Positions 1 through 64,000 of a stretch of DNA of 64,000 nucleotides are shown one piece after another. Position 1 is the stretch's first letter. Each line of letters begins with the position of its first letter. The stretch comes from Vibrio coralliirubri. Lineage in GTDB: Bacteria > Pseudomonadota > Gammaproteobacteria > Enterobacterales > Vibrionaceae. A program made the translations under genes and the position numbers. The notes under the pieces are model-generated. The model made no database searches. It saw only the letters and a list, made by a program, of their open reading frames with translations, and was not told where the DNA came from. The stretch covers positions 2,604,001-2,668,000 of the forward strand of contig NZ_AP025470.1 in assembly GCF_024347375.1 (NCBI RefSeq), read 5' to 3'.

Positions 1-1654
1 GAATACGTTTCTTCATATACAGAAATGTATCCGCAAGCGCCTCATCATCAGCAAGCTGCTTAGTGTTAAGCCTGCGTACTTTTTGTATGCGCTCATGTTC
101 AAAAAGGGACAGTCCTTTTGTATATCCGGTGTTGTCTACCGCTGGAACTTTTATGTACATCTTTTCCGATTCTAGATAAACATGAATAGAGCTGATATCA
201 GAAGGGTCTGTTTTGGTCTTAACAAACAGCTTTTTGCCATTGTTGGACGCCCAATATTTACGGTATTCAATAAGTTCTGAGGACTGATAGTGGAGATTAT
301 GAAGCCTGATCCCTGCTACTCCAATGGTTCTGTGTCTAAGCAAACCTAGCTCAACTCTCAACTGCTCCTTCTCAACACCACTGTAGTAAGAGGGAGTCCA
401 TTCCGATTGATTCCACTTGTGGTATGGAATGTCACGTTCTCTTGAATCAGGTGCCATATGGTAATAGTCGACAATCCACTTATGAAGTAGCTCAAGAAAC
501 ACGGAAACTCTAACCACCGCATCCTTCTTTGGGTTGTAATCTTGTAGCTGAGTAGGATTGGTGAACGTTTTTCCAGGCAGTGCGTTCACTAACCCTTTGT
601 TCATCTGATCAAACAGCTTTTCGATCCCTGACTTTCGCCAAGGTTTAGCAGCTTGACTGTATTGGATATCAGACACTAGAGGCCGTAACGAATCTTCTAA
701 GCTTTGGCTCCAAAACTCGGCACCATTGTCGACAACTAAACAGTCAATCTTACCGTGGCAAGGCCATTCATTATCAATAGATGGATATCTTTGCTTTACC
801 CAACTCTTATCTAGCAGCGAGTTCAATAACGCCTTCCTCACAGAATCAAAACTAGGCTCTCTAAAGTTGATACTGCACCCAACGATACATTTACTGAAGC
901 GATCATAAAGCATCGTCAGGTAGGGTCGCCCCAAAGGAATATCTAACTCATCATCAATCAGAATAACTGGAACTGGGGTATGGTCAATTTCGACATATTC
1001 CATTGGTTTTGTCGCAGCTACTTGTTGGCCAACTGCTCGAAACTTTCGATTTGCAAATCGTTTACCAAACCTTGCAATCGCGACTTCATAAGGAGGTAGA
1101 GCATGTATTCGATTATAAAAAGAGCGTTCGGCAATTGGCTTAATTTTCCCTTCGACAATCTCTCGATTTATTTGAATCACTCGACTCTTATAATATCGGT
1201 ATGCTTCTGCGACACTTAGCCGTTCGCGAGTCAGGTATACGTTCTTAATCGCCTCATTAATCAAGGCTTGTGAATCCATTTCTCCTCGGCTGTTGCCCTT
1301 ATACGTATGCTTGGGTATGAGTGCCCATGGCTCTCTACCTGCTTCAAAGTAGGATTTTTTCCAAGTTGCTAAAGTTCTCCAACTCGGGGGAGTGAGCTGT
1401 AATTCTGATTCCACGAGACTTAAGAGAGGGTTCAAGTTTTTTTCGGTCCATCCGCCTTTTAAACGCTTCTCTACGAACGCGATGATTTTGATACGACGAA
1501 TAACTTCTTGCTGTACCTTCGGTGATTGAGAGTCAATAGTCGAAGAAATTTCAATAGGTTCTTGAATTAGCTCTATTGGAAGTTGCTGAGGCTCTCCTTC
1601 TGAAGCTTCAAATTCATCAAAGAACCCAAAAATGTTATTAGAGTCCGATGGCAT
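1..1654 (-). CDS. tnsB: TnsB-like DDE transposase, partial (3' end outside window)
   Basis: Transposase subunit that binds the transposon ends and joins the 3' ends to target DNA, working with TnsA. Translation from the ATG at 1654 stays open for 551 codons to the window edge. A retroviral-integrase-type DDE core is visible: D224 (in VEIDHT), D309 (in VVDNGAEF) and E345 (in SGIEKLF), with 35 residues between the last two, as expected for DD35E enzymes. The start lies 2 bases after the tnsA stop, so the pair is almost certainly cotranscribed and translationally coupled. The C-terminal part that would contact TnsC is not visible. Family assignment rests on the DDE spacing plus the adjacent tnsA. 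Confidence 0.88.
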   Translation of the reverse strand, partial: MPSDSNNIFGFFDEFEASEGEPQQLPIELIQEPIEISSTIDSQSPKVQQEVIRRIKIIAFVEKRLKGGWTEKNLNPLLSLVESELQLTPPSWRTLATWKKSYFEAGREPWALIPKHTYKGNSRGEMDSQALINEAIKNVYLTRERLSVAEAYRYYKSRVIQINREIVEGKIKPIAERSFYNRIHALPPYEVAIARFGKRFANRKFRAVGQQVAATKPMEYVEIDHTPVPVILIDDELDIPLGRPYLTMLYDRFSKCIVGCSINFREPSFDSVRKALLNSLLDKSWVKQRYPSIDNEWPCHGKIDCLVVDNGAEFWSQSLEDSLRPLVSDIQYSQAAKPWRKSGIEKLFDQMNKGLVNALPGKTFTNPTQLQDYNPKKDAVVRVSVFLELLHKWIVDYYHMAPDSRERDIPYHKWNQSEWTPSYYSGVEKEQLRVELGLLRHRTIGVAGIRLHNLHYQSSELIEYRKYWASNNGKKLFVKTKTDPSDISSIHVYLESEKMYIKVPAVDNTGYTKGLSLFEHERIQKVRRLNTKQLADDEALADTFLYMKKRI

Positions 1655-1656
1655 GG

Positions 1657-2280
1657 TTAACACCAAACGTAAGTTTCGAGACCAAACCCAATACCGTTTA
1701 GGTCTGTTTTAACTTGCCCCGAAGAGATCCAAGGTAGAGTAGAAATAAGTGTGTCCTGCTCCGATAAACCGAAATACAAAGACACCTCTTGTAACTTCAC
1801 CATTTGTTTCCGTTGAATAAACGCCAACACTAACTTTTGAAACTCAGTCACTGTCCGCAATCCTGAGTAACGGTGTAGTAGCTTGAAGTTATCTAAAGTT
1901 GGTCCCATTCTAATTTGCTTCTCAGTAACTAAAACCAAGCGTCTGTTAAACTCATTTAACGCAACTCTTTGTTTCTCTTCAAATCTATTCCTGAAATCAG
2001 GTTTGAGAATCTGACTAGAGTGTTTTACTTCGAAGAGGGTTGACTGCTCGTTGTGATCCGCTACTAAAAAGTCTGGGGTATATCGGCACTTACGATTATT
2101 GAATTGATAGTGGAAGCCAAAAGGTTGAGAGGTAAAACTTTTAACATTTGCGTTATATTCGAGGTGAAAACAGAAATCGAACTCCAAAATAGAGAGTGTG
2201 CGAACAACCGCATCATTCTTCAAGCTCATGAACTTACAGATGTTGTGTACGTGAGATGATTTCTTGGTTTGGTCGAACAT
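1657..2280 (-). CDS. tnsA: TnsA-like transposon endonuclease
   Basis: Restriction-endonuclease-like subunit that cuts the 5' strand at transposon ends, allowing cut-and-paste movement with TnsB. The 207-residue protein shows the TnsA catalytic pattern: an acidic residue at E41 (HLEYN), D70 in RYTPDF, then E84 and K86 in LFEVK. It is somewhat shorter than E. coli Tn7 TnsA (about 270 residues) and similar in size to TnsA of Vibrio type I-F3 elements (from memory). It is the gene closest to the transposon end and is followed 2 bases later by tnsB. The ribosome binding site before the ATG at 2280 is weak; an inverted repeat lies just upstream and may control the operon. Confidence 0.88.
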   Translation of the reverse strand: MFDQTKKSSHVHNICKFMSLKNDAVVRTLSILEFDFCFHLEYNANVKSFTSQPFGFHYQFNNRKCRYTPDFLVADHNEQSTLFEVKHSSQILKPDFRNRFEEKQRVALNEFNRRLVLVTEKQIRMGPTLDNFKLLHRYSGLRTVTEFQKLVLAFIQRKQMVKLQEVSLYFGLSEQDTLISTLPWISSGQVKTDLNGIGFGLETYVWC

Positions 2281-2291
2281 AGCAAAATCAC

Positions 2292-2315
2292 TTTTGTTGT
2301 AAACCTACAACAAAA
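2292..2315. promoter_or_regulatory. Perfect 10-bp inverted repeat upstream of tnsA
   Basis: TTTTGTTGTA, four bases (AACC), then TACAACAAAA. It lies 12 bases upstream of the tnsA start and inside the transposon. The form suggests an operator for a dimeric repressor, for example an element-encoded Xre-type regulator (inference). A weak stem without a U-run makes it a poor terminator. Confidence 0.5.
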
Positions 2316-2323
2316 AAATAGAC

Positions 2324-2364
2324 TATGAAAACTTATGGTGCAAATATGAAGACTTATGATGCAG
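2324..2364. repeat. Two 20-bp direct repeats, probable TnsB binding sites
   Basis: Two near-identical copies, 2324-2343 and 2345-2364, repeat every 21 bp: TATGAARACTTATGRTGCAR. On the opposite strand each contains CATAAGT, resembling the CCATAAATTGAT-type sites in the ends of I-F3 elements (from memory). Multiple 20-bp TnsB sites near each end are typical of Tn7-like elements. A third, degenerate site (CGCATAAATTGCAG on the minus strand) appears to run into the terminus at 2395. Confidence 0.6.
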
Positions 2365-2409
2365 AAATGAAGAAAGCCTGCAATTTATGCGAACATATAT
2401 TGCAGGCTT
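2364..2409 (-). terminator. ffs terminator spanning the transposon junction
   Basis: Downstream of ffs on the minus strand, an 11-bp stem AAGCCTGCAAT / ATTGCAGGCTT (2399-2409 and 2374-2384) is followed by a T-rich run TTCTTCATTTC. The loop (2385-2398) holds the proposed transposon terminus at 2395, so the 5' half of the stem is chromosomal and the 3' half with the T-run belongs to the element. Confidence 0.65.
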
Positions 2410-2415
2410 CAATAT

Positions 2416-2521
2416 GGGTGGGAACCCAGCCACATCCCGGCACACAAGTCACTCGCTGCGGCTGCTCCCTTCCAGGCCTGACCGAGTTCACGAGCTATTG
2501 TTGCGGGAGGACCAGGCCCCC
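2416..2521 (-). ncRNA. ffs: Signal recognition particle 4.5S RNA
   Basis: Small SRP RNA that binds Ffh and targets nascent inner membrane proteins. The minus strand carries the conserved domain IV core GGTCAGGCCTGGAAGG followed by GAGCAGCC, differing from E. coli by a few bases, and the conserved TGTGCCGGGATG. The 5' GGGGGCCTGG pairs with the 3' CTGGGTTCCC through Watson-Crick and G-U pairs, which closes the rod. The expected size (about 106-114 nt) and the neighbouring atl, ybaY and tesB match the E. coli ffs locus. Ends are set by the terminal helix and may be off by a few bases. Confidence 0.93.
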
Positions 2522-2523
2522 AT

Positions 2524-2552
2524 AGATTCGTTTTCTAAGAGGCTTGCCTCAA
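2524..2552 (-). promoter_or_regulatory. Possible ffs promoter
   Basis: On the minus strand TTGAGG and GAATCT are 17 bases apart, with the -10-like box ending 3 nt before the first G of ffs (slightly close). The -10 match is modest, so this is a position-based suggestion. Confidence 0.35.
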
Positions 2553-2661
2553 AGAGTGATTGGATTATTAAGCATCACAGCAACCATTGCAAGCCCTTCC
2601 ACCCTATTTTTGAACAATTGCGGTCTAAGTGCTTATCCTTTATTCAAACCACTAGAAAATC

Positions 2662-2690
2662 GCAGGTAAATTCACCATTTACCTGCATTT
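2662..2690 (-). terminator. Terminator for the membrane protein gene
   Basis: A perfect 10-bp stem GCAGGTAAAT / ATTTACCTGC with a 5-base loop, followed on the minus strand by GATTTTC. It lies just 3' of the gene ending at 2714 and separates it from ffs. Confidence 0.6.
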
Positions 2691-2713
2691 GGAAGGTTTG
2701 GATTGCTGGAGTA

Positions 2714-3457
2714 CTAAATATCGATGTCTTCGTTATCTTCTGTGCGAATGATGTAGTCTGTCATCCACGCGGTACCTAATAGACACAACCACACCACAAA
2801 GACTGGGCTTGGTACTTCGATGCTTGGAGTGATCACCAGAGCCGCAAAACCGACCGTTGGCAGTGTCCAACACAGTAGTTTATTCCAGCGGAAGGTTTTC
2901 AAGCGCGTCAGCGTTTCCATCGATGCCATGATGCCCGTTATACACAAGGCCACCAAAGCAGCATAAGGTAAATCGGCTATCCATAATGGAAGTATTAAGC
3001 CTAATGACCACCAGCTGTGTCTACTGGCTGGCTTAAGGTGATTTGCCGCCCACCAAATTACGATGATTGATAAGGTCTGAAGTGTGGTAACCCACGGGAC
3101 GCCTTCAAGCTTGCCTGCTGATTGTGTCACCATGATCCCGACCTGCAAAGTAGTCACAATCAAGCCGGAAATAATCACGACCGACAAACTACTGCGTCTT
3201 GAGAAGACCACCATCAATAGCGGGAACAGTACCCACGCACTGACAGACAGCGTGATAGGCTGCAAAGGAAGGGTTAGACCATAAGTGGTCATGGCAGCAA
3301 GCAAAGCTAATCCTGCTATGCCTCCCTGCGGTAAAATCCATAATGCAGGAATGACCATTGCAAGCACCGGGATATCTCCCTCACTTAAACTGATTGCTCT
3401 CGCGCAAACAACCGCTAATAATGTGGTGATCAAGAACTGAAACGTTGTAAATACCAT
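2714..3457 (-). CDS. Hypothetical multi-pass inner membrane protein
   Basis: The 247-residue product is almost wholly hydrophobic, with roughly seven or eight predicted membrane segments starting at the N terminus (FLITTLLAVVCARAI) and a short acidic, probably cytoplasmic C-terminal tail (TEDNEDIDI). No catalytic motif or named family is recognised. It stands alone between ffs and the divergent atl, with its own terminator at 2662-2690. The start at 3457 has an acceptable purine-rich upstream sequence (GAGAGGG). It may be a lineage-specific Vibrio protein inserted into the otherwise conserved ffs-atl neighbourhood. Confidence 0.75.
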   Translation of the reverse strand: MVFTTFQFLITTLLAVVCARAISLSEGDIPVLAMVIPALWILPQGGIAGLALLAAMTTYGLTLPLQPITLSVSAWVLFPLLMVVFSRRSSLSVVIISGLIVTTLQVGIMVTQSAGKLEGVPWVTTLQTLSIIVIWWAANHLKPASRHSWWSLGLILPLWIADLPYAALVALCITGIMASMETLTRLKTFRWNKLLCWTLPTVGFAALVITPSIEVPSPVFVVWLCLLGTAWMTDYIIRTEDNEDIDI

Positions 3458-3508
3458 AGCCCTCTCCTTCTACCGATCCGTGGTATTAATGAACTAGGAA
3501 CATTTAGT

Positions 3509-3811
3509 ATGGACCAATTTTTGAGCCAAATCTTTGCTGTGATTCACCAAATTCCATATGGGAAAGTAACAACTTATGGAGACATAGCACGTTTTTCAGG
3601 ATTTCCGGGCTATGCGCGCCATGTTGGTAAAGCGCTGGGTAACCTGCCAGAAGGTAGCAAACTGCCTTGGTATCGAGTGATAAACAGCAAGGGTGAAATA
3701 TCTTTAAAGGGTGATTCGTTCGACCGACAAAAGCAGCATTTGGTTAAAGAAGGGGTTGAGGTGAGTGATGCAGGAAAAGTTAAACTCAGAATATACAAAT
3801 GGCAGCCCTAG
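3509..3811 (+). CDS. atl: Alkyltransferase-like protein Atl (MGMT family, no active Cys)
   Basis: DNA damage recognition protein that binds O6-alkylguanine and hands it to nucleotide excision repair. The 100-residue product has the MGMT DNA-binding domain (IPYGKVTTYGDIA, then GYARHVGKAL). In the position of the MGMT active site PCHR it has P53-W54-Y55-R56, so the acceptor cysteine is replaced by tryptophan, which defines the Atl/YbaZ group. A TAGGAA motif lies 9 nt before the ATG. The ffs-atl-ybaY-tesB order equals the E. coli ffs-ybaZ-ybaY-tesB order. Confidence 0.92.
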   Translation: MDQFLSQIFAVIHQIPYGKVTTYGDIARFSGFPGYARHVGKALGNLPEGSKLPWYRVINSKGEISLKGDSFDRQKQHLVKEGVEVSDAGKVKLRIYKWQP

Positions 3812-3886
3812 AGCTGCCACTAATCGCTGATTCAACTGGCTAAGTTAAGCCAATCAAGATGCCTTAACAGTGGCATCGATTTCTGA

Positions 3887-4327
3887 TTAACGAACACCAA
3901 CCAAACGTAGGTCTGCTTGCTGTGTATTTTCTACATCAGTAATTACTGACTTAATAGTATCAGTAGTGAAACGCAGTTTACCGTCAACATGAATCGATGC
4001 GCGCATGTTGTAACGGTGGTTAGTTTTAATTTTGTCGTTGTCGTAGCTTAGCTCGAATGCGAACGGTACTTGCTTACCGTCTGTGGTGAACTCTTGAGTT
4101 GCGATAACCGTCGATGGTGCGTCAGCCAGTGAGATATCTTCTAGCGTAACGGTAACTACTGCATTCTCTGGCAATGCAATTCTTTCACGGTAGCTTACTG
4201 TTCCTGAAATCACTTGAGTGTTCTCTGCAACCACTTCTTGAGAAGCGTTCGTTTCTGATGTTGCTTGGCAACCAACAAGTAGGCCAAACGATACTAAAGA
4301 CGTAATAAGAATTAGAGCCTTTTTCAT
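3887..4327 (-). CDS. ybaY: YbaY family lipoprotein
   Basis: Predicted lipoprotein of the YbaY/YscW-like family. The ATG at 4327 gives 146 residues beginning MKKALILITS, with a hydrophobic signal and lipobox LVGC, so Cys20 would be lipidated. The mature part is beta-rich and contains the family pattern VSYRERIALPENAVVTVTL. A TTG two codons upstream is open but less likely; AGAGA is 8 nt before the ATG. It sits between atl and tesB as in E. coli. The molecular function is not known. Confidence 0.85.
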   Translation of the reverse strand: MKKALILITSLVSFGLLVGCQATSETNASQEVVAENTQVISGTVSYRERIALPENAVVTVTLEDISLADAPSTVIATQEFTTDGKQVPFAFELSYDNDKIKTNHRYNMRASIHVDGKLRFTTDTIKSVITDVENTQQADLRLVGVR

Positions 4328-4495
4328 ATTCAATTTCTCTCAACATGTTTGCCGGACTCGGCAAATCTACTCACCAATTATAAGAGAGCTTTCATATTCT
4401 GTCTTGAAACCCTATGATTTATTGACAGATATCTGACTAAGCGAAATGATTAACACCATAATCTGACACCCATTTTACGAAGAGGAATGCTGGCG

Positions 4496-5356
4496 ATGAG
4501 TCAACCTTTACAAGAATTACTAAGTTTACTTCAGCTAGAAAAACTGGAAGAAGGTTTATTCCGTGGGCAAAGTGAGAACCTAGGCCTACCACAGGTATAC
4601 GGCGGTCAGGTATTGGGACAAGCGCTTTCTGCTGCTCGTTATACCGTTCAAGACGACCGTAGTGTTCACTCGTTCCACAGTTATTTTCTGTTTCCCGGCG
4701 ACCCTGAAAAGCCAATCATTTACGATGTTGAGAACCTACGAGATGGACGCAGCTTTAGCACGCGCCGTGTGAAAGCGATTCAAAATGGCCGCCCTATTTT
4801 CTACCTCACTGCTTCTTATCATGGCGATGCGCCAGGGTTTGAGCACCAGATTTCAATGCCTGATATTCCTGGACCAGAGAACTTTGCCTCAGAAACTGAA
4901 TTAGCGAGCCACATTGCGGAATTCTTGCCTGAGAAACTGCGCAAAACCTTCTGTGGCGAAAAGCCGATTGAAATGCGCCCGGTGACGGTGGTAAACCCAC
5001 TGAAACCTAAGAAGACGGAAGCGAAACAGTACCTTTGGGTAAGAGCGAATGGCGCGATGCCAGACAACCAACTGATCCACCAATACCTGCTTGCCTATGC
5101 ATCGGATTGGGGATTCTTGGTTACGGCGCTTCACCCTCATGAAGTCTCTATCATGACGCCAAATTTCCAAGTCGCGACGATTGACCATTCAATCTGGTTC
5201 CATCGCCCATTCAAGATGGATGAATGGCTGCTTTATGCGATTGAAAGCCCAACGGCAGCGAACACTCGCGGCCTAGTTAGAGGCGAGATCTTCAACCAGA
5301 AAGGTGAGCTGGTAGCGACAGCAGTACAAGAAGGTGTGATGCGTTTTACTAAATAG
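4496..5356 (+). CDS. tesB: Acyl-CoA thioesterase II
   Basis: Hydrolyses medium- and long-chain acyl-CoA to free fatty acid and CoA. The protein is a double hot-dog and aligns without obvious gaps to E. coli TesB. The catalytic residues known from E. coli are visible: Asp in YASDWGF, Thr in VATIDHS and Gln in AVQEGVMR. I chose the ATG at 4496 rather than 4487 because the GAGGA ribosome binding site is then correctly placed and the product has 286 residues, the E. coli length. It is followed by a terminator. Confidence 0.95.
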
Positions 5357-5412
5357 CGCTCAAATAAATAGCGGATAAACGCTTCTTACAAGCCCCAAAT
5401 ACACACAAACAA

Positions 5413-5446
5413 AAAGAGGCTAGGTTTAATACCTAACCTCTTTCTT
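5413..5446. terminator. Bidirectional terminator after tesB
   Basis: Stem AAGAGGCTAGGT / ACCTAACCTCTT with one mismatch and a TTAAT loop, followed by TTTCTTT. It lies between the convergent tesB and the gene ending at 5490. Confidence 0.8.
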
Positions 5447-5489
5447 TAATGACGCTTAAGAAAACTCGTCACGCAATAATCAATAAAAC

Positions 5490-6155
5490 CTATTCAACTT
5501 CTAACGTTGGCTCAAACTCGCCTTGAACTCGCGTTTTAATGCCATCACCTGCGTCTCGTAGAAGGTTAAATGGCGATAACACTACGCCTTTCACCGCGCC
5601 CTCTGCGGCTCCCTGAGCGAGTTCCTTACTCTTATCAGCTAACAAATTAGCTTGCGCCAAAATACCTGGGACTTCCGCTCGTAGCATTTCAGATTCAGTG
5701 ACGATGACAGGAATAGACTGTTCGCGGTAAGACTTACTTTCAGCGAGCATAGGTGGCATTACGTCTACGCGGTATCTCTTTAATTCCGTTAATGTAGGAG
5801 GAATAACATCGGTTCTTACCTGCTCGACTTCCGTTCGAACATTTTTGACTTCATCTAATATCGCAGGGATTTTGTTGTCGACCGAGGCTACGGTTTGATT
5901 CACGTCATCGATCGTCTTTCTAACTTCTTCGACAGTGTTTAACACCTGAGGAGCAAGATCGCTGACATGTTCAGCAAGCGCTAATAGCTCTTCTACTTTA
6001 AGGCCTTTGGTGAGGCCCGATATGTCTTCGATAACCTGCGGGTAAGTATCAACGATTTCACCGACTTTATTAGTCAATGAGTAGATGGTGTAACCCAAGT
6101 AAAAAATGGCGACCGCCAATACCAACTGGATAGCGGTAGATACTTTTGCAAACAT
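5490..6155 (-). CDS. Hypothetical membrane-anchored coiled-coil protein
   Basis: Unrecognised 221-residue protein. An N-terminal membrane anchor (about residues 7-26, IQLVLAVAIFYLGYTIYSL) is followed by a long helical region. From about residue 115 there is a 15-residue repeat with a proline pair or proline at its head: VIPPTLTELKRYR, VMPPMLAESKSYR, SIPVIVTESEMLR, then VPGILAQANLL. Such a layout suggests an extended helical stalk on the periplasmic or cytoplasmic face. The last 40 residues are less repetitive. It is a single-gene unit between tesB and decR. Confidence 0.75.
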   Translation of the reverse strand: MFAKVSTAIQLVLAVAIFYLGYTIYSLTNKVGEIVDTYPQVIEDISGLTKGLKVEELLALAEHVSDLAPQVLNTVEEVRKTIDDVNQTVASVDNKIPAILDEVKNVRTEVEQVRTDVIPPTLTELKRYRVDVMPPMLAESKSYREQSIPVIVTESEMLRAEVPGILAQANLLADKSKELAQGAAEGAVKGVVLSPFNLLRDAGDGIKTRVQGEFEPTLEVE

Positions 6156-6245
6156 GAATAATCCTTTTCTTTTATCGCAGAGGCGAGATCTAAACTGAGA
6201 CGATAGTTAAACTGAAGCGATAGTTAGCGTATTACTAGGCGCAGC

Positions 6246-6719
6246 TTAAAGCGGCAATGCTGTCGTGTACTTCAATGGTTCCATCGCAAACGTCGAGGTC
6301 ACATTAGAGATACCATCAATGCTATTCACCAAGCGCTTATAGAAATCATCAAAGCACTTCATGTCTTTAACCTGAACCTTCATCATATAATCATATTCGC
6401 CAGCCATGCGATAGAACTCCATCACTTCTGGAAATTCCGACACAGTATTCACAAAACGACCATACCACTCATGAGAATGATCACTGGTTTTCACTAATAC
6501 GAACGCAGTAAAGGAAAGATCCAGTTTTTCTGGGTTCAGAAGTGCGACTCTTTTCTCAATAATGCCGTTCTCTTCGAGGCGCTTAAGCCTTTTCCAACAA
6601 GGCGTTGTGGTGAGGTTGACCGCTTCAGAAATATCGTTCAATGACAAGGTGCTGTCTTCTTGCAGTAACCCTAATATTTTTTTATCTACGGCATCTATCA
6701 CACTTTCACCAAATCGCAT
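6246..6719 (-). CDS. decR: Lrp/AsnC family regulator DecR (YbaO)
   Basis: Transcriptional regulator of the Lrp/AsnC family. The N-terminal helix-turn-helix (residues about 10-60, with [18 protein letters not shown]) and the C-terminal RAM ligand domain ([14 protein letters not shown]) closely match E. coli DecR/YbaO, including KRLVNS and the KYTT.LP ending. In E. coli DecR activates cysteine detoxification. Here it is divergent from a PLP-dependent enzyme of the cysteine desulfhydrase type, which is the natural regulatory target. The tesB-linked location also matches the E. coli ybaO region. Confidence 0.85.
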
Positions 6720-6848
6720 TTAAAGAGAATAATTTTCTACAATTTAAGCAAAACAAAGCAAATATGGCAAAGTTTTTCTCTCTGATTATGGATAAATTAG
6801 AACCATACCAATTACAAAGAATTCCTACACTCGATCAGGAGAACGTTT

Positions 6849-7916
6849 ATGTGCACTGACCATCAATGGATTAACAACGCGATTCGTAAAATTGAAGCGG
6901 ACTACCAACGCTCAGCGGATACGCACCTTATCAAGCTCGATCTACCAAGTATCAAAGGCATTGATGTTTACCTTAAAGATGAAAGCACACACCCTACCGG
7001 CTCTTTAAAGCACCGTTTAGCGCGTTCTCTCTTCTTATACGCTATCTGTAACGGTTGGGTTGGCCCAGAAACAACAATCATTGAATCTTCATCGGGTAGC
7101 ACTGCGGTATCTGAAGCTTACTTTGCTCGACTACTTGGTCTACCGTTTATTGCAGTAATGCCAAAATGCACAGCGAAGAAGAAGATTGAACAGATAGAAT
7201 TCTACGGTGGCCAAGCGCATCTTGTTGACCGCTCAGATGAAATTTACGATGAGTCTCGTCGTTTAGCAGAAGAATTGAATGGTCACTACATGGATCAATT
7301 TACTTACGCTGAGCGCGCAACCGACTGGCGTGGTAACAACAACATCGCGAACTCGATTTTCAATCAAATGCAGATGGAAGATCACCCAGTTCCAGCTTGG
7401 GTAGTAATGAGCCCAGGTACTGGCGGTACTTCAGCGACTATTGGCCGTTTCATTCGCTACCAACAACATGAAACTAAGCTTTGTGTTGTCGACCCTGAGA
7501 ACTCTGTATTCCACGAATACTTCCAAACAGGTAATGCGAATGTGAAAGGCAGTACATTCAGCAAAATTGAAGGCATTGGTCGCCCACGAGCAGAACCAAG
7601 CTTCATTCCTGGTGTGGTTGACGAAATGCGTAAAATTCCAGACGCAGCAAGTATCGCAACGACACATTGGTTATCTGACATTCTTGGCCGTAAGGTTGGC
7701 GCATCAACCGGTACTAACATGTACGGTGTGCTTCAGCTAGCCAGTGAAATGAAAGCACGTGGAGAAACAGGTTCTATCGTGACTTTACTGTGTGACAGCG
7801 GTGAGCGTTACCTAGACACTTACTTCAATGACGAGTGGGTAAATCTCAATATCGGTGACCTACAACCTTATGCTGCGAAGCTAGAAGCTTTCTCGCAAAC
7901 GGGTGAGTTGGCTTAA
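6849..7916 (+). CDS. PLP-dependent cysteine desulfhydrase-like enzyme (Cds1/CBS fold II)
   Basis: Fold type II PLP enzyme of the cysteine synthase superfamily, probably degrading L-cysteine to pyruvate, ammonia and sulfide. The PLP lysine is K54 in TGSLKHR; the substrate loop SSSGSTA, the phosphate-binding loop PGTGGTSAT and the C-terminal CDSGERY serine that contacts the pyridine nitrogen are all present. The 355-residue length fits Cds1-type proteins. GGAG lies 7 nt before the ATG. Divergent decR supports a cysteine-detoxification role. Other members make cysteine or related amino acids, so the exact reaction is inferred. Confidence 0.72.
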
Positions 7917-7941
7917 GTTCAAAACCGATAGTTCGAAATAG

Positions 7942-7967
7942 AAAAGAGCCCTTGATGGGCTCTTTTT
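7942..7967. terminator. Terminator after the cysteine desulfhydrase-like gene
   Basis: AAAGAGCCC / GGGCTCTTT stem with a short loop and T5 on the plus strand; A-rich on the other side, so it can also serve the convergent DUF1244 gene. Confidence 0.85.
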
Positions 7968-8006
7968 GTTTATTCATTCTATTAGTCAGCCACTAACGAG
8001 AACAAA

Positions 8007-8327
8007 TTACTCTGGCTTCTGCTTCGCTTCAAATGCCGCGAGTTGTTCAGGCGTCGCTTTTGGTTGATGGTTTTGTTTCCACTCATCGTAAGTCATGCCG
8101 TATACACGCTCACGAGCGTCATCGATATCCAAGTCTAAGCCTTGTTGCTCTGCTTCCGCTTTGTACCATTTACTGAAACAGTTTCGGCAGAAGCCAGCCA
8201 AGATCATCAGGTCGATGTTCTGCACATCTTTATTGTTATCTAGGTGTGCTAGCAGGCGACGAAAGGTTGCTGCATCCAGCTTATCTTGTTCTTCTTGAGA
8301 AAGATCTTTGTATTTAAATTCAGCCAC
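8007..8327 (-). CDS. DUF1244 family protein
   Basis: Conserved 106-residue soluble protein of the DUF1244 family. Recognisable by AATFRRLLAHLDNN, MILAGFCRNCFSKWY with two closely spaced cysteines, and YGMTYDEWK. Function is not established. It is predicted cytoplasmic, mostly helical and acidic. The ribosome binding site AAGGAAAGTAAAGTGGC-type purine stretch precedes the ATG at 8327. An IS3-family element lies directly upstream, separating it from the efflux genes. Confidence 0.85.
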   Translation of the reverse strand: MAEFKYKDLSQEEQDKLDAATFRRLLAHLDNNKDVQNIDLMILAGFCRNCFSKWYKAEAEQQGLDLDIDDARERVYGMTYDEWKQNHQPKATPEQLAAFEAKQKPE

Positions 8328-8432
8328 TTTACTTTCCTTTATTCGATTTATTGTATTAATTCGTTGAGCTCTGTTTGTTATACAAAAAAAGCCTGCAATT
8401 CTGAAGTGACCCCGTAAAGTTGGACATTTCTG

Positions 8433-9218
8433 TTAAGCGGCTTTCAAGGCCTGAGTTCGATATTCTATCGGAGTCAGGCCTTTTAGTTTCACTTTTATAC
8501 GTTTGGTATTGTAGTACTCGATGTATTCTTTAATCTGCTCTATCAGAGCATCTGCATCTTCAAAGCTTTGGTTGTGATACATCTCGGTTTTGAGTAAAGC
8601 AAAAAAGTTTTCAGCAACAGCATTATCCAAGCAGTTACCTTTTCTCGACATGCTTTGCGTTAACCCACTCTCCGCTACCTTTTTCTGATACTGTCGATGG
8701 CGATATTGCCAACCTTGATCGCTATGTATAATTGGCTTTGAGTTGGGTTTAAGCGTTGATATAGCTTCCGTCAGCATATCTGTGACAAGCGGCAAGCAGG
8801 CATTTTTGGCCACTCTATAAGCAACCACCTCCTGAGTAAACAAGTCGACAACGGGAGATAAGTATACTTTCTGCTCTTTGACTTTGAACTCCGTGACATC
8901 AGTTACCCACTTTTCATCGGGTTGAGTCGCACTAAAATCTCTTTCAAGAACGTTGGGAGCAGCTTTTCCTGACTCTCCTCGGTATGAACGATACTTTTTA
9001 ATCCTGACCGTCGATTTAAGGTTGAGCTGAGCCATAAGCCTTTGAACCGTTTTGTGATTAAGCACGAACCCCTGATTCTTTAGTTCCAAGTGAATACGGC
9101 GGTAGCCGTATCGCCCCTTATGTTCATGATAAATTGACTTTATCAACCGCAGCTCACGTTCGTAGCTATTTTGGCGCTTGCTCGTTTGAGCCTGATAATA
9201 AAAGACACTTTTTGCCAA
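8433..9218 (-). CDS. IS3-family transposase OrfB (integrase core)
   Basis: Catalytic part of the transposase. DDE residues are visible as D in WVTDVTEF, D in IHSDQGWQY and E in NAVAENFFALLKTE. The N-terminal KGRYGYRRIHLEL motif is the IS3/IS150 HTH_21 region. The reading frame is open upstream of this ATG to the slippery run in orfA (residues KEKAVIALTLKGKYPLKHLL), so the working protein is expected to be an OrfAB fusion made by -1 frameshifting rather than OrfB alone. Length from the ATG is 261 residues. Confidence 0.92.
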   Translation of the reverse strand: MAKSVFYYQAQTSKRQNSYERELRLIKSIYHEHKGRYGYRRIHLELKNQGFVLNHKTVQRLMAQLNLKSTVRIKKYRSYRGESGKAAPNVLERDFSATQPDEKWVTDVTEFKVKEQKVYLSPVVDLFTQEVVAYRVAKNACLPLVTDMLTEAISTLKPNSKPIIHSDQGWQYRHRQYQKKVAESGLTQSMSRKGNCLDNAVAENFFALLKTEMYHNQSFEDADALIEQIKEYIEYYNTKRIKVKLKGLTPIEYRTQALKAA

Positions 9219-9271
9219 CTGTAGAGTGTGCAGTAAGTGCTTTAATGGGTACTTGCCTTTAAGAGTTAGAG

Positions 9272-9781
9272 CTATGACCGCTTTTTCTTTGTTCGACGGT
9301 TTTTTTTCTGCTCCAACTCTTCCAACTTTTTTAGAACGGCATTCTCGGTTCGTAAGTAGACCAACTCCTCTTTTAGCTCCTCAAGTGTCATTTCATTATC
9401 AGGCTTAGTGGTACGTTGAGGTTGCTGTTTCATTGAGGGTCTTCCTTTCTGGCGCATTTCGAGCCCCTTGATACCGAGCTCATTAAATCGTTTAAGCCAG
9501 ACAGAGAGTATTCCAGGGGATGAGAGGTTTAATACAGCGCTAGTGTGCGTGAGAGACCATTCATTCGTCCACATTAAATTCAATGCTTTTCGTTTTGTTT
9601 GAGCAGTCGCGGCATGATTAGTTGGTAAAAATGAATCAGTACCATGGATGGCAAAGACTTGAGCCCAATACCGTATCTGCCTTGAAGAAATTGAATATTG
9701 TTTTGCTAAGTAGAGAGATGACGTGCCATCTAAGTATTGCTTAGCAATGATACATTTTAGCTCTCGGCTATATTTGGACAT
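9272..9781 (-). CDS. IS3-family OrfA (DNA-binding protein)
   Basis: 169-residue helix-turn-helix protein that recognises the IS ends. It starts MSKYSRELKCIIAKQYLDG at 9781; the open frame continues upstream past the IS terminus but that part is chromosomal. Two helix-turn-helix segments (YLAKQYSISSRQIRYW and TSAVLNLSSPGILSVWLKRF) precede a leucine-zipper-like end LRTENAVLKKLEELEQ. Eight consecutive A residues on the minus strand (9300-9307), followed by C, give an A-AAA-AAC slippery site; a -1 slip there joins it to the orfB frame. Confidence 0.88.
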   Translation of the reverse strand: MSKYSRELKCIIAKQYLDGTSSLYLAKQYSISSRQIRYWAQVFAIHGTDSFLPTNHAATAQTKRKALNLMWTNEWSLTHTSAVLNLSSPGILSVWLKRFNELGIKGLEMRQKGRPSMKQQPQRTTKPDNEMTLEELKEELVYLRTENAVLKKLEELEQKKNRRTKKKRS

Positions 9782-9897
9782 AAAAAGACCCCCAATAATT
9801 GGTGTCCAACTATTGGGGGTCAGTTCATTCGCTAGGAGCAAACGCAGGCTTTTCAATATTGTTACACTATTCCGTGTTCATTAATCGTGCGTGTTCA

Positions 9898-12800
9898 TTA
9901 ACCGTGAGAGGTTCTTCCCACGTTGTCATGGCTAAGCTCTTTATTAAGCTCCGCTTCCACGTGACCTGGAGAGCGTGTTGAGCCAGAAATCAGTCGGTAC
10001 ATCGCAGGGATAACGAACAGAGTAACCAATGTCGCGAAGCCCATACCGAAGAAGATAACCGTACCCACAGCCACTCGGCTTTCATAGCCTGCGCCCGTTG
10101 AAGTAATCAATGGAATTGCGCCAGCTAGCGTCGTAAATGCCGTCATCATGATTGGACGTAAGCGTCGAGCCGAAGCATCAATGATCGCCTTTTCAAACTC
10201 AATACCACGGTCACGAAGTTGGTTAGCAAACTCCACGATCAAGATACCGTTTTTGGTTACCATACCGATCAACATGATCATACCAATCTGGCTGTACACG
10301 TTGAGGCCTTGACTCATCAGTACTAAGCCTAAGAAGCCACCAAAGATACCCATAGGTACGGTGAACATCACCACCAGCGGGTTAATGAAGCTTTCAAACT
10401 GCGCGGCCAGTACCAAATACGCGACCAGCATTGCTAGAGCAAATACCACTAGGATACTTGATTGGTTCTCTTTGAAGTCTTTTGACTCGCCAGAGTAGCT
10501 CACTGAAATATCACCCGGTAACTGTTCAATCGCTTGTTCATCAAGGAAATCGAGCGCGTCACCTAGCGTGTAACCTTCCATTAGGTTCGCCTTGATGGTC
10601 ACCGATTTCTGCTTGTTGTAGTGCGACAAACGAATCGATGATGCCACTTCTTCAATGTGCGTCAGCGTATCGAGTGTAACCAGCTCACCAGATTGAGTTC
10701 GCATGTAGATTTGGCTTAGGTCGTTCGCGTTGTTGAAGCTGTTTTCATCACCACGCAGATACACGTCGTACTCTTCACCACGATCAACGAAGGTCGTTTC
10801 ACTGCGGCCGCCAAGCATGATTTCTAACGTATCTGAGATGTCTGAGACGCTAACACCTAGCTCTGCTGCACGCTGCTTATCTACGGTTACCAATAGCTCT
10901 GGTGTTTTCTCAGAGTAATCGATGTCCGCACCTTCCATCATTGGAGAATCTTCAGCCGCTTGCTTTAAGAGCTCTGCCCACTTCTGAAGTTCAGAGTAAT
11001 CAGAACCGCCAAGTACGAATTGAACTGGCTCACTTGAACCACCTTTGAAGCCCGGCATGAACGGGAATACACGCACATCTGGAATGCCGTTCAACGATTT
11101 ACGAACTTCGTTCAACGCTTCTTGTGCGGTAACGTCACGCTCATCCCAATCTTCTAGGATCATGATTACAAAGCCCGTTTGGTCGCCCGCATTACCACCA
11201 AACGCTGGTGATTGAATACTGAATGACTTCAAGAAGCCTTGACCAAGCAATGGCATTAGACGCTCTTCAACGATGTCCATGTTGGCAGACATACGGTTGT
11301 AACTGGTTGCATCGGCACCACGAACAAACGCAAAGATAACACCACGGTCTTCTTGTGGCGTCAGTTGCGACGGCACTTGTTGCATCAAGCCATAACTACC
11401 GCCCATACACGCGATAATGATGATTGGAGCCGCCCAACGCCAGTTTAGAGCACGGCGCAATACCGATCGGTATCCAGATTCAAGTTTGCCAAATACGCGC
11501 TCGACAAACAGGTTGAAACGGCTTGGTTTAACGTTCGCTTTTAGGATTTTACTGCTTAACACTGGCGTCAATGTTAATGCGACTAGCGACGAGAAGATCA
11601 CCGACATAGCAAGCAATACAGAGAACTCGGTAAATAACAGACCAACCATGCCGTCCATGAACGAGATTGGTAGGAATACCATTACCAATACAAGCGTTGT
11701 TGCGATTACCGCGAAGCCTACTTCACGAGTACCTTTATAGGCAGCAAGCAACGGTGACTCACCACGTTCAATATGGTGGAAAATGTTCTCAACCACCACG
11801 ATCGCATCATCTACCACCAAACCAATCGACAGGATAAGTGCCATCAGGGTAATCAGGTTGATAGAAAAACCGAAGTAGTACGCGGCAATAAACGACGAGA
11901 TCAGAGATACAGGTACGGTTACCGCTGGAATAAGTGTTGCACGTGCTTGACCAATAAAGATGTAAAGCACAAGGATAACCAAGCCACCCGTGATAAAGAG
12001 CGTGCTGTAAACCTCTGAAATAGAACGGTCGATGAATACTGTTGAGTCATAATCGACAGCTAAACGAGTACCATCTGGCAAGAACTTTTGAATTGCTTCG
12101 ACTTCTTTATGGACTAAGTCAGCCACCTCAAGTGGGTTCGCATCTGACTGAGGCACAATACCCATACTTACGTTAACAACGCCGTCACTCTTAAAGGTCG
12201 AGTTCTCGTTTTCTGCGCCAATGTAAACATCCGCTACGTCTTTTAAGTAGATAGGTGTGTTATCAGAGGCACGTTTAACGACTAGGTATTCGAAATCTTC
12301 CGCTTCAGTGTAAGAACGAGCAGTACGAACCGACATCACAATCGCATCGTTACGTACTTCACCACCTGGGCTTTCAATGTTCTCACTGTTCAACGCAGAA
12401 GTGATGTCCGAGGTAGTAACACCACGACCCGCCATCTGCGCAGGTTTCAGCTTCACGTACATTACTTTGTACAAGCCACCTGAGATATCCACTGAGCTGA
12501 CGCCCGAGATCAAACTAAAGCGGTCAATCAACACACGTTCGGTGTAGTCGGTTAACTGCGTTCGGTCCATCTCCGTCGAACTTAAGTTGATGTAGACCGA
12601 AGCTTCACCACTACCATTGTTCTTATAAACAATTGGGTCGTCGGCTTCATCGGGCAATGAACGCTGCGCACGAGCTACGGCGTCACGAACATCACTCACA
12701 CCGGTATTGAGGTCGTAACCAAGCTCAAAAGTAATCGTGATACGCGACATACCGTTACGCGTTGTGGATTCGATCTCATCGATACCACTAATACCGGATA

Positions 12801-13011
12801 ACTGGTCTTCAAGATTGGAGGTTATTTGGCTTTCAATGATGGTGGCAGACGCACCCTCATAACGAGTACTGATCGATACCACCGGGCTTTCAATATCTGG
12901 CATCTCACGAACTGCGAGCTTATTGAAAGAGACAATACCAAACACAACCAATAGTAGGCTCAATACGACGGCCGCTACTGGTCTCTTTACAGAAACATCA
13001 GATAACAACAT
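9898..13011 (-). CDS. RND efflux transporter permease (HAE1/AcrB-like)
   Basis: Inner membrane proton-driven pump subunit of a tripartite multidrug efflux system. The 1037-residue length and layout are standard for the family: a first membrane helix (VAAVVLSLLLVVFGIVSF), two large periplasmic loops, TM4 with the proton-relay aspartates in GLVVDDAIVVVEN, and TM10 with lysine in MVTKNGILIVEF. Its ATG overlaps the adaptor stop by one base (TAATG), so the two are coupled. No outer membrane factor gene is adjacent, suggesting use of a TolC encoded elsewhere. Which of the Vibrio Vex systems it equals cannot be decided here. Confidence 0.93.
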   Translation of the reverse strand: MLLSDVSVKRPVAAVVLSLLLVVFGIVSFNKLAVREMPDIESPVVSISTRYEGASATIIESQITSNLEDQLSGISGIDEIESTTRNGMSRITITFELGYDLNTGVSDVRDAVARAQRSLPDEADDPIVYKNNGSGEASVYINLSSTEMDRTQLTDYTERVLIDRFSLISGVSSVDISGGLYKVMYVKLKPAQMAGRGVTTSDITSALNSENIESPGGEVRNDAIVMSVRTARSYTEAEDFEYLVVKRASDNTPIYLKDVADVYIGAENENSTFKSDGVVNVSMGIVPQSDANPLEVADLVHKEVEAIQKFLPDGTRLAVDYDSTVFIDRSISEVYSTLFITGGLVILVLYIFIGQARATLIPAVTVPVSLISSFIAAYYFGFSINLITLMALILSIGLVVDDAIVVVENIFHHIERGESPLLAAYKGTREVGFAVIATTLVLVMVFLPISFMDGMVGLLFTEFSVLLAMSVIFSSLVALTLTPVLSSKILKANVKPSRFNLFVERVFGKLESGYRSVLRRALNWRWAAPIIIIACMGGSYGLMQQVPSQLTPQEDRGVIFAFVRGADATSYNRMSANMDIVEERLMPLLGQGFLKSFSIQSPAFGGNAGDQTGFVIMILEDWDERDVTAQEALNEVRKSLNGIPDVRVFPFMPGFKGGSSEPVQFVLGGSDYSELQKWAELLKQAAEDSPMMEGADIDYSEKTPELLVTVDKQRAAELGVSVSDISDTLEIMLGGRSETTFVDRGEEYDVYLRGDENSFNNANDLSQIYMRTQSGELVTLDTLTHIEEVASSIRLSHYNKQKSVTIKANLMEGYTLGDALDFLDEQAIEQLPGDISVSYSGESKDFKENQSSILVVFALAMLVAYLVLAAQFESFINPLVVMFTVPMGIFGGFLGLVLMSQGLNVYSQIGMIMLIGMVTKNGILIVEFANQLRDRGIEFEKAIIDASARRLRPIMMTAFTTLAGAIPLITSTGAGYESRVAVGTVIFFGMGFATLVTLFVIPAMYRLISGSTRSPGHVEAELNKELSHDNVGRTSHG

Positions 13012-14087
13012 TAGTTAGCGCCTTCTTGTACTTTTCTATCACTTGCTGCATCAGCTGGGCGATTAACGGTAAGCTCTTGAACCAAGACGCCGTCACGCAT
13101 GTTCACGATACCTTGCACCACGATCTTCTGGCCAATTTCGATGCCTTTGTCGATCACGACTTCGTTATCAATACGTGCCCCAAGGAAAACTTCTGTACGA
13201 GTTGCTTTGTTATCTTCGTCGATAACATAAACGAAACGCTTCGTACCTGAATACTCAAGCGCTTGAACGGGAATAATTGGCGCTTCCACTGGTGGGAAGT
13301 CCATATCCGCTGCCACTAGCATGCCTGGCTTTAGATAATCATTATTGTTGTCGAAGTGAATTCGAACTCGAAGGTTCAAGGTTTCAGCGTTAATACGTGA
13401 ATCAATGCCAACGACAGTACCAGTGAACTGAGTGTCGCCCCATGCGCTAGTGCGAGCCGTTACTTTCATACCTTTAGACAGTTTAGAAAGGTAGCGCTCC
13501 GGGATCTGCAGATCTAATTGCATTACAGATAGGTCGTCTAGGGTCACGAGTTCAGTACCTGCTGTCACCATTTTACCGCGGCTAAAGTCGATAAAACCAA
13601 CAGTGCCCGAGAATGGCGCGCTGATGTGAAGATCTTTCAGGTTGGCATTTGCAGCAGCTAAACGAGCATTGGCGATCTCTACGTTCGTTTTCTGAGCGTC
13701 AATTTCCGTTTGCGTGATCGCGTTACGTTTCACTAGGCGTTGAAATTCCGCTAGCTTACGTTGCTCGTCTTTTAGATAAGCTTGAGCCTCTGCAACCGCC
13801 GCTTTCGCTTTGTCGTCATCAAGCTGAACCAACATCTGCCCTTTAGTGACATCTTGATTGGCTTTAATGTTGATAGAATCCACTCTGCCAGCCACTTCAG
13901 AAGTGATCATTACCGATTGCTCGGCTTCTAACTTACCGACCAACGAAAGAGATTGGCTAACTTGGTGAATATCAACCTGCTCAGTAACAACAGTGACAGT
14001 GCTAGGGCCCATACGTTTAGCAAGTACGGCTGGAGACGCCATAAGAATAGACAAGCTAAGCAGGGTTAAAACAGATTTATGCTTCAT
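13011..14087 (-). CDS. RND efflux periplasmic adaptor (membrane fusion protein)
   Basis: Adaptor that links the RND pump to an outer membrane channel. From the ATG at 14087 the product has 358 residues, starting with a signal sequence MKHKSVLTLLSLSILMASPA cleaved after VLA. The biotinyl-lipoyl halves are visible (SVMITSEVAGRVDSI and LKDLHISAPFSGTVGFI), flanking an alpha-helical hairpin (about 95-145), then beta-barrel and membrane-proximal domains. The frame is open 10 codons further upstream, but that extension lies in a dispersed repeat element, so I reject it. It is the first gene of the two-gene efflux operon. Confidence 0.92.
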   Translation of the reverse strand: MKHKSVLTLLSLSILMASPAVLAKRMGPSTVTVVTEQVDIHQVSQSLSLVGKLEAEQSVMITSEVAGRVDSINIKANQDVTKGQMLVQLDDDKAKAAVAEAQAYLKDEQRKLAEFQRLVKRNAITQTEIDAQKTNVEIANARLAAANANLKDLHISAPFSGTVGFIDFSRGKMVTAGTELVTLDDLSVMQLDLQIPERYLSKLSKGMKVTARTSAWGDTQFTGTVVGIDSRINAETLNLRVRIHFDNNNDYLKPGMLVAADMDFPPVEAPIIPVQALEYSGTKRFVYVIDEDNKATRTEVFLGARIDNEVVIDKGIEIGQKIVVQGIVNMRDGVLVQELTVNRPADAASDRKVQEGAN

Positions 14088-14111
14088 AATAATGGTCTGC
14101 AAGTAAGTTTG

Positions 14112-14283
14112 TACCAATCACAGTGAGTAAGTGGTCAGAAATAGCTTAGGGAAAAGCTTGAGAACAAGGCAGCTCTTTTCAACAGATAGTTTCGATAAGT
14201 AGTTATTCTACAATCAAAATATCTGACGCTGTTCTCGAGCATTTTAGCAAGCTAAGATGACACGTTATTTACTACGATTGGTA
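14112..14283. repeat. Dispersed palindromic repeat, copy 1
   Basis: A 172-bp element bounded by TACCAATC at 14112 and GATTGGTA at 14283, with longer imperfect terminal inverted repeats. It is about 80 percent alike by eye to copy 2 at 33247-33406, sharing AGCTTGAGAACAAGGCAG and GATAAGTAGTTATTCTACAA. It has no coding capacity and looks like a non-autonomous MITE-like or REP-like repeat. It lies between the adaptor gene and the tRNA array. Confidence 0.8.
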
Positions 14284-14546
14284 TTATTATCTATAAATGA
14301 AATTAACCGTATTCTATCAACTGATGAATGCTGTAACGTCAAGAAGTGTAAATCTAGATTAAATTCCATTTACGTTTCATCATGTTTTAGACACATTGAA
14401 CACAATACAGAAAGCCAGTCACCTCAAGGTGTTACCTATCAGTACGTAAACCTTAGTACAGATGTTCACTTCACGAGCAATATGCGTACTTTTCGCCATC
14501 TTTGCCCAAAAAGGCAGCATTTAACACAAAACCATAAGAAAAACCC

Positions 14547-14574
14547 TTTACAGGTTTAGCGTGTTTGCTATGAT
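14547..14574 (+). promoter_or_regulatory. Promoter of the tRNA-Tyr array
   Basis: TTTACA (14547-14552) and TATGAT (14569-14574) are 16 bases apart, followed by a GC-rich discriminator GCGCTCCGC. A GC-rich discriminator is typical of stringently controlled stable RNA promoters. Transcription would start near 14581, about 70 nt before the first tRNA. Confidence 0.75.
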
Positions 14575-14650
14575 GCGCTCCGCACTTGAGAGATGCGTTG
14601 GGAAAAACATCTCTTTAGCCTATCCATTATGAGTTAGGAAAAAACACCCT

Positions 14651-14735
<85 letters not shown>

Positions 14736-14838
14736 TATTTCTTCTTACCTCTTTTAAGAGTTAAGAGAACAACCTGATTGATGGGCTTATGGGAAAACAT
14801 CAATTTAGGCTTACTTTGTGAAGAGTAAGACACACCCT

Positions 14839-14923
<85 letters not shown>

Positions 14924-15025
14924 TATTCTTCTTAGCTCTTTTAAGAGTTAAGAGAACAACCTAGTTGATGGGCTTATGGGAAAACATCAATTTAGGCTTA
15001 CTTTGTGAAAAGTAAGACACACCCT

Positions 15026-15110
<85 letters not shown>

Positions 15111-15212
15111 TATTCTTCTTACCTCTTTTAAGAGTTAAGAGAACAACCTGATTGATGGGCTTTTGGGAAAACATCAATTTAGGCTTACTTTGTGAAGAGT
15201 AAGACACACCCT

Positions 15213-15297
<85 letters not shown>

Positions 15298-15399
15298 TAT
15301 TCTTCTTACCTCTTTTAAGAGTTAAGAGAACAACCTAGTTGATGGGCTTATGGGAAAACATCAATTTAGGCTTACTTTGTGAAAAGTAAGACACACCCT

Positions 15400-15484
<85 letters not shown>

Positions 15485-15586
15485 TATTCTTCTTACCTCT
15501 TTTAAGAGTTAAGAGAACAACCTGATTGATGGGCTTTTGGGAAAACATCAATTTAGGCTTACTTTGTGAAGAGTAAGACACACCCT

Positions 15587-15671
<85 letters not shown>

Positions 15672-15773
15672 TATTCTTCTTACCTCTTTTAAGAGTTAAG
15701 AGAACAACCTAGTTGATGGGCTTATGGGAAAACATCAATTTAGGCTTACTTTGTGAAAAGTAAGACACACCCT

Positions 15774-15858
<85 letters not shown>

Positions 15859-15881
15859 TATTCTCCTTAATTGGAAAATCG

Positions 15882-15910
15882 AAAAGCCAACTCATTGAGT
15901 TGGCTTTTTT
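15882..15910 (+). terminator. Terminator of the tRNA-Tyr array
   Basis: AAAAGCCAACTCA / TGAGTTGGCTTTTTT strong stem with T6, 24 bases after the last CCA. Confidence 0.92.
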
Positions 15911-16033
15911 CGTTTCTGAGCTTTGTCTCTTTCTAAACGTATCTTTGTAACCGTGTCTTTCTAAAACAACCCTCAACTTCCTAAACACTAACCCGCTACT
16001 ACAAATAACTAATCGAGCTAAATCATTCAAACA

Positions 16034-16189
16034 TCAGTGATCCCATACTTCAGCATGACGCTCACAAACCAGATAAGCAGCACAGCCTAAACAACTGGTC
16101 GATACATGTTCTTGGCATTCATTCGCAATTATCTGTTTCTGCTGCAAAGTAACCTCAGGCTCCAATACGGGTTCAAAGAACTTTGTCAT
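16034..16189 (-). CDS. Small cysteine-containing hypothetical protein (51 aa)
   Basis: Open frame of 51 codons beginning MTKFFEPVLEPEVTLQQ and ending ERHAEVWDH. Four cysteines lie at residues 25, 33, 36 and 42 (the middle ones as CLGC), a spacing that could bind a metal. The upstream ribosome binding site is weak (GGA about 10 nt away). The region is otherwise free of genes and the codon use looks like Vibrio coding DNA. Unrecognised; moderate confidence that it is translated. Confidence 0.45.
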   Translation of the reverse strand: MTKFFEPVLEPEVTLQQKQIIANECQEHVSTSCLGCAAYLVCERHAEVWDH

Positions 16190-16370
16190 TACTCATTACA
16201 TCCAAATAAAATCAGTTAGTTAGCCTCAGGGTAATCCAATCTTTGGATAAGTTACATCTCTTAATATTTGTCGTGATGACACACTTCCGCTACTCATGTT
16301 CTTTGTCTGTTCCGCACGTTTTCGTCATAATTTCCCTGCAGCGACTTACAGATACATATCATTCGACGCA

Positions 16371-16405
16371 AAAAAGCCCCTGCTGATTTCTCAGCAGGGG
16401 CTTTC
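16371..16405. terminator. Terminator downstream of the Tim44-like gene
   Basis: AAAGCCCCTGCTGA / TCAGCAGGGGCTTT perfect 14-bp stem with TTTC loop and an A6/T run on the minus-strand exit side. Confidence 0.9.
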
Positions 16406-16464
16406 AATTATTTGGTGTCATTCCGAATAACTACATCCTATTGATGTTGAGTTAAATTCTGGAA

Positions 16465-17373
16465 TTAACCTTGAATACCAACAATTAACCAAGGTGCATT
16501 GTTAGTTGTTAGGTCACGCTCTAGGTGCCAGATATCAGTGATATCTTCTTCAACGCCATCCGCTGTGTCACGGTAACGACCGCTAAACTGAAGGCTTAGC
16601 TGTGCTTTGCTACCATCGTGGTCTGCGCGAACGATTTCAGCATCAACGTACATTACGTCAGTGTGCTGATCACCGTCTAGCTTATTACGCTCAGCTTTTA
16701 GGTCTTCAAATAGGCTTGGAGATACGTATTCTTCAATCGTGTTTAGCTCGTTGTGATTCCATGCACCTTGCAGTGTACGGTAGTGCTCACGAGAACCGTT
16801 GATGAATGCCGCTTGATCAAAGCCCGGTGGGTAGTTATGTGGAACATCGCTTTGTGCACCAAAACCGAAACCACCAGCAGCGCCTTGTGATTGAGGTTGT
16901 GCTTGCTCGAAGTTATGAACATTTGGTTGTTGCTTAGGTTGTTCAAACTTGTTCTGACCCATGCCGCCGAATGCTGGCTGTTGGCCACGTGCATTCTGCT
17001 GATTCATTGAGCCCTGCTTCGCGCCCAACATTCCGCGTAGGAATTTAAACGCTAGGAAAGCAATCAGACCCATAATCAGAATATCCATGAACTGGATACC
17101 TTCAAATGCGCCACCAAAGAATGCAGCTAAAAGACCACCAGCAAGTAAACCACCTAGCAGACCGCCCATAAGGCCTTTCTTGCTAGAGTTAGCTGCTGTG
17201 TTCTTACCTGTTTGATCTTGACGGATCGAATTCGTGTTTTGTTGTTTTGGTGCTGGAGCCGTTTTAAAGCTTTTGCCAAATGACTTACCACCACCAAACT
17301 TTTTCGCTTCCGCGATTGGCGTCACCGCGACTGTTACCAACAGGATCGCGACTAGTGAGAAAAATCGTTTCAT
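16465..17373 (-). CDS. Tim44-like domain protein, membrane anchored
   Basis: Bacterial Tim44-domain protein of unknown exact role. The 302-residue product starts with a signal sequence (MKRFFSLVAILLVTVAVTPIAEA), followed by a basic, glycine-rich segment (KKFGGGKSFGKSFK), then two membrane segments: a glycine-rich one (GLMGGLLGGLLAGGLLAAFF) and FMDILIMGLIAFLAFKFL. A low-complexity Gln/Asn/Gly linker (about 120-170) leads to the C-terminal Tim44-like fold (AAFINGSREHYRTLQGAW to HLERDLTTNNAPWLIVGIQG). It is a single-gene unit with a strong terminator. Confidence 0.85.
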   Translation of the reverse strand: MKRFFSLVAILLVTVAVTPIAEAKKFGGGKSFGKSFKTAPAPKQQNTNSIRQDQTGKNTAANSSKKGLMGGLLGGLLAGGLLAAFFGGAFEGIQFMDILIMGLIAFLAFKFLRGMLGAKQGSMNQQNARGQQPAFGGMGQNKFEQPKQQPNVHNFEQAQPQSQGAAGGFGFGAQSDVPHNYPPGFDQAAFINGSREHYRTLQGAWNHNELNTIEEYVSPSLFEDLKAERNKLDGDQHTDVMYVDAEIVRADHDGSKAQLSLQFSGRYRDTADGVEEDITDIWHLERDLTTNNAPWLIVGIQG

Positions 17374-17569
17374 TATTATCCTTTATAGGTTTTTTATCTT
17401 TCGACACCTTAATCATACTCGTTAACAAAGAACAATGAAATATTCACCGTGTTTACACATGTATCATAATATTGCGGCTATTAATTGATTACTAAACTAG
17501 CGAAGGGATTGACGGCACTCAGGGGCAGCATTAAAATATTGAACGATGTTCATTTAATAGAAAGTACCC

Positions 17570-18160
17570 ATGGCAAGACGAAACGATCATACTCGCGAAC
17601 AATTAGTGCAATTAACCTTAAAAACGGTAACTGACTTCTTAGAAGAGCACTCTTATCACGAGCTAAGTCTACGTAAAATCGCCAATATGATTGGTTACGT
17701 TCCAAGTACCTTAGTAAATGTATTTGGTAACTACAACCTACTGCTTTTGCATGTGGTCGCTCAAACATTAGATGAACTGGCGTCAGAATCGGCTGCAGCT
17801 GTTGAACAATCGAGCAACCCTCAACAAGCTCTATTCAACCTTGCCTACTGCTACCACGATTTTGCACAGAGACACCCACACCGTTGGCAGCTTATCTTCG
17901 AGCACAACATGAACGGTGAAAACCTTCCTGAATGGCAATCGAACCGCATCGATAGAATGACAGGCATGCTAGAGCAGTTGCTGGTAGCGATTGCTCCTGA
18001 ACATACGAAAAGCGAAGTAGTCAAAGCCAGCCGTGTATTATGGTCTGGAGTACACGGAATTACTCTACTTAGCGTTGATGATAAATTTTTCGCCTCCGAG
18101 CCTATTGATGGTAAAGAGCTGATCAATAACCTAGTCTCAAACTACTTAACCAACTGGTAA
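17570..18160 (+). CDS. TetR family transcriptional regulator
   Basis: 196-residue regulator. The N-terminal TetR helix-turn-helix is clear (TREQLVQLTLKTVTDFL, then LSLRKIANMIGYVPSTLVNVFGNYNLLLLHVV); the C-terminal ligand domain is helical and matches the TetR_C-type region (HRWQLIFEHNM). The next gene, an MFS/acyltransferase fusion, begins 17 nt after its stop, so the two form an operon and the regulator probably controls it in response to a lipid or acyl ligand (inference). Confidence 0.88.
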   Translation: MARRNDHTREQLVQLTLKTVTDFLEEHSYHELSLRKIANMIGYVPSTLVNVFGNYNLLLLHVVAQTLDELASESAAAVEQSSNPQQALFNLAYCYHDFAQRHPHRWQLIFEHNMNGENLPEWQSNRIDRMTGMLEQLLVAIAPEHTKSEVVKASRVLWSGVHGITLLSVDDKFFASEPIDGKELINNLVSNYLTNW

Positions 18161-18177
18161 TCATCCAAGGAAAGACA

Positions 18178-20052
18178 ATGAACAACAGCAGCCAATCTTC
18201 GCTGTTAACGCAAAAAAGGTTCCTACCCTACTTTATTACCCAATTTCTAGGAGCCTTTAACGACAACATATTCAAAAATGTCCTGTTACTGTTTGTTGCT
18301 TTCGCAAGCGTAGACACGCTGCCTATTTCCAGCAATCTATTCATTAATTTGGCCGCTGGCCTTTTTATTCTGCCCTTCTTCTTATTTTCAGCTTTGGCCG
18401 GTGTACTGGCCGACAAATACGAAAAATCGTGGTTTATCCGTAAAGTTAAGCTCCTCGAAGTAGTGATCATGTCACTGGGTGCGGTCGGTTTTATCTACGA
18501 AAGCTACGGAATATTACTTCTTCTCCTGTTCCTTATGGGAACGCAGAGTGCTTTCTTTGGTCCGGTGAAGTATGCCCTGCTTCCACAGCAGTTAGAAACA
18601 AAAGAACTGGTATCTGGTAACGCTCTCGTCGAGACAGGTACATTCTTAGCGATCCTGATTGGTACTCTAGGCGCAGGCATCATTGCATCTGAAGAAGGCG
18701 CAAAGCTCATTGCTGCGGTGTGTATTGTTTCGTTCGCCGTGCTTGGCTATGTATCAAGCTGCTTTATCCCACATGCGCCAAGTAATGCACCAGATCTTAA
18801 AGTAAAGTGGCAACCAGTAAAACTGACCCGCGCGACACTAGCGATTGCCAAAAAAGACCGCCCGACCTTTCAAGCACTGATGTCTATCAGTTGGTTCTGG
18901 TTCCTTGGTGCGGCTTACCTAACTCAGTTTCCGAACTTCACTAAACTGCATCTAAACGGCACTGAAAGCTCGGTCGCCTTTTTACTGGCACTGTTCTCGG
19001 TAGGCATAGCAATCGGCTCTTTGGCTTGCGATAAGTTATCGAATCACCGCATTGAAATCGGCATCGTGCCAATGGGCAGCTTAGGTATCTCGATCTTCGG
19101 TCTTTTGATGGCGATATCCATCCCGGAGTCTTTGCCTGACTTTAGCTCTTTCCATCAATTCGTCACCTACTCAGAGCTGTGGCCACTGTTTGCTTACCTT
19201 CTGCTTCTGGGTATCTCTGGCGGTATCTTTATTGTTCCTCTGTATTCACTGATGCAGTTACGTGCCAAGCCAGATGAACGTGCCCAAGTGATTGCCGGGC
19301 TCAATATTTATAACTCACTGTTCATGGTGGGAAGTGCGGTATTAGGTATTGTTTGCCTTAGTGTTCTAGAGCTTTCAATTCCACAGCTATTTATCTTGCT
19401 CGCGGTGGGCAACACTTTGGTGATGCTGTACCTGTTTTATCAGGTGCCTATCTACGCTTTCCGCTTCTTTACGTGGGTGGTCACTCACACCATGTACCGA
19501 GTTAAACATAAGAACTTACATCACCTGCCAGAAAAAGGCGGTGCGTTGATTGTCTGCAACCATGTGAGTTATATGGATGCACTGCTGCTGAGTGCGGTTT
19601 GCCCTCGCTTGATCCGTTTTGTGATGGAAGAGGATTACACCAAGTTACCGCCAATTCGACGCTTCTTAAAAAGAGCTGGGGTGATTCCAATCTCCGCGAC
19701 CAACCGCAACTCGATTCGAAACGCTTTCAAAGAAGTAGAGCGTGCGCTACATGAAGGTCATATCGTGTGTATTTTCCCAGAAGGAAAGCTCACCTCTGAT
19801 GGCGAAGTGGCTGAGTTCATGCGTGGTATGGAGCTAATCATCAAACGTTCACCTGTCCCTGTGATTCCTATGGCTCTTAAAGGATTATGGGGTAGCTACT
19901 TTAGTCGTTACAAAGGCCGTGCCTGCAAAGGGTTACCCACTCGCTTCTGGACTAAGCTAGAGATAGAAGCGGGCGAACCGATTTCACCTAAAGAAGCCTC
20001 TTGTGAAACGCTTCGACAGTCAGTCTCTGACCTTCGTGGATCACTACGCTAG
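18178..20052 (+). CDS. MFS transporter fused to a PlsC-type acyltransferase
   Basis: A 624-residue fusion. Residues 1 to about 425 form a 12-helix MFS transporter of the LplT type (lysophospholipid flippase); residues about 440-624 are a 1-acylglycerolphosphate acyltransferase domain with the catalytic H462-x4-D467 (NHVSYMD) and the FPEGKLTSDG block at about 533-542. LplT in E. coli flips lysophospholipids inward for reacylation by Aas. This fusion would couple both steps but lacks the acyl-ACP synthetase domain of Aas. Cotranscribed with the upstream TetR gene and followed by a terminator. Substrate assignment is inferred. Confidence 0.88.
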   Translation: MNNSSQSSLLTQKRFLPYFITQFLGAFNDNIFKNVLLLFVAFASVDTLPISSNLFINLAAGLFILPFFLFSALAGVLADKYEKSWFIRKVKLLEVVIMSLGAVGFIYESYGILLLLLFLMGTQSAFFGPVKYALLPQQLETKELVSGNALVETGTFLAILIGTLGAGIIASEEGAKLIAAVCIVSFAVLGYVSSCFIPHAPSNAPDLKVKWQPVKLTRATLAIAKKDRPTFQALMSISWFWFLGAAYLTQFPNFTKLHLNGTESSVAFLLALFSVGIAIGSLACDKLSNHRIEIGIVPMGSLGISIFGLLMAISIPESLPDFSSFHQFVTYSELWPLFAYLLLLGISGGIFIVPLYSLMQLRAKPDERAQVIAGLNIYNSLFMVGSAVLGIVCLSVLELSIPQLFILLAVGNTLVMLYLFYQVPIYAFRFFTWVVTHTMYRVKHKNLHHLPEKGGALIVCNHVSYMDALLLSAVCPRLIRFVMEEDYTKLPPIRRFLKRAGVIPISATNRNSIRNAFKEVERALHEGHIVCIFPEGKLTSDGEVAEFMRGMELIIKRSPVPVIPMALKGLWGSYFSRYKGRACKGLPTRFWTKLEIEAGEPISPKEASCETLRQSVSDLRGSLR

Positions 20053-20078
20053 CTAACCAACCCTTTATTCATATCAGC

Positions 20079-20113
20079 TGAACAAGCGTTAAGTTTTCCT
20101 TAACGTTTGTTCA
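20079..20113. terminator. Terminator after the MFS/acyltransferase gene
   Basis: TGAACAAGCGTTAAG / CTTAACGTTTGTTCA, nearly perfect 15-bp stem with one mismatch and a small T-rich loop. U-run after it is weak (ATTCATTT). Confidence 0.6.
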
Positions 20114-20198
20114 ATTCATTTAGACTTACTTATCATTTTATTGAACGTATAGTGGTCTCATCACAATAACGCCACAACAAAACAAGACTCTAAATACA

Positions 20199-21119
20199 AT
20201 GAACCTAAAAAAGTCCGTTCCATTTTATCTTGCTGCACTGTTTTGCTTAACGCCTTGGGTTAGCTCACCGACAGCCCTGGTTATCGGTTTCCTGCTTGCT
20301 AGTTTAGGACTAGTCCCTGAACACTTGGAAGTCGGCAAACTCACCAAAAAGCTACTGGCCTACTCTATTGTTGGCTTGGGTTTTGGTATTCAGTTTGAAA
20401 AAGCATTAGCAGTAACAGGCGATGGTATTGGGCTCATTGTAACGACGATTATCGGTACATTAGTCATTGGTTGGTTCTTGGCTAAACGAATGGGGCTAGA
20501 CCGCACTACAGGCTACCTTATCTCTTCTGGTACCGCGATTTGTGGTGGTAGCGCGATAGCAGCAGTGGCACCTGCGATCAAAGCAGACGATGAACAGATT
20601 GGCTTGGCGTTAGCCACTGTATTCGTGTTGAACTCGGTTGCTCTATTCTTATTCCCGATGATTGGTCACGCGCTTGAACTCAGCCAACAAACATTTGGTA
20701 CTTGGGCAGCTATTGCGATTCACGACACGTCTTCTGTAGTAGGTGCAGCTTCAGCGTATGGCGAAGAAGCACTGACGACAGCGACAACATTGAAGCTCGC
20801 TCGCGCACTTTGGATCATCCCAATCGCTTTAATCAGTGCGATGATCTTCAAGAACGATCAAAAGAAGGTTACGGTTCCCTACTTCATTTTCTTCTATTGC
20901 GCCGCTATCGCGGTGAGTGACTTACTGCCACAATTTGAGATGGTCTATCAAGGAATCTTTGATGTCTCTAAGCGAGCACTGGTAGTGTGTCTGTTCTTAA
21001 TTGGCTGTGGTATTTCGGTTGAGAAGTTAAAAGCAGCAGGACCGAAGCCATTGATGTTCGGTATTACAATGTGGGTCATGATCTCGACAGGTTCATTAGC
21101 GTGGTTAACTCTCGCCTAG
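20199..21119 (+). CDS. yeiH: YeiH family putative sulfate exporter (UPF0324)
   Basis: Polytopic inner membrane protein of the YeiH/UPF0324 family (about ten membrane segments, 306 residues). Typical blocks are visible: [49 protein letters not shown] and the final [16 protein letters not shown]. Family members are annotated as sulfate exporters but the substrate is poorly proven. It is a single-gene unit; a strong terminator follows. The usual LysR partner of yeiH is not adjacent (the LysR at 21527 faces another gene). Confidence 0.88.
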
Positions 21120-21187
21120 CCTGCATAGAAATGCTTTAGATGGTTGTTCGGTTACCTAGACACTCGGGTTAGCGAGCAACAAAACAA

Positions 21188-21217
21188 AAAGGCAAAGCTC
21201 CAATGGGCTTTGCCTTT
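21188..21217 (+). terminator. Terminator after yeiH
   Basis: AAAGGCAAAGC / GCTTTGCCTTT stem with an 8-base loop, T-run then ATCG; A-rich left side lets it act in both directions. Confidence 0.85.
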
Positions 21218-21252
21218 ATCGTTTGTGGTAAGGATATTCTTTGTTGCAACAA

Positions 21253-21420
21253 TCACGAATCAAACAGGGGCTTATCACTCTTCTTGCTCTCTCTTTTCAT
21301 TAAAACAAGTACCACAACCAACACAAATGCGGTGAGCTCAGCCAACGAACGAGTCAACCCCGATGAGATGATCGCTTGGCCTATCTGCAGTAAAACCGCA
21401 ATGATGAGGGCAATTTTCAT
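21253..21420 (-). CDS. Small hypothetical membrane protein (55 aa)
   Basis: Open frame of 55 codons starting MKIALIIAVLLQIGQAII and ending KRESKKSDKPLFDS. Two hydrophobic segments (residues 3-18 and 30-41) are separated by a short polar turn, and the C terminus is basic, so a hairpin membrane protein with a cytoplasmic tail is likely. AAGGT lies 8 nt upstream of the ATG. It sits in an otherwise empty gap between yeiH and the LysR gene, reading leftward towards the yeiH terminator. No family recognised. Confidence 0.55.
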   Translation of the reverse strand: MKIALIIAVLLQIGQAIISSGLTRSLAELTAFVLVVVLVLMKRESKKSDKPLFDS

Positions 21421-21526
21421 AATAAGACCTTATTCTATAATCCGTTATTTATATGGCTTATTATGATGGATGGTTATAAAGATAATAAATTCTGTTTTGA
21501 ACTATCTAATTGCTAAATTAACTAAC

Positions 21527-22405
21527 CTAGCGTAACTGCCCTTCTAACCACTTAATAAAGGTTCTTACCTTAGGCCGTTTTTCCGTGCCTAGCGGGCATA
21601 TTAAGTCATACCCTTGGTCGGTATCCATGCTCGGATAAGGTGTTATGAGCTCACCAGTCTGAACATACTGCTTAACAAAATGATAGCGCCCCATCGCCAC
21701 ACCAATATTGCTGAGGGCACTTCTTACGCCCATATCTCGGTGGCTCACGCAGTAAAATTGCTCAAACAAGTTCACATCCAAGCCGTGGTGTTTAATCCAA
21801 CGCTGCCATACATCTGACCCTAGTGCATGAATGAAATTAATCCGGTGCAGCGATTCTAAGCCATCATCAAAAATGTCGTGCTCAGCCGCGTAACTCGGTG
21901 TACACACCGGAATATACTTTTCGCCAAACAGTCGCTGTCGATGCATGTCTTTGAGATCTTCAGCACCATAGTAAATGGCGACATCGAGATGATTTTGATG
22001 AAAATCCTGCTCTTCTTGCGAGAAAATGTTGAGATTAAACTTAGGATATCGCTTTTTAAAATCAGCCAGTCTTGGTAGTAACCAACTGTTGGCAAATGCA
22101 GGACTGGTACCGATATTGATCTGTCCATACAAGTCTGTGTTGGTAATGTCTTCGATCTCACCAAAAATAGAGCTTAACGACTTGGATAACGTTCGTTGAA
22201 AGCGCTGGCCTTCTTCCGTTAGTTCCAGTTTACGAGTCCCTCGCACAAACAAGTTAAATCCGAGTTCACCTTCTAACACTTTGATTCGATGGCTAACGGC
22301 TCCCTGAGTCAAATGCAACTTTTTCGCCGCTAGCGTAAAGCTCATTTTCTCTGCAGCCACATTAAAAGTATGAAGATTTCTAAGTAAAGATTGATGGTTA
22401 GCCAT
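21527..22405 (-). CDS. LysR family regulator (DsdC/GcvA-like)
   Basis: 292-residue LysR-type transcriptional regulator. The winged helix-turn-helix (LHTFNVAAEKMSFTLAAKKL, GAVSHRIKVLEGELGFNLFVR) is followed by a type 2 periplasmic-binding-like effector domain with NIGVAMGRYHFVKQYVQTGELI. These blocks resemble E. coli DsdC and GcvA. It is divergent from the NagE-like PTS gene, and a 15-bp palindrome lies 13 bp from its start, so it probably autoregulates and controls the permease. DsdC resemblance does not prove D-serine as the signal. Confidence 0.85.
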   Translation of the reverse strand: MANHQSLLRNLHTFNVAAEKMSFTLAAKKLHLTQGAVSHRIKVLEGELGFNLFVRGTRKLELTEEGQRFQRTLSKSLSSIFGEIEDITNTDLYGQINIGTSPAFANSWLLPRLADFKKRYPKFNLNIFSQEEQDFHQNHLDVAIYYGAEDLKDMHRQRLFGEKYIPVCTPSYAAEHDIFDDGLESLHRINFIHALGSDVWQRWIKHHGLDVNLFEQFYCVSHRDMGVRSALSNIGVAMGRYHFVKQYVQTGELITPYPSMDTDQGYDLICPLGTEKRPKVRTFIKWLEGQLR

Positions 22406-22417
22406 ACGAACTCATGC

Positions 22418-22432
22418 ATTAAAAATTTTAAT
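22418..22432. promoter_or_regulatory. Palindrome, probable LysR operator
   Basis: ATTAAAAATTTTAAT is a perfect 15-bp inverted repeat in the LysR-PTS divergent gap, 13 bp from the LysR start, with partly symmetric flanks (ATGC / TCAT). It fits the AT-rich T-N11-A form of LysR sites. Its closeness to the LysR start suggests autoregulation. Confidence 0.5.
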
Positions 22433-22580
22433 TCATACTACTACCCGTTTCGTTTGTTTGCATTAAGAAATAAGTTTTTAATAGCCGCAGTTACTTAAAA
22501 TCCTGCCTCGATCAATCTTTGACTCCATACGTTGACGAGCAGAAACATTAAAAAAATTAATTACAAACTTAGGGGCACAT

Positions 22581-24044
22581 ATGAATATACTCGGGTATAT
22601 GCAAAAAGTAGGTAAGGCATTAATGGTTCCCGTAGCCACACTGCCAGCTGCAGCAATCCTTATGGGAATCGGCTATTGGTTGGATCCTGTTGGTTGGGGT
22701 TCAGAAAGTATCTTAGCCGCATTCTTGATCAAATCTGGTGGCGCGATCATCGACAACATGGCGGTTCTGTTCGCGGTGGGTGTCGCATTTGGTTTGAGCC
22801 GTGATAAGAATGGTTCGGCGGCACTGTCTGGTTTTGTGATGTTCCTCGTCGTCACCACGCTACTTGCTCCGGGCTCTGTTGCTCAGTTAATGGATGTTGA
22901 ACTCAGTGAAGTGCCAGCGGCATTTGGTAAAATCAGCAACCAATTCGTAGGTATCATTGTGGGTATCATCTCTGCTGAGATCTACAACCGCTACTCAACC
23001 GTTGAACTTCCTCAAGCTTTAGCATTCTTCAGTGGTAAGCGTTTGGTTCCTATCCTGACCTCAATAGCAGGTATGGCTCTCTCTTTTGCTCTACTTTACA
23101 TCTGGCCAGCTGTTTACGACGCTCTGATCGTTCTGGGTATTAAACTAGAAAGCATGGGCGCAGTGGGAGCCGGTCTGTTTGGTTTCTTCAACCGTTTGTT
23201 CCTATCAGTTGGTATGCACCACGCTCTTTACCCTGTGTTCTGGTTCGACGTTGTTGGTATTAACGACATTCCAAACTTCCTAGGCGGCGCGCAATCTATC
23301 GCTAACGGTACGGGTATTCCGGGTAAAACAGGCATGTACCAAGCGGGCTTCTTCCCTATCATGATGTTTGGCCTACCAGCAGCAGCACTGGCGATGTACC
23401 ACTGTTCTGATGCGAAAAACAAAAACCAAGTATTCGCAATCATGCTTGCGGCAGCTATGGCTTCATTCTTCACGGGTATCACAGAGCCGCTAGAATTCAG
23501 CTTCATGTTCCTAGCACCCGTGTTGTTCCTGCTACACGCAGTATTAACAGGCCTATCGCTTTACATTGCAGCAAGCATGGAATGGATGGCAGGCTTCGGC
23601 TTCTCTGCTGGCTTCGTTGACCTAGTACTATCAAGCCAAAACCCACTAGCGGTTAACTGGTACATGCTACTGGTTCAAGGCGTGGTGTTCTTCGCGCTTT
23701 ACTACGGTATTTTCCGCTTCGCTATCATCAAGTTCAACCTACGTACTCCAGGCCGTGGTGAAGAGATGGAAGCAGAAAAAGAAACTGAAACACCAGAAGC
23801 ATTGGCTAACCTAACCAACAGCTACATTGAAGCGGTTGGCGGTGCAGACAACATTCTAGAAGTCGATAACTGTATTACTCGTCTACGCTTAACTGTGAAA
23901 GACTCAGGTGCAGCAGACAGCGATAAACTGAAGAAACTCGGTGCGGCAGGTGTGGTACCGGTTGGTAAAGGTGGCCTGCAAGTTATCATTGGCCTAGGTA
24001 AGGTAGATAAAGTCGCTGAACAAATGAAGAAGGCACTCGCTTAA
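22581..24044 (+). CDS. nagE: PTS permease EIICB, N-acetylglucosamine/glucose type (NagE-like)
   Basis: Phosphotransferase sugar permease. The EIIC membrane domain (residues 1 to about 385) matches NagE/PtsG proteins, with MNILGYMQKVGKALMVPVA at the start, AGFFPIMMFGLPAAALAMY and GITEPLEFSFMFLAP. The EIIB domain (about 405-487) carries the phosphocysteine C431 in DNCITRLRL. The N-terminal and EIIB blocks are closer to NagE than to PtsG. No EIIA domain is fused, so it must use a separate EIIA-Glc. The nag catabolic genes are not adjacent. The sugar is inferred. Confidence 0.78.
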   Translation: MNILGYMQKVGKALMVPVATLPAAAILMGIGYWLDPVGWGSESILAAFLIKSGGAIIDNMAVLFAVGVAFGLSRDKNGSAALSGFVMFLVVTTLLAPGSVAQLMDVELSEVPAAFGKISNQFVGIIVGIISAEIYNRYSTVELPQALAFFSGKRLVPILTSIAGMALSFALLYIWPAVYDALIVLGIKLESMGAVGAGLFGFFNRLFLSVGMHHALYPVFWFDVVGINDIPNFLGGAQSIANGTGIPGKTGMYQAGFFPIMMFGLPAAALAMYHCSDAKNKNQVFAIMLAAAMASFFTGITEPLEFSFMFLAPVLFLLHAVLTGLSLYIAASMEWMAGFGFSAGFVDLVLSSQNPLAVNWYMLLVQGVVFFALYYGIFRFAIIKFNLRTPGRGEEMEAEKETETPEALANLTNSYIEAVGGADNILEVDNCITRLRLTVKDSGAADSDKLKKLGAAGVVPVGKGGLQVIIGLGKVDKVAEQMKKALA

Positions 24045-24112
24045 CGCCAAATCTTGAATGGCACGATAAATAATTAGAATTTGTGACGGCTTCACCACCG
24101 TCACAACCCCCT

Positions 24113-24156
24113 GAAGCGCAATTACGACTAGTCACCGTGTATTGCGCTTCATTTTA
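24113..24156. terminator. Terminator between nagE-like gene and menE
   Basis: GAAGCGCAAT (24113-24122) pairs with ATTGCGCTTC (24141-24150), then ATTTTATT. A second hairpin GTGACGG / CCGTCAC lies at 24083-24104. Both are between convergent genes. Confidence 0.7.
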
Positions 24157-24168
24157 TTGCTCTTCGCT

Positions 24169-25605
24169 CTATTTAGAACGAGTCTGCTGTAACCACTGCG
24201 CCAATCCAGCGCGCGAAACCTTAATACCCAGTTGTTCCTGCTGAGGCATTCGATAATACTCAACAGGAAATTTGAAGCGTTCAAGACGACCAGTTAACTG
24301 CTCGATAAACCACTCTTTGGTTGGCAGATCAGCACAATCGACAATCGCTGCAGGTCGGAATCCGAACTCATCATCTTCAATGGGAACAATAAAAGCCTGA
24401 TTAACCTCAGACAATTGATTGAGTACTCGCTCAATTTCTTCGCAATGAATGTTCTCACCACCAGAAATAAACTGATTGTCAGCGCGACCAATAATCGACA
24501 CTTGTTCGCCAACCCACTCACCAAGATCTTTGCTATCAAACCAGCCGTTGTTATCAACTAATGGCGTTAATTTACCTTGATAGTAATACCCAGAAGCGAG
24601 CGTCTCGCCGCCAATAAAGATACGTTGTTCTTCAATTTTTAGCTGGCGATGGTTAAGGACAAAACCGGCGGTGCAGCTGGCATCAACGGGCTTCGCGGTC
24701 ACGGTTGAAGCCGCTTCAGTCATGCCGTACCCAAGCCATGTTTCGATGCCCATTTGTTGAGCTTCGAGCCCAAGTGCTTCTGGTATATGACTACCACCCA
24801 AAAGTACATGCGTTAAAGTAAGTGCTTGCTTACTCTTTAACAATCGATGTAGCTGAGTAGCGACTAATGAAGCGTGACTGCATTCTTCTATATCGGTTTC
24901 AAGCTGACCTGTGCCTATTTTGATGCAGCCACCAGCCGCCAACCAACGATGAACTATCGCCAGCCCCGACACATGGTACATAGGTAAACTCAATAACCAC
25001 GTGTCACCTTGTTGATAACGAAACACCTCAAGCAGCCCTGACGCAGAACATAAGTGCTGCTCAAGCGTATGACCGACCGCTTTTGGGTTTCCGGTAGAAC
25101 CTGAAGTGAATACGATACTCGCTAAATTTTGCGGATTGAAGTGGAAGTCTTGAGATGTCGTGATCCGATTACCATCAGCATCGAGCTTCACTTCATTTAA
25201 GCAAGACAAGGTCACCAACTGAGTATTCAAATCAGCAGCCTCTGAATGCTCTATCCCACTACTGTCCAAAAGCCAAAGGTAGCTCTGTTGATCTGTTTGA
25301 TATAAGGAATCGAGCTTTTGCTTCAGGCGTAAACTAGGCTGAGGCATCGTAAACGCACAAACCACACCCAAATTGAGTGCGGCAAGGTAAACCGGGATCA
25401 CTTCAGCTTGATTCTTACCAACAATCGTCAGTACATCACCTTCAGATAGGCCTTGATGAGATAGCTGTTGTTGGTACTCACTAACCAACACAAACACTTG
25501 CAGCCAAGTATAAGTGCGGTGAGTGGTCACTAACGCTGGTTGAAGTGGGTTTTGCTGCGCCCACTGTACCCAGAGCGGGTGATGATTAGATTGTGGGCGC
25601 ATCAT
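24169..25605 (-). CDS. menE: o-succinylbenzoate-CoA ligase
   Basis: Activates o-succinylbenzoate to its CoA thioester in menaquinone synthesis. The 478-residue protein is an ANL adenylate-forming enzyme: P-loop IVFTSGSTGNPKAVGHT, the A5-type LGYGMTEAA, the hinge region IGRADNQFISGGENIH, and the C-terminal catalytic lysine in GIKVSRAGLA. It is the last gene of the minus-strand men operon, starting about 65 bases after menC. Confidence 0.95.
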   Translation of the reverse strand: MMRPQSNHHPLWVQWAQQNPLQPALVTTHRTYTWLQVFVLVSEYQQQLSHQGLSEGDVLTIVGKNQAEVIPVYLAALNLGVVCAFTMPQPSLRLKQKLDSLYQTDQQSYLWLLDSSGIEHSEAADLNTQLVTLSCLNEVKLDADGNRITTSQDFHFNPQNLASIVFTSGSTGNPKAVGHTLEQHLCSASGLLEVFRYQQGDTWLLSLPMYHVSGLAIVHRWLAAGGCIKIGTGQLETDIEECSHASLVATQLHRLLKSKQALTLTHVLLGGSHIPEALGLEAQQMGIETWLGYGMTEAASTVTAKPVDASCTAGFVLNHRQLKIEEQRIFIGGETLASGYYYQGKLTPLVDNNGWFDSKDLGEWVGEQVSIIGRADNQFISGGENIHCEEIERVLNQLSEVNQAFIVPIEDDEFGFRPAAIVDCADLPTKEWFIEQLTGRLERFKFPVEYYRMPQQEQLGIKVSRAGLAQWLQQTRSK

Positions 25606-25669
25606 AGGATAACCAAAAATAGATTAAGAACTTGTTAAGCTAACTAAATAGCCATTCAAATAGATCGGC

Positions 25670-26677
25670 CTAAGAAGACCAAATCAATTGTTGCTGTTCA
25701 AGTGTGGAGACAGGCAACTGACTCCCCGGCCAAGAAACTTCTAGCTGCTGCTTGAACAAGCCAATCGTATCCAGCCCCGGCACTTCGTTTGGTAGATATT
25801 GCTGCGCCAAACGAGCAATCTGAGTCAGACCTAGGCTCGACTCAATGCTTGAGCTCAATACAGATTTCATTCCAAGCTTCTGTGCACGCTCAATGATTGC
25901 CACACAACGCTCGACAGAACCAATAAGAGTTGGCTTGATCACGACTGCTTTAACACCAGTAAGGTCGCTAAGATCAAACTCTGGGCTTCGCACCGCTTCT
26001 TGCAGTGTCTCGTCCCACGCAATCGCAACACCATGGTCAATGGCAAAGGCCAAACTGTCTTCTGGCTTTTGACAAGGCTCTTCAATAAAGCTTATGCGCT
26101 GACGCAGTGACGGCGAAATGTATTTAATAAACTGCTTCGCTTTCTCTGGCTTCCACGCACGGTTGGCATCAAGTCTTAGGGTCAAATCAGGGATCGACTC
26201 AAGGAATAAGCTAACCAGCATGCCATCGCGAATCGCTTCGTAGAGGCCAACTTTCACTTTCGCGACCTTCTCGCCTTGCATCTCATTCAATACAGGGATC
26301 AGTTCATCAGGATCGCCTGTACACAAAGGCGCAGCTTGGTAGTTACCTTGAGCGTTAAGATCGCCTCGCAATTCAATCATCGCCATTGAAAAGCCAAACG
26401 CGACAGAAGGATACAGCTCGTCGAAAGGCGTTTGAGGCTTATTGTGGCTCCAAAGCTCTAATTCGTGTTGAAGCTGAATGCCAGCTTGTTCGGCATCTTC
26501 TTGGCTAAAACCTGGCAAAGGCGCAACTTCGCCAAAACCAGTTTTACCATCACACTCAAGTTGGATGATATAGCCAACGCGTTCGTTCAACTTATTGTCA
26601 CGAAGAACCACGCCACTATCCATAGGTAATTGATAACGGTAAAGTTTAGCGTGACGCTGAGAATTCACTGAGTTCAT
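25670..26677 (-). CDS. menC: o-succinylbenzoate synthase
   Basis: Dehydrates SHCHC to o-succinylbenzoate. It belongs to the enolase superfamily: catalytic lysines in VAKVKVGLY, metal ligands in LRLDANRAW, FIEEPC and IAWDETL, and the second-side lysine in VVIKPTLIG. The product has 335 residues, about the E. coli length plus 15. Fifth gene of the men operon; a hairpin with a T-rich tail lies between menB and this gene. Confidence 0.95.
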   Translation of the reverse strand: MNSVNSQRHAKLYRYQLPMDSGVVLRDNKLNERVGYIIQLECDGKTGFGEVAPLPGFSQEDAEQAGIQLQHELELWSHNKPQTPFDELYPSVAFGFSMAMIELRGDLNAQGNYQAAPLCTGDPDELIPVLNEMQGEKVAKVKVGLYEAIRDGMLVSLFLESIPDLTLRLDANRAWKPEKAKQFIKYISPSLRQRISFIEEPCQKPEDSLAFAIDHGVAIAWDETLQEAVRSPEFDLSDLTGVKAVVIKPTLIGSVERCVAIIERAQKLGMKSVLSSSIESSLGLTQIARLAQQYLPNEVPGLDTIGLFKQQLEVSWPGSQLPVSTLEQQQLIWSS

Positions 26678-26709
26678 AAAGTTTCCTAAAAAACGGGGAA
26701 CATCAAAAC

Positions 26710-26738
26710 AAAACGAGCCGCTATTAGCGACTCATTTT
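26710..26738 (-). terminator. Hairpin between menB and menC, possible internal attenuator
   Basis: On the minus strand AAAATGAGTCGC / GCGGCTCGTTTT (some mismatches) is followed by GTTTTG. It looks like an intrinsic terminator inside the operon and could reduce menC-menE expression relative to menFDHB. Confidence 0.55.
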
Positions 26739-26752
26739 GAAGAAGAGAAAGA

Positions 26753-27619
26753 CTATGGATTACGCGGGAACTTGTCGAAGTCCGGTCGACGTTTCTCGTT
26801 GAATGCGTTGCGGCCTTCTTGGCCTTCCTCTGTCATGTAGAACATCATGGTTGCGTTACCCGCCAACTCTTGTAGACCGGCTTGACCATCACAGTCCGCG
26901 TTCAGAGCCGCTTTCAAGCAACGCAGTGCCATTGGGCTGTGTTGAAGCACTTCACGACACCAACGAACGGTCTCTTTTTCTAGGTCAGCGACAGGAACAA
27001 CGGTATTTACAAGGCCCATGTCCAGTGCTTCTTGTGCATCGTAGAAGCGGCACAAGAACCAGATTTCACGCGCTTTCTTTTGACCAACGATACGAGCCAT
27101 GTAAGAAGCACCCCAACCGCCATCGAAAGAACCCACTTTAGGACCCGTCTGACCGAACTGCGCGTTTTCAGCAGCAATAGTAAGGTCTGCCATCATGTGA
27201 AGTACATGACCGCCGCCTACTGCCCAACCCGATACCGCTGCGATAACTGGTTTTGGACAAGTACGAATTTGACGTTGGAAATCAAGTACGTTCAGGTGGT
27301 GTGTACCTGAATCATCTTGGTAGCCGCCGTAGTCACCACGAATACTTTGGTCACCACCAGAACAGAACGCCTTCTCACCAAGACCCGTCAAAATGATCAC
27401 GCCTACTTTCTCGTCGTAACGAGCGTCAGCCAGTGCGTTGATCATCTCTTTTACGGTTTGTGGACGGAACGCATTGTGGACTTGAGGACGCGCAATCGTG
27501 ATTTTTGCAATACCATCGTCAGACTTGTGGTACTGAATATCTTCGTATTGACTGCTTTCATCGCTCCAGTTAACTGCCGCGTAAAGTTCTTCTTCTGTGA
27601 TGCCTACTGTTTTAGCCAT
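26753..27619 (-). CDS. menB: 1,4-dihydroxy-2-naphthoyl-CoA synthase
   Basis: Crotonase-fold enzyme that closes the naphthoquinone ring from o-succinylbenzoyl-CoA. Oxyanion-hole blocks are visible ([14 protein letters not shown] and [16 protein letters not shown]), along with [16 protein letters not shown] take the ATG at 27619 (288 residues) because GGGA is correctly spaced and the length is near E. coli MenB (285); the frame is open 13 codons upstream without a good ribosome binding site. Confidence 0.96.
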
Positions 27620-27721
27620 GGTGATTCCCATTGTTCTATTAGAGACCACGACTAACAAGTAGTCGTGACGGTGTTGCTCTGCTTTTGATAGTGCTTGATA
27701 CGAGAGAACCGCTCAGTCAGA

Positions 27722-28522
27722 TTAACGACGACTGGCGATACATTGGATTATCAGGTTAGAAAACAGCTCAGGTTGCTCAAAATGAACATTATGACCCGCG
27801 TAATCCACCTGACTATATTCAAAGCCACTATTCTCAGCTAGCTCCATGAATTTACGATCTTTTTCTCCACATACATAATGCAATAAATGCTCATGAGATT
27901 TCAATGTGGCACGTAAATCCGGTTGCTTAGCTAACGAAGTAGATAACAACATATTTGCTACGGATACTCCAAGGTTACCACTACGCTTTATGACCAAAGT
28001 TTGTCTTTGCTCATGATTTAGTGAAGAAAAGACGCTTTGTTGATACCAATCGTCTAAAACATCTTCAATCGACTGCTGTGCAAAGCGAACAGCCCACTGC
28101 GTATCATGTACTAACCTTTGTGCTCTTTCTTCATCACATTCCAAGCCAAAGTTGCCACCTTCAATGATGACTTTCTCTAGATTGAGCGTCTCAAAGCAAG
28201 GACTTGTCACCCCATACATAGCGAGCCTTCCGCCCATAGAATACCCAATCACTACGATAGGGTAATCGGCCGGAAGATCGTTGAGAGCCAGTTGAGATGT
28301 GATGCACTGGACAATTTTCTTGCAGCAATGATCAAACCCTACCGGATCGATAAAGCGACTTTGTCCGTGTCCGGGTAAATCTATGCAAAGGAGAGGAAAA
28401 TCCTCAAGGAATGGATGACATGCACTCCAATCATCCCCGCTTCCGAGTAAACCATGTAAGAAAACAAGCAAAGGTTTGTCAGAAGAATCTTGTACAGCTG
28501 GGTAATAATCGGAGTAAAGCAT
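27722..28522 (-). CDS. menH: SHCHC synthase (alpha/beta hydrolase)
   Basis: Converts SEPHCHC to SHCHC with loss of pyruvate. Alpha/beta hydrolase fold with FLHGLLGSGDDW, LPGHGQS, the nucleophile S95 in GYSMGGRL, and the catalytic histidine in YAGHNVHFEQPE. 266 residues. Third in the men operon, starting 9 nt after the menD stop. Confidence 0.93.
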   Translation of the reverse strand: MLYSDYYPAVQDSSDKPLLVFLHGLLGSGDDWSACHPFLEDFPLLCIDLPGHGQSRFIDPVGFDHCCKKIVQCITSQLALNDLPADYPIVVIGYSMGGRLAMYGVTSPCFETLNLEKVIIEGGNFGLECDEERAQRLVHDTQWAVRFAQQSIEDVLDDWYQQSVFSSLNHEQRQTLVIKRSGNLGVSVANMLLSTSLAKQPDLRATLKSHEHLLHYVCGEKDRKFMELAENSGFEYSQVDYAGHNVHFEQPELFSNLIIQCIASRR

Positions 28523-28531
28523 GTAAAGTCC

Positions 28532-30256
28532 TTAGGCTAATGCCTCGGTGAGCATTGAACTGAATTGTTTCAGCAAAGTAGACGCTTGTTCGGGAGGCGT
28601 CTTAACTTCCACGAGCAAGGTACCCTGACCCTGTTCGAAATGTTGTTCGATAATGGTTTGATAGCAGTTCAAGGTTTCTGGCGCAGCGTATCCCAACTGG
28701 AATTGCGCAGCAGCGTGTTCAAAACTGAAACCATGAGGCATTTGATAAAGTGACTGTTTCTGTTGCTCTGGTACCGGCAATAAATCAAAGATCGCACCAC
28801 CATCATTGTTGGTCACAACAATAACCATCGGCGTTAAATTATGAGTCAGCAGAGCCAGTGAGTTTAGGTCGTAAAGCAGAGAGGTATCGCCAATCAACAT
28901 CAACAAAGGATTCTGGTTGGCTTTCACTACACCCGCAGCCGTTGCCACCAAGCCATCAATGCCCGATGCCCCACGATTGCTGTAAACCCAATTCGCAGAT
29001 ATTGACGACAGCATATCCACCAGCCTTACCATCAAGCTGTTTCCCACAAACAACTCTCTGTCTTTAAGTCTAGACGACAAGTCAACCGCAACACTCAACT
29101 CGGTCAGTTGGTCATTATTGGATATTTGTGCGAGTGCCAGTTGCTGAACGGTATTGGCCACCTCGATTAAAGGCGTCGCCCAACCCGAGTGTTTGCCCAA
29201 CAACGTTGGCAGGTGTTGATCGGTTATCCATGACTCAATATTGGAAACAATATGCGTTTGAGGCAGATGGTCTTGATTTATACGGTGCGCATCAGCTGAA
29301 ACCACAACATATTGCGTGCAATCGAACCAAGCTGCTTGTGACTTAACCCATTGGTTTAATCGCTTAGAAACAATGCGCTCACCAAACTGAAGGATGAAAT
29401 CACACTGGTTGAGTTGCTCTTTGACTGAGTCACTCTGTAACCACAGATCATAATGCTTCCAATCACTGCTCACGCCCGATTGAGGATCACAGAAAATTGG
29501 CCAGCCCAAAGCCGAAGCAAACTGCTGCGCTTTTGTTGCCGCTTCTTTATCAATCGAACCAAGAATCACCGCACCTTTACGCTCTAGGTAATCGCCCGGC
29601 GCTATCGGCTGTACAGTCAAATGATTGGGTAAACAGGTATTAGAATACGGGGTTGTTGACGAGCTCCACCTAGCGATACTGTTAGTGTAGTCAGCATACA
29701 TTTCAGCACTGTTCTTAGAATAGAGCGGCTCTGGGAACGGACAATTGATATGAATCGCACCGCCCACATTGCGTTGTTTCGCAAGCGCGCTATCAACCGA
29801 TGTTAGAAGCCAATTCAATGAAATTTGTGTGGTTGGGCTTGGCAGGTTTAAAGCACTTTCTACATGGGAAGAAAAGATACCATGCTGCTGAATCGCTTGA
29901 TTGGCACCACAGTCGACCAAGTCGATGGGTCTATCAGAGGTCAGTAAGATCAGCTTCTCTCGTGTCAGCCCAGATTCAGCCGTCGCAGGAAGCAAATTCG
30001 CCACGGCGGTTCCCGATGTCACAATCACCGCAACTGGCTTGTTGCTGGCTTTTGCTAAGCCTAACGCTAAGAACCCAAGACCACGCTCATCAAAGTGCGT
30101 GTGTAAGTTTAACTTGGGATTAGCTTCGGCTTCGAGAGTTAACGGCGTTGAGCGAGAGCCCGGTGCAACACAAACATGTTCAACGCCATTGCGTGCAAGT
30201 TCTTCAAGTAACGTGTGACACCAAACTCTGTTTAATACGGCTTGGTCGTGATTCAT
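28532..30256 (-). CDS. menD: SEPHCHC synthase
   Basis: Thiamine diphosphate-dependent enzyme that adds 2-oxoglutarate to isochorismate. 574 residues; the ThDP motif region GDTSLLYDLNSLALL (residues about 455-470), the Pyr-domain glutamate region and the N-terminal VAPGSRSTPL block match MenD. Its ATG overlaps the menF stop by four bases, so translation is coupled. Confidence 0.96.
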   Translation of the reverse strand: MNHDQAVLNRVWCHTLLEELARNGVEHVCVAPGSRSTPLTLEAEANPKLNLHTHFDERGLGFLALGLAKASNKPVAVIVTSGTAVANLLPATAESGLTREKLILLTSDRPIDLVDCGANQAIQQHGIFSSHVESALNLPSPTTQISLNWLLTSVDSALAKQRNVGGAIHINCPFPEPLYSKNSAEMYADYTNSIARWSSSTTPYSNTCLPNHLTVQPIAPGDYLERKGAVILGSIDKEAATKAQQFASALGWPIFCDPQSGVSSDWKHYDLWLQSDSVKEQLNQCDFILQFGERIVSKRLNQWVKSQAAWFDCTQYVVVSADAHRINQDHLPQTHIVSNIESWITDQHLPTLLGKHSGWATPLIEVANTVQQLALAQISNNDQLTELSVAVDLSSRLKDRELFVGNSLMVRLVDMLSSISANWVYSNRGASGIDGLVATAAGVVKANQNPLLMLIGDTSLLYDLNSLALLTHNLTPMVIVVTNNDGGAIFDLLPVPEQQKQSLYQMPHGFSFEHAAAQFQLGYAAPETLNCYQTIIEQHFEQGQGTLLVEVKTPPEQASTLLKQFSSMLTEALA

Positions 30257-31575
30257 GACGCGACACCCAATGGTGGGTGATCAGAAATGAGGCTGAGCAA
30301 GGTAGACATCTTCTTGTTCAGCTCTTGCCACTCATGTTCGGCAACCGATCCCGGCACGATCCCCGCGCCAGCAAACAGTTGTACTTGATCGTTTACAATC
30401 AAGGCGCTTCGAATCGCCACGCAGAATTCCGCTCGCTGATGACTGATATAGCCTACAGAGCCTGCATACCAGCCTCGAGCAAACGGTTCGTGTTCAAGAA
30501 TGAAATCTATCGCTTCTTTACGCGGCAAACCCGCCACCGCAGCAGTTGGTTGTAAGGCAGCAAGCAACTGCACACCATTAACACCATTATTAAGCTGAGC
30601 ATGGATATTGCGCTTAAGATGCTGCACTTTACGCAAGCGTACTAAACGCGCATCCTTTTCAACATGGACCGTTTGAGAATGAGGAGTGAGACGCTCAATG
30701 ATGTCGTCGACCACATACTGGTTCTCATTGAGGTTTTTGCTGTCTTGAGAAAGCCAGTTGGCAAGCTCCATATCCTCAGTTGCGTTCTCTCCACGACCAA
30801 TGGTTCCAGCAAGCGCTTCGGTATCGAGCTCCGTACCATGGCGGCTATATAAGCGCTCTGGTGTCGAGCCAATGAAACTGTGTTTAGAATCCAGCACCAA
30901 CATAAAGTGGAAACTGTGGTGATTTTGCAGATAGCTGGCTTTAAGTAATTGAGCTGCGCAGATAGGCGCATCGAGCTGCAATGTAGTTTTTCGCGCTAAA
31001 ACGACTTTTTTGTACTCTTTATCGCTAATGCCTTGCAGCACTTTATCGACAAGGTTGTCCCACTGCTCTCTTTCTGGAACGTGATTGATCTGTTCAATAT
31101 GCGCAGACAAAGGCGCTAATATCGCGGCTTCTACAGAAAGCTTATTCAAAGCATTAATAGAAGAAACGCGATCAGGGGACAAATTAACCGCCAACGACCA
31201 AGTATTGTCAAAGCGGATCAATTCAACCTGAGGAAGGAAGAAAAACGACTCCATGCAGCGACGGTTCTTTGCGGTGTGCCCATCAAACGAGCGTCCACCC
31301 CAGATTCGTTGGTCTTCACCAAGAATCGCGTACGCGGGTGCAGGATCTGAAAACGTATGTAACTGTCCGAGCGCAACAACCTCTTCACGAGTGTCGCGTG
31401 ACTGCCAGTAGAACTTAGGAAAGAGCGGTTGAGCATGAAGCCATTCTATAAATGCAAACGATGGTTTTTGCGTTAGAACTTCAACACAACGAACTTCGCT
31501 TGCTTGGGCATTTTGTACTCGCTCAATCAAAGCGGAGATAGTTTGCTGGAAATGTGACAAATCGACCTCGTTCAC
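30253..31575 (-). CDS. menF: Isochorismate synthase, menaquinone-specific
   Basis: Converts chorismate to isochorismate, the entry step of the pathway. 440-residue chorismate-binding enzyme with VVLARKTTLQL, IGSTPERLYSRHG, the LAGTIGRGEN block and the C-terminal FCVAIRSALI and GAGIVPGS. First gene of the operon menF-D-H-B-C-E; divergent from alaA across a 281-bp gap that should hold both promoters (no clear -35/-10 pair chosen). Confidence 0.94.
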   Translation of the reverse strand: MNEVDLSHFQQTISALIERVQNAQASEVRCVEVLTQKPSFAFIEWLHAQPLFPKFYWQSRDTREEVVALGQLHTFSDPAPAYAILGEDQRIWGGRSFDGHTAKNRRCMESFFFLPQVELIRFDNTWSLAVNLSPDRVSSINALNKLSVEAAILAPLSAHIEQINHVPEREQWDNLVDKVLQGISDKEYKKVVLARKTTLQLDAPICAAQLLKASYLQNHHSFHFMLVLDSKHSFIGSTPERLYSRHGTELDTEALAGTIGRGENATEDMELANWLSQDSKNLNENQYVVDDIIERLTPHSQTVHVEKDARLVRLRKVQHLKRNIHAQLNNGVNGVQLLAALQPTAAVAGLPRKEAIDFILEHEPFARGWYAGSVGYISHQRAEFCVAIRSALIVNDQVQLFAGAGIVPGSVAEHEWQELNKKMSTLLSLISDHPPLGVAS

Positions 31576-31856
31576 ATCTAAATTATTATTATATTAGTTT
31601 GATACTTTATGGGCAGTACCCACTTAGATCAAGAATGTACTATATCTTTTCAACATTCCTGTGATTTTAAGCGATCCCGCCCCTTTATTCATCTTAGCCA
31701 ATAACCAAGAAAGCGATTAATTAAAATTTAGAAAAGAGTGACAACAAAAAGGCTAAACGTGACACTGAAATGCGACATTCATCAGATTTTTATTCTATCA
31801 AACGCCATTTTGCGGTACTTTAATAAAGTATTTAAATTAATTTCAGGAAATCGGCA

Positions 31857-33089
31857 ATGCAAAATATCGGGATGTCGTCAAAACTCAACAGCGTATGCTA
31901 CGAAATCAGGGGGCCTGTACTCAAACATGCTAAGCGCATGGAAGAAGAAGGGCATAAAATACTGAAGCTTAATATTGGTAACCCCGCCCCATTTGGTTTT
32001 GACGCCCCTGATGAAATCCTTGTTGACGTAATCCGTAACCTACCGACATCTCAAGGTTACTGCGACTCAAAAGGCATCTATTCAGCCCGCAAAGCGGTTG
32101 TTCAGCACTACCAGAAAAAAGGCCTACGTAACCTTGATGTAGAAGACGTTTACATTGGTAACGGCGCATCAGAGCTTATCGTTATGTCTATGCAAGCGCT
32201 ACTGGATAATGGTGATGAAATCTTAGTTCCCGCTCCGGACTACCCACTATGGACAGCGTCTGTTGCTCTTTCTGGTGGTACACCGGTTCACTACATGTGT
32301 GATGAAGATGCTGATTGGTATCCAGATTTAGACGACATGCGCGCTAAGATCTCACCAAAGACGCGCGGCATCGTTCTTATCAACCCGAACAACCCAACAG
32401 GCGCGGTTTACAGCCGTGATTTCCTATTACAAGTGGTTGAGATTGCTCGTGAGCACGGTTTGATCATCTTCGCCGATGAAATCTACGACAAAGTACTTTA
32501 CGACGGTGCGGTACACACTTCAGTGGCAACGCTTGCTGAAGATGTATTAATGGTGACGTTCAACGGCCTATCTAAAGCTTACCGTGTATGTGGTTTCCGT
32601 GGTGGTTGGATGTTCTTAACAGGCCCTAAACACCTAGCGAAAGGCTATGTAGAAGGGCTAGAAATGCTGGCCTCAATGCGTTTGTGTGCCAACGTTCCGA
32701 TGCAACACGCTATCCAAACCGCACTCGGTGGCTATCAGAGTATCAATGAGCTGATTCTTCCAGGCGGTCGACTACTTGAACAACGTGACCGTGCATGGGA
32801 ACTGATCAACAAGATCCCTGGCGTTTCTTGTGTGAAACCGAAAGGCGCAATGTACCTGTTCCCTAAAATCGATACCAACATGTACAACATCAAAGACGAT
32901 CAGAAGTTTGTACTCGACTTCCTTAAGCAAGAGAAAGTGTTATTGGTTCAAGGTACTGGCTTCAACTGGCCGAAACCGGACCACTTCCGCATCGTGACTC
33001 TGCCGCACATCGAAGATCTAGAAATCGCAATTGGTCGTTTAGAGCGCTTCTTACAGACCTACAACCAAGACGACCTCATCGAAGGTTAA
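31857..33089 (+). CDS. alaA: Alanine transaminase AlaA
   Basis: PLP aminotransferase that makes alanine from pyruvate and glutamate. The sequence is nearly collinear with E. coli AlaA: KLNIGNPAPFGFDAPDEI, APDYPLWTA, INPNNPTGAVYS, the PLP lysine K240 in NGLSKAYRVCGFR, and ASMRLCANVP. 410 residues. GGAAA lies 8 nt before the ATG. It is followed by a terminator and by yfbR, the same order as in E. coli. Confidence 0.96.
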   Translation: MQNIGMSSKLNSVCYEIRGPVLKHAKRMEEEGHKILKLNIGNPAPFGFDAPDEILVDVIRNLPTSQGYCDSKGIYSARKAVVQHYQKKGLRNLDVEDVYIGNGASELIVMSMQALLDNGDEILVPAPDYPLWTASVALSGGTPVHYMCDEDADWYPDLDDMRAKISPKTRGIVLINPNNPTGAVYSRDFLLQVVEIAREHGLIIFADEIYDKVLYDGAVHTSVATLAEDVLMVTFNGLSKAYRVCGFRGGWMFLTGPKHLAKGYVEGLEMLASMRLCANVPMQHAIQTALGGYQSINELILPGGRLLEQRDRAWELINKIPGVSCVKPKGAMYLFPKIDTNMYNIKDDQKFVLDFLKQEKVLLVQGTGFNWPKPDHFRIVTLPHIEDLEIAIGRLERFLQTYNQDDLIEG

Positions 33090-33162
33090 TGAGCATAAAG
33101 AAAGATGGCTACAATTTGCTGTTTTAAAAGACTTTAACTTGTATTCATTCACTTCTATGCTT

Positions 33163-33190
33163 AAAAGGCTCCTGTTTAGGAGCCTTTTTT
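33163..33190 (+). terminator. Terminator of alaA
   Basis: AAAAGGCTCCT / AGGAGCCTTTTTT stem with GTTT loop and T6. Confidence 0.92.
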
Positions 33191-33246
33191 GTATCCGCTG
33201 TCTCGTATCCCTATGCAAACACAAGATACGAGTGGAGTATTGTTTA

Positions 33247-33406
33247 TACCAATCACAGTAAGTAAGTGTTCAGAAATAGCGTAGGGAAAAAGCTTGAGAA
33301 CAAGGCAGAATTTTTCGATAAGTAGTTATTCTACAATCAAAAATTCTAACATAGTTATCGAGTTTTTTAACAAGCTAGGATGACCAGTTATTTACTACGA
33401 TTGGTA
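33247..33406. repeat. Dispersed palindromic repeat, copy 2
   Basis: A 160-bp element bounded by TACCAATC and GATTGGTA, matching copy 1 at 14112-14283, same orientation, with a 12-bp shorter middle. It lies between the alaA terminator and yfbR and leaves only about 14 bp before the yfbR start, so it may contribute to the yfbR leader. Confidence 0.82.
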
Positions 33407-33420
33407 CTATAAGGACGCGT

Positions 33421-34005
33421 ATGAAACAAAGCCATTTCTTTGCCCATCTCGCACGCATGAAGCTAATTCAACGCTGGCCCCTGATGCGCTCGGTCTCAAG
33501 CGAGAACATTTCAGAACATAGCCTACAGGTTGCTTTCGTGGCACATGCTTTAGCGTTGATCAAAAACAAGAAGTTTGATGGTCAGCTTAACCCCGAACAC
33601 ATTGCTCTGCTTGGCATGTACCACGACACCAGTGAGGTACTGACAGGGGATTTGCCAACGCCAGTTAAATACTACAACCCGGACATTGCACAAGAATATA
33701 AGAAGATAGAAGCTGCAGCAGAACAAAGGCTGCTTTCGATGTTGCCAGAAGAGTTCCGAGACGACTTCGCCCCCTTCTTAATATCTGGTACTGCGAGTAA
33801 AGAAGAGCAAAGCATCGTCAAGCAGGCAGATACTATCTGTGCTTACTTGAAATGCTTGGAAGAGCTCAGTGCGGGCAATCATGAATACGAGCAAGCCAAG
33901 CGCCGATTGGAAGAGACACTCGAACAACGCAAAAGCCCAGAAATGGACTACTTTCTCACCACATTTGCGCCGAGCTTTGAATTATCACTAGACGAGATAA
34001 GCTAG
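33421..34005 (+). CDS. yfbR: 5'-deoxynucleotidase YfbR
   Basis: HD-domain phosphohydrolase that removes phosphate from dNMPs. 194 residues; HD signature residues are in [15 protein letters not shown] and [20 protein letters not shown], and D137 region [16 protein letters not shown]. Nearly collinear with E. coli YfbR and located after alaA as there. GGACGCGT before the ATG provides a weak ribosome binding site. Confidence 0.94.
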
Positions 34006-34060
34006 CTGGGTATAAGTTGTTTTTAATTAGCTAAATAAAATCAATTTGATAGGTGCTATT

Positions 34061-35404
34061 TTGAATTCTCAACTCGAACCACCCTTTGTACTCGAACAAG
34101 AATGGCAGCATCGAAATGACGATGAACATAAAATAAGACGTGATGACCACCGCAGCCCGTATCAGCGTGACCGTGCGCGCGTGCTTCACTCTGCTGCTTT
34201 CCGTCGCTTACAAGCGAAAACCCAGATCCATGGCACCACGGTCAACGACTTTCACCGAACGCGCCTTACCCACTCTCTTGAGGCCGCTCAGCTTGGCACC
34301 GGTATCGTCGCTCAACTGAAGAAAAAGCAGCCCGAGTTTCGAGACCTATTACCCTCAGACAGTTTGATTGATTCACTGTGTTTGGCTCACGATATCGGTC
34401 ATCCACCTTATGGACATGGCGGCGAAGTCGCACTCAACTACATGATGCGCGACCACGGCGGCTTTGAAGGCAACGCTCAAACGTTTCGCATTGTCACACA
34501 ACTAGAACCTTACACTGAACATCATGGGATGAACCTATCTCGACGCACTTTGTTAGGTCTGATTAAGTACCCTTCTCTGCTTAGTGAGGTTCAAGCGCAA
34601 TTACAGTCTGAACCCGTTAAGCATCAACGACAACTCCGAGCCAAAGATTGGATGCCAGCAAAAGGCATCTACGATCATGATGAAGAATTGTTTAACTGGG
34701 TGCTTGAACCGCTTTCAAACAGCGACCAACAGCTTCTAAAACAGAAAAGAAAAACGCATACCGAGCCACTTGAACACAATAAGACCAAATATAAGTCGCT
34801 GGATTGTTCGATTATGGAGCTGGCTGATGACATCGCGTATGGCGTGCATGATTTAGAAGATGCGATTGTGCTTGGCTCTGTGACCAAAGCTCAGTGGGTC
34901 GAATCGGCTTACCCTCAACTGAAAGAGATGGCCGACCCATGGATTTGTGAACACCTAGATTCAATTACAGAAATGCTGTTCTCTGGTGAACAGTATCGTC
35001 GAAAGGATGCGATTGGTGGGATAGTCAACGCCCTGTTGACCAGCATCTCGATTAAGCGAGTAGATGCTAACTTTGAGAATGTGCTTTTGGCTTACAATGC
35101 CGTGCTTGAACCGAGCATGGACGGCACGCTCGATAAGCTGAAACACTTTGTCAGCGAGTTCGTGATTCAAGTGCCACAGGTTCAGGTCATCGAATACAAA
35201 GGCCAACAGATCATTATGGATATGTTTGAAGCATTCAGCGCAGATCCTGAACGCTTGCTGCCACTGCCCATCAAGAAGCAATGGTTACAACATCAAGATG
35301 AGTCTCGAAAAATGCGCGTGATTGCGGATTACATCTCATCGATGACCGATGATCTTGCGCAGAAAATGCATCAGCAGCTGTTCTCGGCTCATACCGAGTT
35401 TTAA
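34061..35404 (+). CDS. dGTPase-like HD triphosphohydrolase
   Basis: Deoxynucleoside triphosphate triphosphohydrolase family. HD metal ligands are visible in HSLEAAQ, LAHDIGHPPYGHGGE and ELADDIAYGVHDLED. I chose the TTG at 34061 (AGGTG 5 nt upstream; 447 residues, starting (M)NSQLEPPF); a TTG at 34046 is also open. It follows yfbR, another deoxynucleotide phosphohydrolase, by about 55 bases, so the two may be cotranscribed and act together on dNTP pools. Some members of this family act in phage defence, but nothing here shows that. Confidence 0.88.
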   Translation: MNSQLEPPFVLEQEWQHRNDDEHKIRRDDHRSPYQRDRARVLHSAAFRRLQAKTQIHGTTVNDFHRTRLTHSLEAAQLGTGIVAQLKKKQPEFRDLLPSDSLIDSLCLAHDIGHPPYGHGGEVALNYMMRDHGGFEGNAQTFRIVTQLEPYTEHHGMNLSRRTLLGLIKYPSLLSEVQAQLQSEPVKHQRQLRAKDWMPAKGIYDHDEELFNWVLEPLSNSDQQLLKQKRKTHTEPLEHNKTKYKSLDCSIMELADDIAYGVHDLEDAIVLGSVTKAQWVESAYPQLKEMADPWICEHLDSITEMLFSGEQYRRKDAIGGIVNALLTSISIKRVDANFENVLLAYNAVLEPSMDGTLDKLKHFVSEFVIQVPQVQVIEYKGQQIIMDMFEAFSADPERLLPLPIKKQWLQHQDESRKMRVIADYISSMTDDLAQKMHQQLFSAHTEF

Positions 35405-35430
35405 CTCCTGACTCGTACCAGTGAATCGGC

Positions 35431-36030
35431 TTAATCTAAGTAGTTTTTCTCAAACACACCCGGCGGCATTTGATTGATTTGAAACTGAATCATTTGGTCA
35501 AATGCCGTTAGCAATGGGCTAAAGTCGCCATCACTCTCTAACAAGCTAAGCAAATGATAGCCAGCTTCAACGGTTGAAAGGCTGTTTTCACTGGGTGCTT
35601 TGCGAATTCGGTAGTTACCCTTGAGATCTTTCGGTAAATGAACCGTGTTCAGCGCATGCAAGTTACTCGATACTTGCCACATCTTGAATGCCTTTTTCCA
35701 CGTACCATCCAATAAAATTACACGCAGCTTCTTATTAGGACATGTCGCAGACTCAACTAAAGCAGAATTTTCGCTTGGGTATAAAATCACATGTTGGTAC
35801 TGTTCATCGGCCAGCATTGCGTTGAGTTGTTCGTTGTCTGAAAAGTCTTCACCAACAAACGTCACGCTGTTCTTTAGAGACAACGAGAGAATACGCGCCG
35901 TTCCCATCGGACGATGCTCTTCTGATGGGTGCTGAAGAATGATAAGCTCAACATTCGATTCGAGTGGTGTAACCCACTGACAAATACAAGCTTTCAAAGC
36001 CTTGCTGCATTGGGGGCAATAACGAGACAT
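35431..36030 (-). CDS. tapT: tRNA-uridine aminocarboxypropyltransferase (DTW domain)
   Basis: DTW-domain protein that installs acp3U in tRNA, using S-adenosylmethionine. 199 residues. The N-terminal CPQC and CIC cysteines may bind zinc; the motif is LLDGTWKKAFKMW, preceded by HPSEEHRPMGTARIL and followed by YRIRKAPSENSLSTVEA. Convergent with the dGTPase gene. It matches E. coli YfiP/TapT. Confidence 0.9.
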   Translation of the reverse strand: MSRYCPQCSKALKACICQWVTPLESNVELIILQHPSEEHRPMGTARILSLSLKNSVTFVGEDFSDNEQLNAMLADEQYQHVILYPSENSALVESATCPNKKLRVILLDGTWKKAFKMWQVSSNLHALNTVHLPKDLKGNYRIRKAPSENSLSTVEAGYHLLSLLESDGDFSPLLTAFDQMIQFQINQMPPGVFEKNYLD

Positions 36031-36039
36031 GGATTTAAT

Positions 36040-36588
36040 GTGTACCCTGTTTTAATTTTTACTTCACTTTTATGCGTCTTATTCCAATTTGAGCCAATAC
36101 AAGCTTGGGCCATTTGGGATAGCAATGCGATTGCCGAGGGGCAATGGTGGCGAATCCTAACAGGAAACTTTTCACATACCAACTACTCGCATCTTCTGAT
36201 GAATCTAGCAGGCTTGTGGATCATCAGCTACCTGTTTCAACCGAGTAAAAAACAGCTTGTTGTTGCTTTGCTTGTGATTAGTTTAGTGACTGGCGTCGCT
36301 CTGTTGTTTTCAAGTATTCAGATCTATGTTGGCCTATCGGGCACTTTGCATGGGTTGTTTGGCTTATTCGCGCTCAGAGAGGCTTTAAACGGCAGGAAGT
36401 CTAGTTGGCTGTTAGTGTTCGGATTAGTCGCTAAAATCGCTTGGGAGCAGCTTATTGGTCCTTCTAGTACGACTGGCGAACTGATTAACGCTCGTGTTGC
36501 AATTGAAGCCCACCTAGCAGGAGCACTGGCTGGAGGCTTCATGGCTGTCGTTTCATTTCTAATGAATAAAAGAACGGATCAAAGCTGA
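36040..36588 (+). CDS. rrtA: Rhombosortase (rhomboid-family intramembrane protease)
   Basis: Intramembrane serine protease that processes proteins with a GlyGly-CTERM tail. Six membrane segments; rhomboid motifs are WWRILTGNFSHTNYSHLLMN, the catalytic serine in YVGLSGTLHGLFGLF and the histidine in AHLAGALAGG. I choose the GTG at 36040 (182 residues; GGA six nt upstream). A longer frame from 35929 would overlap the divergent tapT. The 3' end overlaps the ComEA-like gene by 10 bp. Substrates should lie elsewhere in the genome. Confidence 0.85.
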   Translation: MYPVLIFTSLLCVLFQFEPIQAWAIWDSNAIAEGQWWRILTGNFSHTNYSHLLMNLAGLWIISYLFQPSKKQLVVALLVISLVTGVALLFSSIQIYVGLSGTLHGLFGLFALREALNGRKSSWLLVFGLVAKIAWEQLIGPSSTTGELINARVAIEAHLAGALAGGFMAVVSFLMNKRTDQS

Positions 36589-36878
36589 ATTCTTTCGCGA
36601 TTCTTTTCAACCGTCGCTTCACCTATCCCTTTGACACTCACCAAATCATCAGCAGTCGTAAATGCCCCATTCTGATCTCTGTAATCGACGATCTCTTTGG
36701 CTTTCTTGTCACCCACGCCAACCAATAGTGCTGAAAGTTCTTCTGCTGTCGCGGTATTGATGTTGACCGTAATCTCAATGCCATCGTAAAGCTCAGCCTT
36801 GGTTGGGCTGTCTGCAAACACAGCAGGGCTTAAGAGCATCAGAAATGAAAGAAATAGTGTTGAATATGTCGTGCGCAT
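36579..36878 (-). CDS. ComEA-like helix-hairpin-helix protein
   Basis: Secreted DNA-binding protein of the ComEA/YbaV group. 99 residues with a signal sequence (cleavage after AVFA) and two helix-hairpin-helix motifs: VNINTATAEELSALLVGVG and FTTADDLVSVKGIGEATV. ComEA proteins bind DNA in the periplasm during natural uptake; E. coli YbaV, at the same spot next to ppiD, has no proven role. Convergent with the rhombosortase, overlapping by 10 bp. Confidence 0.88.
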   Translation of the reverse strand: MRTTYSTLFLSFLMLLSPAVFADSPTKAELYDGIEITVNINTATAEELSALLVGVGDKKAKEIVDYRDQNGAFTTADDLVSVKGIGEATVEKNRERIQL

Positions 36879-36952
36879 AAATCGTTCCTTTGTTCAAAAA
36901 ACGTAACTTATGCATTTGCCGCGCTAGATAACACAATCACCAGATAAAAATA

Positions 36953-36984
36953 AAGCGGGTCACCTAAGTGACCCGCTTCGTTAT
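36953..36984. terminator. Terminator of ppiD
   Basis: AAGCGGGTCAC / GTGACCCGCTT 11-bp stem with CTAA loop; minus strand continues TATTTTTATC. It also lies behind the comEA-like promoter region. Confidence 0.88.
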
Positions 36985-37103
36985 ACATCTTATTTTCATC
37001 AGCTTGTTTGTTGGCTCACAAATCTGAATTGGAGCTTAACAATCACATGTTGATTCTCAGTAGTCAACTCTAACTTGAGCTTGCTACTGAGGGAATCAAA
37101 CGC

Positions 37104-38969
37104 TTACTGACCTTGACCCACTACGTAGTATTCAACGTCTGCGTTTTTACGAAGTACGTTTAGTACGTTAGTCAGATCTTGTTGATTACCAACTCGCTCC
37201 AACTGTGCACCAATTTGAGTGCTGTAAGCTGGGTTGATTTCAGCAGTCACTTTAGAAAGCTCAACAACAACAATGTTACCGTCTTGGTCTTTAGATTGAC
37301 CAAACACAGCTTGGCCTGCTTCTGGTTTCGCTAGAGCGAATACAGATGCCGCTAATGGCGAGTTACGGTCAATCGTCTCAAGTTCAGTGAACTCAAGGTT
37401 GTTGTCCGCTAGTACTGCTTCATTGCCTTGCTCAAGTTCGTTCACTAGAGAAACACCTAGCTCAACCGCTTGTTGCTCTGCTTGTACAGCAGACAATGCA
37501 GCGACAACTTGATCTTTCACTTCAGCTAGAGGAAGAACTGTCTCATCACGAGTCTCTTCTACACGAACAACAATTACGTGCTCAGGCGCAACTTCGATAA
37601 CTTCTGAGTTTAGACCGTCTTCTTTCACTTCAGGGCTCAAGATAGCTTGCATAACTGCAGGCGTCATTAGAACTTCTGGAGCGTCAACTTGAGAGATAAA
37701 ATCTGTCGTTGTGATCTTAGCGTTGATGGCTTCTGCAGAGTCATCTAGAGAATCTGGGAATTCAAACGCTACTTTTTCTAGCTCAGTTTGTTGCTCGTAG
37801 AATTGATCAACTGCGTGTTGGTCTAGAAGCTCTGTCTTAATCTCTGCCGCTACTTCAGTGTAAGGCTGAGCTTGAGACGCTTTTAGTTCGTCTAGCTTGA
37901 TGATGTGGTAGCCGAAATCAGATTTAACTAGGCCAGTCGTATCACCAATATTCTCAAGAGCGAAAGCCGCGTCTTCGAATGCTGGGTCCATAACATCGCG
38001 TTCAATCCAACCTAGGTCACCGCCAACGTCTGCACTACCGAAGTCGTCAGATTTCTCTTCCGCTAGCGTAGCAAAATCAGCGCCTGCATTTAGCTCGTCT
38101 AGGATTGACTGAGCTTTCGCTTCGTCGTCGCCTTGAACTAGGATGTGGCTAACTTTACGTTGCTCTTCAGTTGAGTACTTGTCTAGGTGCTCTTGGTAGT
38201 ATTTCTGTGCTTCTTCATCGCTTACTTCAAGCTGAGACTTAAGCGCTTCAGCAGAAAGCTCAATGTAAGATACCTTAGCTTGCTCTGGACGAGTGTAAGC
38301 TACTGGGTTCTCTTGGTAGTACTGTTCGATTTGTTCGTCAGTTAACTCGATGCCTTTTGCAAGGTCAGCAACAGACAGTGTCACTGTGCGAATATCACGA
38401 GTTTGTGCGATAAGCTTGCTCTGAGTATCGATTTCGCCCTGAAGAACGAATTCACTGCCTTGAAGTGCAGTCACAAGCTGGTTGCGCATTAGGTCACGAC
38501 GCATGTATTCAGCGAAGCTCTCTGCGCTGAAACCTGCACGACGCAGTGCTGCTTGGTAAACTTCTTGGTCGAATTGACCAGCCGTTTGGAACTGAGGCAT
38601 TTCTAGAATCATGGTACGGATTTGAGAATCACTGATTCGTAGGCCTAGAGACTCAGCTTGTTGCTCAAGCAGTACATCATTGATCATGCGATCCAGTACT
38701 GATTTACGGAAAGACTCTACGTAAGCAGGGTCTGCAAGCATTTGCGCGAAGTAATCGCCAAGTTGAGACTGCATACGGTTACGTTCGTTTTGGTAAGCCT
38801 GCTCGAACTCACCACGAGCAATTTCTGTGTTGCCAACTTTAGCTGCTGCGTTGTTACCGCCACCGGTGATGTAGCTGCCTACACCTGCGAATACGAATGA
38901 CAGGATAATCAACCCAAGGATAATTTTTACCGCGATGCTATTCACGCCTTCGCGTAATCGATCCATCAT
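37104..38969 (-). CDS. ppiD: Periplasmic folding chaperone PpiD
   Basis: Membrane-anchored periplasmic chaperone that assists proteins leaving SecYEG. 621 residues: a single anchor near residues 16-34 (IILGLIILSFVFAGVGSYI), an N-terminal SurA-like chaperone region (YQNERNRMQSQLGDYF), one parvulin domain at about 265-360 (RKVSHILVQGDDEAKAQSIL to GYHIIKLDE), and a long C-terminal SurA-like part. The parvulin domain of E. coli PpiD is inactive. Downstream of hupB as in E. coli. Confidence 0.95.
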   Translation of the reverse strand: MMDRLREGVNSIAVKIILGLIILSFVFAGVGSYITGGGNNAAAKVGNTEIARGEFEQAYQNERNRMQSQLGDYFAQMLADPAYVESFRKSVLDRMINDVLLEQQAESLGLRISDSQIRTMILEMPQFQTAGQFDQEVYQAALRRAGFSAESFAEYMRRDLMRNQLVTALQGSEFVLQGEIDTQSKLIAQTRDIRTVTLSVADLAKGIELTDEQIEQYYQENPVAYTRPEQAKVSYIELSAEALKSQLEVSDEEAQKYYQEHLDKYSTEEQRKVSHILVQGDDEAKAQSILDELNAGADFATLAEEKSDDFGSADVGGDLGWIERDVMDPAFEDAAFALENIGDTTGLVKSDFGYHIIKLDELKASQAQPYTEVAAEIKTELLDQHAVDQFYEQQTELEKVAFEFPDSLDDSAEAINAKITTTDFISQVDAPEVLMTPAVMQAILSPEVKEDGLNSEVIEVAPEHVIVVRVEETRDETVLPLAEVKDQVVAALSAVQAEQQAVELGVSLVNELEQGNEAVLADNNLEFTELETIDRNSPLAASVFALAKPEAGQAVFGQSKDQDGNIVVVELSKVTAEINPAYSTQIGAQLERVGNQQDLTNVLNVLRKNADVEYYVVGQGQ

Positions 38970-39187
38970 AATTTAAGTGCTCTCCGGATATGAAGCATTG
39001 GCTTCAAAATAAAAATCTATTCACGCGATATTATCAGAAAAAGAAATGCGCATCAGTAGGATGCGCATAATTTAAATAAGTTCAATGTGCTTTGTACACA
39101 TACTGTTTAAGAATGAAACATCATTTTTCAAACAGTAAACGCATTTTACTGCCTTCCCCTCTTAAATGGAGGTTTCAGCAGTGAAAA

Positions 39188-39460
39188 TTAGTTACATGCG
39201 TCTTTAAGTGCTTTACCCGCTTTGAAGCCAGGTACTTTAGCTTCTGCGATTTGGATCTCTTCACCAGTTTTTGGGTTACGACCTGTACGAGCAGCACGAG
39301 TACGAACACTGAAAGTACCAAAGCCAACAAGTGCAACTTGGTCGCCTGATTGTAGCGTTGTGCCAACTGCTTCGATGAATGCGTCTAGAGCGCGGCCAGC
39401 TGAAGCTTTAGAGATGTCTGCGTTTTCTGCGATTGATTCTACTAGTTGTGTTTTATTCAC
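39188..39460 (-). CDS. hupB: DNA-binding protein HU-beta
   Basis: Histone-like nucleoid protein. I use the GTG at 39460, giving a 90-residue product [20 protein letters not shown], the canonical HU length; AGGGG is 7 nt upstream. An ATG seven codons earlier is open but would add a non-HU tail. The DNA-binding arm is [19 protein letters not shown] ([15 protein letters not shown]). Between lon and ppiD as in E. coli. The + strand sequence between 39110 and 39187 holds no gene. Confidence 0.95.
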
Positions 39461-39581
39461 TGTTTTTCCCCTATGTGTCATCTGTGACTACTTCTGATGA
39501 CTGTACGTTCCATTTTGGTTTTAATTTAGCCGCAAGCCTTATTGCAAAAGGGCTGCCGCTTTGATCAATAACTTAGCGTCC

Positions 39582-39619
39582 AAAAAAAACGCTGACAAGC
39601 CTTTTCGGGCCTATCAGCG
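39582..39619 (-). terminator. Terminator of lon
   Basis: CGCTGATAGGCC / GGCTTGTCAGCG stem read on the minus strand, followed by T8. Confidence 0.92.
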
Positions 39620-39649
39620 TAATTCTTTACTTATTTTTGCTATGCATCA

Positions 39650-42001
39650 CTATTTTTTCACGTCAAACTCGACCCCTGACGGATCTCGTTCTAGCGCGAC
39701 TTTGAGTACTTCATCAATCCACTGAACCGGGATCACCTTCAAGTCAGCGATTACGTTGTCTGGAATCTCTTCCAAATCACGCTCATTGTCTTTAGGAATC
39801 AGTACAGTTTTGATGCCGCCACGGTGTGCTGCAAGCAGTTTTTCTTTCAAGCCACCGATAGGTAAAACTTCACCACGAAGGGTAATTTCACCTGTCATAC
39901 CGACCTCAGCTTTAACAGGGTTACCCGTCAAGCTAGACACTAAGGCAGTACACATTGCGATACCCGCACTCGGGCCATCTTTCGGTGTAGCACCTTCTGG
40001 TACGTGAACGTGAATATCGCGCTTTTCGTAGAAATCCGAGTTAATACCCAGTTTTTCTGCACGAGAACGAACCACGGTCATTGCCGCTTGGATCGATTCT
40101 TTCATCACATCGCCAAGTGAACCGGTTTGCGTTAGCTTACCTTTACCCGGCATTGCTTCAGTTTCGATAGTCAGTAGATCACCACCAACTTGAGTCCAAG
40201 CTAAACCAGTCACTTGACCAATACGGTTGCTTTCATCCGCTTTACCGAAGTCATGACGTTGAACGCCTAAGTACTCTTTCAGGTTATCAATGTTAACCGT
40301 TACAGACTTAAGGTCGCTGTCTAGCAAGATGTTCTTCACTGCTTTACGACAGATCTTAGAGATTTCACGCTCTAGGCTACGTACACCCGCTTCACGCGTG
40401 TAGTAACGAATGATGCCGATGATTGCAGAGTCTTCAATCTCAATCTCATGAGGCTTAAGACCGTTGCGTTGAACTTGCTTGTCCAATAGGTGGCTCTTAG
40501 CAATGTTCAGCTTTTCATCTTCTGTGTAACCAGACAGACGAATGACTTCCATACGGTCCAGTAGTGGGCCAGGAATGTCCATCGAGTTAGACGTTGCAAC
40601 GAACATCACATCAGACAGATCGTAATCGACTTCTAGATAGTGATCGTTGAATGCATTGTTTTGCTCAGGGTCTAGAACTTCTAGAAGCGCTGAAGACGGG
40701 TCGCCACGCATATCAGAAGACATCTTATCGATTTCATCTAATAGGAACAGTGGGTTCTTAACGCCAACTTTAGACATCTTCTGGATTAATTTACCCGGAA
40801 GTGAACCGATGTACGTACGACGGTGACCACGAATCTCAGCTTCATCACGAACGCCACCTAGTGCCATACGTGTGTACTTACGACCCGTTGCCGCAGCAAT
40901 CGAACGACCTAGCGAGGTTTTACCTACACCAGGAGGACCTACAAGACAAAGGATTGGACCTTTTAGCTTGTTGATACGATTTTGTACTGCCAAGTACTCA
41001 AGAATACGTTCTTTAACACGCTCCAAGCCGTAGTGATCTTCGTTTAAGATCTCTTCCGCTTTCGCTAAATTCTTTTTAACTTTTGAACGCTTAGCCCAAG
41101 GAACGCCAACCATCCAATCAATGTAGCTACGTACTACTGTTGCTTCAGCAGACATTGGCGACATCATTTTCAGTTTTTGCAGTTCTTGCTCAGTTTTCTC
41201 ACGAGCTTCTTGAGGCATCTTAGAATCTTCGATCTTCTTCTTCAGAGTCTCGAATTCATCAGGTGCGTCGTCCATCTCGCCAAGTTCTTTCTGAATCGCT
41301 TTCATTTGCTCATTCAGGTAGTACTCACGCTGAGATTTTTCCATCTGTTTCTTAACGCGGCCACGGATGCGTTTTTCAACTTGCAGGATGTCAATTTCTG
41401 ACTCCATTTGGCCCATCAAGAATTCCAGACGTTCAGTTACATCTAAGATTTCTAGAACGTGCTGCTTGTCTACCAACTTAAGTGGCATGTGCGCAGCAAT
41501 CGTATCAGCAAGGCGAGCTGCCTCATCAATACCGTTCAGAGACGTTAGAACCTCTGGTGGAATCTTTTTGTTCAGCTTAATAAAGCCTTCGAATTGATTG
41601 ATCGCACTGCGAACAACCACTTCTTGTTCTTTTTCGTCAAGTTCTGAGGTAACAACGTATTCGGCATCCGCTAAGAAGAATTCACTTTCTTTGAATTGGT
41701 GAATTTTTGCACGCTGCTGACCTTCAACAAGTACTTTAACCGTACCATCAGGGAGCTTTAATAACTGAAGAATAGTAGCGACTGTACCTACGTTAAATAG
41801 GTCGTCGATTGAAGGCTCATCAGTGTCCGCTTCTTTCTGCGCTACAAGTAGTACTTGTTTGTTAGCTTCCATTGCCGATTCAAGGCATGTAATCGATTTT
41901 TCACGACCGACAAACAATGGAATAACCATGTGTGGGTAAACCACTACATCACGTAGAGGTAGCACGGGGATTTCGATACGCTCGGAACGTTCCAAGTTCA
42001 T
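39650..42001 (-). CDS. lon: ATP-dependent protease Lon
   Basis: Cytoplasmic ATP-dependent protease that degrades damaged and regulatory proteins. 783 residues: N-terminal substrate domain (VLPLRDVVVYPHMVIPLFVG), AAA+ domain with Walker A GPPGVGKTSL and Walker B LLDEIDK, and C-terminal serine-lysine protease domain with TPKDGPSAGIAM (catalytic Ser) and the lysine in GGLKEKLLAA. Downstream of clpX, with a hairpin between them. Confidence 0.98.
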   Translation of the reverse strand: MNLERSERIEIPVLPLRDVVVYPHMVIPLFVGREKSITCLESAMEANKQVLLVAQKEADTDEPSIDDLFNVGTVATILQLLKLPDGTVKVLVEGQQRAKIHQFKESEFFLADAEYVVTSELDEKEQEVVVRSAINQFEGFIKLNKKIPPEVLTSLNGIDEAARLADTIAAHMPLKLVDKQHVLEILDVTERLEFLMGQMESEIDILQVEKRIRGRVKKQMEKSQREYYLNEQMKAIQKELGEMDDAPDEFETLKKKIEDSKMPQEAREKTEQELQKLKMMSPMSAEATVVRSYIDWMVGVPWAKRSKVKKNLAKAEEILNEDHYGLERVKERILEYLAVQNRINKLKGPILCLVGPPGVGKTSLGRSIAAATGRKYTRMALGGVRDEAEIRGHRRTYIGSLPGKLIQKMSKVGVKNPLFLLDEIDKMSSDMRGDPSSALLEVLDPEQNNAFNDHYLEVDYDLSDVMFVATSNSMDIPGPLLDRMEVIRLSGYTEDEKLNIAKSHLLDKQVQRNGLKPHEIEIEDSAIIGIIRYYTREAGVRSLEREISKICRKAVKNILLDSDLKSVTVNIDNLKEYLGVQRHDFGKADESNRIGQVTGLAWTQVGGDLLTIETEAMPGKGKLTQTGSLGDVMKESIQAAMTVVRSRAEKLGINSDFYEKRDIHVHVPEGATPKDGPSAGIAMCTALVSSLTGNPVKAEVGMTGEITLRGEVLPIGGLKEKLLAAHRGGIKTVLIPKDNERDLEEIPDNVIADLKVIPVQWIDEVLKVALERDPSGVEFDVKK

Positions 42002-42072
42002 ATATTTCTCTCTTCCGCTTTAACTTATAAAGCAGTATATGGGGCTTAAACGACTGGATTCAATGGAAGAAT

Positions 42073-42105
42073 AAAAAAAAGGAGGTAATTGCTTACCTCC
42101 TTTTT
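42073..42105. terminator. Terminator between clpX and lon
   Basis: AAAAAGGAGGTAA / TTACCTCCTTTTT stem with TTGC-type loop, A/T runs on both sides. Confidence 0.92.
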
Positions 42106-42133
42106 CAATTTGAGTGACTTGTCTAAAAAAGAC

Positions 42134-43414
42134 CTACTCTGCAACAGCTGCTTGGTTATCTGAGTTGCTGTAAATCAACAGTGGTTCTGACTCACCATTA
42201 ATTACCGACTCATCAATCACAACCTTGCTTACATCAGTTGAAGATGGCAGTTCGTACATAGTTTCTAGTAGAACACCCTCCAAGATAGAGCGCAGACCAC
42301 GAGCACCTGTTTTACGGTTCATTGCTTTCTTAGCAATTGCGCGTAGGGCGTCTTCACGGAATTCTAACTCTGTATCCTCAAGCTCAAATAATGCTGCGTA
42401 CTGTTTTGTCAGTGCATTCTTTGGCTCACATAGGATTTGGATTAGCGCTTCTTCATCAAGCTCTGTCAGTGTAGTTGTCACAGGTAGACGACCAATGAAT
42501 TCTGGAATCAGACCATATTTCACTAGATCTTCAGGTTCTACTTGAGTGAACAATTCACCGATCGTTTTGGTTTCGTCTTTTGAACGCACTTCTGCGCCAA
42601 AGCCGATACCTGAACCTGTTTCTACACGCTGTTCAATCACTTTATCTAGGCCTGCAAACGCACCACCACAGATAAATAGGATCTTAGACGTGTCCACTTG
42701 CAAGAACTCTTGCTGTGGATGCTTACGACCACCTTGAGGTGGAACTGAAGCAACTGTACCTTCAACAAGTTTTAGTAGAGCTTGCTGTACACCTTCACCA
42801 GACACGTCACGCGTGATTGATGGGTTTTCAGCTTTACGAGAAATCTTGTCGATTTCATCGATGTAAACAATGCCGCGTTCCGCTTTCGCTACGTCGTAAT
42901 CACATTTCTGAAGCAACTTCTGGATGATATTTTCAACATCTTCGCCCACGTAACCTGCTTCGGTTAGTGTTGTTGCGTCTGCCATTGTGAAAGGAACGTC
43001 TAGGAAACGAGCCAATGTTTCAGCCAGTAGTGTTTTACCACTACCAGTAGGACCGATAAGAAGAATGTTACTCTTACCTAGCTCTACGCCTTCAGCTGTC
43101 GTGTCACCATTACGTAAACGCTTGTAGTGGTTATAAACTGCAACTGCTAGCACTTTCTTCGCGTATTCTTGACCGATTACATAGTCGTCAAGATGCTCAC
43201 GAATCTCACGCGGCGTTGGCAGCGATTCCGATTCTTTCTTAGGAAGAACATCTTTAATTTCTTCACGAATAATGTCGTTACAAAGATCGACACATTCATC
43301 ACAAATGTAAACAGAAGGACCTGCGATTAACTTGCGAACTTCGTGTTGGCTTTTGCCACAGAAAGAGCAGTAAAGCAGTTTACCGCTACCACCCTCTTTG
43401 CTTTTATCTGTCAT
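42134..43414 (-). CDS. clpX: ClpXP ATPase subunit ClpX
   Basis: AAA+ unfoldase that feeds substrates to ClpP. 426 residues: N-terminal zinc-binding domain with C16, C19, C38, C41; Walker [13 protein letters not shown]; Walker [11 protein letters not shown]; the RKH-type pore region [10 protein letters not shown]; ClpP-binding IGF loop in [10 protein letters not shown]. It begins 81 bases after clpP and reads in the same direction. Confidence 0.98.
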
Positions 43415-43495
43415 TCGCTAACCTCTTAGCCTTAACTCTCTATGCTTGAGTGTATATCAATTTGAATCACTTTGCGTTAAACAATTGCCCTGCAA

Positions 43496-44122
43496 TTATT
43501 GACCGCGGTGATTAAGAACTGAATCCACTAAGCCGTATTCTACTGCTTGATCAGCAGACATGAAGTTATCACGATCTGTATCGCGCTCAACAACTTCTAA
43601 AGGCTGACCAGTGTGCTCTGCCAATAGTTTGTTTAGCTTTTGTTTGATCGTTAGGATCTCTTGCGCGTGAATTTGAATATCAGACGCTTGGCCTTGGAAG
43701 CCGCCAAGTGGCTGGTGAATCATTACACGTGAGTTTGGAAGCACGTGACGCTTACCAGGAGTACCACCCGCTAGTAAGAATGCACCCATAGAGCAAGCTT
43801 GACCCATACATACTGTGCTCACGTTTGGCTTGATGAACTGCATTGTGTCGTAGATAGACATGCCTGCTGTTACGCTACCGCCAGGTGAGTTGATGTAAAG
43901 ATAGATATCTTTGTCTGGGTTTTCTGATTCCAAGAAAAGCAGTTGAGCCACGACAAGATTTGCCATGTGGTCTTCCACTTGACCTGTTAAGAAAATGATA
44001 CGTTCTTTTAATAGACGAGAATAAATATCGTAAGAACGTTCACCACGGGAAGTCTGTTCAACCACCATAGGAACTAGTGCGTCCATAATCGATGGCATTG
44101 TGTTTTTTTCTTGGTAGCTCAT
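43496..44122 (-). CDS. clpP: ATP-dependent Clp protease proteolytic subunit
   Basis: Tetradecameric serine protease. 208 residues with the catalytic triad S111 (GQACSMGAF), H136 (MIHQPLGG) and D185 (ERDTDRDNF), numbering as in E. coli with its propeptide. 105 bases separate it from tig and 81 from clpX. Confidence 0.98.
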
Positions 44123-44227
44123 ATTCTTATGTCCCTAAAATAAATGGCCCGAATGATTAAATCATACGGACCATTGTTAGCAGAATTGTTGACCGTACGT
44201 CAACCTTCTACGTCAGATATTACTATA

Positions 44228-45526
44228 TTAAGCAGGTTGCTGATTCATTAGCTCGTTGAAGCTAACTTCTTTATCAGAAACTTGAGCTTTAGCGATGATT
44301 GCATCAATAGCTTGCTCTTCTAGAGCAACATTGCGCATGTTGTTCATCATTTGCTCGTTTTGCTCGTAGTAAGCAATAACTTCTGTTGGATCCTCGTATG
44401 CTGTAGCCATCTCTTCGATGATAGCTTTAACTTTCTCGTCGTCAGCTTTTAGCTCTTCAGTCTTGATTACTTCACCAAGAAGAAGACCTACAACTACGCG
44501 ACGTTTAGCTTGCTCTTCGAACAGCTCACGTGGAAGTTGGTCAGCAGCTTCAGTGTTGCCACCGAAACGTTGAGCAGCTTGTTGACGTAGAACACCGATT
44601 TCTTGATCGATAAGAGCAGAAGGTACGTCGATGTTGTTTTCGTTAACTAGACCGTCGATAGCTTGCTCTTTGATGCGGTTCTTAACAGCTTGCTTAAGCT
44701 CACGCTCCATGTTCTTACGAACTTCAGCTTTAAGACCTTCAACGCCGTCAGCAGCGCCGAACTTAGAAACGAATTCTTCGTTTAGTTCTGGAAGTTCACG
44801 AGCTTCAACTTTGTTCAGCTTGATAGAGAACTTAGCAGCTTTACCTTTTAGGTTTTCAGCGTGGTAATCTTCTGGGAAGTTTACGTCGATTTCGAATTCC
44901 ATACCTGCTGTTTTACCAACGATACCGTCTTCGAAGCCAGGGATCATGCGACCAGCGCCCATCTCTAGTGGGAAGTTCTCAGCTTTGCCGCCTTCGAACT
45001 CTTCACCGTCGATAGAACCAACGAAGTCGATAGTTGCACGAGAACCAGCGTCAGCAGCAGCTTCAACTTCAGTCCAAGTTGCTTGTTGCTTACGTAGAGT
45101 TTCGATCATCTCTTCAACGTCAGCTTCTTTAACTTCTACTGCTGGTTTCTCAACAGTGATGTTTTCTAGACCTTTCAGCTCAACTTCTGGGTAAACTTCA
45201 AAAGTTGCGTTGAATACTAGGTCAGCGCCTTCGTTGTTTTCAACTGGTGCGAAAGTAGGTGCGCCAGCTGGGTTGATTTTCTCTTTAACGATCGCTTCGA
45301 TGAAGTGACGTTGCATTACTTCGCCCATCACGTCTTGACGTACTGCTTTGCCGTACATTTTAGCAACCATCTTCATTGGCACTTTGCCTTTACGGAAACC
45401 ATCGAAACGACGGTTTTTCGCGATGTTGCGTAGTTCAGCTGTAACTGCATCTTCGATGTTAGCAGCAGGAACAGTAATATTAAGACGGCGCTCTAGGCCT
45501 TCTAGCGTTTCAACAGTAACTTGCAT
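44228..45526 (-). CDS. tig: Trigger factor
   Basis: Ribosome-bound chaperone and peptidyl-prolyl isomerase. 432 residues: the N-terminal ribosome-binding signature [14 protein letters not shown] (around residue 40-55), the PPIase domain (about 150-245), and the arm/C-terminal chaperone domain. First of tig-clpP-clpX-lon; each pair has long enough gaps for separate promoters. Confidence 0.97.
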
Positions 45527-46166
45527 TATATAAACCTCAAAACTGGCTCAGTAATCTGAGCATATGAGCCGTAACTTAGCTTTAATTCAAAAGCAGACGT
45601 TGTTGGCTGCATCCTTGTGTAGTGCTCTATCCGAACACCTAATTTAAAATCGAGCATTGATGTCTGAATTGATTATTCAACCAAACACCAGACTAATCAG
45701 CGATATCTTCGTTCTTCACACGTCGATTAAAACGCAATAAAGCTTGTTTTCAGAAACAAGAAAGGTATCTCCGATTAGCCTCAGGACAGAAATTTTAGAC
45801 GCGACATTCTAGCGATCTGTTTAATCTCTGTCGAGCCGTTCACCTCTGCATGATGATGAATGCTCTAAATTCGTCCAACTAAGTGATACAAAAACGATCA
45901 AATCATCACTTAGCACAACAGAAATGGGGACAATAGCGACTTTTTCAAGGGAATCGAGGGCTTTTTTTGCTAAAAACCTTAAAAAGAGATCTTGCTCTTG
46001 TTTTACCCCTCAGAGTCGATAACTTTTTCAACAATCCCCGTTACAAACCCTTAACCTACACCCATCTGTTCACTCTCTGCTTTAAGCAAAAACTACCGCT
46101 ATTTACTACCATAAACGAGAGAAGACAGGCTTGATTGTTTACCAAAGAAATTAGCGGAGAGCCTTC
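45527..46166. other. Gene-free gap between divergent tig and dctB
   Basis: 640 bp without an ORF I can support. It must carry the tig and dctB promoters. A small hairpin CTTGTTT / AAACAAG with TCAG loop lies near 45748. No tRNA or recognised small RNA was seen. Confidence 0.5.
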
Positions 46167-47969
46167 ATGTTTCAAGCTTTTAGAATCCCAATACTGTTAA
46201 TGGTCACATACAGTTTACTGATGGTGTTTGGCGGTCATTGGGTGTGGAGCACAAGCCATGAAAGTTTGTTAAATGATCACCAATCTAAGCTAGACCGCTT
46301 TTCGGTTCACATTTCAAGTCAATTGGACAAGTTCGCGCACATACCCGAGCTACTTTCAAAAGACAAAGAGCTGGTCGATGCCCTGCACTCTCCAAGTAAC
46401 TCTGCGCAAATCGAGCTCACTAATCGTTATCTAGAGCACGTAAACTCGGTGATTCAAGCATCCGACACCTACCTACTAGACAGTATCGGCACCACCATTG
46501 CAGCCAGTAACTGGAATCAACCGCATTCTTTTATTCGTCGTAATTTTGCTTTCCGTCCTTACTTTCAAGAAGCGATTATTGGCAATGAAAATCAATATTT
46601 TGCGCTAGGTTCAACCTCAGGAAAGCGAGGCTATTATTATTCTTACCCCGTCTCCTATGCCGCCGAGATTATTGGCGTCATTGTCGTAAAGATGGATTTA
46701 TCGCTAATTGAAGCAAGTTGGAAAGGCAAACAGAGTTTTTTTGTTGCTGACGATAAAGACCAGATCGTATTTATGTCGAGTAACCCTGAATGGCTTTTCA
46801 AAAGCCTTCAGCCGCTAAGCGAAGCACAACACACTCGAATTCAAGAAAGCAGGCAGTATCTCGATACAAAAATAGAAAGCCTGCACTTCTCTGGTGATTT
46901 AGACGGTGCCACCAGTCTTATTGAGTCGCCACACAAACTCGTCCAAGAGCAGTTCTTTAGCTCTTCTCGCTTCCTAGCCGAGCCAAAACTCACCATACGG
47001 GTATTTTCTCCAACCCACTTAGTTTGGTGGGACTTGGTTGCTTACCTTGTGGTTCTGAGCCTTATCTTTGCGATCATTTATCTAACGATGCAGCTAAACC
47101 ACCATCGACAACAAAGACGCGCTCAGATAGACAGGCTGCAATCCGAAGCTAAACAAAAGCTTGAGTTTCAAGTGCTTGAGCGTACATCGGAGTTGCATGT
47201 TGAGATCAAACACCGTATCGAAACCGAGCATGTGCTAAGGCAAACTCAAGACGAGCTCATCCAAGCCGCTAAACTGGCGGTGCTAGGGCAGATGTCAGCG
47301 AGCATCAGTCACGAGTTAAACAACCCGCTTGCCGCGATTCGCAGTTATGCCGACAACGGCCGACTGTTTCTTGCCAAAGAAAAAACCGATCGTGTCGATG
47401 ACAATCTATCTCGAATCTCAGCACTCACTGATCGTATGGCGAAAATCAGCCACCAGCTTCGCTCTTTCGCCAAGAAATCCACTGCAGAAGAGCTACACAC
47501 CTTACAAATACTCCCAGTTTTACATTCATCGAAAGAGCTGATGAAGCCACAACTCAAGAGCGAGCGAGTTAAGGTCAACGAACTCCCTGAAACCTTTGAT
47601 GCTTGCGTGCTCGCCAACGCCATTCAACTAGAACAGGTGATCATTAACCTGCTGACCAACGCGATTCAGGCGATGGAACAACAAGACGACAAACAATTAG
47701 CTATTCTGTTAGAGATTAGAGAGTCCGACCATCAACAAGCCAATACCTTACTGATTCATGTCGATGATAACGGCCCCGGCTTCACCTCCCCTTCGAACGG
47801 GAACTTTTTCGAACCCTTCCATACCACCAAGAAAAACGGACTTGGACTTGGGCTATCGATTTCTCAACAAATAATCAGCGGAATAAATGGCAAGCTCGTT
47901 ACCGGTAGCAGCCCTCAAGGTGGTGCTCGATTCAGCATAGAGTTACCCCTTGTTGAACAAGAACAGTAA
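46167..47969 (+). CDS. dctB: C4-dicarboxylate sensor histidine kinase DctB
   Basis: Membrane sensor kinase of the DctB type. 600 residues: TM1 near residues 8-28, periplasmic double-PAS (dCache) sensor to about 285, TM2 near 290-312, coiled linker (QRRAQIDRLQSEAKQKLEF), HisKA with H382 in ISHELNNPLAAI, then HATPase with NLLTNAIQAM, DDNGPGF and GLGLGLSISQQI. It should sense succinate, fumarate or malate and phosphorylate the DctD encoded 47 nt downstream. The dctPQM operon on the opposite strand supports the specificity. Confidence 0.92.
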   Translation: MFQAFRIPILLMVTYSLLMVFGGHWVWSTSHESLLNDHQSKLDRFSVHISSQLDKFAHIPELLSKDKELVDALHSPSNSAQIELTNRYLEHVNSVIQASDTYLLDSIGTTIAASNWNQPHSFIRRNFAFRPYFQEAIIGNENQYFALGSTSGKRGYYYSYPVSYAAEIIGVIVVKMDLSLIEASWKGKQSFFVADDKDQIVFMSSNPEWLFKSLQPLSEAQHTRIQESRQYLDTKIESLHFSGDLDGATSLIESPHKLVQEQFFSSSRFLAEPKLTIRVFSPTHLVWWDLVAYLVVLSLIFAIIYLTMQLNHHRQQRRAQIDRLQSEAKQKLEFQVLERTSELHVEIKHRIETEHVLRQTQDELIQAAKLAVLGQMSASISHELNNPLAAIRSYADNGRLFLAKEKTDRVDDNLSRISALTDRMAKISHQLRSFAKKSTAEELHTLQILPVLHSSKELMKPQLKSERVKVNELPETFDACVLANAIQLEQVIINLLTNAIQAMEQQDDKQLAILLEIRESDHQQANTLLIHVDDNGPGFTSPSNGNFFEPFHTTKKNGLGLGLSISQQIISGINGKLVTGSSPQGGARFSIELPLVEQEQ

Positions 47970-48016
47970 GCAAAAACTCAGCAATAACCAGAATAAAAAG
48001 AAATAAAGGAATCACT

Positions 48017-49363
48017 ATGTGTCACGTCTATTTCATTGATGATGAATCCGACCTAAGAATGGCGATTGAACAGAGCTTCGAGCTCGCCGACATTGATGCC
48101 GAATTCTTTCCCGATGCGGAGTCTGCTCTGCTCGCGATTCAAGAAAACGGTTTACCTCACGTGATCATCACTGATATCTGTCTACCGGGTCTATCCGGGC
48201 ATGATCTGCTCAACACCGTGATGCACAAAAACAAAGAGATCCCCGTAATTATGATTACTGGTCACGGCGATATTTCAATGGCAGTTCAAGCAATCCAATA
48301 CGGCGCCTATGACTTCATTGAAAAACCTTTCGCTAATGAACGCCTAATCGAAACCACCAAGCGAGCGCTCGAAAAACGTCAGCTCACCCTTGAGAACCTT
48401 GAGTTAAAACGTTCACTCAAGGCCAGCCAAGCGCTTGGCCCAAGGATCATTGGTGACACGCAATCAATGACGGAGCTGCGGTCTATCATCACTCACGTTG
48501 CCGATACCAATGCCGACATATTGTTATTTGGCGAAACAGGTACAGGCAAAGAATTAGTTGCACGCTCTCTGCATGAACAAAGCAGCAGGCGAGAACAAAA
48601 CTTCGTCGCGGTCAACTGTGGAGCGGTTCCTGAAAACCTAATTGAGAGTGAGCTGTATGGCCATGAAAAAGGTGCGTTCACTGGCGCAGAAAGCAAACGA
48701 GTGGGTAAATTTGAATTTGCTCAAGGCGGAACCCTATTCTTAGATGAGATAGAATCCATGCCGATGCAGGCACAAATTCGCCTGTTGCGCGTCTTGCAAG
48801 AGCGTGTCATCGAAAGGGTTGGGTCTAATGGCTTAGTCCCTCTCGATATTCGAGTGATTGCGGCAACTAAAGTCGACCTAAAGAAAGCCGCTGAAGAAGG
48901 TACTTTCCGCCAAGATCTCTATTATCGACTCAATGTTGTGACCCTAGATTTACCGCCGTTAAGAAGCCGACAAGAAGATATCCCAGCACTCTTCCACCAC
49001 TTCTTACTGGTCGCTGCGGCGCGTTATGGCAAGACAGCCCCTGCCCTTCCACAAAAGGAGCTGCACGCACTTTTGGCTCATGATTGGCCGGGAAATGTTC
49101 GAGAATTACGTAACAGCGCTGAACGCTTCATCTTACTCGGGAAATTAGCTCAACTGGGTGATGGTGCGAACTCAGAGATCCACTCTGACGCTAGCATTAG
49201 CCTATCGGACCAAGTGGCAGAGTTCGAAAAAGCGGTGATCGAACGCGCGTTGATTGAGAATGAAGGGAGTATAAAATTAACTATGTCTCAATTAAATGTC
49301 CCAAGAAAAACGCTTTACGACAAAATGCAGCGTTATCAAATCGATAAAGATAATTTTAAGTAA
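48017..49363 (+). CDS. dctD: C4-dicarboxylate response regulator DctD (NtrC family)
   Basis: Sigma-54 activator. 448 residues: receiver domain with phosphoacceptor D53 ([12 protein letters not shown]), AAA+ domain with [11 protein letters not shown], the sigma-54 contact motif GAFTGA in [13 protein letters not shown], and a C-terminal Fis-type helix-turn-helix ([21 protein letters not shown]). It pairs with DctB and should act on the -24/-12 promoter upstream of dctP at 53016-53031. Confidence 0.93.
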
Positions 49364-49520
49364 AACAATAGATTTCGAAGTGAATAATTAAATTGTGAGA
49401 TAAAAGAACCAACCACGAAACAAAACGCAAAGCGTAGCTTAATCTGAATGTATATCGAAACTGGCAGAGATAAGGTTCATCTTCCATAATTCATATGTCG
49501 ACTTTAAGGATAAGTTGCAT

Positions 49521-49703
49521 ATGAATGAAAAAACGACCATTCCTGTCATTGTAGATACAGTGCTGATTGATGACCATTATGAAGTAGAAAGAAGGTCTGG
49601 GCGCGAGCGAAGAAAGAAAAAAGTACGCTGGAAAGGCTATGACAGGCGTTTAAGCGGCACAATAAGGCGCGGGAAAAATAAAGCGATAGATGAAAAGGTG
49701 TAA
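49521..49703 (+). CDS. Small basic hypothetical protein (60 aa)
   Basis: 60 residues from the ATG at 49521 (AAGGA 10 nt upstream). The N-terminal half is mildly acidic and hydrophobic (IPVIVDTVLIDDHYEV); the second half is highly basic and arginine-rich, with RRSGRERRKKK, DRR and IRRG repeats that could bind nucleic acid or acidic partners. No family recognised. Its last codons lie inside the terminator stem at 49683-49718, which supports a real short transcript. Confidence 0.5.
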   Translation: MNEKTTIPVIVDTVLIDDHYEVERRSGRERRKKKVRWKGYDRRLSGTIRRGKNKAIDEKV

Positions 49704-49726
49704 CTCTTCATCTATCGCCGTTATTT
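49683..49726. terminator. Bidirectional terminator between the 60-aa ORF and dctM
   Basis: GCGATAGATGAA / TTCATCTATCGC perfect 12-bp stem; TTATTT follows on the plus strand and TTTATTTTT on the minus strand. The left arm overlaps the 3' end of the small ORF. Confidence 0.8.
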
Positions 49727-49777
49727 ACATTGATAATAAAACCGTTCGTTACACTAGCCGTGTAACTAAACCGCCCA

Positions 49778-51139
49778 CTACTTGGTTATGATTTCCGGTC
49801 CCATCAATGTGGTCGGTAACCATGTAGATACCCATGGCACGTAAGTCACGATAATCAGGAATAAGAACATCACGCCCACCCACGGCAGTGCAGCTTTCAC
49901 TACGTTCATCATCGACATCTTGGCGACCCCGGCAGTCACAAACAAATTGAGCCCGACAGGCGGCGTTATCATCCCTATCTCCATGTTCACTACCATCATG
50001 ATACCTAGGTGAATTGGATCGATACCGAGTGCAATGGCGATTGGGAATACCAATGGCGCAACGATGATCAGCAAGCCTGATGGCTCCATGAACTGACCAC
50101 CAATCAAGAGTAAAACGTTCACTACAATCAAGAAGGTGATCGGCCCTAAGCCCGCAGATAGCATAGACTCGGTGATCATTTGAGGAATGCGTTCTTCGGT
50201 CAGTACATGCTTAAGAATCAGAGCGTTGGCAATGATAAACAGCAGCATAATCGTCAGCTTACCTGCATCGTAAAGCGTGTCTTTGGTGTCTTTATGGAAG
50301 AAAGTTTGGAACACTTTTACCAAAGCAGGCTTTGTATTGTTCTTGTCCGCAAACGGCCCCATATCTTTATAGATAAAGTTGGCGATAAAGAAGGCATACA
50401 CCGCAGCCACTGCCGCCGCTTCTGTCGGAGTAAAGATGCCACCGTAGATACCACCTAAAATGATAACAATCAGCAACAAGCCCCAGCTCGCATCCTTCGC
50501 AGCTGCGAACATCTCGCCCCAACCCACGAATGGCTGTGCCGGAATCTTCTTAATACGTGCTGCAATGTAGATAGCAATCATCAACATCACACCCGCCAAC
50601 AGGCCAGGAATAACGCCACCAAGGAACATACGACCTACTGACACATCGGTCGCCGCCGCGTATACCACCATCACGATTGACGGTGGAATCAAGATCCCCA
50701 ACGTACCTGCGTTACAGATAACCCCTGCCGCGAACTCTTTTGAGTAACCGTTTTTGATCATACCTGCGATAACGATACTACCGATCGCCACTACCGTTGC
50801 AGGAGATGAACCAGAAAGGGCTGCGAACATCATACATGCCACAACCGACGCCATCGCCAAGCCGCCGCGGAACCAACCCACCATCGCGATAGCAAAACGG
50901 ATAATACGTTTCGCCACGCCACCAGTAGACATGAAGCTAGAGGCCAAGATAAAGAAAGGAATCGCTAAGAGTGTGTAGTGGCCTGCAAATGCATTAAACA
51001 GCGTTTGTGCGACTGAAGCTAATGACGCATCTGAATGCATCAATAAGAATATTACGCTCGATAAACCGAGGGAAATTGCAATTGGCACACCGACCAACAT
51101 GAAAGCAATTACCATTAAAAATAGAAATAACATTGCCAT
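49778..51139 (-). CDS. dctM: TRAP C4-dicarboxylate transporter large permease DctM
   Basis: Main membrane subunit of a TRAP transporter (about twelve segments, 453 residues). Typical blocks: AALSGSSPATVVAIGSI, GTLGILIPPSIVMVVYA, GIFTPTEAAAVAAVYA and the C-terminal IGMITPPVGLNLFV. It imports dicarboxylates using a sodium gradient together with DctQ and the DctP binding protein. Begins 2 bases after the dctQ stop. Confidence 0.95.
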   Translation of the reverse strand: MAMLFLFLMVIAFMLVGVPIAISLGLSSVIFLLMHSDASLASVAQTLFNAFAGHYTLLAIPFFILASSFMSTGGVAKRIIRFAIAMVGWFRGGLAMASVVACMMFAALSGSSPATVVAIGSIVIAGMIKNGYSKEFAAGVICNAGTLGILIPPSIVMVVYAAATDVSVGRMFLGGVIPGLLAGVMLMIAIYIAARIKKIPAQPFVGWGEMFAAAKDASWGLLLIVIILGGIYGGIFTPTEAAAVAAVYAFFIANFIYKDMGPFADKNNTKPALVKVFQTFFHKDTKDTLYDAGKLTIMLLFIIANALILKHVLTEERIPQMITESMLSAGLGPITFLIVVNVLLLIGGQFMEPSGLLIIVAPLVFPIAIALGIDPIHLGIMMVVNMEIGMITPPVGLNLFVTAGVAKMSMMNVVKAALPWVGVMFLFLIIVTYVPWVSTWLPTTLMGPEIITK

Positions 51140-51141
51140 GA

Positions 51142-51897
51142 TTAGTCTTCCTTACCGTTAGATTTTGTACTCGACTCATTCGCTTTGTTCTGCGAAGTCG
51201 AATTCAATACCGCTGTTGCATCTTCGTCAGAGCCCGCTAACACGTCCGCTTTCAACGCATCCAGTTCTTCTTCGGCTTCGTGTCCTGCAATCATGCGGTC
51301 AAGCTTGCCTGTTACGACTTGGTAAGCAACTTGAGCAAAACGGAACGTCAGCATTGCCATGCCAATCGGCAGCGCCATATAAGGAATAAAACGTGGCAGT
51401 TTCTCGTATCGCTCGCCTTCATTCAGCCAGTCAGCAAGAAACTGAAGCATCTCTGGCATTGGAATATCATCGGTCTCATACCATGCGCGATCGGTCGCGA
51501 ATGGGTACCAGTAATTCCAAGAGCCGATAAGAAGTAAGATTGAAAATGCTAGGCAACTGGTCACGGCGATTAACGCATACACTTTGCGTAGCTTTTCTGG
51601 GGCAAGGTTAATGATCACATCTACACCGATGTGGAAATGTTTTTTAACGCCATAAGATGCGCCCACTAACACCATCCAAGCAAACATGAACACAGTCAGT
51701 TCAAGTGCCCATAAGATGTTGTCATTGAATGCGTATCGAAATACCACGTTGGCAAAAGTAAGTAGCGTCATTGCGCCAAGGAAAAATGCGATTAATGACT
51801 CTTCAATCACATCCGTAACTCTTCCGACTTTAGAAAAAAGAGAGGTTTCCAGTGCTGATTCGCTAGAATTTGGTTGTTCCATTTGAGGCTTTTCCAT
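51142..51897 (-). CDS. dctQ: TRAP transporter small permease DctQ
   Basis: Four-helix small membrane subunit. 251 residues, longer than the usual ~160-220 because of an N-terminal extension (to about residue 28) and a C-terminal polar tail (EEELDALKADVLAGSDED onwards). The core FLGAMTLLTFANVVFRYAF, LFAWMVLVGASYGVKKHFH-type GxxxxVKKHxH block is visible. Between dctP and dctM, 64 nt after dctP. Confidence 0.92.
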   Translation of the reverse strand: MEKPQMEQPNSSESALETSLFSKVGRVTDVIEESLIAFFLGAMTLLTFANVVFRYAFNDNILWALELTVFMFAWMVLVGASYGVKKHFHIGVDVIINLAPEKLRKVYALIAVTSCLAFSILLLIGSWNYWYPFATDRAWYETDDIPMPEMLQFLADWLNEGERYEKLPRFIPYMALPIGMAMLTFRFAQVAYQVVTGKLDRMIAGHEAEEELDALKADVLAGSDEDATAVLNSTSQNKANESSTKSNGKED

Positions 51898-51961
51898 AAT
51901 TGACTCCGCTTATAATTGTTTTTATAAGGAGTGACGAATACTCGCCACTCCCTTAGCGGTG

Positions 51962-52957
51962 TTATTGGTTTGAAGCTAACGCTGCATCGATAAGGTCTGA
52001 ACCGATGTCTTTTTCAAACTTCTTCCATACTGGTTGAAGTGCAGCTACCCATGCTTCACGCTGTTCAGGCGTAAGTGTACGAACCTCACCACCCGCTTCG
52101 ATGATGTTGTTTTTGTTCGCTAGGTTAACTTTTGAAGATTCAGCATTACGCGTCTCAGACACTTCTTGAACGATAGTGCCAAGCTGTGTACGTACATCTT
52201 CAGGTAGGTCTTTCCAGAAGTCGTTTGATGTTACAACTAGGTAATCCAAGATACCGTGATTGGTTTCAGTCACGCCGTCTTGTACTTCAAAGAACTTCTT
52301 ACCGTAGATGTTTGACCATGTGTTCTCTTGACCATCGATAACCTTAGTTTGCAGGCCACCGTACACTTCTTTGAAAGACATCTTCTGTGGGTTAGCGCCT
52401 AGTTGTTCAAACTGAGCCACCAATACATCCGATGCTTGAACACGGAATTTCAAACCTTTTGCATCTTCAGGGCTGATAAGAGGTTTGTTCGCCGACATCT
52501 GTTTCATGCCATTGTGCCAAAACGCAAGACCTTGCAGGCCACGACGCTTCATCGCGTTCTTCAGCTTTTCACCAGATTCTGAGTTTTGGAAACGGTCAAC
52601 GGCTTCTACGTCTTCAAATAGGAAAGGAAGGTCAAAAATGCGGTATTTTTTAGTGAACTTCTCAAATTTTGACAGCGATGGCGCCGCCATTTGAACATCA
52701 CCATTTAACAGGGCTTCCAGTACCTTATTATCATCGTAAAGTGTTGAGTTAGGGAAAACTTGCATACAAGCTTTGCCATTCATTTCCGTGTTTACTCGCT
52801 CTTCCAGTAAAGAAGCGGCGATGCCTTTCGGGTGCTTATCGGTATTAGTTACATGACTGAATTTAATCACGATTTCACCAGGGTCACAGTTTGCAGCAGC
52901 ATTAAAACTAGTGAGCGCCAGAGCAGATACAGACAGCAGGGTAAGAGGCTTAAACAT
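51962..52957 (-). CDS. dctP: TRAP C4-dicarboxylate binding protein DctP
   Basis: Periplasmic substrate-binding protein. 331 residues with a signal sequence cleaved after NAAA (about residue 22). The fold-defining GLKFRVQASDVLVAQFEQLGANPQ contains the arginine that clamps the substrate carboxylate; VIDGQENTWSNIYGKKF is also typical. First gene of the dctPQM operon, with a sigma-54 promoter about 60 bp upstream of the start. Confidence 0.95.
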   Translation of the reverse strand: MFKPLTLLSVSALALTSFNAAANCDPGEIVIKFSHVTNTDKHPKGIAASLLEERVNTEMNGKACMQVFPNSTLYDDNKVLEALLNGDVQMAAPSLSKFEKFTKKYRIFDLPFLFEDVEAVDRFQNSESGEKLKNAMKRRGLQGLAFWHNGMKQMSANKPLISPEDAKGLKFRVQASDVLVAQFEQLGANPQKMSFKEVYGGLQTKVIDGQENTWSNIYGKKFFEVQDGVTETNHGILDYLVVTSNDFWKDLPEDVRTQLGTIVQEVSETRNAESSKVNLANKNNIIEAGGEVRTLTPEQREAWVAALQPVWKKFEKDIGSDLIDAALASNQ

Positions 52958-53015
52958 TATTATTCTCCTTAGTAAACAAAGCAGCCCTTCAATGGGAACT
53001 GCGTGCTTTCACTAA

Positions 53016-53031
53016 GGCAATTAGCGCGCCA
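53016..53031 (-). promoter_or_regulatory. Sigma-54 (-24/-12) promoter of dctPQM
   Basis: TGGCGCGCTAATTGCC on the minus strand. The GG and GC pairs are correctly spaced (TGGC-N8-TGC), matching the TGGCACG-N4-TTGC consensus with one change. Start would be near 53004, about 47 nt before the dctP ATG. Expected activator: DctD encoded at 48017. Confidence 0.8.
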
Positions 53032-53116
53032 CATTAACACAATTCATTAACAAGCCTTTAACCGCAAGGCTTCATAAGTTCTACCAATAGTCGTCGCCAA
53101 CTCGCCGCATAAATTA

Positions 53117-53160
53117 ATGGGTGGAAAATGACACATAGAATATTTGTAAATGGGTGGAAG
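53117..53160 (-). promoter_or_regulatory. Two 10-bp repeats upstream of dctP, possible DctD sites
   Basis: ATGGGTGGAA occurs at 53117-53126 and 53150-53159, exactly 33 bp apart (about three helical turns), each followed within a few bases by TGAC. They are about 115 to 150 bp upstream of the predicted start, a normal distance for enhancer sites of NtrC-type activators. Known rhizobial DctD sites are inverted repeats, so the assignment is inference. Confidence 0.45.
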
Positions 53161-53303
53161 CTGACCAATGTATTAGTAATGAATGAGGTCTGACCAAAAG
53201 CCACATTACCGATGATGTCTTGAAGTAATTTCGACCTATCCTGTAGAGTGCTGCACAACTTAGTCAGATTTACTGTCCCACTACTTACCAAGAGTTGATA
53301 CCA

Positions 53304-53711
53304 ATGAGTCAGATCTACCATCACCCAGTACAAATTTACTATGAAGATACCGATCACTCTGGTGTGGTTTATCACCCTAACTTTCTTAAATACTTCGAGC
53401 GGGCACGCGAACATGTCTTGGGCAGCGATAAACTGGCGGAATTGTGGAATGAGCACGGACTAGGTTTTGCGGTCTATAAAGCCAACATGACTTTTCAAGA
53501 TGGGGTTGAGTTCGCTGAGATCTGCGACATCCGAACCTCTTTTGAACTCGATGGCAAATACAAAACCTTATGGCGACAAGAGGTATGGCGTAAAGATGCG
53601 ACCAAACCCGCCGTGATTGGTGATATCGAGATGGTTTGCCTAGATAAAGACAAACAACTTCAGCCTGTACCCGCTGAAGTATTAAAAGCGATGCTTGGAG
53701 AGTCGAGCTAG
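53304..53711 (+). CDS. YbgC-like hot-dog acyl-CoA thioesterase
   Basis: 4HBT single hot-dog thioesterase. From the ATG at 53304 the product has 135 residues; a TTG three codons earlier is also open. The active-site region VQIYYEDTDHSGVVYHPNFLKYFERAR carries the catalytic aspartate and tyrosine of the family (split here into VQIYYEDTDHSG and YHPNFLKYF). The Tol-Pal genes usual for ybgC are absent; instead it lies 12 bases from pfaE, convergent with it, and close to pfaA, which hints at a release role for PUFA products. Confidence 0.85.
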   Translation: MSQIYHHPVQIYYEDTDHSGVVYHPNFLKYFERAREHVLGSDKLAELWNEHGLGFAVYKANMTFQDGVEFAEICDIRTSFELDGKYKTLWRQEVWRKDATKPAVIGDIEMVCLDKDKQLQPVPAEVLKAMLGESS

Positions 53712-53722
53712 CTTTATTTTAT

Positions 53723-54556
53723 CTACATAGACGTAAAGAGGTGAGACGATGAGAAGGTTCTCATCTCTATCTGCATGGGTAGCAAATTCCCGCCAAGCGT
53801 CACCGCAAAGCGATACTGTTCATCCAACCGCCCTAAGCAACACTGCCAATCTGTAGAACTATCGTCTTGTTGAGCAGAATCCAAATTCAACCCAATCCCG
53901 CTATGTAGCCTGATTTCGCGATACAAGCCTGATTTAGCATCCGATGAGCCGAGTTCCACTACTTGCTTGGTCAAATTAGAGAAATCGAACGAGAAGCTTC
54001 GCAACGATGTGGCTAGCCCCTTGCCTGTCGCTTTGATGTACGACTCCTTCAGCGCCCAAAGATCGAAAAAACGCTCTCTCTGCAGCTCTTTACTAAGTTC
54101 AAATAAATCTGCCAATTCTTTATCTGAAAAATAGTGCTTCATGATCGAATCGATATTGGTCGAGCTTCTTGCATGTTCGATATCGACACCTAATTGAACT
54201 GGCTTCCCGACTCTCTGGCAAACCGCGATTAACAAATGTTCTTTGCTATGACTGATATTGAAATTTAACCCCGTCATGAGTTGCTGTTCGGCGACTAAAC
54301 TGGGCTTTCCTTTCTCGCCATATTCAAAGCGCCACGCTTCGGGCATTAAATCAGAATAGCGAGACAACACCTTTCTTAGGTAGTTGCGAACATACAGGGC
54401 TTGAACTTGAGATGAGGGCATTCGATACCGCTCGACTTTCGCTATTTCATCAGCTGTGAGTGTCTGTTTGAGGTGTGACTTACTGCCTACATCATCACGC
54501 AAATCACTCAAAGAACATAGCCATAAATCGACGGTTGGGTTTTCCAGTTTATCCAT
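53723..54556 (-). CDS. pfaE: Sfp-type phosphopantetheinyl transferase PfaE
   Basis: Transfers phosphopantetheine from CoA to the serines of the PfaA ACP domains. 277 residues from the ATG at 54556, which has AGGAGG 5 nt upstream. Sfp-family magnesium and CoA motifs are visible: LGVDIEHARSS and FFDLWALKESYIKATGKGL, plus NFNISHSKEHLLIAV. Divergent from pfaA across a 730-bp gap. The pfaE next to pfaABCD arrangement is known from Vibrionaceae PUFA loci. Confidence 0.9.
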   Translation of the reverse strand: MDKLENPTVDLWLCSLSDLRDDVGSKSHLKQTLTADEIAKVERYRMPSSQVQALYVRNYLRKVLSRYSDLMPEAWRFEYGEKGKPSLVAEQQLMTGLNFNISHSKEHLLIAVCQRVGKPVQLGVDIEHARSSTNIDSIMKHYFSDKELADLFELSKELQRERFFDLWALKESYIKATGKGLATSLRSFSFDFSNLTKQVVELGSSDAKSGLYREIRLHSGIGLNLDSAQQDDSSTDWQCCLGRLDEQYRFAVTLGGNLLPMQIEMRTFSSSHLFTSM

Positions 54557-55286
54557 GCTCACCTCCTCTAACCACTCATCAAAAAAACATCAAAATGAAC
54601 AAATTTAACCCAGCTATGATTTGAGAGAAACATAGAGAATCTGCGCAGGAAACACTCTTCATATACGGACTTAAAACTAACTTTTCGAATAATAACAAAT
54701 TAAAACATAAATCACATCGAGCCTTAAAGAACAGACACCTATTAAATGTTACTTACAAAAATATGACGCAGATCCCACCCAACTAAAAAATAGAGTATAA
54801 ACACTAAAAAACCACTTATATACATTATTTATCAATAAGTTAATCCGATTAAAAACACAAAAAACACAAGAAATATAAAATCATCTGGTCTGAACAGATC
54901 GTAGTGACCTCTGGGAGCATTGTAACGGAAACTCACCTCGGGTAGCCTGCTCAACCATTAAACAAATTCACACGTTTTTATTGCGGATACCTGCTTTGTA
55001 TAAAGCAGTACTTGAGACAGGATTTAAATGGACATTAACCTCAGATTCGAATGCCCTCTTCTCGCATGAAAAACGTAACTAATCCCTGCGTAGCTAACTC
55101 CTGCGTAATCAAGCCCTGCAAGTCACAGTACTTCGCACTCCCTATTTCAGTCAGGTGGCCGACTTTCGGTAGCCTTACTCTTCAGCTGCGTTTGCCCAAA
55201 TCTGTCTCAGATTTATTTTCGATTTATTTAAAAGCGCAGCCTCAAAATACGACCTCACTGTATGTGATTTCTAGTGGAGACTCATA
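54557..55286. other. Long regulatory gap between pfaE and pfaA
   Basis: 730 bp, strongly AT-rich from 54660 to 54880. It contains a FadR-like operator (54883-54899), a possible -10 TATAAA at 54874-54879, a hairpin CTGCTTT / AAAGCAG with GTAT loop at 54991-55008, and a 78-codon open frame at 55051-55287. The pfaA leader may therefore be several hundred bases long. Confidence 0.6.
54883..54899. promoter_or_regulatory. FadR-like operator upstream of pfaA
   Basis: ATCTGGTCTGAACAGAT. It differs at 3 of 17 positions from the E. coli fadB FadR site ATCTGGTACGACCAGAT (from memory) and is nearly palindromic (ATCTG..CAGAT). It lies just downstream of TATAAA at 54874 and about 390 bp before the pfaA ATG. 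Confidence 0.6.
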
Positions 55287-55287
55287 A
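55051..55287 (+). CDS. Possible leader ORF before pfaA (78 aa, doubtful)
   Basis: Open frame starting MPSSRMKNVTNPCVANSC and ending SLYVISSGDS, with the stop sharing one base with the pfaA ATG (TAATG). No clear ribosome binding site precedes its ATG, although GGAGA inside it serves pfaA. Composition does not clearly look like a protein. It could be a coupled leader peptide or a chance frame; I consider chance more likely. Confidence 0.25.
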   Translation: MPSSRMKNVTNPCVANSCVIKPCKSQYFALPISVRWPTFGSLTLQLRLPKSVSDLFSIYLKAQPQNTTSLYVISSGDS

Positions 55288-58200
55288 TGAGCCAACCCGA
55301 AAAAAATACACCGGAATCAGTCGACGACACTCGACTTAATAAACGCCTTAAAGACATGCCAATTGCTATCGTTGGTATGGCAAGCATGTTTGCGAACTCT
55401 CGCTACCTAAACAAATTCTGGGATTTGATCAGCGAAAAGATCGATGCAATTACCGAAGTGCCTGATACGCACTGGCGCCCAGAAGATTACTACGACTCAG
55501 ATCGTACTACGCCAGACAAGTCTTACTGCAAGCGCGGCGGTTTCATCCCAGAGGTTGACTTCAACCCTATGGAATTCGGTCTTCCGCCAAATATCCTAGA
55601 GCTGACGGATACGTCACAGCTGCTTTCTCTGATCGTGGCAAAAGAAGTACTTGAAGATGCGAAACTTCCCGAAGGTTACGATCGCGATAAGATCGGTATC
55701 ACGCTCGGTGTGGGTGGTGGTCAGAAGATCGCTCAAAGCTTGAATGCTCGTCTTCAATACCCTGTTTTGAAAAAAGTCTTCAAGAGCAGTGGCATCAACG
55801 ACGAAGACAGCGAAATGCTGATCAAAAAATTCCAAGACCAATACATCCACTGGGAAGAAAACTCATTCCCTGGTTCATTGGGTAACGTAATTTCAGGTCG
55901 TATCGCTAACCGCTTTGACCTTGGTGGCATTAACTGTGTGGTAGACGCTGCGTGTGCTGGTTCTCTAGCCGCAATGCGCATGGCACTGAGCGAGCTAGTT
56001 GAAGGCCGCAGTGAAATGATGATCACAGGTGGTGTGTGTACTGATAACTCACCAACCATGTACATGAGCTTCTCTAAAACACCTGCATTTACCACCAATG
56101 AAACCATTCAACCTTTCGACATCGATTCAAAAGGCATGATGATTGGTGAAGGCATCGGCATGGTTGCTCTGAAGCGTCTTGAAGATGCTGAACGCGACGG
56201 CGACAGAATCTACTCAGTGATTAAAGGTGTCGGTTCATCTTCGGATGGTAAGTTCAAGAGTATTTACGCGCCTCGCCCTGAAGGACAAGCAAAAGCACTT
56301 AAACGTGCTTACGACGATGCTGGTTTCGCACCGCACACGCTTGGCCTTTTAGAAGCGCACGGTACAGGTACTGCAGCAGGCGATGTGGCTGAATTTGGTG
56401 GCCTAAACTCAGTATTCAGCGAGAACAATGAAGAGAAGCAACACATTGCGTTAGGCTCTGTGAAATCTCAGATTGGTCACACCAAATCAACTGCGGGTAC
56501 TGCAGGTTTAATCAAAGCTGCGTTGGCACTGCACCACAAAGTTCTGCCGCCAACGATCAACGTATCGGCTCCGAATCCTAAACTGGATATCGAGAACTCA
56601 CCGTTCTACCTAAACACACAAACGCGCCCTTGGATGAAACGTGTCGACGGCACACCACGCCGTGCAGGTATCAGCTCATTTGGTTTTGGTGGCACTAACT
56701 TCCACGTTGTATTGGAAGAGTACACGCCAGAGCACGCTCGCGGTGACAAGTACCGTCAGCGCCAAGTGCCGCAAACTCTGTTATTCAGCGCGGAATCTCG
56801 TCAAGCACTGATCAATGAGCTCAAGCAGGTTTCAACTCAAGTTACCGATGCTGCGTTCAAATTAGAAGCGCTTGCTGAGCAACACGCTCTACGCGAAGTT
56901 GACGCTAAGCAGGCTCGTCTTGGTTTAGTTGTCACTGACCAAGCAGACCTTCAAGCGCAACTGACTCAAGCGGTTTCTATGCTTGAGAGCCAAACCAAAA
57001 CACATTGGCAGATGCCAAACGGTACTAGCTACCGTGAGTCAGCACTGATTGCTGAAAACGGCACTGGTAAAGTAGCAGCTCTGTTTGCGGGTCAAGGTTC
57101 ACAATACCTAAACATGGGTCGCGAGCTTGCTTGTCATTACCCAGAGATGCGCCAACAGCTTGCTCAAGCGGATCAAGTATTTGGTCAGCACAAGAAGACG
57201 GCTCTGTCCCAAATTCTGTTCCCAATTCCAACTTTCACACCAGAAGCAACCAAAGCTCAAGAAGCGGTGTTAACCAACACGGCCAATGCGCAAAGTGCAA
57301 TTGGTACTGTGTCTATGGGTCAGTTCGACATCATGACTCAAGCTGGCTTCAAGGCCGACATGGTCGCAGGTCATAGCTTTGGTGAACTAAGCGCACTATG
57401 TGCATCGGGTGTTATCTCGCAAGACGATTACTACCAGTTAGCTTTCGCTCGTGGCGATGCGATGGCTGCGACACCTGAACAAGGCGACAGCGGTACTATG
57501 TTTGCGGTCATCCTAGACGCAGACAAGCTTCCAGCCGTTGAAAGCTGCATCAGCCAATTCGAAGGTGTGAGCATTGCCAACTACAACGCTCCGACTCAAC
57601 TGGTTATTGCTGGTCCAACAGCAACCGTTCAGCAGGCAGCTCAAGCGCTAACTGAGCAAGGCTTCAAAGCAATTGCTCTGCCAGTGTCTGGTGCTTTCCA
57701 CACACCGCTTGTTGCTCACGCTCAAAAACCATTTGCTGCTGCAATTGATAAAGCTTCATTCAGCGCTCCAACGCTGCCGCTTTACTCAAACGCAACGGGC
57801 AAACTACACAGCAAAGACGCTAAAGCGATCAAGAAAGCGTTCAAGCAACATATGCTGCAATCGGTTCGTTTCAGTGAGCAAATTGAAGCGATGTATGAAG
57901 CAGGTGCGCGCGTATTCGTTGAGTTCGGTCCTAAAAACATTCTTCAAAAGCTGGTTGAAAAAACATTGGCTGATAAGAACGAAGAGCTTTACGCAATCAG
58001 CATCAACCCAAGCCCTAAAGGTGACAGTGACCAACAGCTTCGCTTAGCTGCGGTTCAACTGTGTGTGGCAGGTGTTTCATTAGACAACATTGACCCTTAC
58101 CAAGCTGACATTGCTGAACCTGCAAAGGCATCACCAATGAACATCAAGCTGAATGCAACCAACTACATCAGCCCAGCTACTCGTAAGAAAATGGATCAAT

Positions 58201-61200
58201 CATTGGCTTCGGGCAACGTCACCGAAAAGACTGAGATTGTTGAAGTGAAAGTTGAAGTCGAGAAAATCGTGGAAAAAGAAGTGATTAAAACAGAAATCAT
58301 TGAAGTACCTGTTGCTGCTCCTCAAGCTTCAAATGTACAACAGTCAGCTGCTCCAGCACCAAGTGCACAAGTAGCAACAGCAACTCAGCAGCCTCAAGTA
58401 GCACAACCTGCACCAGCGACTATTCAGCCAACAGCTTCAGTAACGGTTGATGAATCTTCACTGCAATCGTTCTTCAATGCTCAACAACAAGCAGCAGAAG
58501 TACATCAGCAGTTCCTTGCGATTCCTCAACAATACGGTGACACGTTCAACACCCTAATGTCTGAGCAAGCGAAAATGGCAACAGCAGGCGTAGCAATTCC
58601 TGAGAACCTGCAACGTTCTATGGAGATGTTCCACCAGCACCAAGCTGAAACGCTAAAAGCTCACGCTCATTACCTAGAAATGCAAGCACACAGCAACAAC
58701 TCAGCACTTAATATGCTGACGCAAGGTTCAGTACAAACGGCACAACCAACCTTCGTTGCGCCAGCAAATGCTCAACCAGCGATTCAGGCTCCAGCGACTC
58801 CAGCAGCTATCGTCCAACAGCCTGTGGCTCAAGTACAAACTGCTCCTGTACAAGCGGCGCCAGTTCAAGCTGCACCGCTTCAAAAGACAGCAGCTCAACA
58901 AGCTCCAGTACAGAAAGTCGTTCCTGCACCACAAGTAGTGGCTCAAGCAGCAGCACCTGTTGCAGCTCAGCCTGTGCCAGTTAAAGCGCAGCCGGCTCCT
59001 GTCGCTGCACCAGTAGCAGTACAATCAGCCGATGCTGAAAAAGTGATGCTAGAAGTGGTCGCTGAGAAAACGGGTTACCCAACGGAAATGCTTGATCTAG
59101 AAATGGACATGGAAGCAGACCTTGGTATCGACTCAATCAAGCGCGTAGAGATCCTTGGTACCGTTCAAGACGAAATGCCAAACCTACCTGAGCTGAACCC
59201 TGAAGATTTAGCTGAGTGTCGTACTCTTGGCGAAATCGTTACTTACATGAACAGCAAGATGCCTGCAACTGCGCCTGTTGCAGCACAGCCAAGCGCAACC
59301 GCTCCTGTTCAAGCAGCTAACGGTCTTGATGCAAAAGTCGTTCAACAAACCATGCTAGAAGTGGTTGCTGAGAAGACAGGTTACCCAACGGAAATGCTTG
59401 ATCTAGAAATGGATATGGAAGCAGACCTTGGCATCGATTCAATCAAGCGTGTTGAGATTCTTGGTACGGTTCAAGATGAACTGCCTACCCTTCCAGAACT
59501 AAACCCTGAAGACTTAGCTGAGTGTCGTACTCTTGGCGAAATCGTTGACTACATGAACAGTAAACTTCCGACTTCTGCACCAGTTGCAGCACAAACGGAA
59601 GTAGTGGCGCCAGCAGCATCTAACAACGGACTAGATGCGGCTGTCGTTCAAAAAACCATGTTAGAAGTAGTCGCAGAGAAGACGGGCTACCCGACTGAAA
59701 TGCTAGACCTAGCAATGGACATGGAAGCTGACCTTGGTATCGACTCAATCAAGCGTGTTGAAATTCTAGGTACAGTTCAAGACGAGCTACCGACTCTTCC
59801 AGAACTGAACCCTGAAGACCTCGCTGAGTGTCGTACTCTAGGCGAGATAGTCGACTACATGAACAGTAAGCTTCCGGCTTCTGCTCCAGTAGCGGCTCAA
59901 GCATCTGCACCAGTACAAGCAGTATCAAACGGTTTAAACGCAGAACAAGTTCAAAGCACAATGCTGAGCGTAGTGGCTGATAAAACAGGCTACCCAACAG
60001 AAATGCTCGACCTAGCAATGGACATGGAAGCAGACCTTGGCATCGACTCAATCAAACGTGTTGAGATCCTTGGTACAGTTCAAGACCAGCTACCAACGCT
60101 GCCAGAGCTGAACCCTGAAGACCTAGCTGAGTGTCGTACTCTGGGTGAAATCGTTGCTTACATGAACAGCAAGCTAGGCGCTAATGAAGCTCCTAACGCA
60201 GCACCTGTTTCAGATTCAGTTGTAGAAAGCACGAGCAACGACCTAAACCCTGCTCATGTTCAATCAACCATGATGGAAGTAGTTGCCGACAAAACAGGTT
60301 ACCCAGCAGAAATGCTCGACCTAGCGATGGACATGGAAGCAGACCTTGGTATCGACTCTATCAAACGCGTTGAAATTCTAGGTACAGTTCAAGACCAACT
60401 ACCAACGCTGCCAGAGCTAAACCCTGAAGACCTAGCTGAGTGTCGTACGCTTGGTGAAATCGTTACCTACATGCAAAGCAAGCTATCCGCTGCTGCACCC
60501 GTAGCGACTCCAAAAGTTGAATCAGTAACGCCTATCGCAGAAACAGCGACAGCGGAACTTCCTCCACACAATGAGGTAGCGCTAAAAAAGCTACCAGCGG
60601 CAGATAAACTCGTCGATTGTTTCTCAAAAGACGCTTGTGTCGTGATCACAGATGATGGTCACAACGCTGGTGTTCTAGCAGAAAAGTTGACCGCTAACGG
60701 CATCCAAGTTGCTGTAGTGCGTAGTGCTCTTTCTGCCGCGTCACCTTTAAACAGTGAAATCGCAAGCTACACACTCGACAGCATTGACGATGCTGGTGTG
60801 ACTTCGGTTATTAACGACATCGAAGCAGACCTTAAAACGTCGAACAAAGTGATTTCTGGCTTCATTCACCTACAAGCTATCGTTGATGCAAAACAAAGCA
60901 ACGAGCGAGCGGTTAACTTGAATGCAGACTCAAGAACTTCATTGACGACAGCGTTCTTATTCGCCAAGCACCTAAATGGCCAACTGAATGCAGTTTCTGG
61001 TCGTAGCGTGTTCTTCACACTAAGCCGTATCGATGGTGGCTTTGGTTACCTAGATACTAAGCAACTAGCGAATGCAGAGCTTAACCAAGCGGCTCTATCT
61101 GGTCTCACTAAGACACTGAGCCATGAATGGTCAAACGTGTTCTGCCGCGCATTGGATGCTGACGCTTCGATTGATGCTCGTCATCTTGCTGAAGCAATCA

Positions 61201-63131
61201 CAGGCGAACTGTTCGATATCGATACCAACACGGTTGAAATCGGCCTTAGCCATACGGAAAACGGTGAATCTGGTCGTTCAACATTGATTGCTGCAACACC
61301 AGGTGCTGCACAAACGAAGAACACAGGCGCTCAACTCACCAAGAGCGACAAAGTTCTGGTGACGGGTGGTGCTAAAGGCGTGACGTTTGAATGTGCACTA
61401 ACACTTGCTAAGCAATGTAAGTCTCACTTCATTCTTGCAGGTCGTAGTAAGCATATTACTTCAGCTGAGCTACCTCAGTGGGCACAAGGCAAGCAAGAGA
61501 AAGATCTAAAACCAGCGGCTATCGCTCACCTACAAGCAACCGGTGACAAACCAACACCGAAGAAAGTAGATGCCTTGCTAAAACCGGTATTGAGCAGCCT
61601 TGAAATCAACGCAGCACTTACTGCTTTCAACGAGATTGGCGCAAGCGCTGAATACCTAAGCCTAGATGTATCGAACCATGAGTCAGTAGCGAAAACACTG
61701 GCCAATTTCGACGGCATCACGGGTCTTATCCACGGTGCAGGCGTACTGGCTGACAAACATATTCAAGATAAAACGCTTGATGAACTGAACATGGTTTACG
61801 GCACGAAAGTGGGCGGACTAGAAGCAGTTCTTGGTGGTTTTGATAGCAGCAAGCTAAAACTGATTGCGATGTTCTCTTCGGCGGCGGGTTTCTACGGAAA
61901 CACAGGCCAAAGTGACTACTCGATGTCTAACGAGATCCTAAACAAAGCGGCTCTGCAATTGTCTGCGCGTAACCCTCAAGCGAAAGTGATGAGCTTCAAC
62001 TGGGGACCATGGGACGGTGGCATGGTGAACGCAGCACTGAAACGTATGTTCACAGAGCGCGGTGTTTACGTGATTCCTCTTCAGGCAGGTGCGGAGCTAT
62101 TTAGTTCTCAACTACTGAACGAAACTGGCATTCAATTGCTGGTTGGTACGAGCATGCAAGGTTCTGACAACAAGGAAGCTGCTGTAAAAAAGCTTAATGC
62201 GGAGTCTGTGCATCTTGCAGAGAGTCCGCTGAATACAAGCATTACTGTGACACGTCATCTTGATCCAAAGGCATTGCCTTTCATTCAAGATCACTGCATT
62301 GCCGGTAACCCAGTGTTACCGACAGTGTGTGCCATCCAATGGATGCGTGAAGTCGCTGAGCAACTGTTAGGGGTGAACGTTAGCGTTCACAACTACAAAC
62401 TGCTGAAAGGTGTGATTTTTGATACTGATGAAGTGCAAGAGCTGAAACTGGTTCTTTCCTCTGATGCTAAATCAAAAGGTCAGCTAAAAGCAGTGATCAG
62501 TTGCCAAGAACGACCACAGTATCAAGCTCAGTTGCAAGTTGCCTCTGTGCAAGTGTCTGAAGATGTTCAACAAGCGTCGACAAAGCGCTTTAAAGCCAAC
62601 ACTTCAGCACCTGTAACAACGGCACAAGCTCTATACAGTGACGGCACTCTGTTTCATGGACCAAGACTGCAAGGTATTACCTCAGTTGAACGTTTTGACG
62701 ACTTAGGCTTATTGGCTCAATGCCAGTTGCCTCAGATTGAAAACAGCGACTGCGGATCATTTATTCCCAAGCAAGGTTTTGGTGATAGCCAACCATTTGC
62801 TGAAGATTATCTGTTGCAAGCCATGTTGGTATGGGCTCGATTGAAATACGGCGCGGCAAGCCTACCGTCTGCAATCGGTGAGTTTGTTTGTTACGCACCG
62901 ATGCACAATGGTGACCAAGGTCGGCTAGAACTGAGCGTGATAAAAAGCACGGCTCGTTCACTGCAAGCTGATATCTCGCTTTACCACCAAGATGGTCGTT
63001 TAAGCACGGTAATGAAAGGTGCCAAAGTCACCATCAGCAAGAGCTTAAACGACGCATTTTTGCCGAAGTCTAGCTCAGCAGTATCGAAGAAAGAGGCTAA
63101 TAAGAACCTAGAGAAGGAGCAATTGTCATAG
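55287..63131 (+). CDS. pfaA: PUFA synthase subunit PfaA (KS-AT-5xACP-KR-DH)
   Basis: Iterative polyketide-synthase-like subunit that builds eicosapentaenoic-type polyunsaturated fatty acids without oxygen. 2614 residues. Ketosynthase (about 25-480) with C223 in DAACAGSL, and the His motifs EAHGTGT and KSQIGHTKST. Malonyl-CoA acyltransferase (about 590-900) with S697 in AGHSFGEL. An Ala/Pro/Gln-rich linker leads to five ACPs with serines at 1283, 1385, 1487, 1588 and 1691 (DLGIDSIKRVEI). Ketoreductase with TGGAKGVT near 2026 and Y2211; C-terminal hot-dog dehydratase-like region with H2336 (QDHCIAGNPVLP). GGAG is 7 nt upstream of the ATG. The pfaB start overlaps the stop. Confidence 0.97.
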   Translation: MSQPEKNTPESVDDTRLNKRLKDMPIAIVGMASMFANSRYLNKFWDLISEKIDAITEVPDTHWRPEDYYDSDRTTPDKSYCKRGGFIPEVDFNPMEFGLPPNILELTDTSQLLSLIVAKEVLEDAKLPEGYDRDKIGITLGVGGGQKIAQSLNARLQYPVLKKVFKSSGINDEDSEMLIKKFQDQYIHWEENSFPGSLGNVISGRIANRFDLGGINCVVDAACAGSLAAMRMALSELVEGRSEMMITGGVCTDNSPTMYMSFSKTPAFTTNETIQPFDIDSKGMMIGEGIGMVALKRLEDAERDGDRIYSVIKGVGSSSDGKFKSIYAPRPEGQAKALKRAYDDAGFAPHTLGLLEAHGTGTAAGDVAEFGGLNSVFSENNEEKQHIALGSVKSQIGHTKSTAGTAGLIKAALALHHKVLPPTINVSAPNPKLDIENSPFYLNTQTRPWMKRVDGTPRRAGISSFGFGGTNFHVVLEEYTPEHARGDKYRQRQVPQTLLFSAESRQALINELKQVSTQVTDAAFKLEALAEQHALREVDAKQARLGLVVTDQADLQAQLTQAVSMLESQTKTHWQMPNGTSYRESALIAENGTGKVAALFAGQGSQYLNMGRELACHYPEMRQQLAQADQVFGQHKKTALSQILFPIPTFTPEATKAQEAVLTNTANAQSAIGTVSMGQFDIMTQAGFKADMVAGHSFGELSALCASGVISQDDYYQLAFARGDAMAATPEQGDSGTMFAVILDADKLPAVESCISQFEGVSIANYNAPTQLVIAGPTATVQQAAQALTEQGFKAIALPVSGAFHTPLVAHAQKPFAAAIDKASFSAPTLPLYSNATGKLHSKDAKAIKKAFKQHMLQSVRFSEQIEAMYEAGARVFVEFGPKNILQKLVEKTLADKNEELYAISINPSPKGDSDQQLRLAAVQLCVAGVSLDNIDPYQADIAEPAKASPMNIKLNATNYISPATRKKMDQSLASGNVTEKTEIVEVKVEVEKIVEKEVIKTEIIEVPVAAPQASNVQQSAAPAPSAQVATATQQPQVAQPAPATIQPTASVTVDESSLQSFFNAQQQAAEVHQQFLAIPQQYGDTFNTLMSEQAKMATAGVAIPENLQRSMEMFHQHQAETLKAHAHYLEMQAHSNNSALNMLTQGSVQTAQPTFVAPANAQPAIQAPATPAAIVQQPVAQVQTAPVQAAPVQAAPLQKTAAQQAPVQKVVPAPQVVAQAAAPVAAQPVPVKAQPAPVAAPVAVQSADAEKVMLEVVAEKTGYPTEMLDLEMDMEADLGIDSIKRVEILGTVQDEMPNLPELNPEDLAECRTLGEIVTYMNSKMPATAPVAAQPSATAPVQAANGLDAKVVQQTMLEVVAEKTGYPTEMLDLEMDMEADLGIDSIKRVEILGTVQDELPTLPELNPEDLAECRTLGEIVDYMNSKLPTSAPVAAQTEVVAPAASNNGLDAAVVQKTMLEVVAEKTGYPTEMLDLAMDMEADLGIDSIKRVEILGTVQDELPTLPELNPEDLAECRTLGEIVDYMNSKLPASAPVAAQASAPVQAVSNGLNAEQVQSTMLSVVADKTGYPTEMLDLAMDMEADLGIDSIKRVEILGTVQDQLPTLPELNPEDLAECRTLGEIVAYMNSKLGANEAPNAAPVSDSVVESTSNDLNPAHVQSTMMEVVADKTGYPAEMLDLAMDMEADLGIDSIKRVEILGTVQDQLPTLPELNPEDLAECRTLGEIVTYMQSKLSAAAPVATPKVESVTPIAETATAELPPHNEVALKKLPAADKLVDCFSKDACVVITDDGHNAGVLAEKLTANGIQVAVVRSALSAASPLNSEIASYTLDSIDDAGVTSVINDIEADLKTSNKVISGFIHLQAIVDAKQSNERAVNLNADSRTSLTTAFLFAKHLNGQLNAVSGRSVFFTLSRIDGGFGYLDTKQLANAELNQAALSGLTKTLSHEWSNVFCRALDADASIDARHLAEAITGELFDIDTNTVEIGLSHTENGESGRSTLIAATPGAAQTKNTGAQLTKSDKVLVTGGAKGVTFECALTLAKQCKSHFILAGRSKHITSAELPQWAQGKQEKDLKPAAIAHLQATGDKPTPKKVDALLKPVLSSLEINAALTAFNEIGASAEYLSLDVSNHESVAKTLANFDGITGLIHGAGVLADKHIQDKTLDELNMVYGTKVGGLEAVLGGFDSSKLKLIAMFSSAAGFYGNTGQSDYSMSNEILNKAALQLSARNPQAKVMSFNWGPWDGGMVNAALKRMFTERGVYVIPLQAGAELFSSQLLNETGIQLLVGTSMQGSDNKEAAVKKLNAESVHLAESPLNTSITVTRHLDPKALPFIQDHCIAGNPVLPTVCAIQWMREVAEQLLGVNVSVHNYKLLKGVIFDTDEVQELKLVLSSDAKSKGQLKAVISCQERPQYQAQLQVASVQVSEDVQQASTKRFKANTSAPVTTAQALYSDGTLFHGPRLQGITSVERFDDLGLLAQCQLPQIENSDCGSFIPKQGFGDSQPFAEDYLLQAMLVWARLKYGAASLPSAIGEFVCYAPMHNGDQGRLELSVIKSTARSLQADISLYHQDGRLSTVMKGAKVTISKSLNDAFLPKSSSAVSKKEANKNLEKEQLS

Positions 63132-64000
63132 TGACTGTTCCTACTAATAAAGCGATGCCATTGCGCATCGCTCTTTTAGCTCAGCCAGCAAACGCAACTG
63201 AGCTTTCTGCCGACTTATTATCTTCATTCCCTGAAATGGTTTCTGTTGTGGTTGATGGCAATTTTAATCAAGCACTTACTCAAGCAATTGAGGCAGTCCA
63301 TCAAGGTAGTGCTGTTAAGCTCTGTTTGGATCATCACTCTCCATCATTGGTGATGTTGAGTGCACTGACCGCTGCTAAGAATAAGATTCACCCACACGCT
63401 TATCTAGCGAGTTTTGTAGATGCCGCTACCGAAGATAGCGTTCAGCTTTCTCTGAATATTGCACGCCGCCCCGCTGCAGATTTAAGCCATCAACAGCAAT
63501 ACTCAGCCCTATCTGCTTCGCAGCAGTTTAATGAATTGTTGAATATGGTTAATGCGATATCGAGCCGTTCATTACCGAGCCATTATTGGTTCACTGAGCC
63601 GAACAAAGCTCGTGTTGCTTCATTGACCTTCAATGACGATAGCCAACAATCTACCAGCCTGATATTGACTCAAGCGACCGGTTTGCACGAACCAAAGCCA
63701 TTGCTATCCAGCGAGCGTTTGATGTTTGTGGTTTCTGGCAATGACCAAGCTGAATTGGTTTCTCAGCTAGCCTCATTAAGAGATGAGCTTAAATACATTA
63801 GCGATTTGGCGGACAGCGAACTTGCTATCGCCAGCTTGATGCATTCAAACCTAAGTCATTTCCAAAGTGTTCAACACAATGTTGACCTTGGCGCGAATAT
63901 CGTGATTCAGGCAGCTTCAATTGATGCTGCGCTACAAGAGCTCACAGCGCTAGAAAATGCGTTGCCAAAAGTAATGGCCGACAATAGCCAATACAAGACT
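63131..64000 (+). CDS. pfaB: PUFA synthase subunit PfaB, partial (3' end outside window)
   Basis: N-terminal 290 codons, open to the window edge. The GTG at 63131 shares its first base with the pfaA stop (TAGTG), giving translational coupling; GGAG lies upstream in pfaA. It begins MTVPTNKAMPLRIALLAQPA. An internal ATG at 63155 is an alternative start. The visible part matches the N-terminal, ketosynthase-like non-catalytic region of PfaB; the acyltransferase domain expected near residues 400-700 is beyond the window. PfaB influences which PUFA is made. Confidence 0.88.
   Translation, partial: MTVPTNKAMPLRIALLAQPANATELSADLLSSFPEMVSVVVDGNFNQALTQAIEAVHQGSAVKLCLDHHSPSLVMLSALTAAKNKIHPHAYLASFVDAATEDSVQLSLNIARRPAADLSHQQQYSALSASQQFNELLNMVNAISSRSLPSHYWFTEPNKARVASLTFNDDSQQSTSLILTQATGLHEPKPLLSSERLMFVVSGNDQAELVSQLASLRDELKYISDLADSELAIASLMHSNLSHFQSVQHNVDLGANIVIQAASIDAALQELTALENALPKVMADNSQYKT

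What the first reader, a model, noticed from the sequence alone, without database searches (positions are those of the whole stretch)
1..2521. Tn7-like element end, probably a type I-F3 CAST, docked behind ffs
Seen: tnsA (E41, D70, E84/K86), tnsB (D224, D309, E345), CATAAGT-containing repeats and a TGT/ACA terminus, all directly 3' of ffs. Known: ffs is one of a few attachment sites (with guaC, yciA, rsmJ) used by type I-F3 CRISPR-associated Tn7-like transposons, common in Vibrio. Inference: the element probably carries tnsC, tniQ, cas8/5-cas7-cas6 and a self-targeting guide for ffs to the left of the window. The cargo it carries is unknown and may include defence systems.
Basis: partly seen in the sequence, partly recalled or inferred. 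Interest (0 to 1): 0.9.

Follow-up and report, generated by a model that had tools for sequence, protein, structure and literature searches.

The report
RNA-guided transposon with shortened homing guide
The window begins with the end of a complete 30-kb CRISPR-guided jumping element parked beside a housekeeping RNA gene; the guide RNA that fits that gene is about 20 letters long instead of 32, and in relatives the length of this guide goes with how far away the element lands.

Summary
Confirmed and extended. Window 1-2411 is the right end of a complete 29,850-bp type I-F3 CRISPR-associated transposon (window -27438..2411; duplication ATATG on both sides) inserted just 3' of ffs. Left of the window lie tnsC, an Xre gene, defence cargo, tniQ, cas8/5, cas7, cas6 and a CRISPR array whose last unit matches ffs. 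Two details in the finding are wrong: the termini are TGA/TCA, not TGT/ACA, and the element ends at 2411.

The surprise is the homing guide. It matches ffs over 20 nt, not 32, and the 3' crRNA hairpin follows after 3 nt. In 30 genomes where I read both guide and ffs junction, 24 short guides match at 97% of positions 1-20 but 28% of 21-32, and the elements sit 68-75 bp from the PAM; six full-length guides match throughout and sit at 79-81 bp. An araC-type site repeats this: 69 (short) versus 83 bp (full). Most likely a 20-nt guide builds a smaller Cascade (four Cas7, not six) that licenses transposition but would not trigger I-F1 cleavage. Novelty is unsure: the key 2020 paper was not held, and one review speaks loosely of short spacers in I-F3 too.

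The parts
1..2411 (-). right end of the element; the other 27,439 bp lie left of the window (G000:C1:2576562-2604000, window -27438..0)
   Evidence: termini and 5-bp duplication
1657..2280 (-). tnsA
   Evidence: PF08722, E=5.5e-10; PseTnsAB fusion 9.3e-37; E41/D70/E84/K86
1..1666 (-). tnsB (runs on to -211, left of the window)
   Evidence: PseTnsAB 6.9e-123, Tn6677 TnsB 4.2e-62; Mu-transpos_C; full ORF
2331..2389 (-). three CATAA-type repeats of the right end, probable TnsB sites (two CATAAGT, one CATAAAT)
   Evidence: positions 23, 54 and 75 from the end; binding inferred
2373..2410 (-). terminator-like hairpin in the right end, replacing the ffs terminator
   Evidence: -20.8 kcal/mol, z -4.6; role inferred
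2412..2416 (.). target-site duplication ATATG, right copy (left copy at -27443..-27439)
2460..2479 (-). protospacer in ffs matched by the 20-nt homing guide; PAM TC at 2480-2481
   Evidence: genome 2606460-2606479(-); PAM TC
2421..2517 (-). ffs, small SRP RNA (attachment gene)
   Evidence: RF00169, 73.5 bits

Best explanation
The finding is the right end of a complete I-F3 CAST that homed to ffs. Shown: the parts, the boundaries, a homing guide whose ffs match stops at nt 20, and in relatives a link between guide length and landing distance. Inferred: Cas6 cuts after the hairpin that follows the 20-nt guide, giving a crRNA about 14 nt shorter than normal. On the published rule L = 6N - 4 (PMC7296934), 20 nt seats four Cas7 instead of six. 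TniQ, TnsC and TnsAB then assemble from the PAM-distal end of this shorter R-loop, so insertion falls about 12-14 bp nearer the PAM (68 bp instead of 80-83), just past the mature ffs end and before its native terminator. The right end carries a new terminator-like hairpin for ffs. Also inferred: shortness keeps the guide private, because in an I-F1 system R-loops of 26 bp or less do not switch on Cas2/3 (PMC7296934), so a resident I-F1 system using this guide should not cut its own chromosome.
For: (1) Own genome: guide and ffs are the only two exact places of the pattern AGGCCNGGAAGNNAGCANCC; 16/17 non-sixth positions match in 1-20, 3/10 in 21-32. (2) Across 30 genomes with both features: 24 short guides match at 97% in 1-20 and 28% (near chance) in 21-32, distance 68 (14), 69 (5), 71 (2), 72 (2), 75 (1); 6 full guides match at 89% and 78%, distance 79 (2), 80 (3), 81 (1); the ranges do not overlap. 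(3) Second site, 3' end of an araC-type gene, same PAM CC and protospacer start: G134 full guide (10/10 in 21-32) 83 bp; G120 short guide (4/10) 69 bp; translated identity between the two element ends over the tnsA and tnsB stretches is 64-67%. (4) The 20-nt guide is kept while the linker before the hairpin varies from 3 to 5 nt (2 in one row, where the script chose another fold), and one stem pair changes on both sides (CTGCT/AGCAG versus CCGCT/AGCGG, two genomes). (5) Short ffs guide in 44 of 50 Vibrio loci read, 23 of 25 named loci, 1 of 5 plasmid loci and 5 of 23 loci of other genera. (6) Published ruler: 82 bp from the PAM with a 32-nt spacer (PMC13345079) and 49 nt from the crRNA target (PMC13228271); 20+48 = 68 fits.
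Against: No crRNA or Cascade was measured. A review passage (PMC10188703) says that 6-nt shortenings of the VchCAST spacer had 'little or no effect' on transposition, in wording that, set against its next sentence, I read as little or no integration; if so, a short guide would need adaptations not identified here. The shift between ffs classes is about 12 bp but 14 bp at the araC site and against VchCAST, so 18 nt cannot be separated from 20. Three short guides (G075, G079, G736) match 5-6 of 10 in 21-32. Seven short-guide ffs elements with TGT ends of another type are more scattered (69-75). Guide length follows clades: the Cas6 tree needs only two changes, with long branches flagged, so independent cases are few; the araC contrast is one genome against one. 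That array and ffs junction belong to one element is assumed from a shared contig (about 9-43 kb apart by the coordinates). RNAfold of the own unit gives only three of the five hairpin pairs.
Confidence: 0.85

Rival explanations
1. The homing guide is an ordinary 32-nt spacer with tolerated mismatches in its last 12 nt, and the hairpin sequence is a degenerate last repeat. This is a usual description of I-F3 homing guides (partial repeat, mismatched spacer).
For: [quoted passage not shown] I-F3 guides are known to tolerate mismatches (PMC11406308).
Against: Positions 21-32 match near chance (28%) in 24 genomes while full-length guides match at 78%. The hairpin lies inside positions 24-38 of the own unit. 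PAM-distal mismatches at 25-29 and 31-32 abolish or cut transposition in VpCAST (PMC12774636). The landing site is 12-14 bp closer than for full guides.
Confidence: 0.08
2. Guide length is irrelevant to the landing distance; clade differences in TnsC, TnsB or ends set 68 versus 80 bp.
For: Short and full guides at ffs sit in different Cascade clades, and ends differ (TGA/TGT types).
Against: The two araC-site elements have related transposases (64-67% identity over the stretches held), the same PAM and protospacer start, and still differ 69 versus 83 with guide length. The full-guide units of G134 and V. penaeicida fall inside the short-guide clade. Elements with TGTCGC-type ends give both 69-75 and 83.
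Confidence: 0.06
3. An ordinary Tn7-like element using a TnsD-type protein to find ffs.
For: tnsA and tnsB alone, as seen in the window, would fit.
Against: cas8/5, cas7, cas6, a 404-aa TniQ and an ffs-matching guide are present.
Confidence: 0.01

Closest known systems
Type I-F3b CAST at ffs, e.g. the element of Aeromonas salmonicida plasmid pS44-1 (Tn6900, name recalled)
   Same: tniQ, cas8/5, cas7, cas6 and array, with an ffs-like guide in the last array unit; the ffs att site with TC PAM is known (PMC12774636).
   Different: The pS44-1 guide is full length: 32 nt, hairpin at offset 37. Here it is 20 nt with the hairpin at offset 23.
Tn6677 / VchCAST and VpCAST (I-F3a)
   Same: TnsB homology, Cascade-TniQ gene set, fixed insertion distance.
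   Different: 32-nt guides in the published complexes, about 82 bp from the PAM (PMC13345079); other attachment genes; TGT ends (recalled) instead of TGA.
PseCAST (TnsAB solved)
   Same: Closest solved TnsA and TnsB; 49-nt ruler (PMC13228271).
   Different: No short homing guide in the passages read.
Type V-K CAST short homing guides
   Same: Homing by a partial repeat and a 17-nt spacer (PMC12719977; Hsieh and Peters 2021 seen only as a citation).
   Different: Single-protein Cas12k effector; here a multi-subunit Cascade whose size should follow spacer length.
I-F1 Cascade with shortened spacers
   Same: 20-nt spacer = four Cas7 by L=6N-4; truncated complexes bind DNA less well but do not trigger Cas2/3 (PMC7296934, passages).
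   Different: That was engineered; here a short guide is conserved in nature and fits the attachment site.

Membership tests
Type I-F3 CAST | tnsA, tnsB, tnsC of Tn7 type | tested here: met
   tnsA and tnsB; tnsC by position and a weak ATPase match only
Type I-F3 CAST | tniQ with cas8/5 fusion, cas7, cas6 in one operon | tested here: met
Type I-F3 CAST | no Cas2/3 nuclease | tested here: met
   No TIGR02562 match in the own genome; cas1 was not searched for
Type I-F3 CAST | guide matching the attachment site beside the right end | tested here: met
Type I-F3 CAST | 5-bp target duplication and insertion about 48-50 bp beyond the guide match | tested here: met
   ATATG; 48 bp beyond the 20-nt match, 36 bp beyond a notional 32-nt one
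Type I-F3 CAST | 32-nt homing spacer | tested here: not met
   Match to ffs ends at nt 20; hairpin at offset 23. Taken as a departure within the family and not as a defining feature; the other spacer in the array is 32 nt
Type I-F3 CAST | TGT/ACA termini | tested here: not met
   TGA/TCA; relatives have TGA or TGT, so not defining
I-F3b branch | ffs or rsmJ site and diverged (atypical) homing repeat | tested here: met
   ffs, hairpin CTGCT/AGCAG versus typical CTGCC/GGCAG; branch assignment after PMC11406308, no tree against named I-F3a members was made
Tn7 with TnsD targeting | TnsD-type protein in place of cas genes | tested here: not met
   cas genes present; TniQ of 404 aa

The most novel reading that the evidence does not exclude
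A large natural group of I-F3 CASTs (Vibrio, Neiella, Aliivibrio) homes with a truncated 20-nt guide that builds a four-Cas7 mini-Cascade beside normal six-Cas7 complexes from the same array. Guide length thereby both sets the landing distance and makes the guide harmless to resident I-F1 immunity. This would be a second, length-based way of sorting guides, convergent with V-K elements.
Probability: 0.55. Interest if true: 0.85.

Novelty: new variant of a known kind. Interest (0 to 1): 0.66.

Why it matters
Current structures say that an I-F3 CAST checks base pairing near nt 25-32 before it licenses insertion (PMC12774636, PMC13345079, passages). A natural guide that has no such nucleotides would mean the check is counted from the end of the R-loop, not from the PAM. 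It would give a ready-made compact guide and a way to move the insertion point in steps, and could explain how homing guides avoid feeding a resident I-F1 nuclease. In the genus survey at least G047, G079 and G098 carry both Cas2/3 above the family cut-off and a short-guide CAST, so the conflict can arise in nature.

Tried and rejected
Read first and dropped: a right end at 2393-2395 (TGT/ACA). It gave a plausible 47 bp to the end of a 32-nt protospacer, but empty sites and the duplication place the end at 2411. Also dropped: the idea that GCCTGCAAT..ATTGCAGGC is the native ffs terminator. Thirteen rows labelled empty have GCCGCTC there instead (L025 lacks the second half of the hairpin), and L011 and L030 have variants of it.

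Led nowhere: target of the one ordinary spacer (no match in plasmids or phages). The class-wide search for Aeromonas-type Cas6 matched 1 of 369 genomes, the own one, so no Aeromonas chromosome with a full guide at ffs could be measured. G676, G752, G791 and G858 had guide loci and ffs hits but no junction that I could read; G772 gave no ffs hit; they are left out of the 30. G042 (68 bp) and G616 (68 bp by my count) were left out because I did not read their arrays; G019 because its array and ffs are on different contigs. The 50 Vibrio array loci are 50 of the 66 places; unread are G042, fragments in G206 and G140 (two), and 12 weak matches (32-36% identity). In one search, L040, L066 and L127 (contig ends close by) and L043 (no repeats; a transposase-like ORF by eye, not searched) count as 'no ffs guide'. 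The script filed L202 there too, though by eye it holds an ffs-like full guide, and the tree has it as full.

Papers not held: Petassi 2020, Klompe 2022, Park 2023. A claim that the short guide is unpublished rests only on full-text searches; Petassi 2020 may describe it. Against novelty: the body text of PMC12719977 says loosely that V-K and most I-F3 systems use crRNAs with partial repeats and short spacers (its example is V-K), while its figure legend gives I-F a mismatched and only V-K a truncated spacer. For this I lowered my interest from 0.70 to 0.66 on rechecking; the odds of the mechanism are unchanged, except that one rival went from 0.07 to 0.06. Papers seen as passages only: PMC12774636, PMC11406308, PMC12452197, PMC13345079, PMC12719977, PMC7296934, PMC10188703, PMC13228271; PMC10293859 held none of the terms. 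The others were seen only in search listings.
Full report
WHAT IS THERE. Bases 1-2411 are the right end of a Tn7-like element. tnsA (1657-2280, minus) and tnsB (from 1666 leftward) have the stated catalytic residues, and their closest solved relatives are I-F3 CAST proteins. The small SRP RNA gene ffs is at 2517-2421. The window is G000:C1:2604001-2668000 of a two-contig 5.74-Mb genome. The genus is Vibrio by inference: arrays of same-genus genomes equal those of named Vibrio records (e.g. L038 and L069).

BOUNDARIES. Fetching 77 kb of left flank showed the whole element. Empty ffs sites in relatives have a GCCGCTC..GAGCGGC terminator directly after ffs. In the own genome that terminator lies at the far left, next to the sequence TGATGCTTGC. 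The 5-bp duplication ATATG flanks TGATGCTTGC...GCAGGCTTCA on both sides, giving an element of 29,850 bp. The ends are thus TGA/TCA, not TGT/ACA. One relative (L018) holds just a left tip joined to a right tip between AATGG copies, which agrees with these ends.

PARTS LEFT OF THE WINDOW, in window coordinates counted below 1 (window coordinate = genome position in G000:C1 minus 2604000), all on the minus strand unless said: tnsB -211..1666; tnsC-like ORF -1274..-87 (by position and a weak ATPase match, TIGR03015 3.5e-6, below its cut-off); Xre-type gene -1586..-1278 (plus strand); cargo -16591..-2216 with PADLOC candidate families PDC-S11 and PDC-M26A/B, a type I restriction system (hsdS, hsdM in two ORFs, hsdR) and a RadD-like helicase; tniQ -20116..-18902 (PF06527); cas8/5 -22206..-20110 (PF09614 in residues 438-577; TIGR02565 below its cut-off); cas7 -23244..-22213 (PF09615, TIGR02566 above cut-off); cas6 -23859..-23254 (PF09618, TIGR02563 above cut-off); CRISPR array -24120..-23985; homing guide -24095..-24076; its hairpin -24113..-24099; left terminus -27438 with ATATG at -27443..-27439; displaced native ffs terminator -28910..-27444, split by an IS3-type insertion. 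A perfect inverted repeat with 17-nt arms at -18899..-18859, upstream of tniQ, is a likely regulator site. Not every ORF of the element was searched against families.

THE HOMING GUIDE. The array has two typical repeats around a 32-nt spacer, then a last unit: handle, AGGCCAGGAAGAAAGCAACC, three bases, hairpin CTGCT(gaaca)AGCAG. A pattern of the 20 nt with four positions left open occurs exactly twice in the genome: in the array and in ffs. The next twelve positions match ffs near chance (3 of the 10 counted). In the own normal unit the hairpin starts 37 nt after the handle; here it starts after 23.

IS IT GENERAL? In 50 Vibrio array loci (the 30 best and 20 more of its places fetched; 50 of 66 places), 44 have the short ffs guide and 6 have no ffs guide; in 25 named loci 23 are short and 2 have none; in five plasmid loci 1 is short, 2 are full length and 2 have none; in 23 loci of other genera 5 are short, 11 full, 7 none. 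Some named loci are the same genomes as unnamed ones, so these sets overlap. In many loci printed the unit is followed by a terminator-like hairpin and T run.

LENGTH AND LANDING SITE. For 30 genomes I could read both the guide and the ffs junction, on one contig. Short guides (24): distance from PAM to element 68 (14), 69 (5), 71 (2), 72 (2), 75 (1). Full guides (6): 79 (2), 80 (3), 81 (1). Matches to the host's own ffs, leaving out every sixth position, are 97% and 28% (1-20, 21-32) for short guides, 89% and 78% for full ones; the short guides of G075, G079 and G736 reach 5-6 of 10 in 21-32. Mann-Whitney p = 8.7e-5, not corrected for kinship. Termini were called by eye for 14 of the 30 (those with TGT ends), the other 16 by a pattern. 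A Cas6 tree of 47 rows needs two changes of guide length and flags long branches, so the independent contrasts are few. The best contrast is the araC-type site: G134 and G120 share PAM CC, protospacer start and transposase type, and differ in guide length and in distance, 83 versus 69.

HOW IT LIKELY WORKS. By PMC7296934 (passages) an I-F Cascade follows L = 6N - 4, so 20 nt means four Cas7, and I-F1 R-loops of 26 bp or less do not start cleavage. By PMC13345079 (passages) VchCAST inserts 82 bp from the PAM: 32 + 21 + 14 + 15. Taking 12 nt from the guide predicts 70; 68-69 is seen in 19 of 24. An 18-nt guide predicts 68 and cannot be excluded, but the 20-nt core is kept while the linker changes, which favours 20. 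PMC12774636 (passages) reports that mismatches at 25-29 and 31-32 stop or cut VpCAST transposition, so a 32-nt guide with chance pairing there would not be expected to work. Inference, not shown: the small complex, its licensing by TniQ, and the privacy benefit.

THE TERMINATOR. Insertion separates ffs from its terminator. The own right end supplies a hairpin of -20.8 kcal/mol (z -4.6) followed by a T-rich stretch; the native one of a relative is -19.7. By my count of the rows, 13 of 21 distinct genomes with TGA-type ends have this full hairpin; the other 8 have other, weaker-looking or no such pairings, which I did not fold. A selective role is inferred.

AGAINST. No RNA data. Scatter of the seven elements with the other TGT-type ends (69-75). 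RNAfold gives only three of five hairpin pairs in the own unit. One review passage (PMC10188703) is worded ambiguously on shortened spacers in VchCAST. Novelty is unsure: Petassi 2020 could not be read; PMC11406308 speaks of atypical, mismatch-tolerant I-F3 guides; PMC12719977 in one sentence gives short spacers to V-K and most I-F3 alike, and in its legend only to V-K.

VERDICT. The element is a variant within I-F3: a CAST with a naturally shortened homing guide, with guide length tracking landing distance across relatives.

Noticed in passing
L003:8120-9535 (window -28880..-27465): An IS3-type insertion sequence (by eye, from its ends and ORFs) sits inside the displaced native ffs terminator, just outside the element's left end.
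   Followed up: partly
window -8995..-7493: The type I methyltransferase gene of the cargo is in two separate ORFs (248 and 232 aa) that match consecutive parts of one profile; the system may be off. Described only.
   Followed up: partly
L114 (G003:C1:2022700-2023900) and L113: G003 has two ffs genes: one at the right end of its CAST, one with a native-type terminator a few hundred bases beyond its cas6/array side. Origin unexplained.
   Followed up: no
L100, L101, L103/L219, L107, L108, L115: ffs elements with short guides but another type of end (TGT ends, TGTCC repeats). Where tested, TnsA is 39-47% identical to ours over the part held and TnsB 39% (L219); L108 is judged by its end only. 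Points to swapping of transposase modules.
   Followed up: partly
L140, L142: An attachment site at the 3' end of an AraC-type regulator gene; it is not among the four main I-F3 sites named in the passages read.
   Followed up: partly
L018 (G109): A scar at ffs made only of a left tip and a right tip with a 5-bp duplication: a nearly fully deleted CAST.
   Followed up: partly
L043 (G216): A CAST with no repeats found after cas6; a transposase-like ORF stands there instead (by eye, not searched).
   Followed up: no
window 14651-15855: Seven tRNA genes with the same Rfam score at nearly equal spacing (about 187 bp), a tandem array.
   Followed up: no
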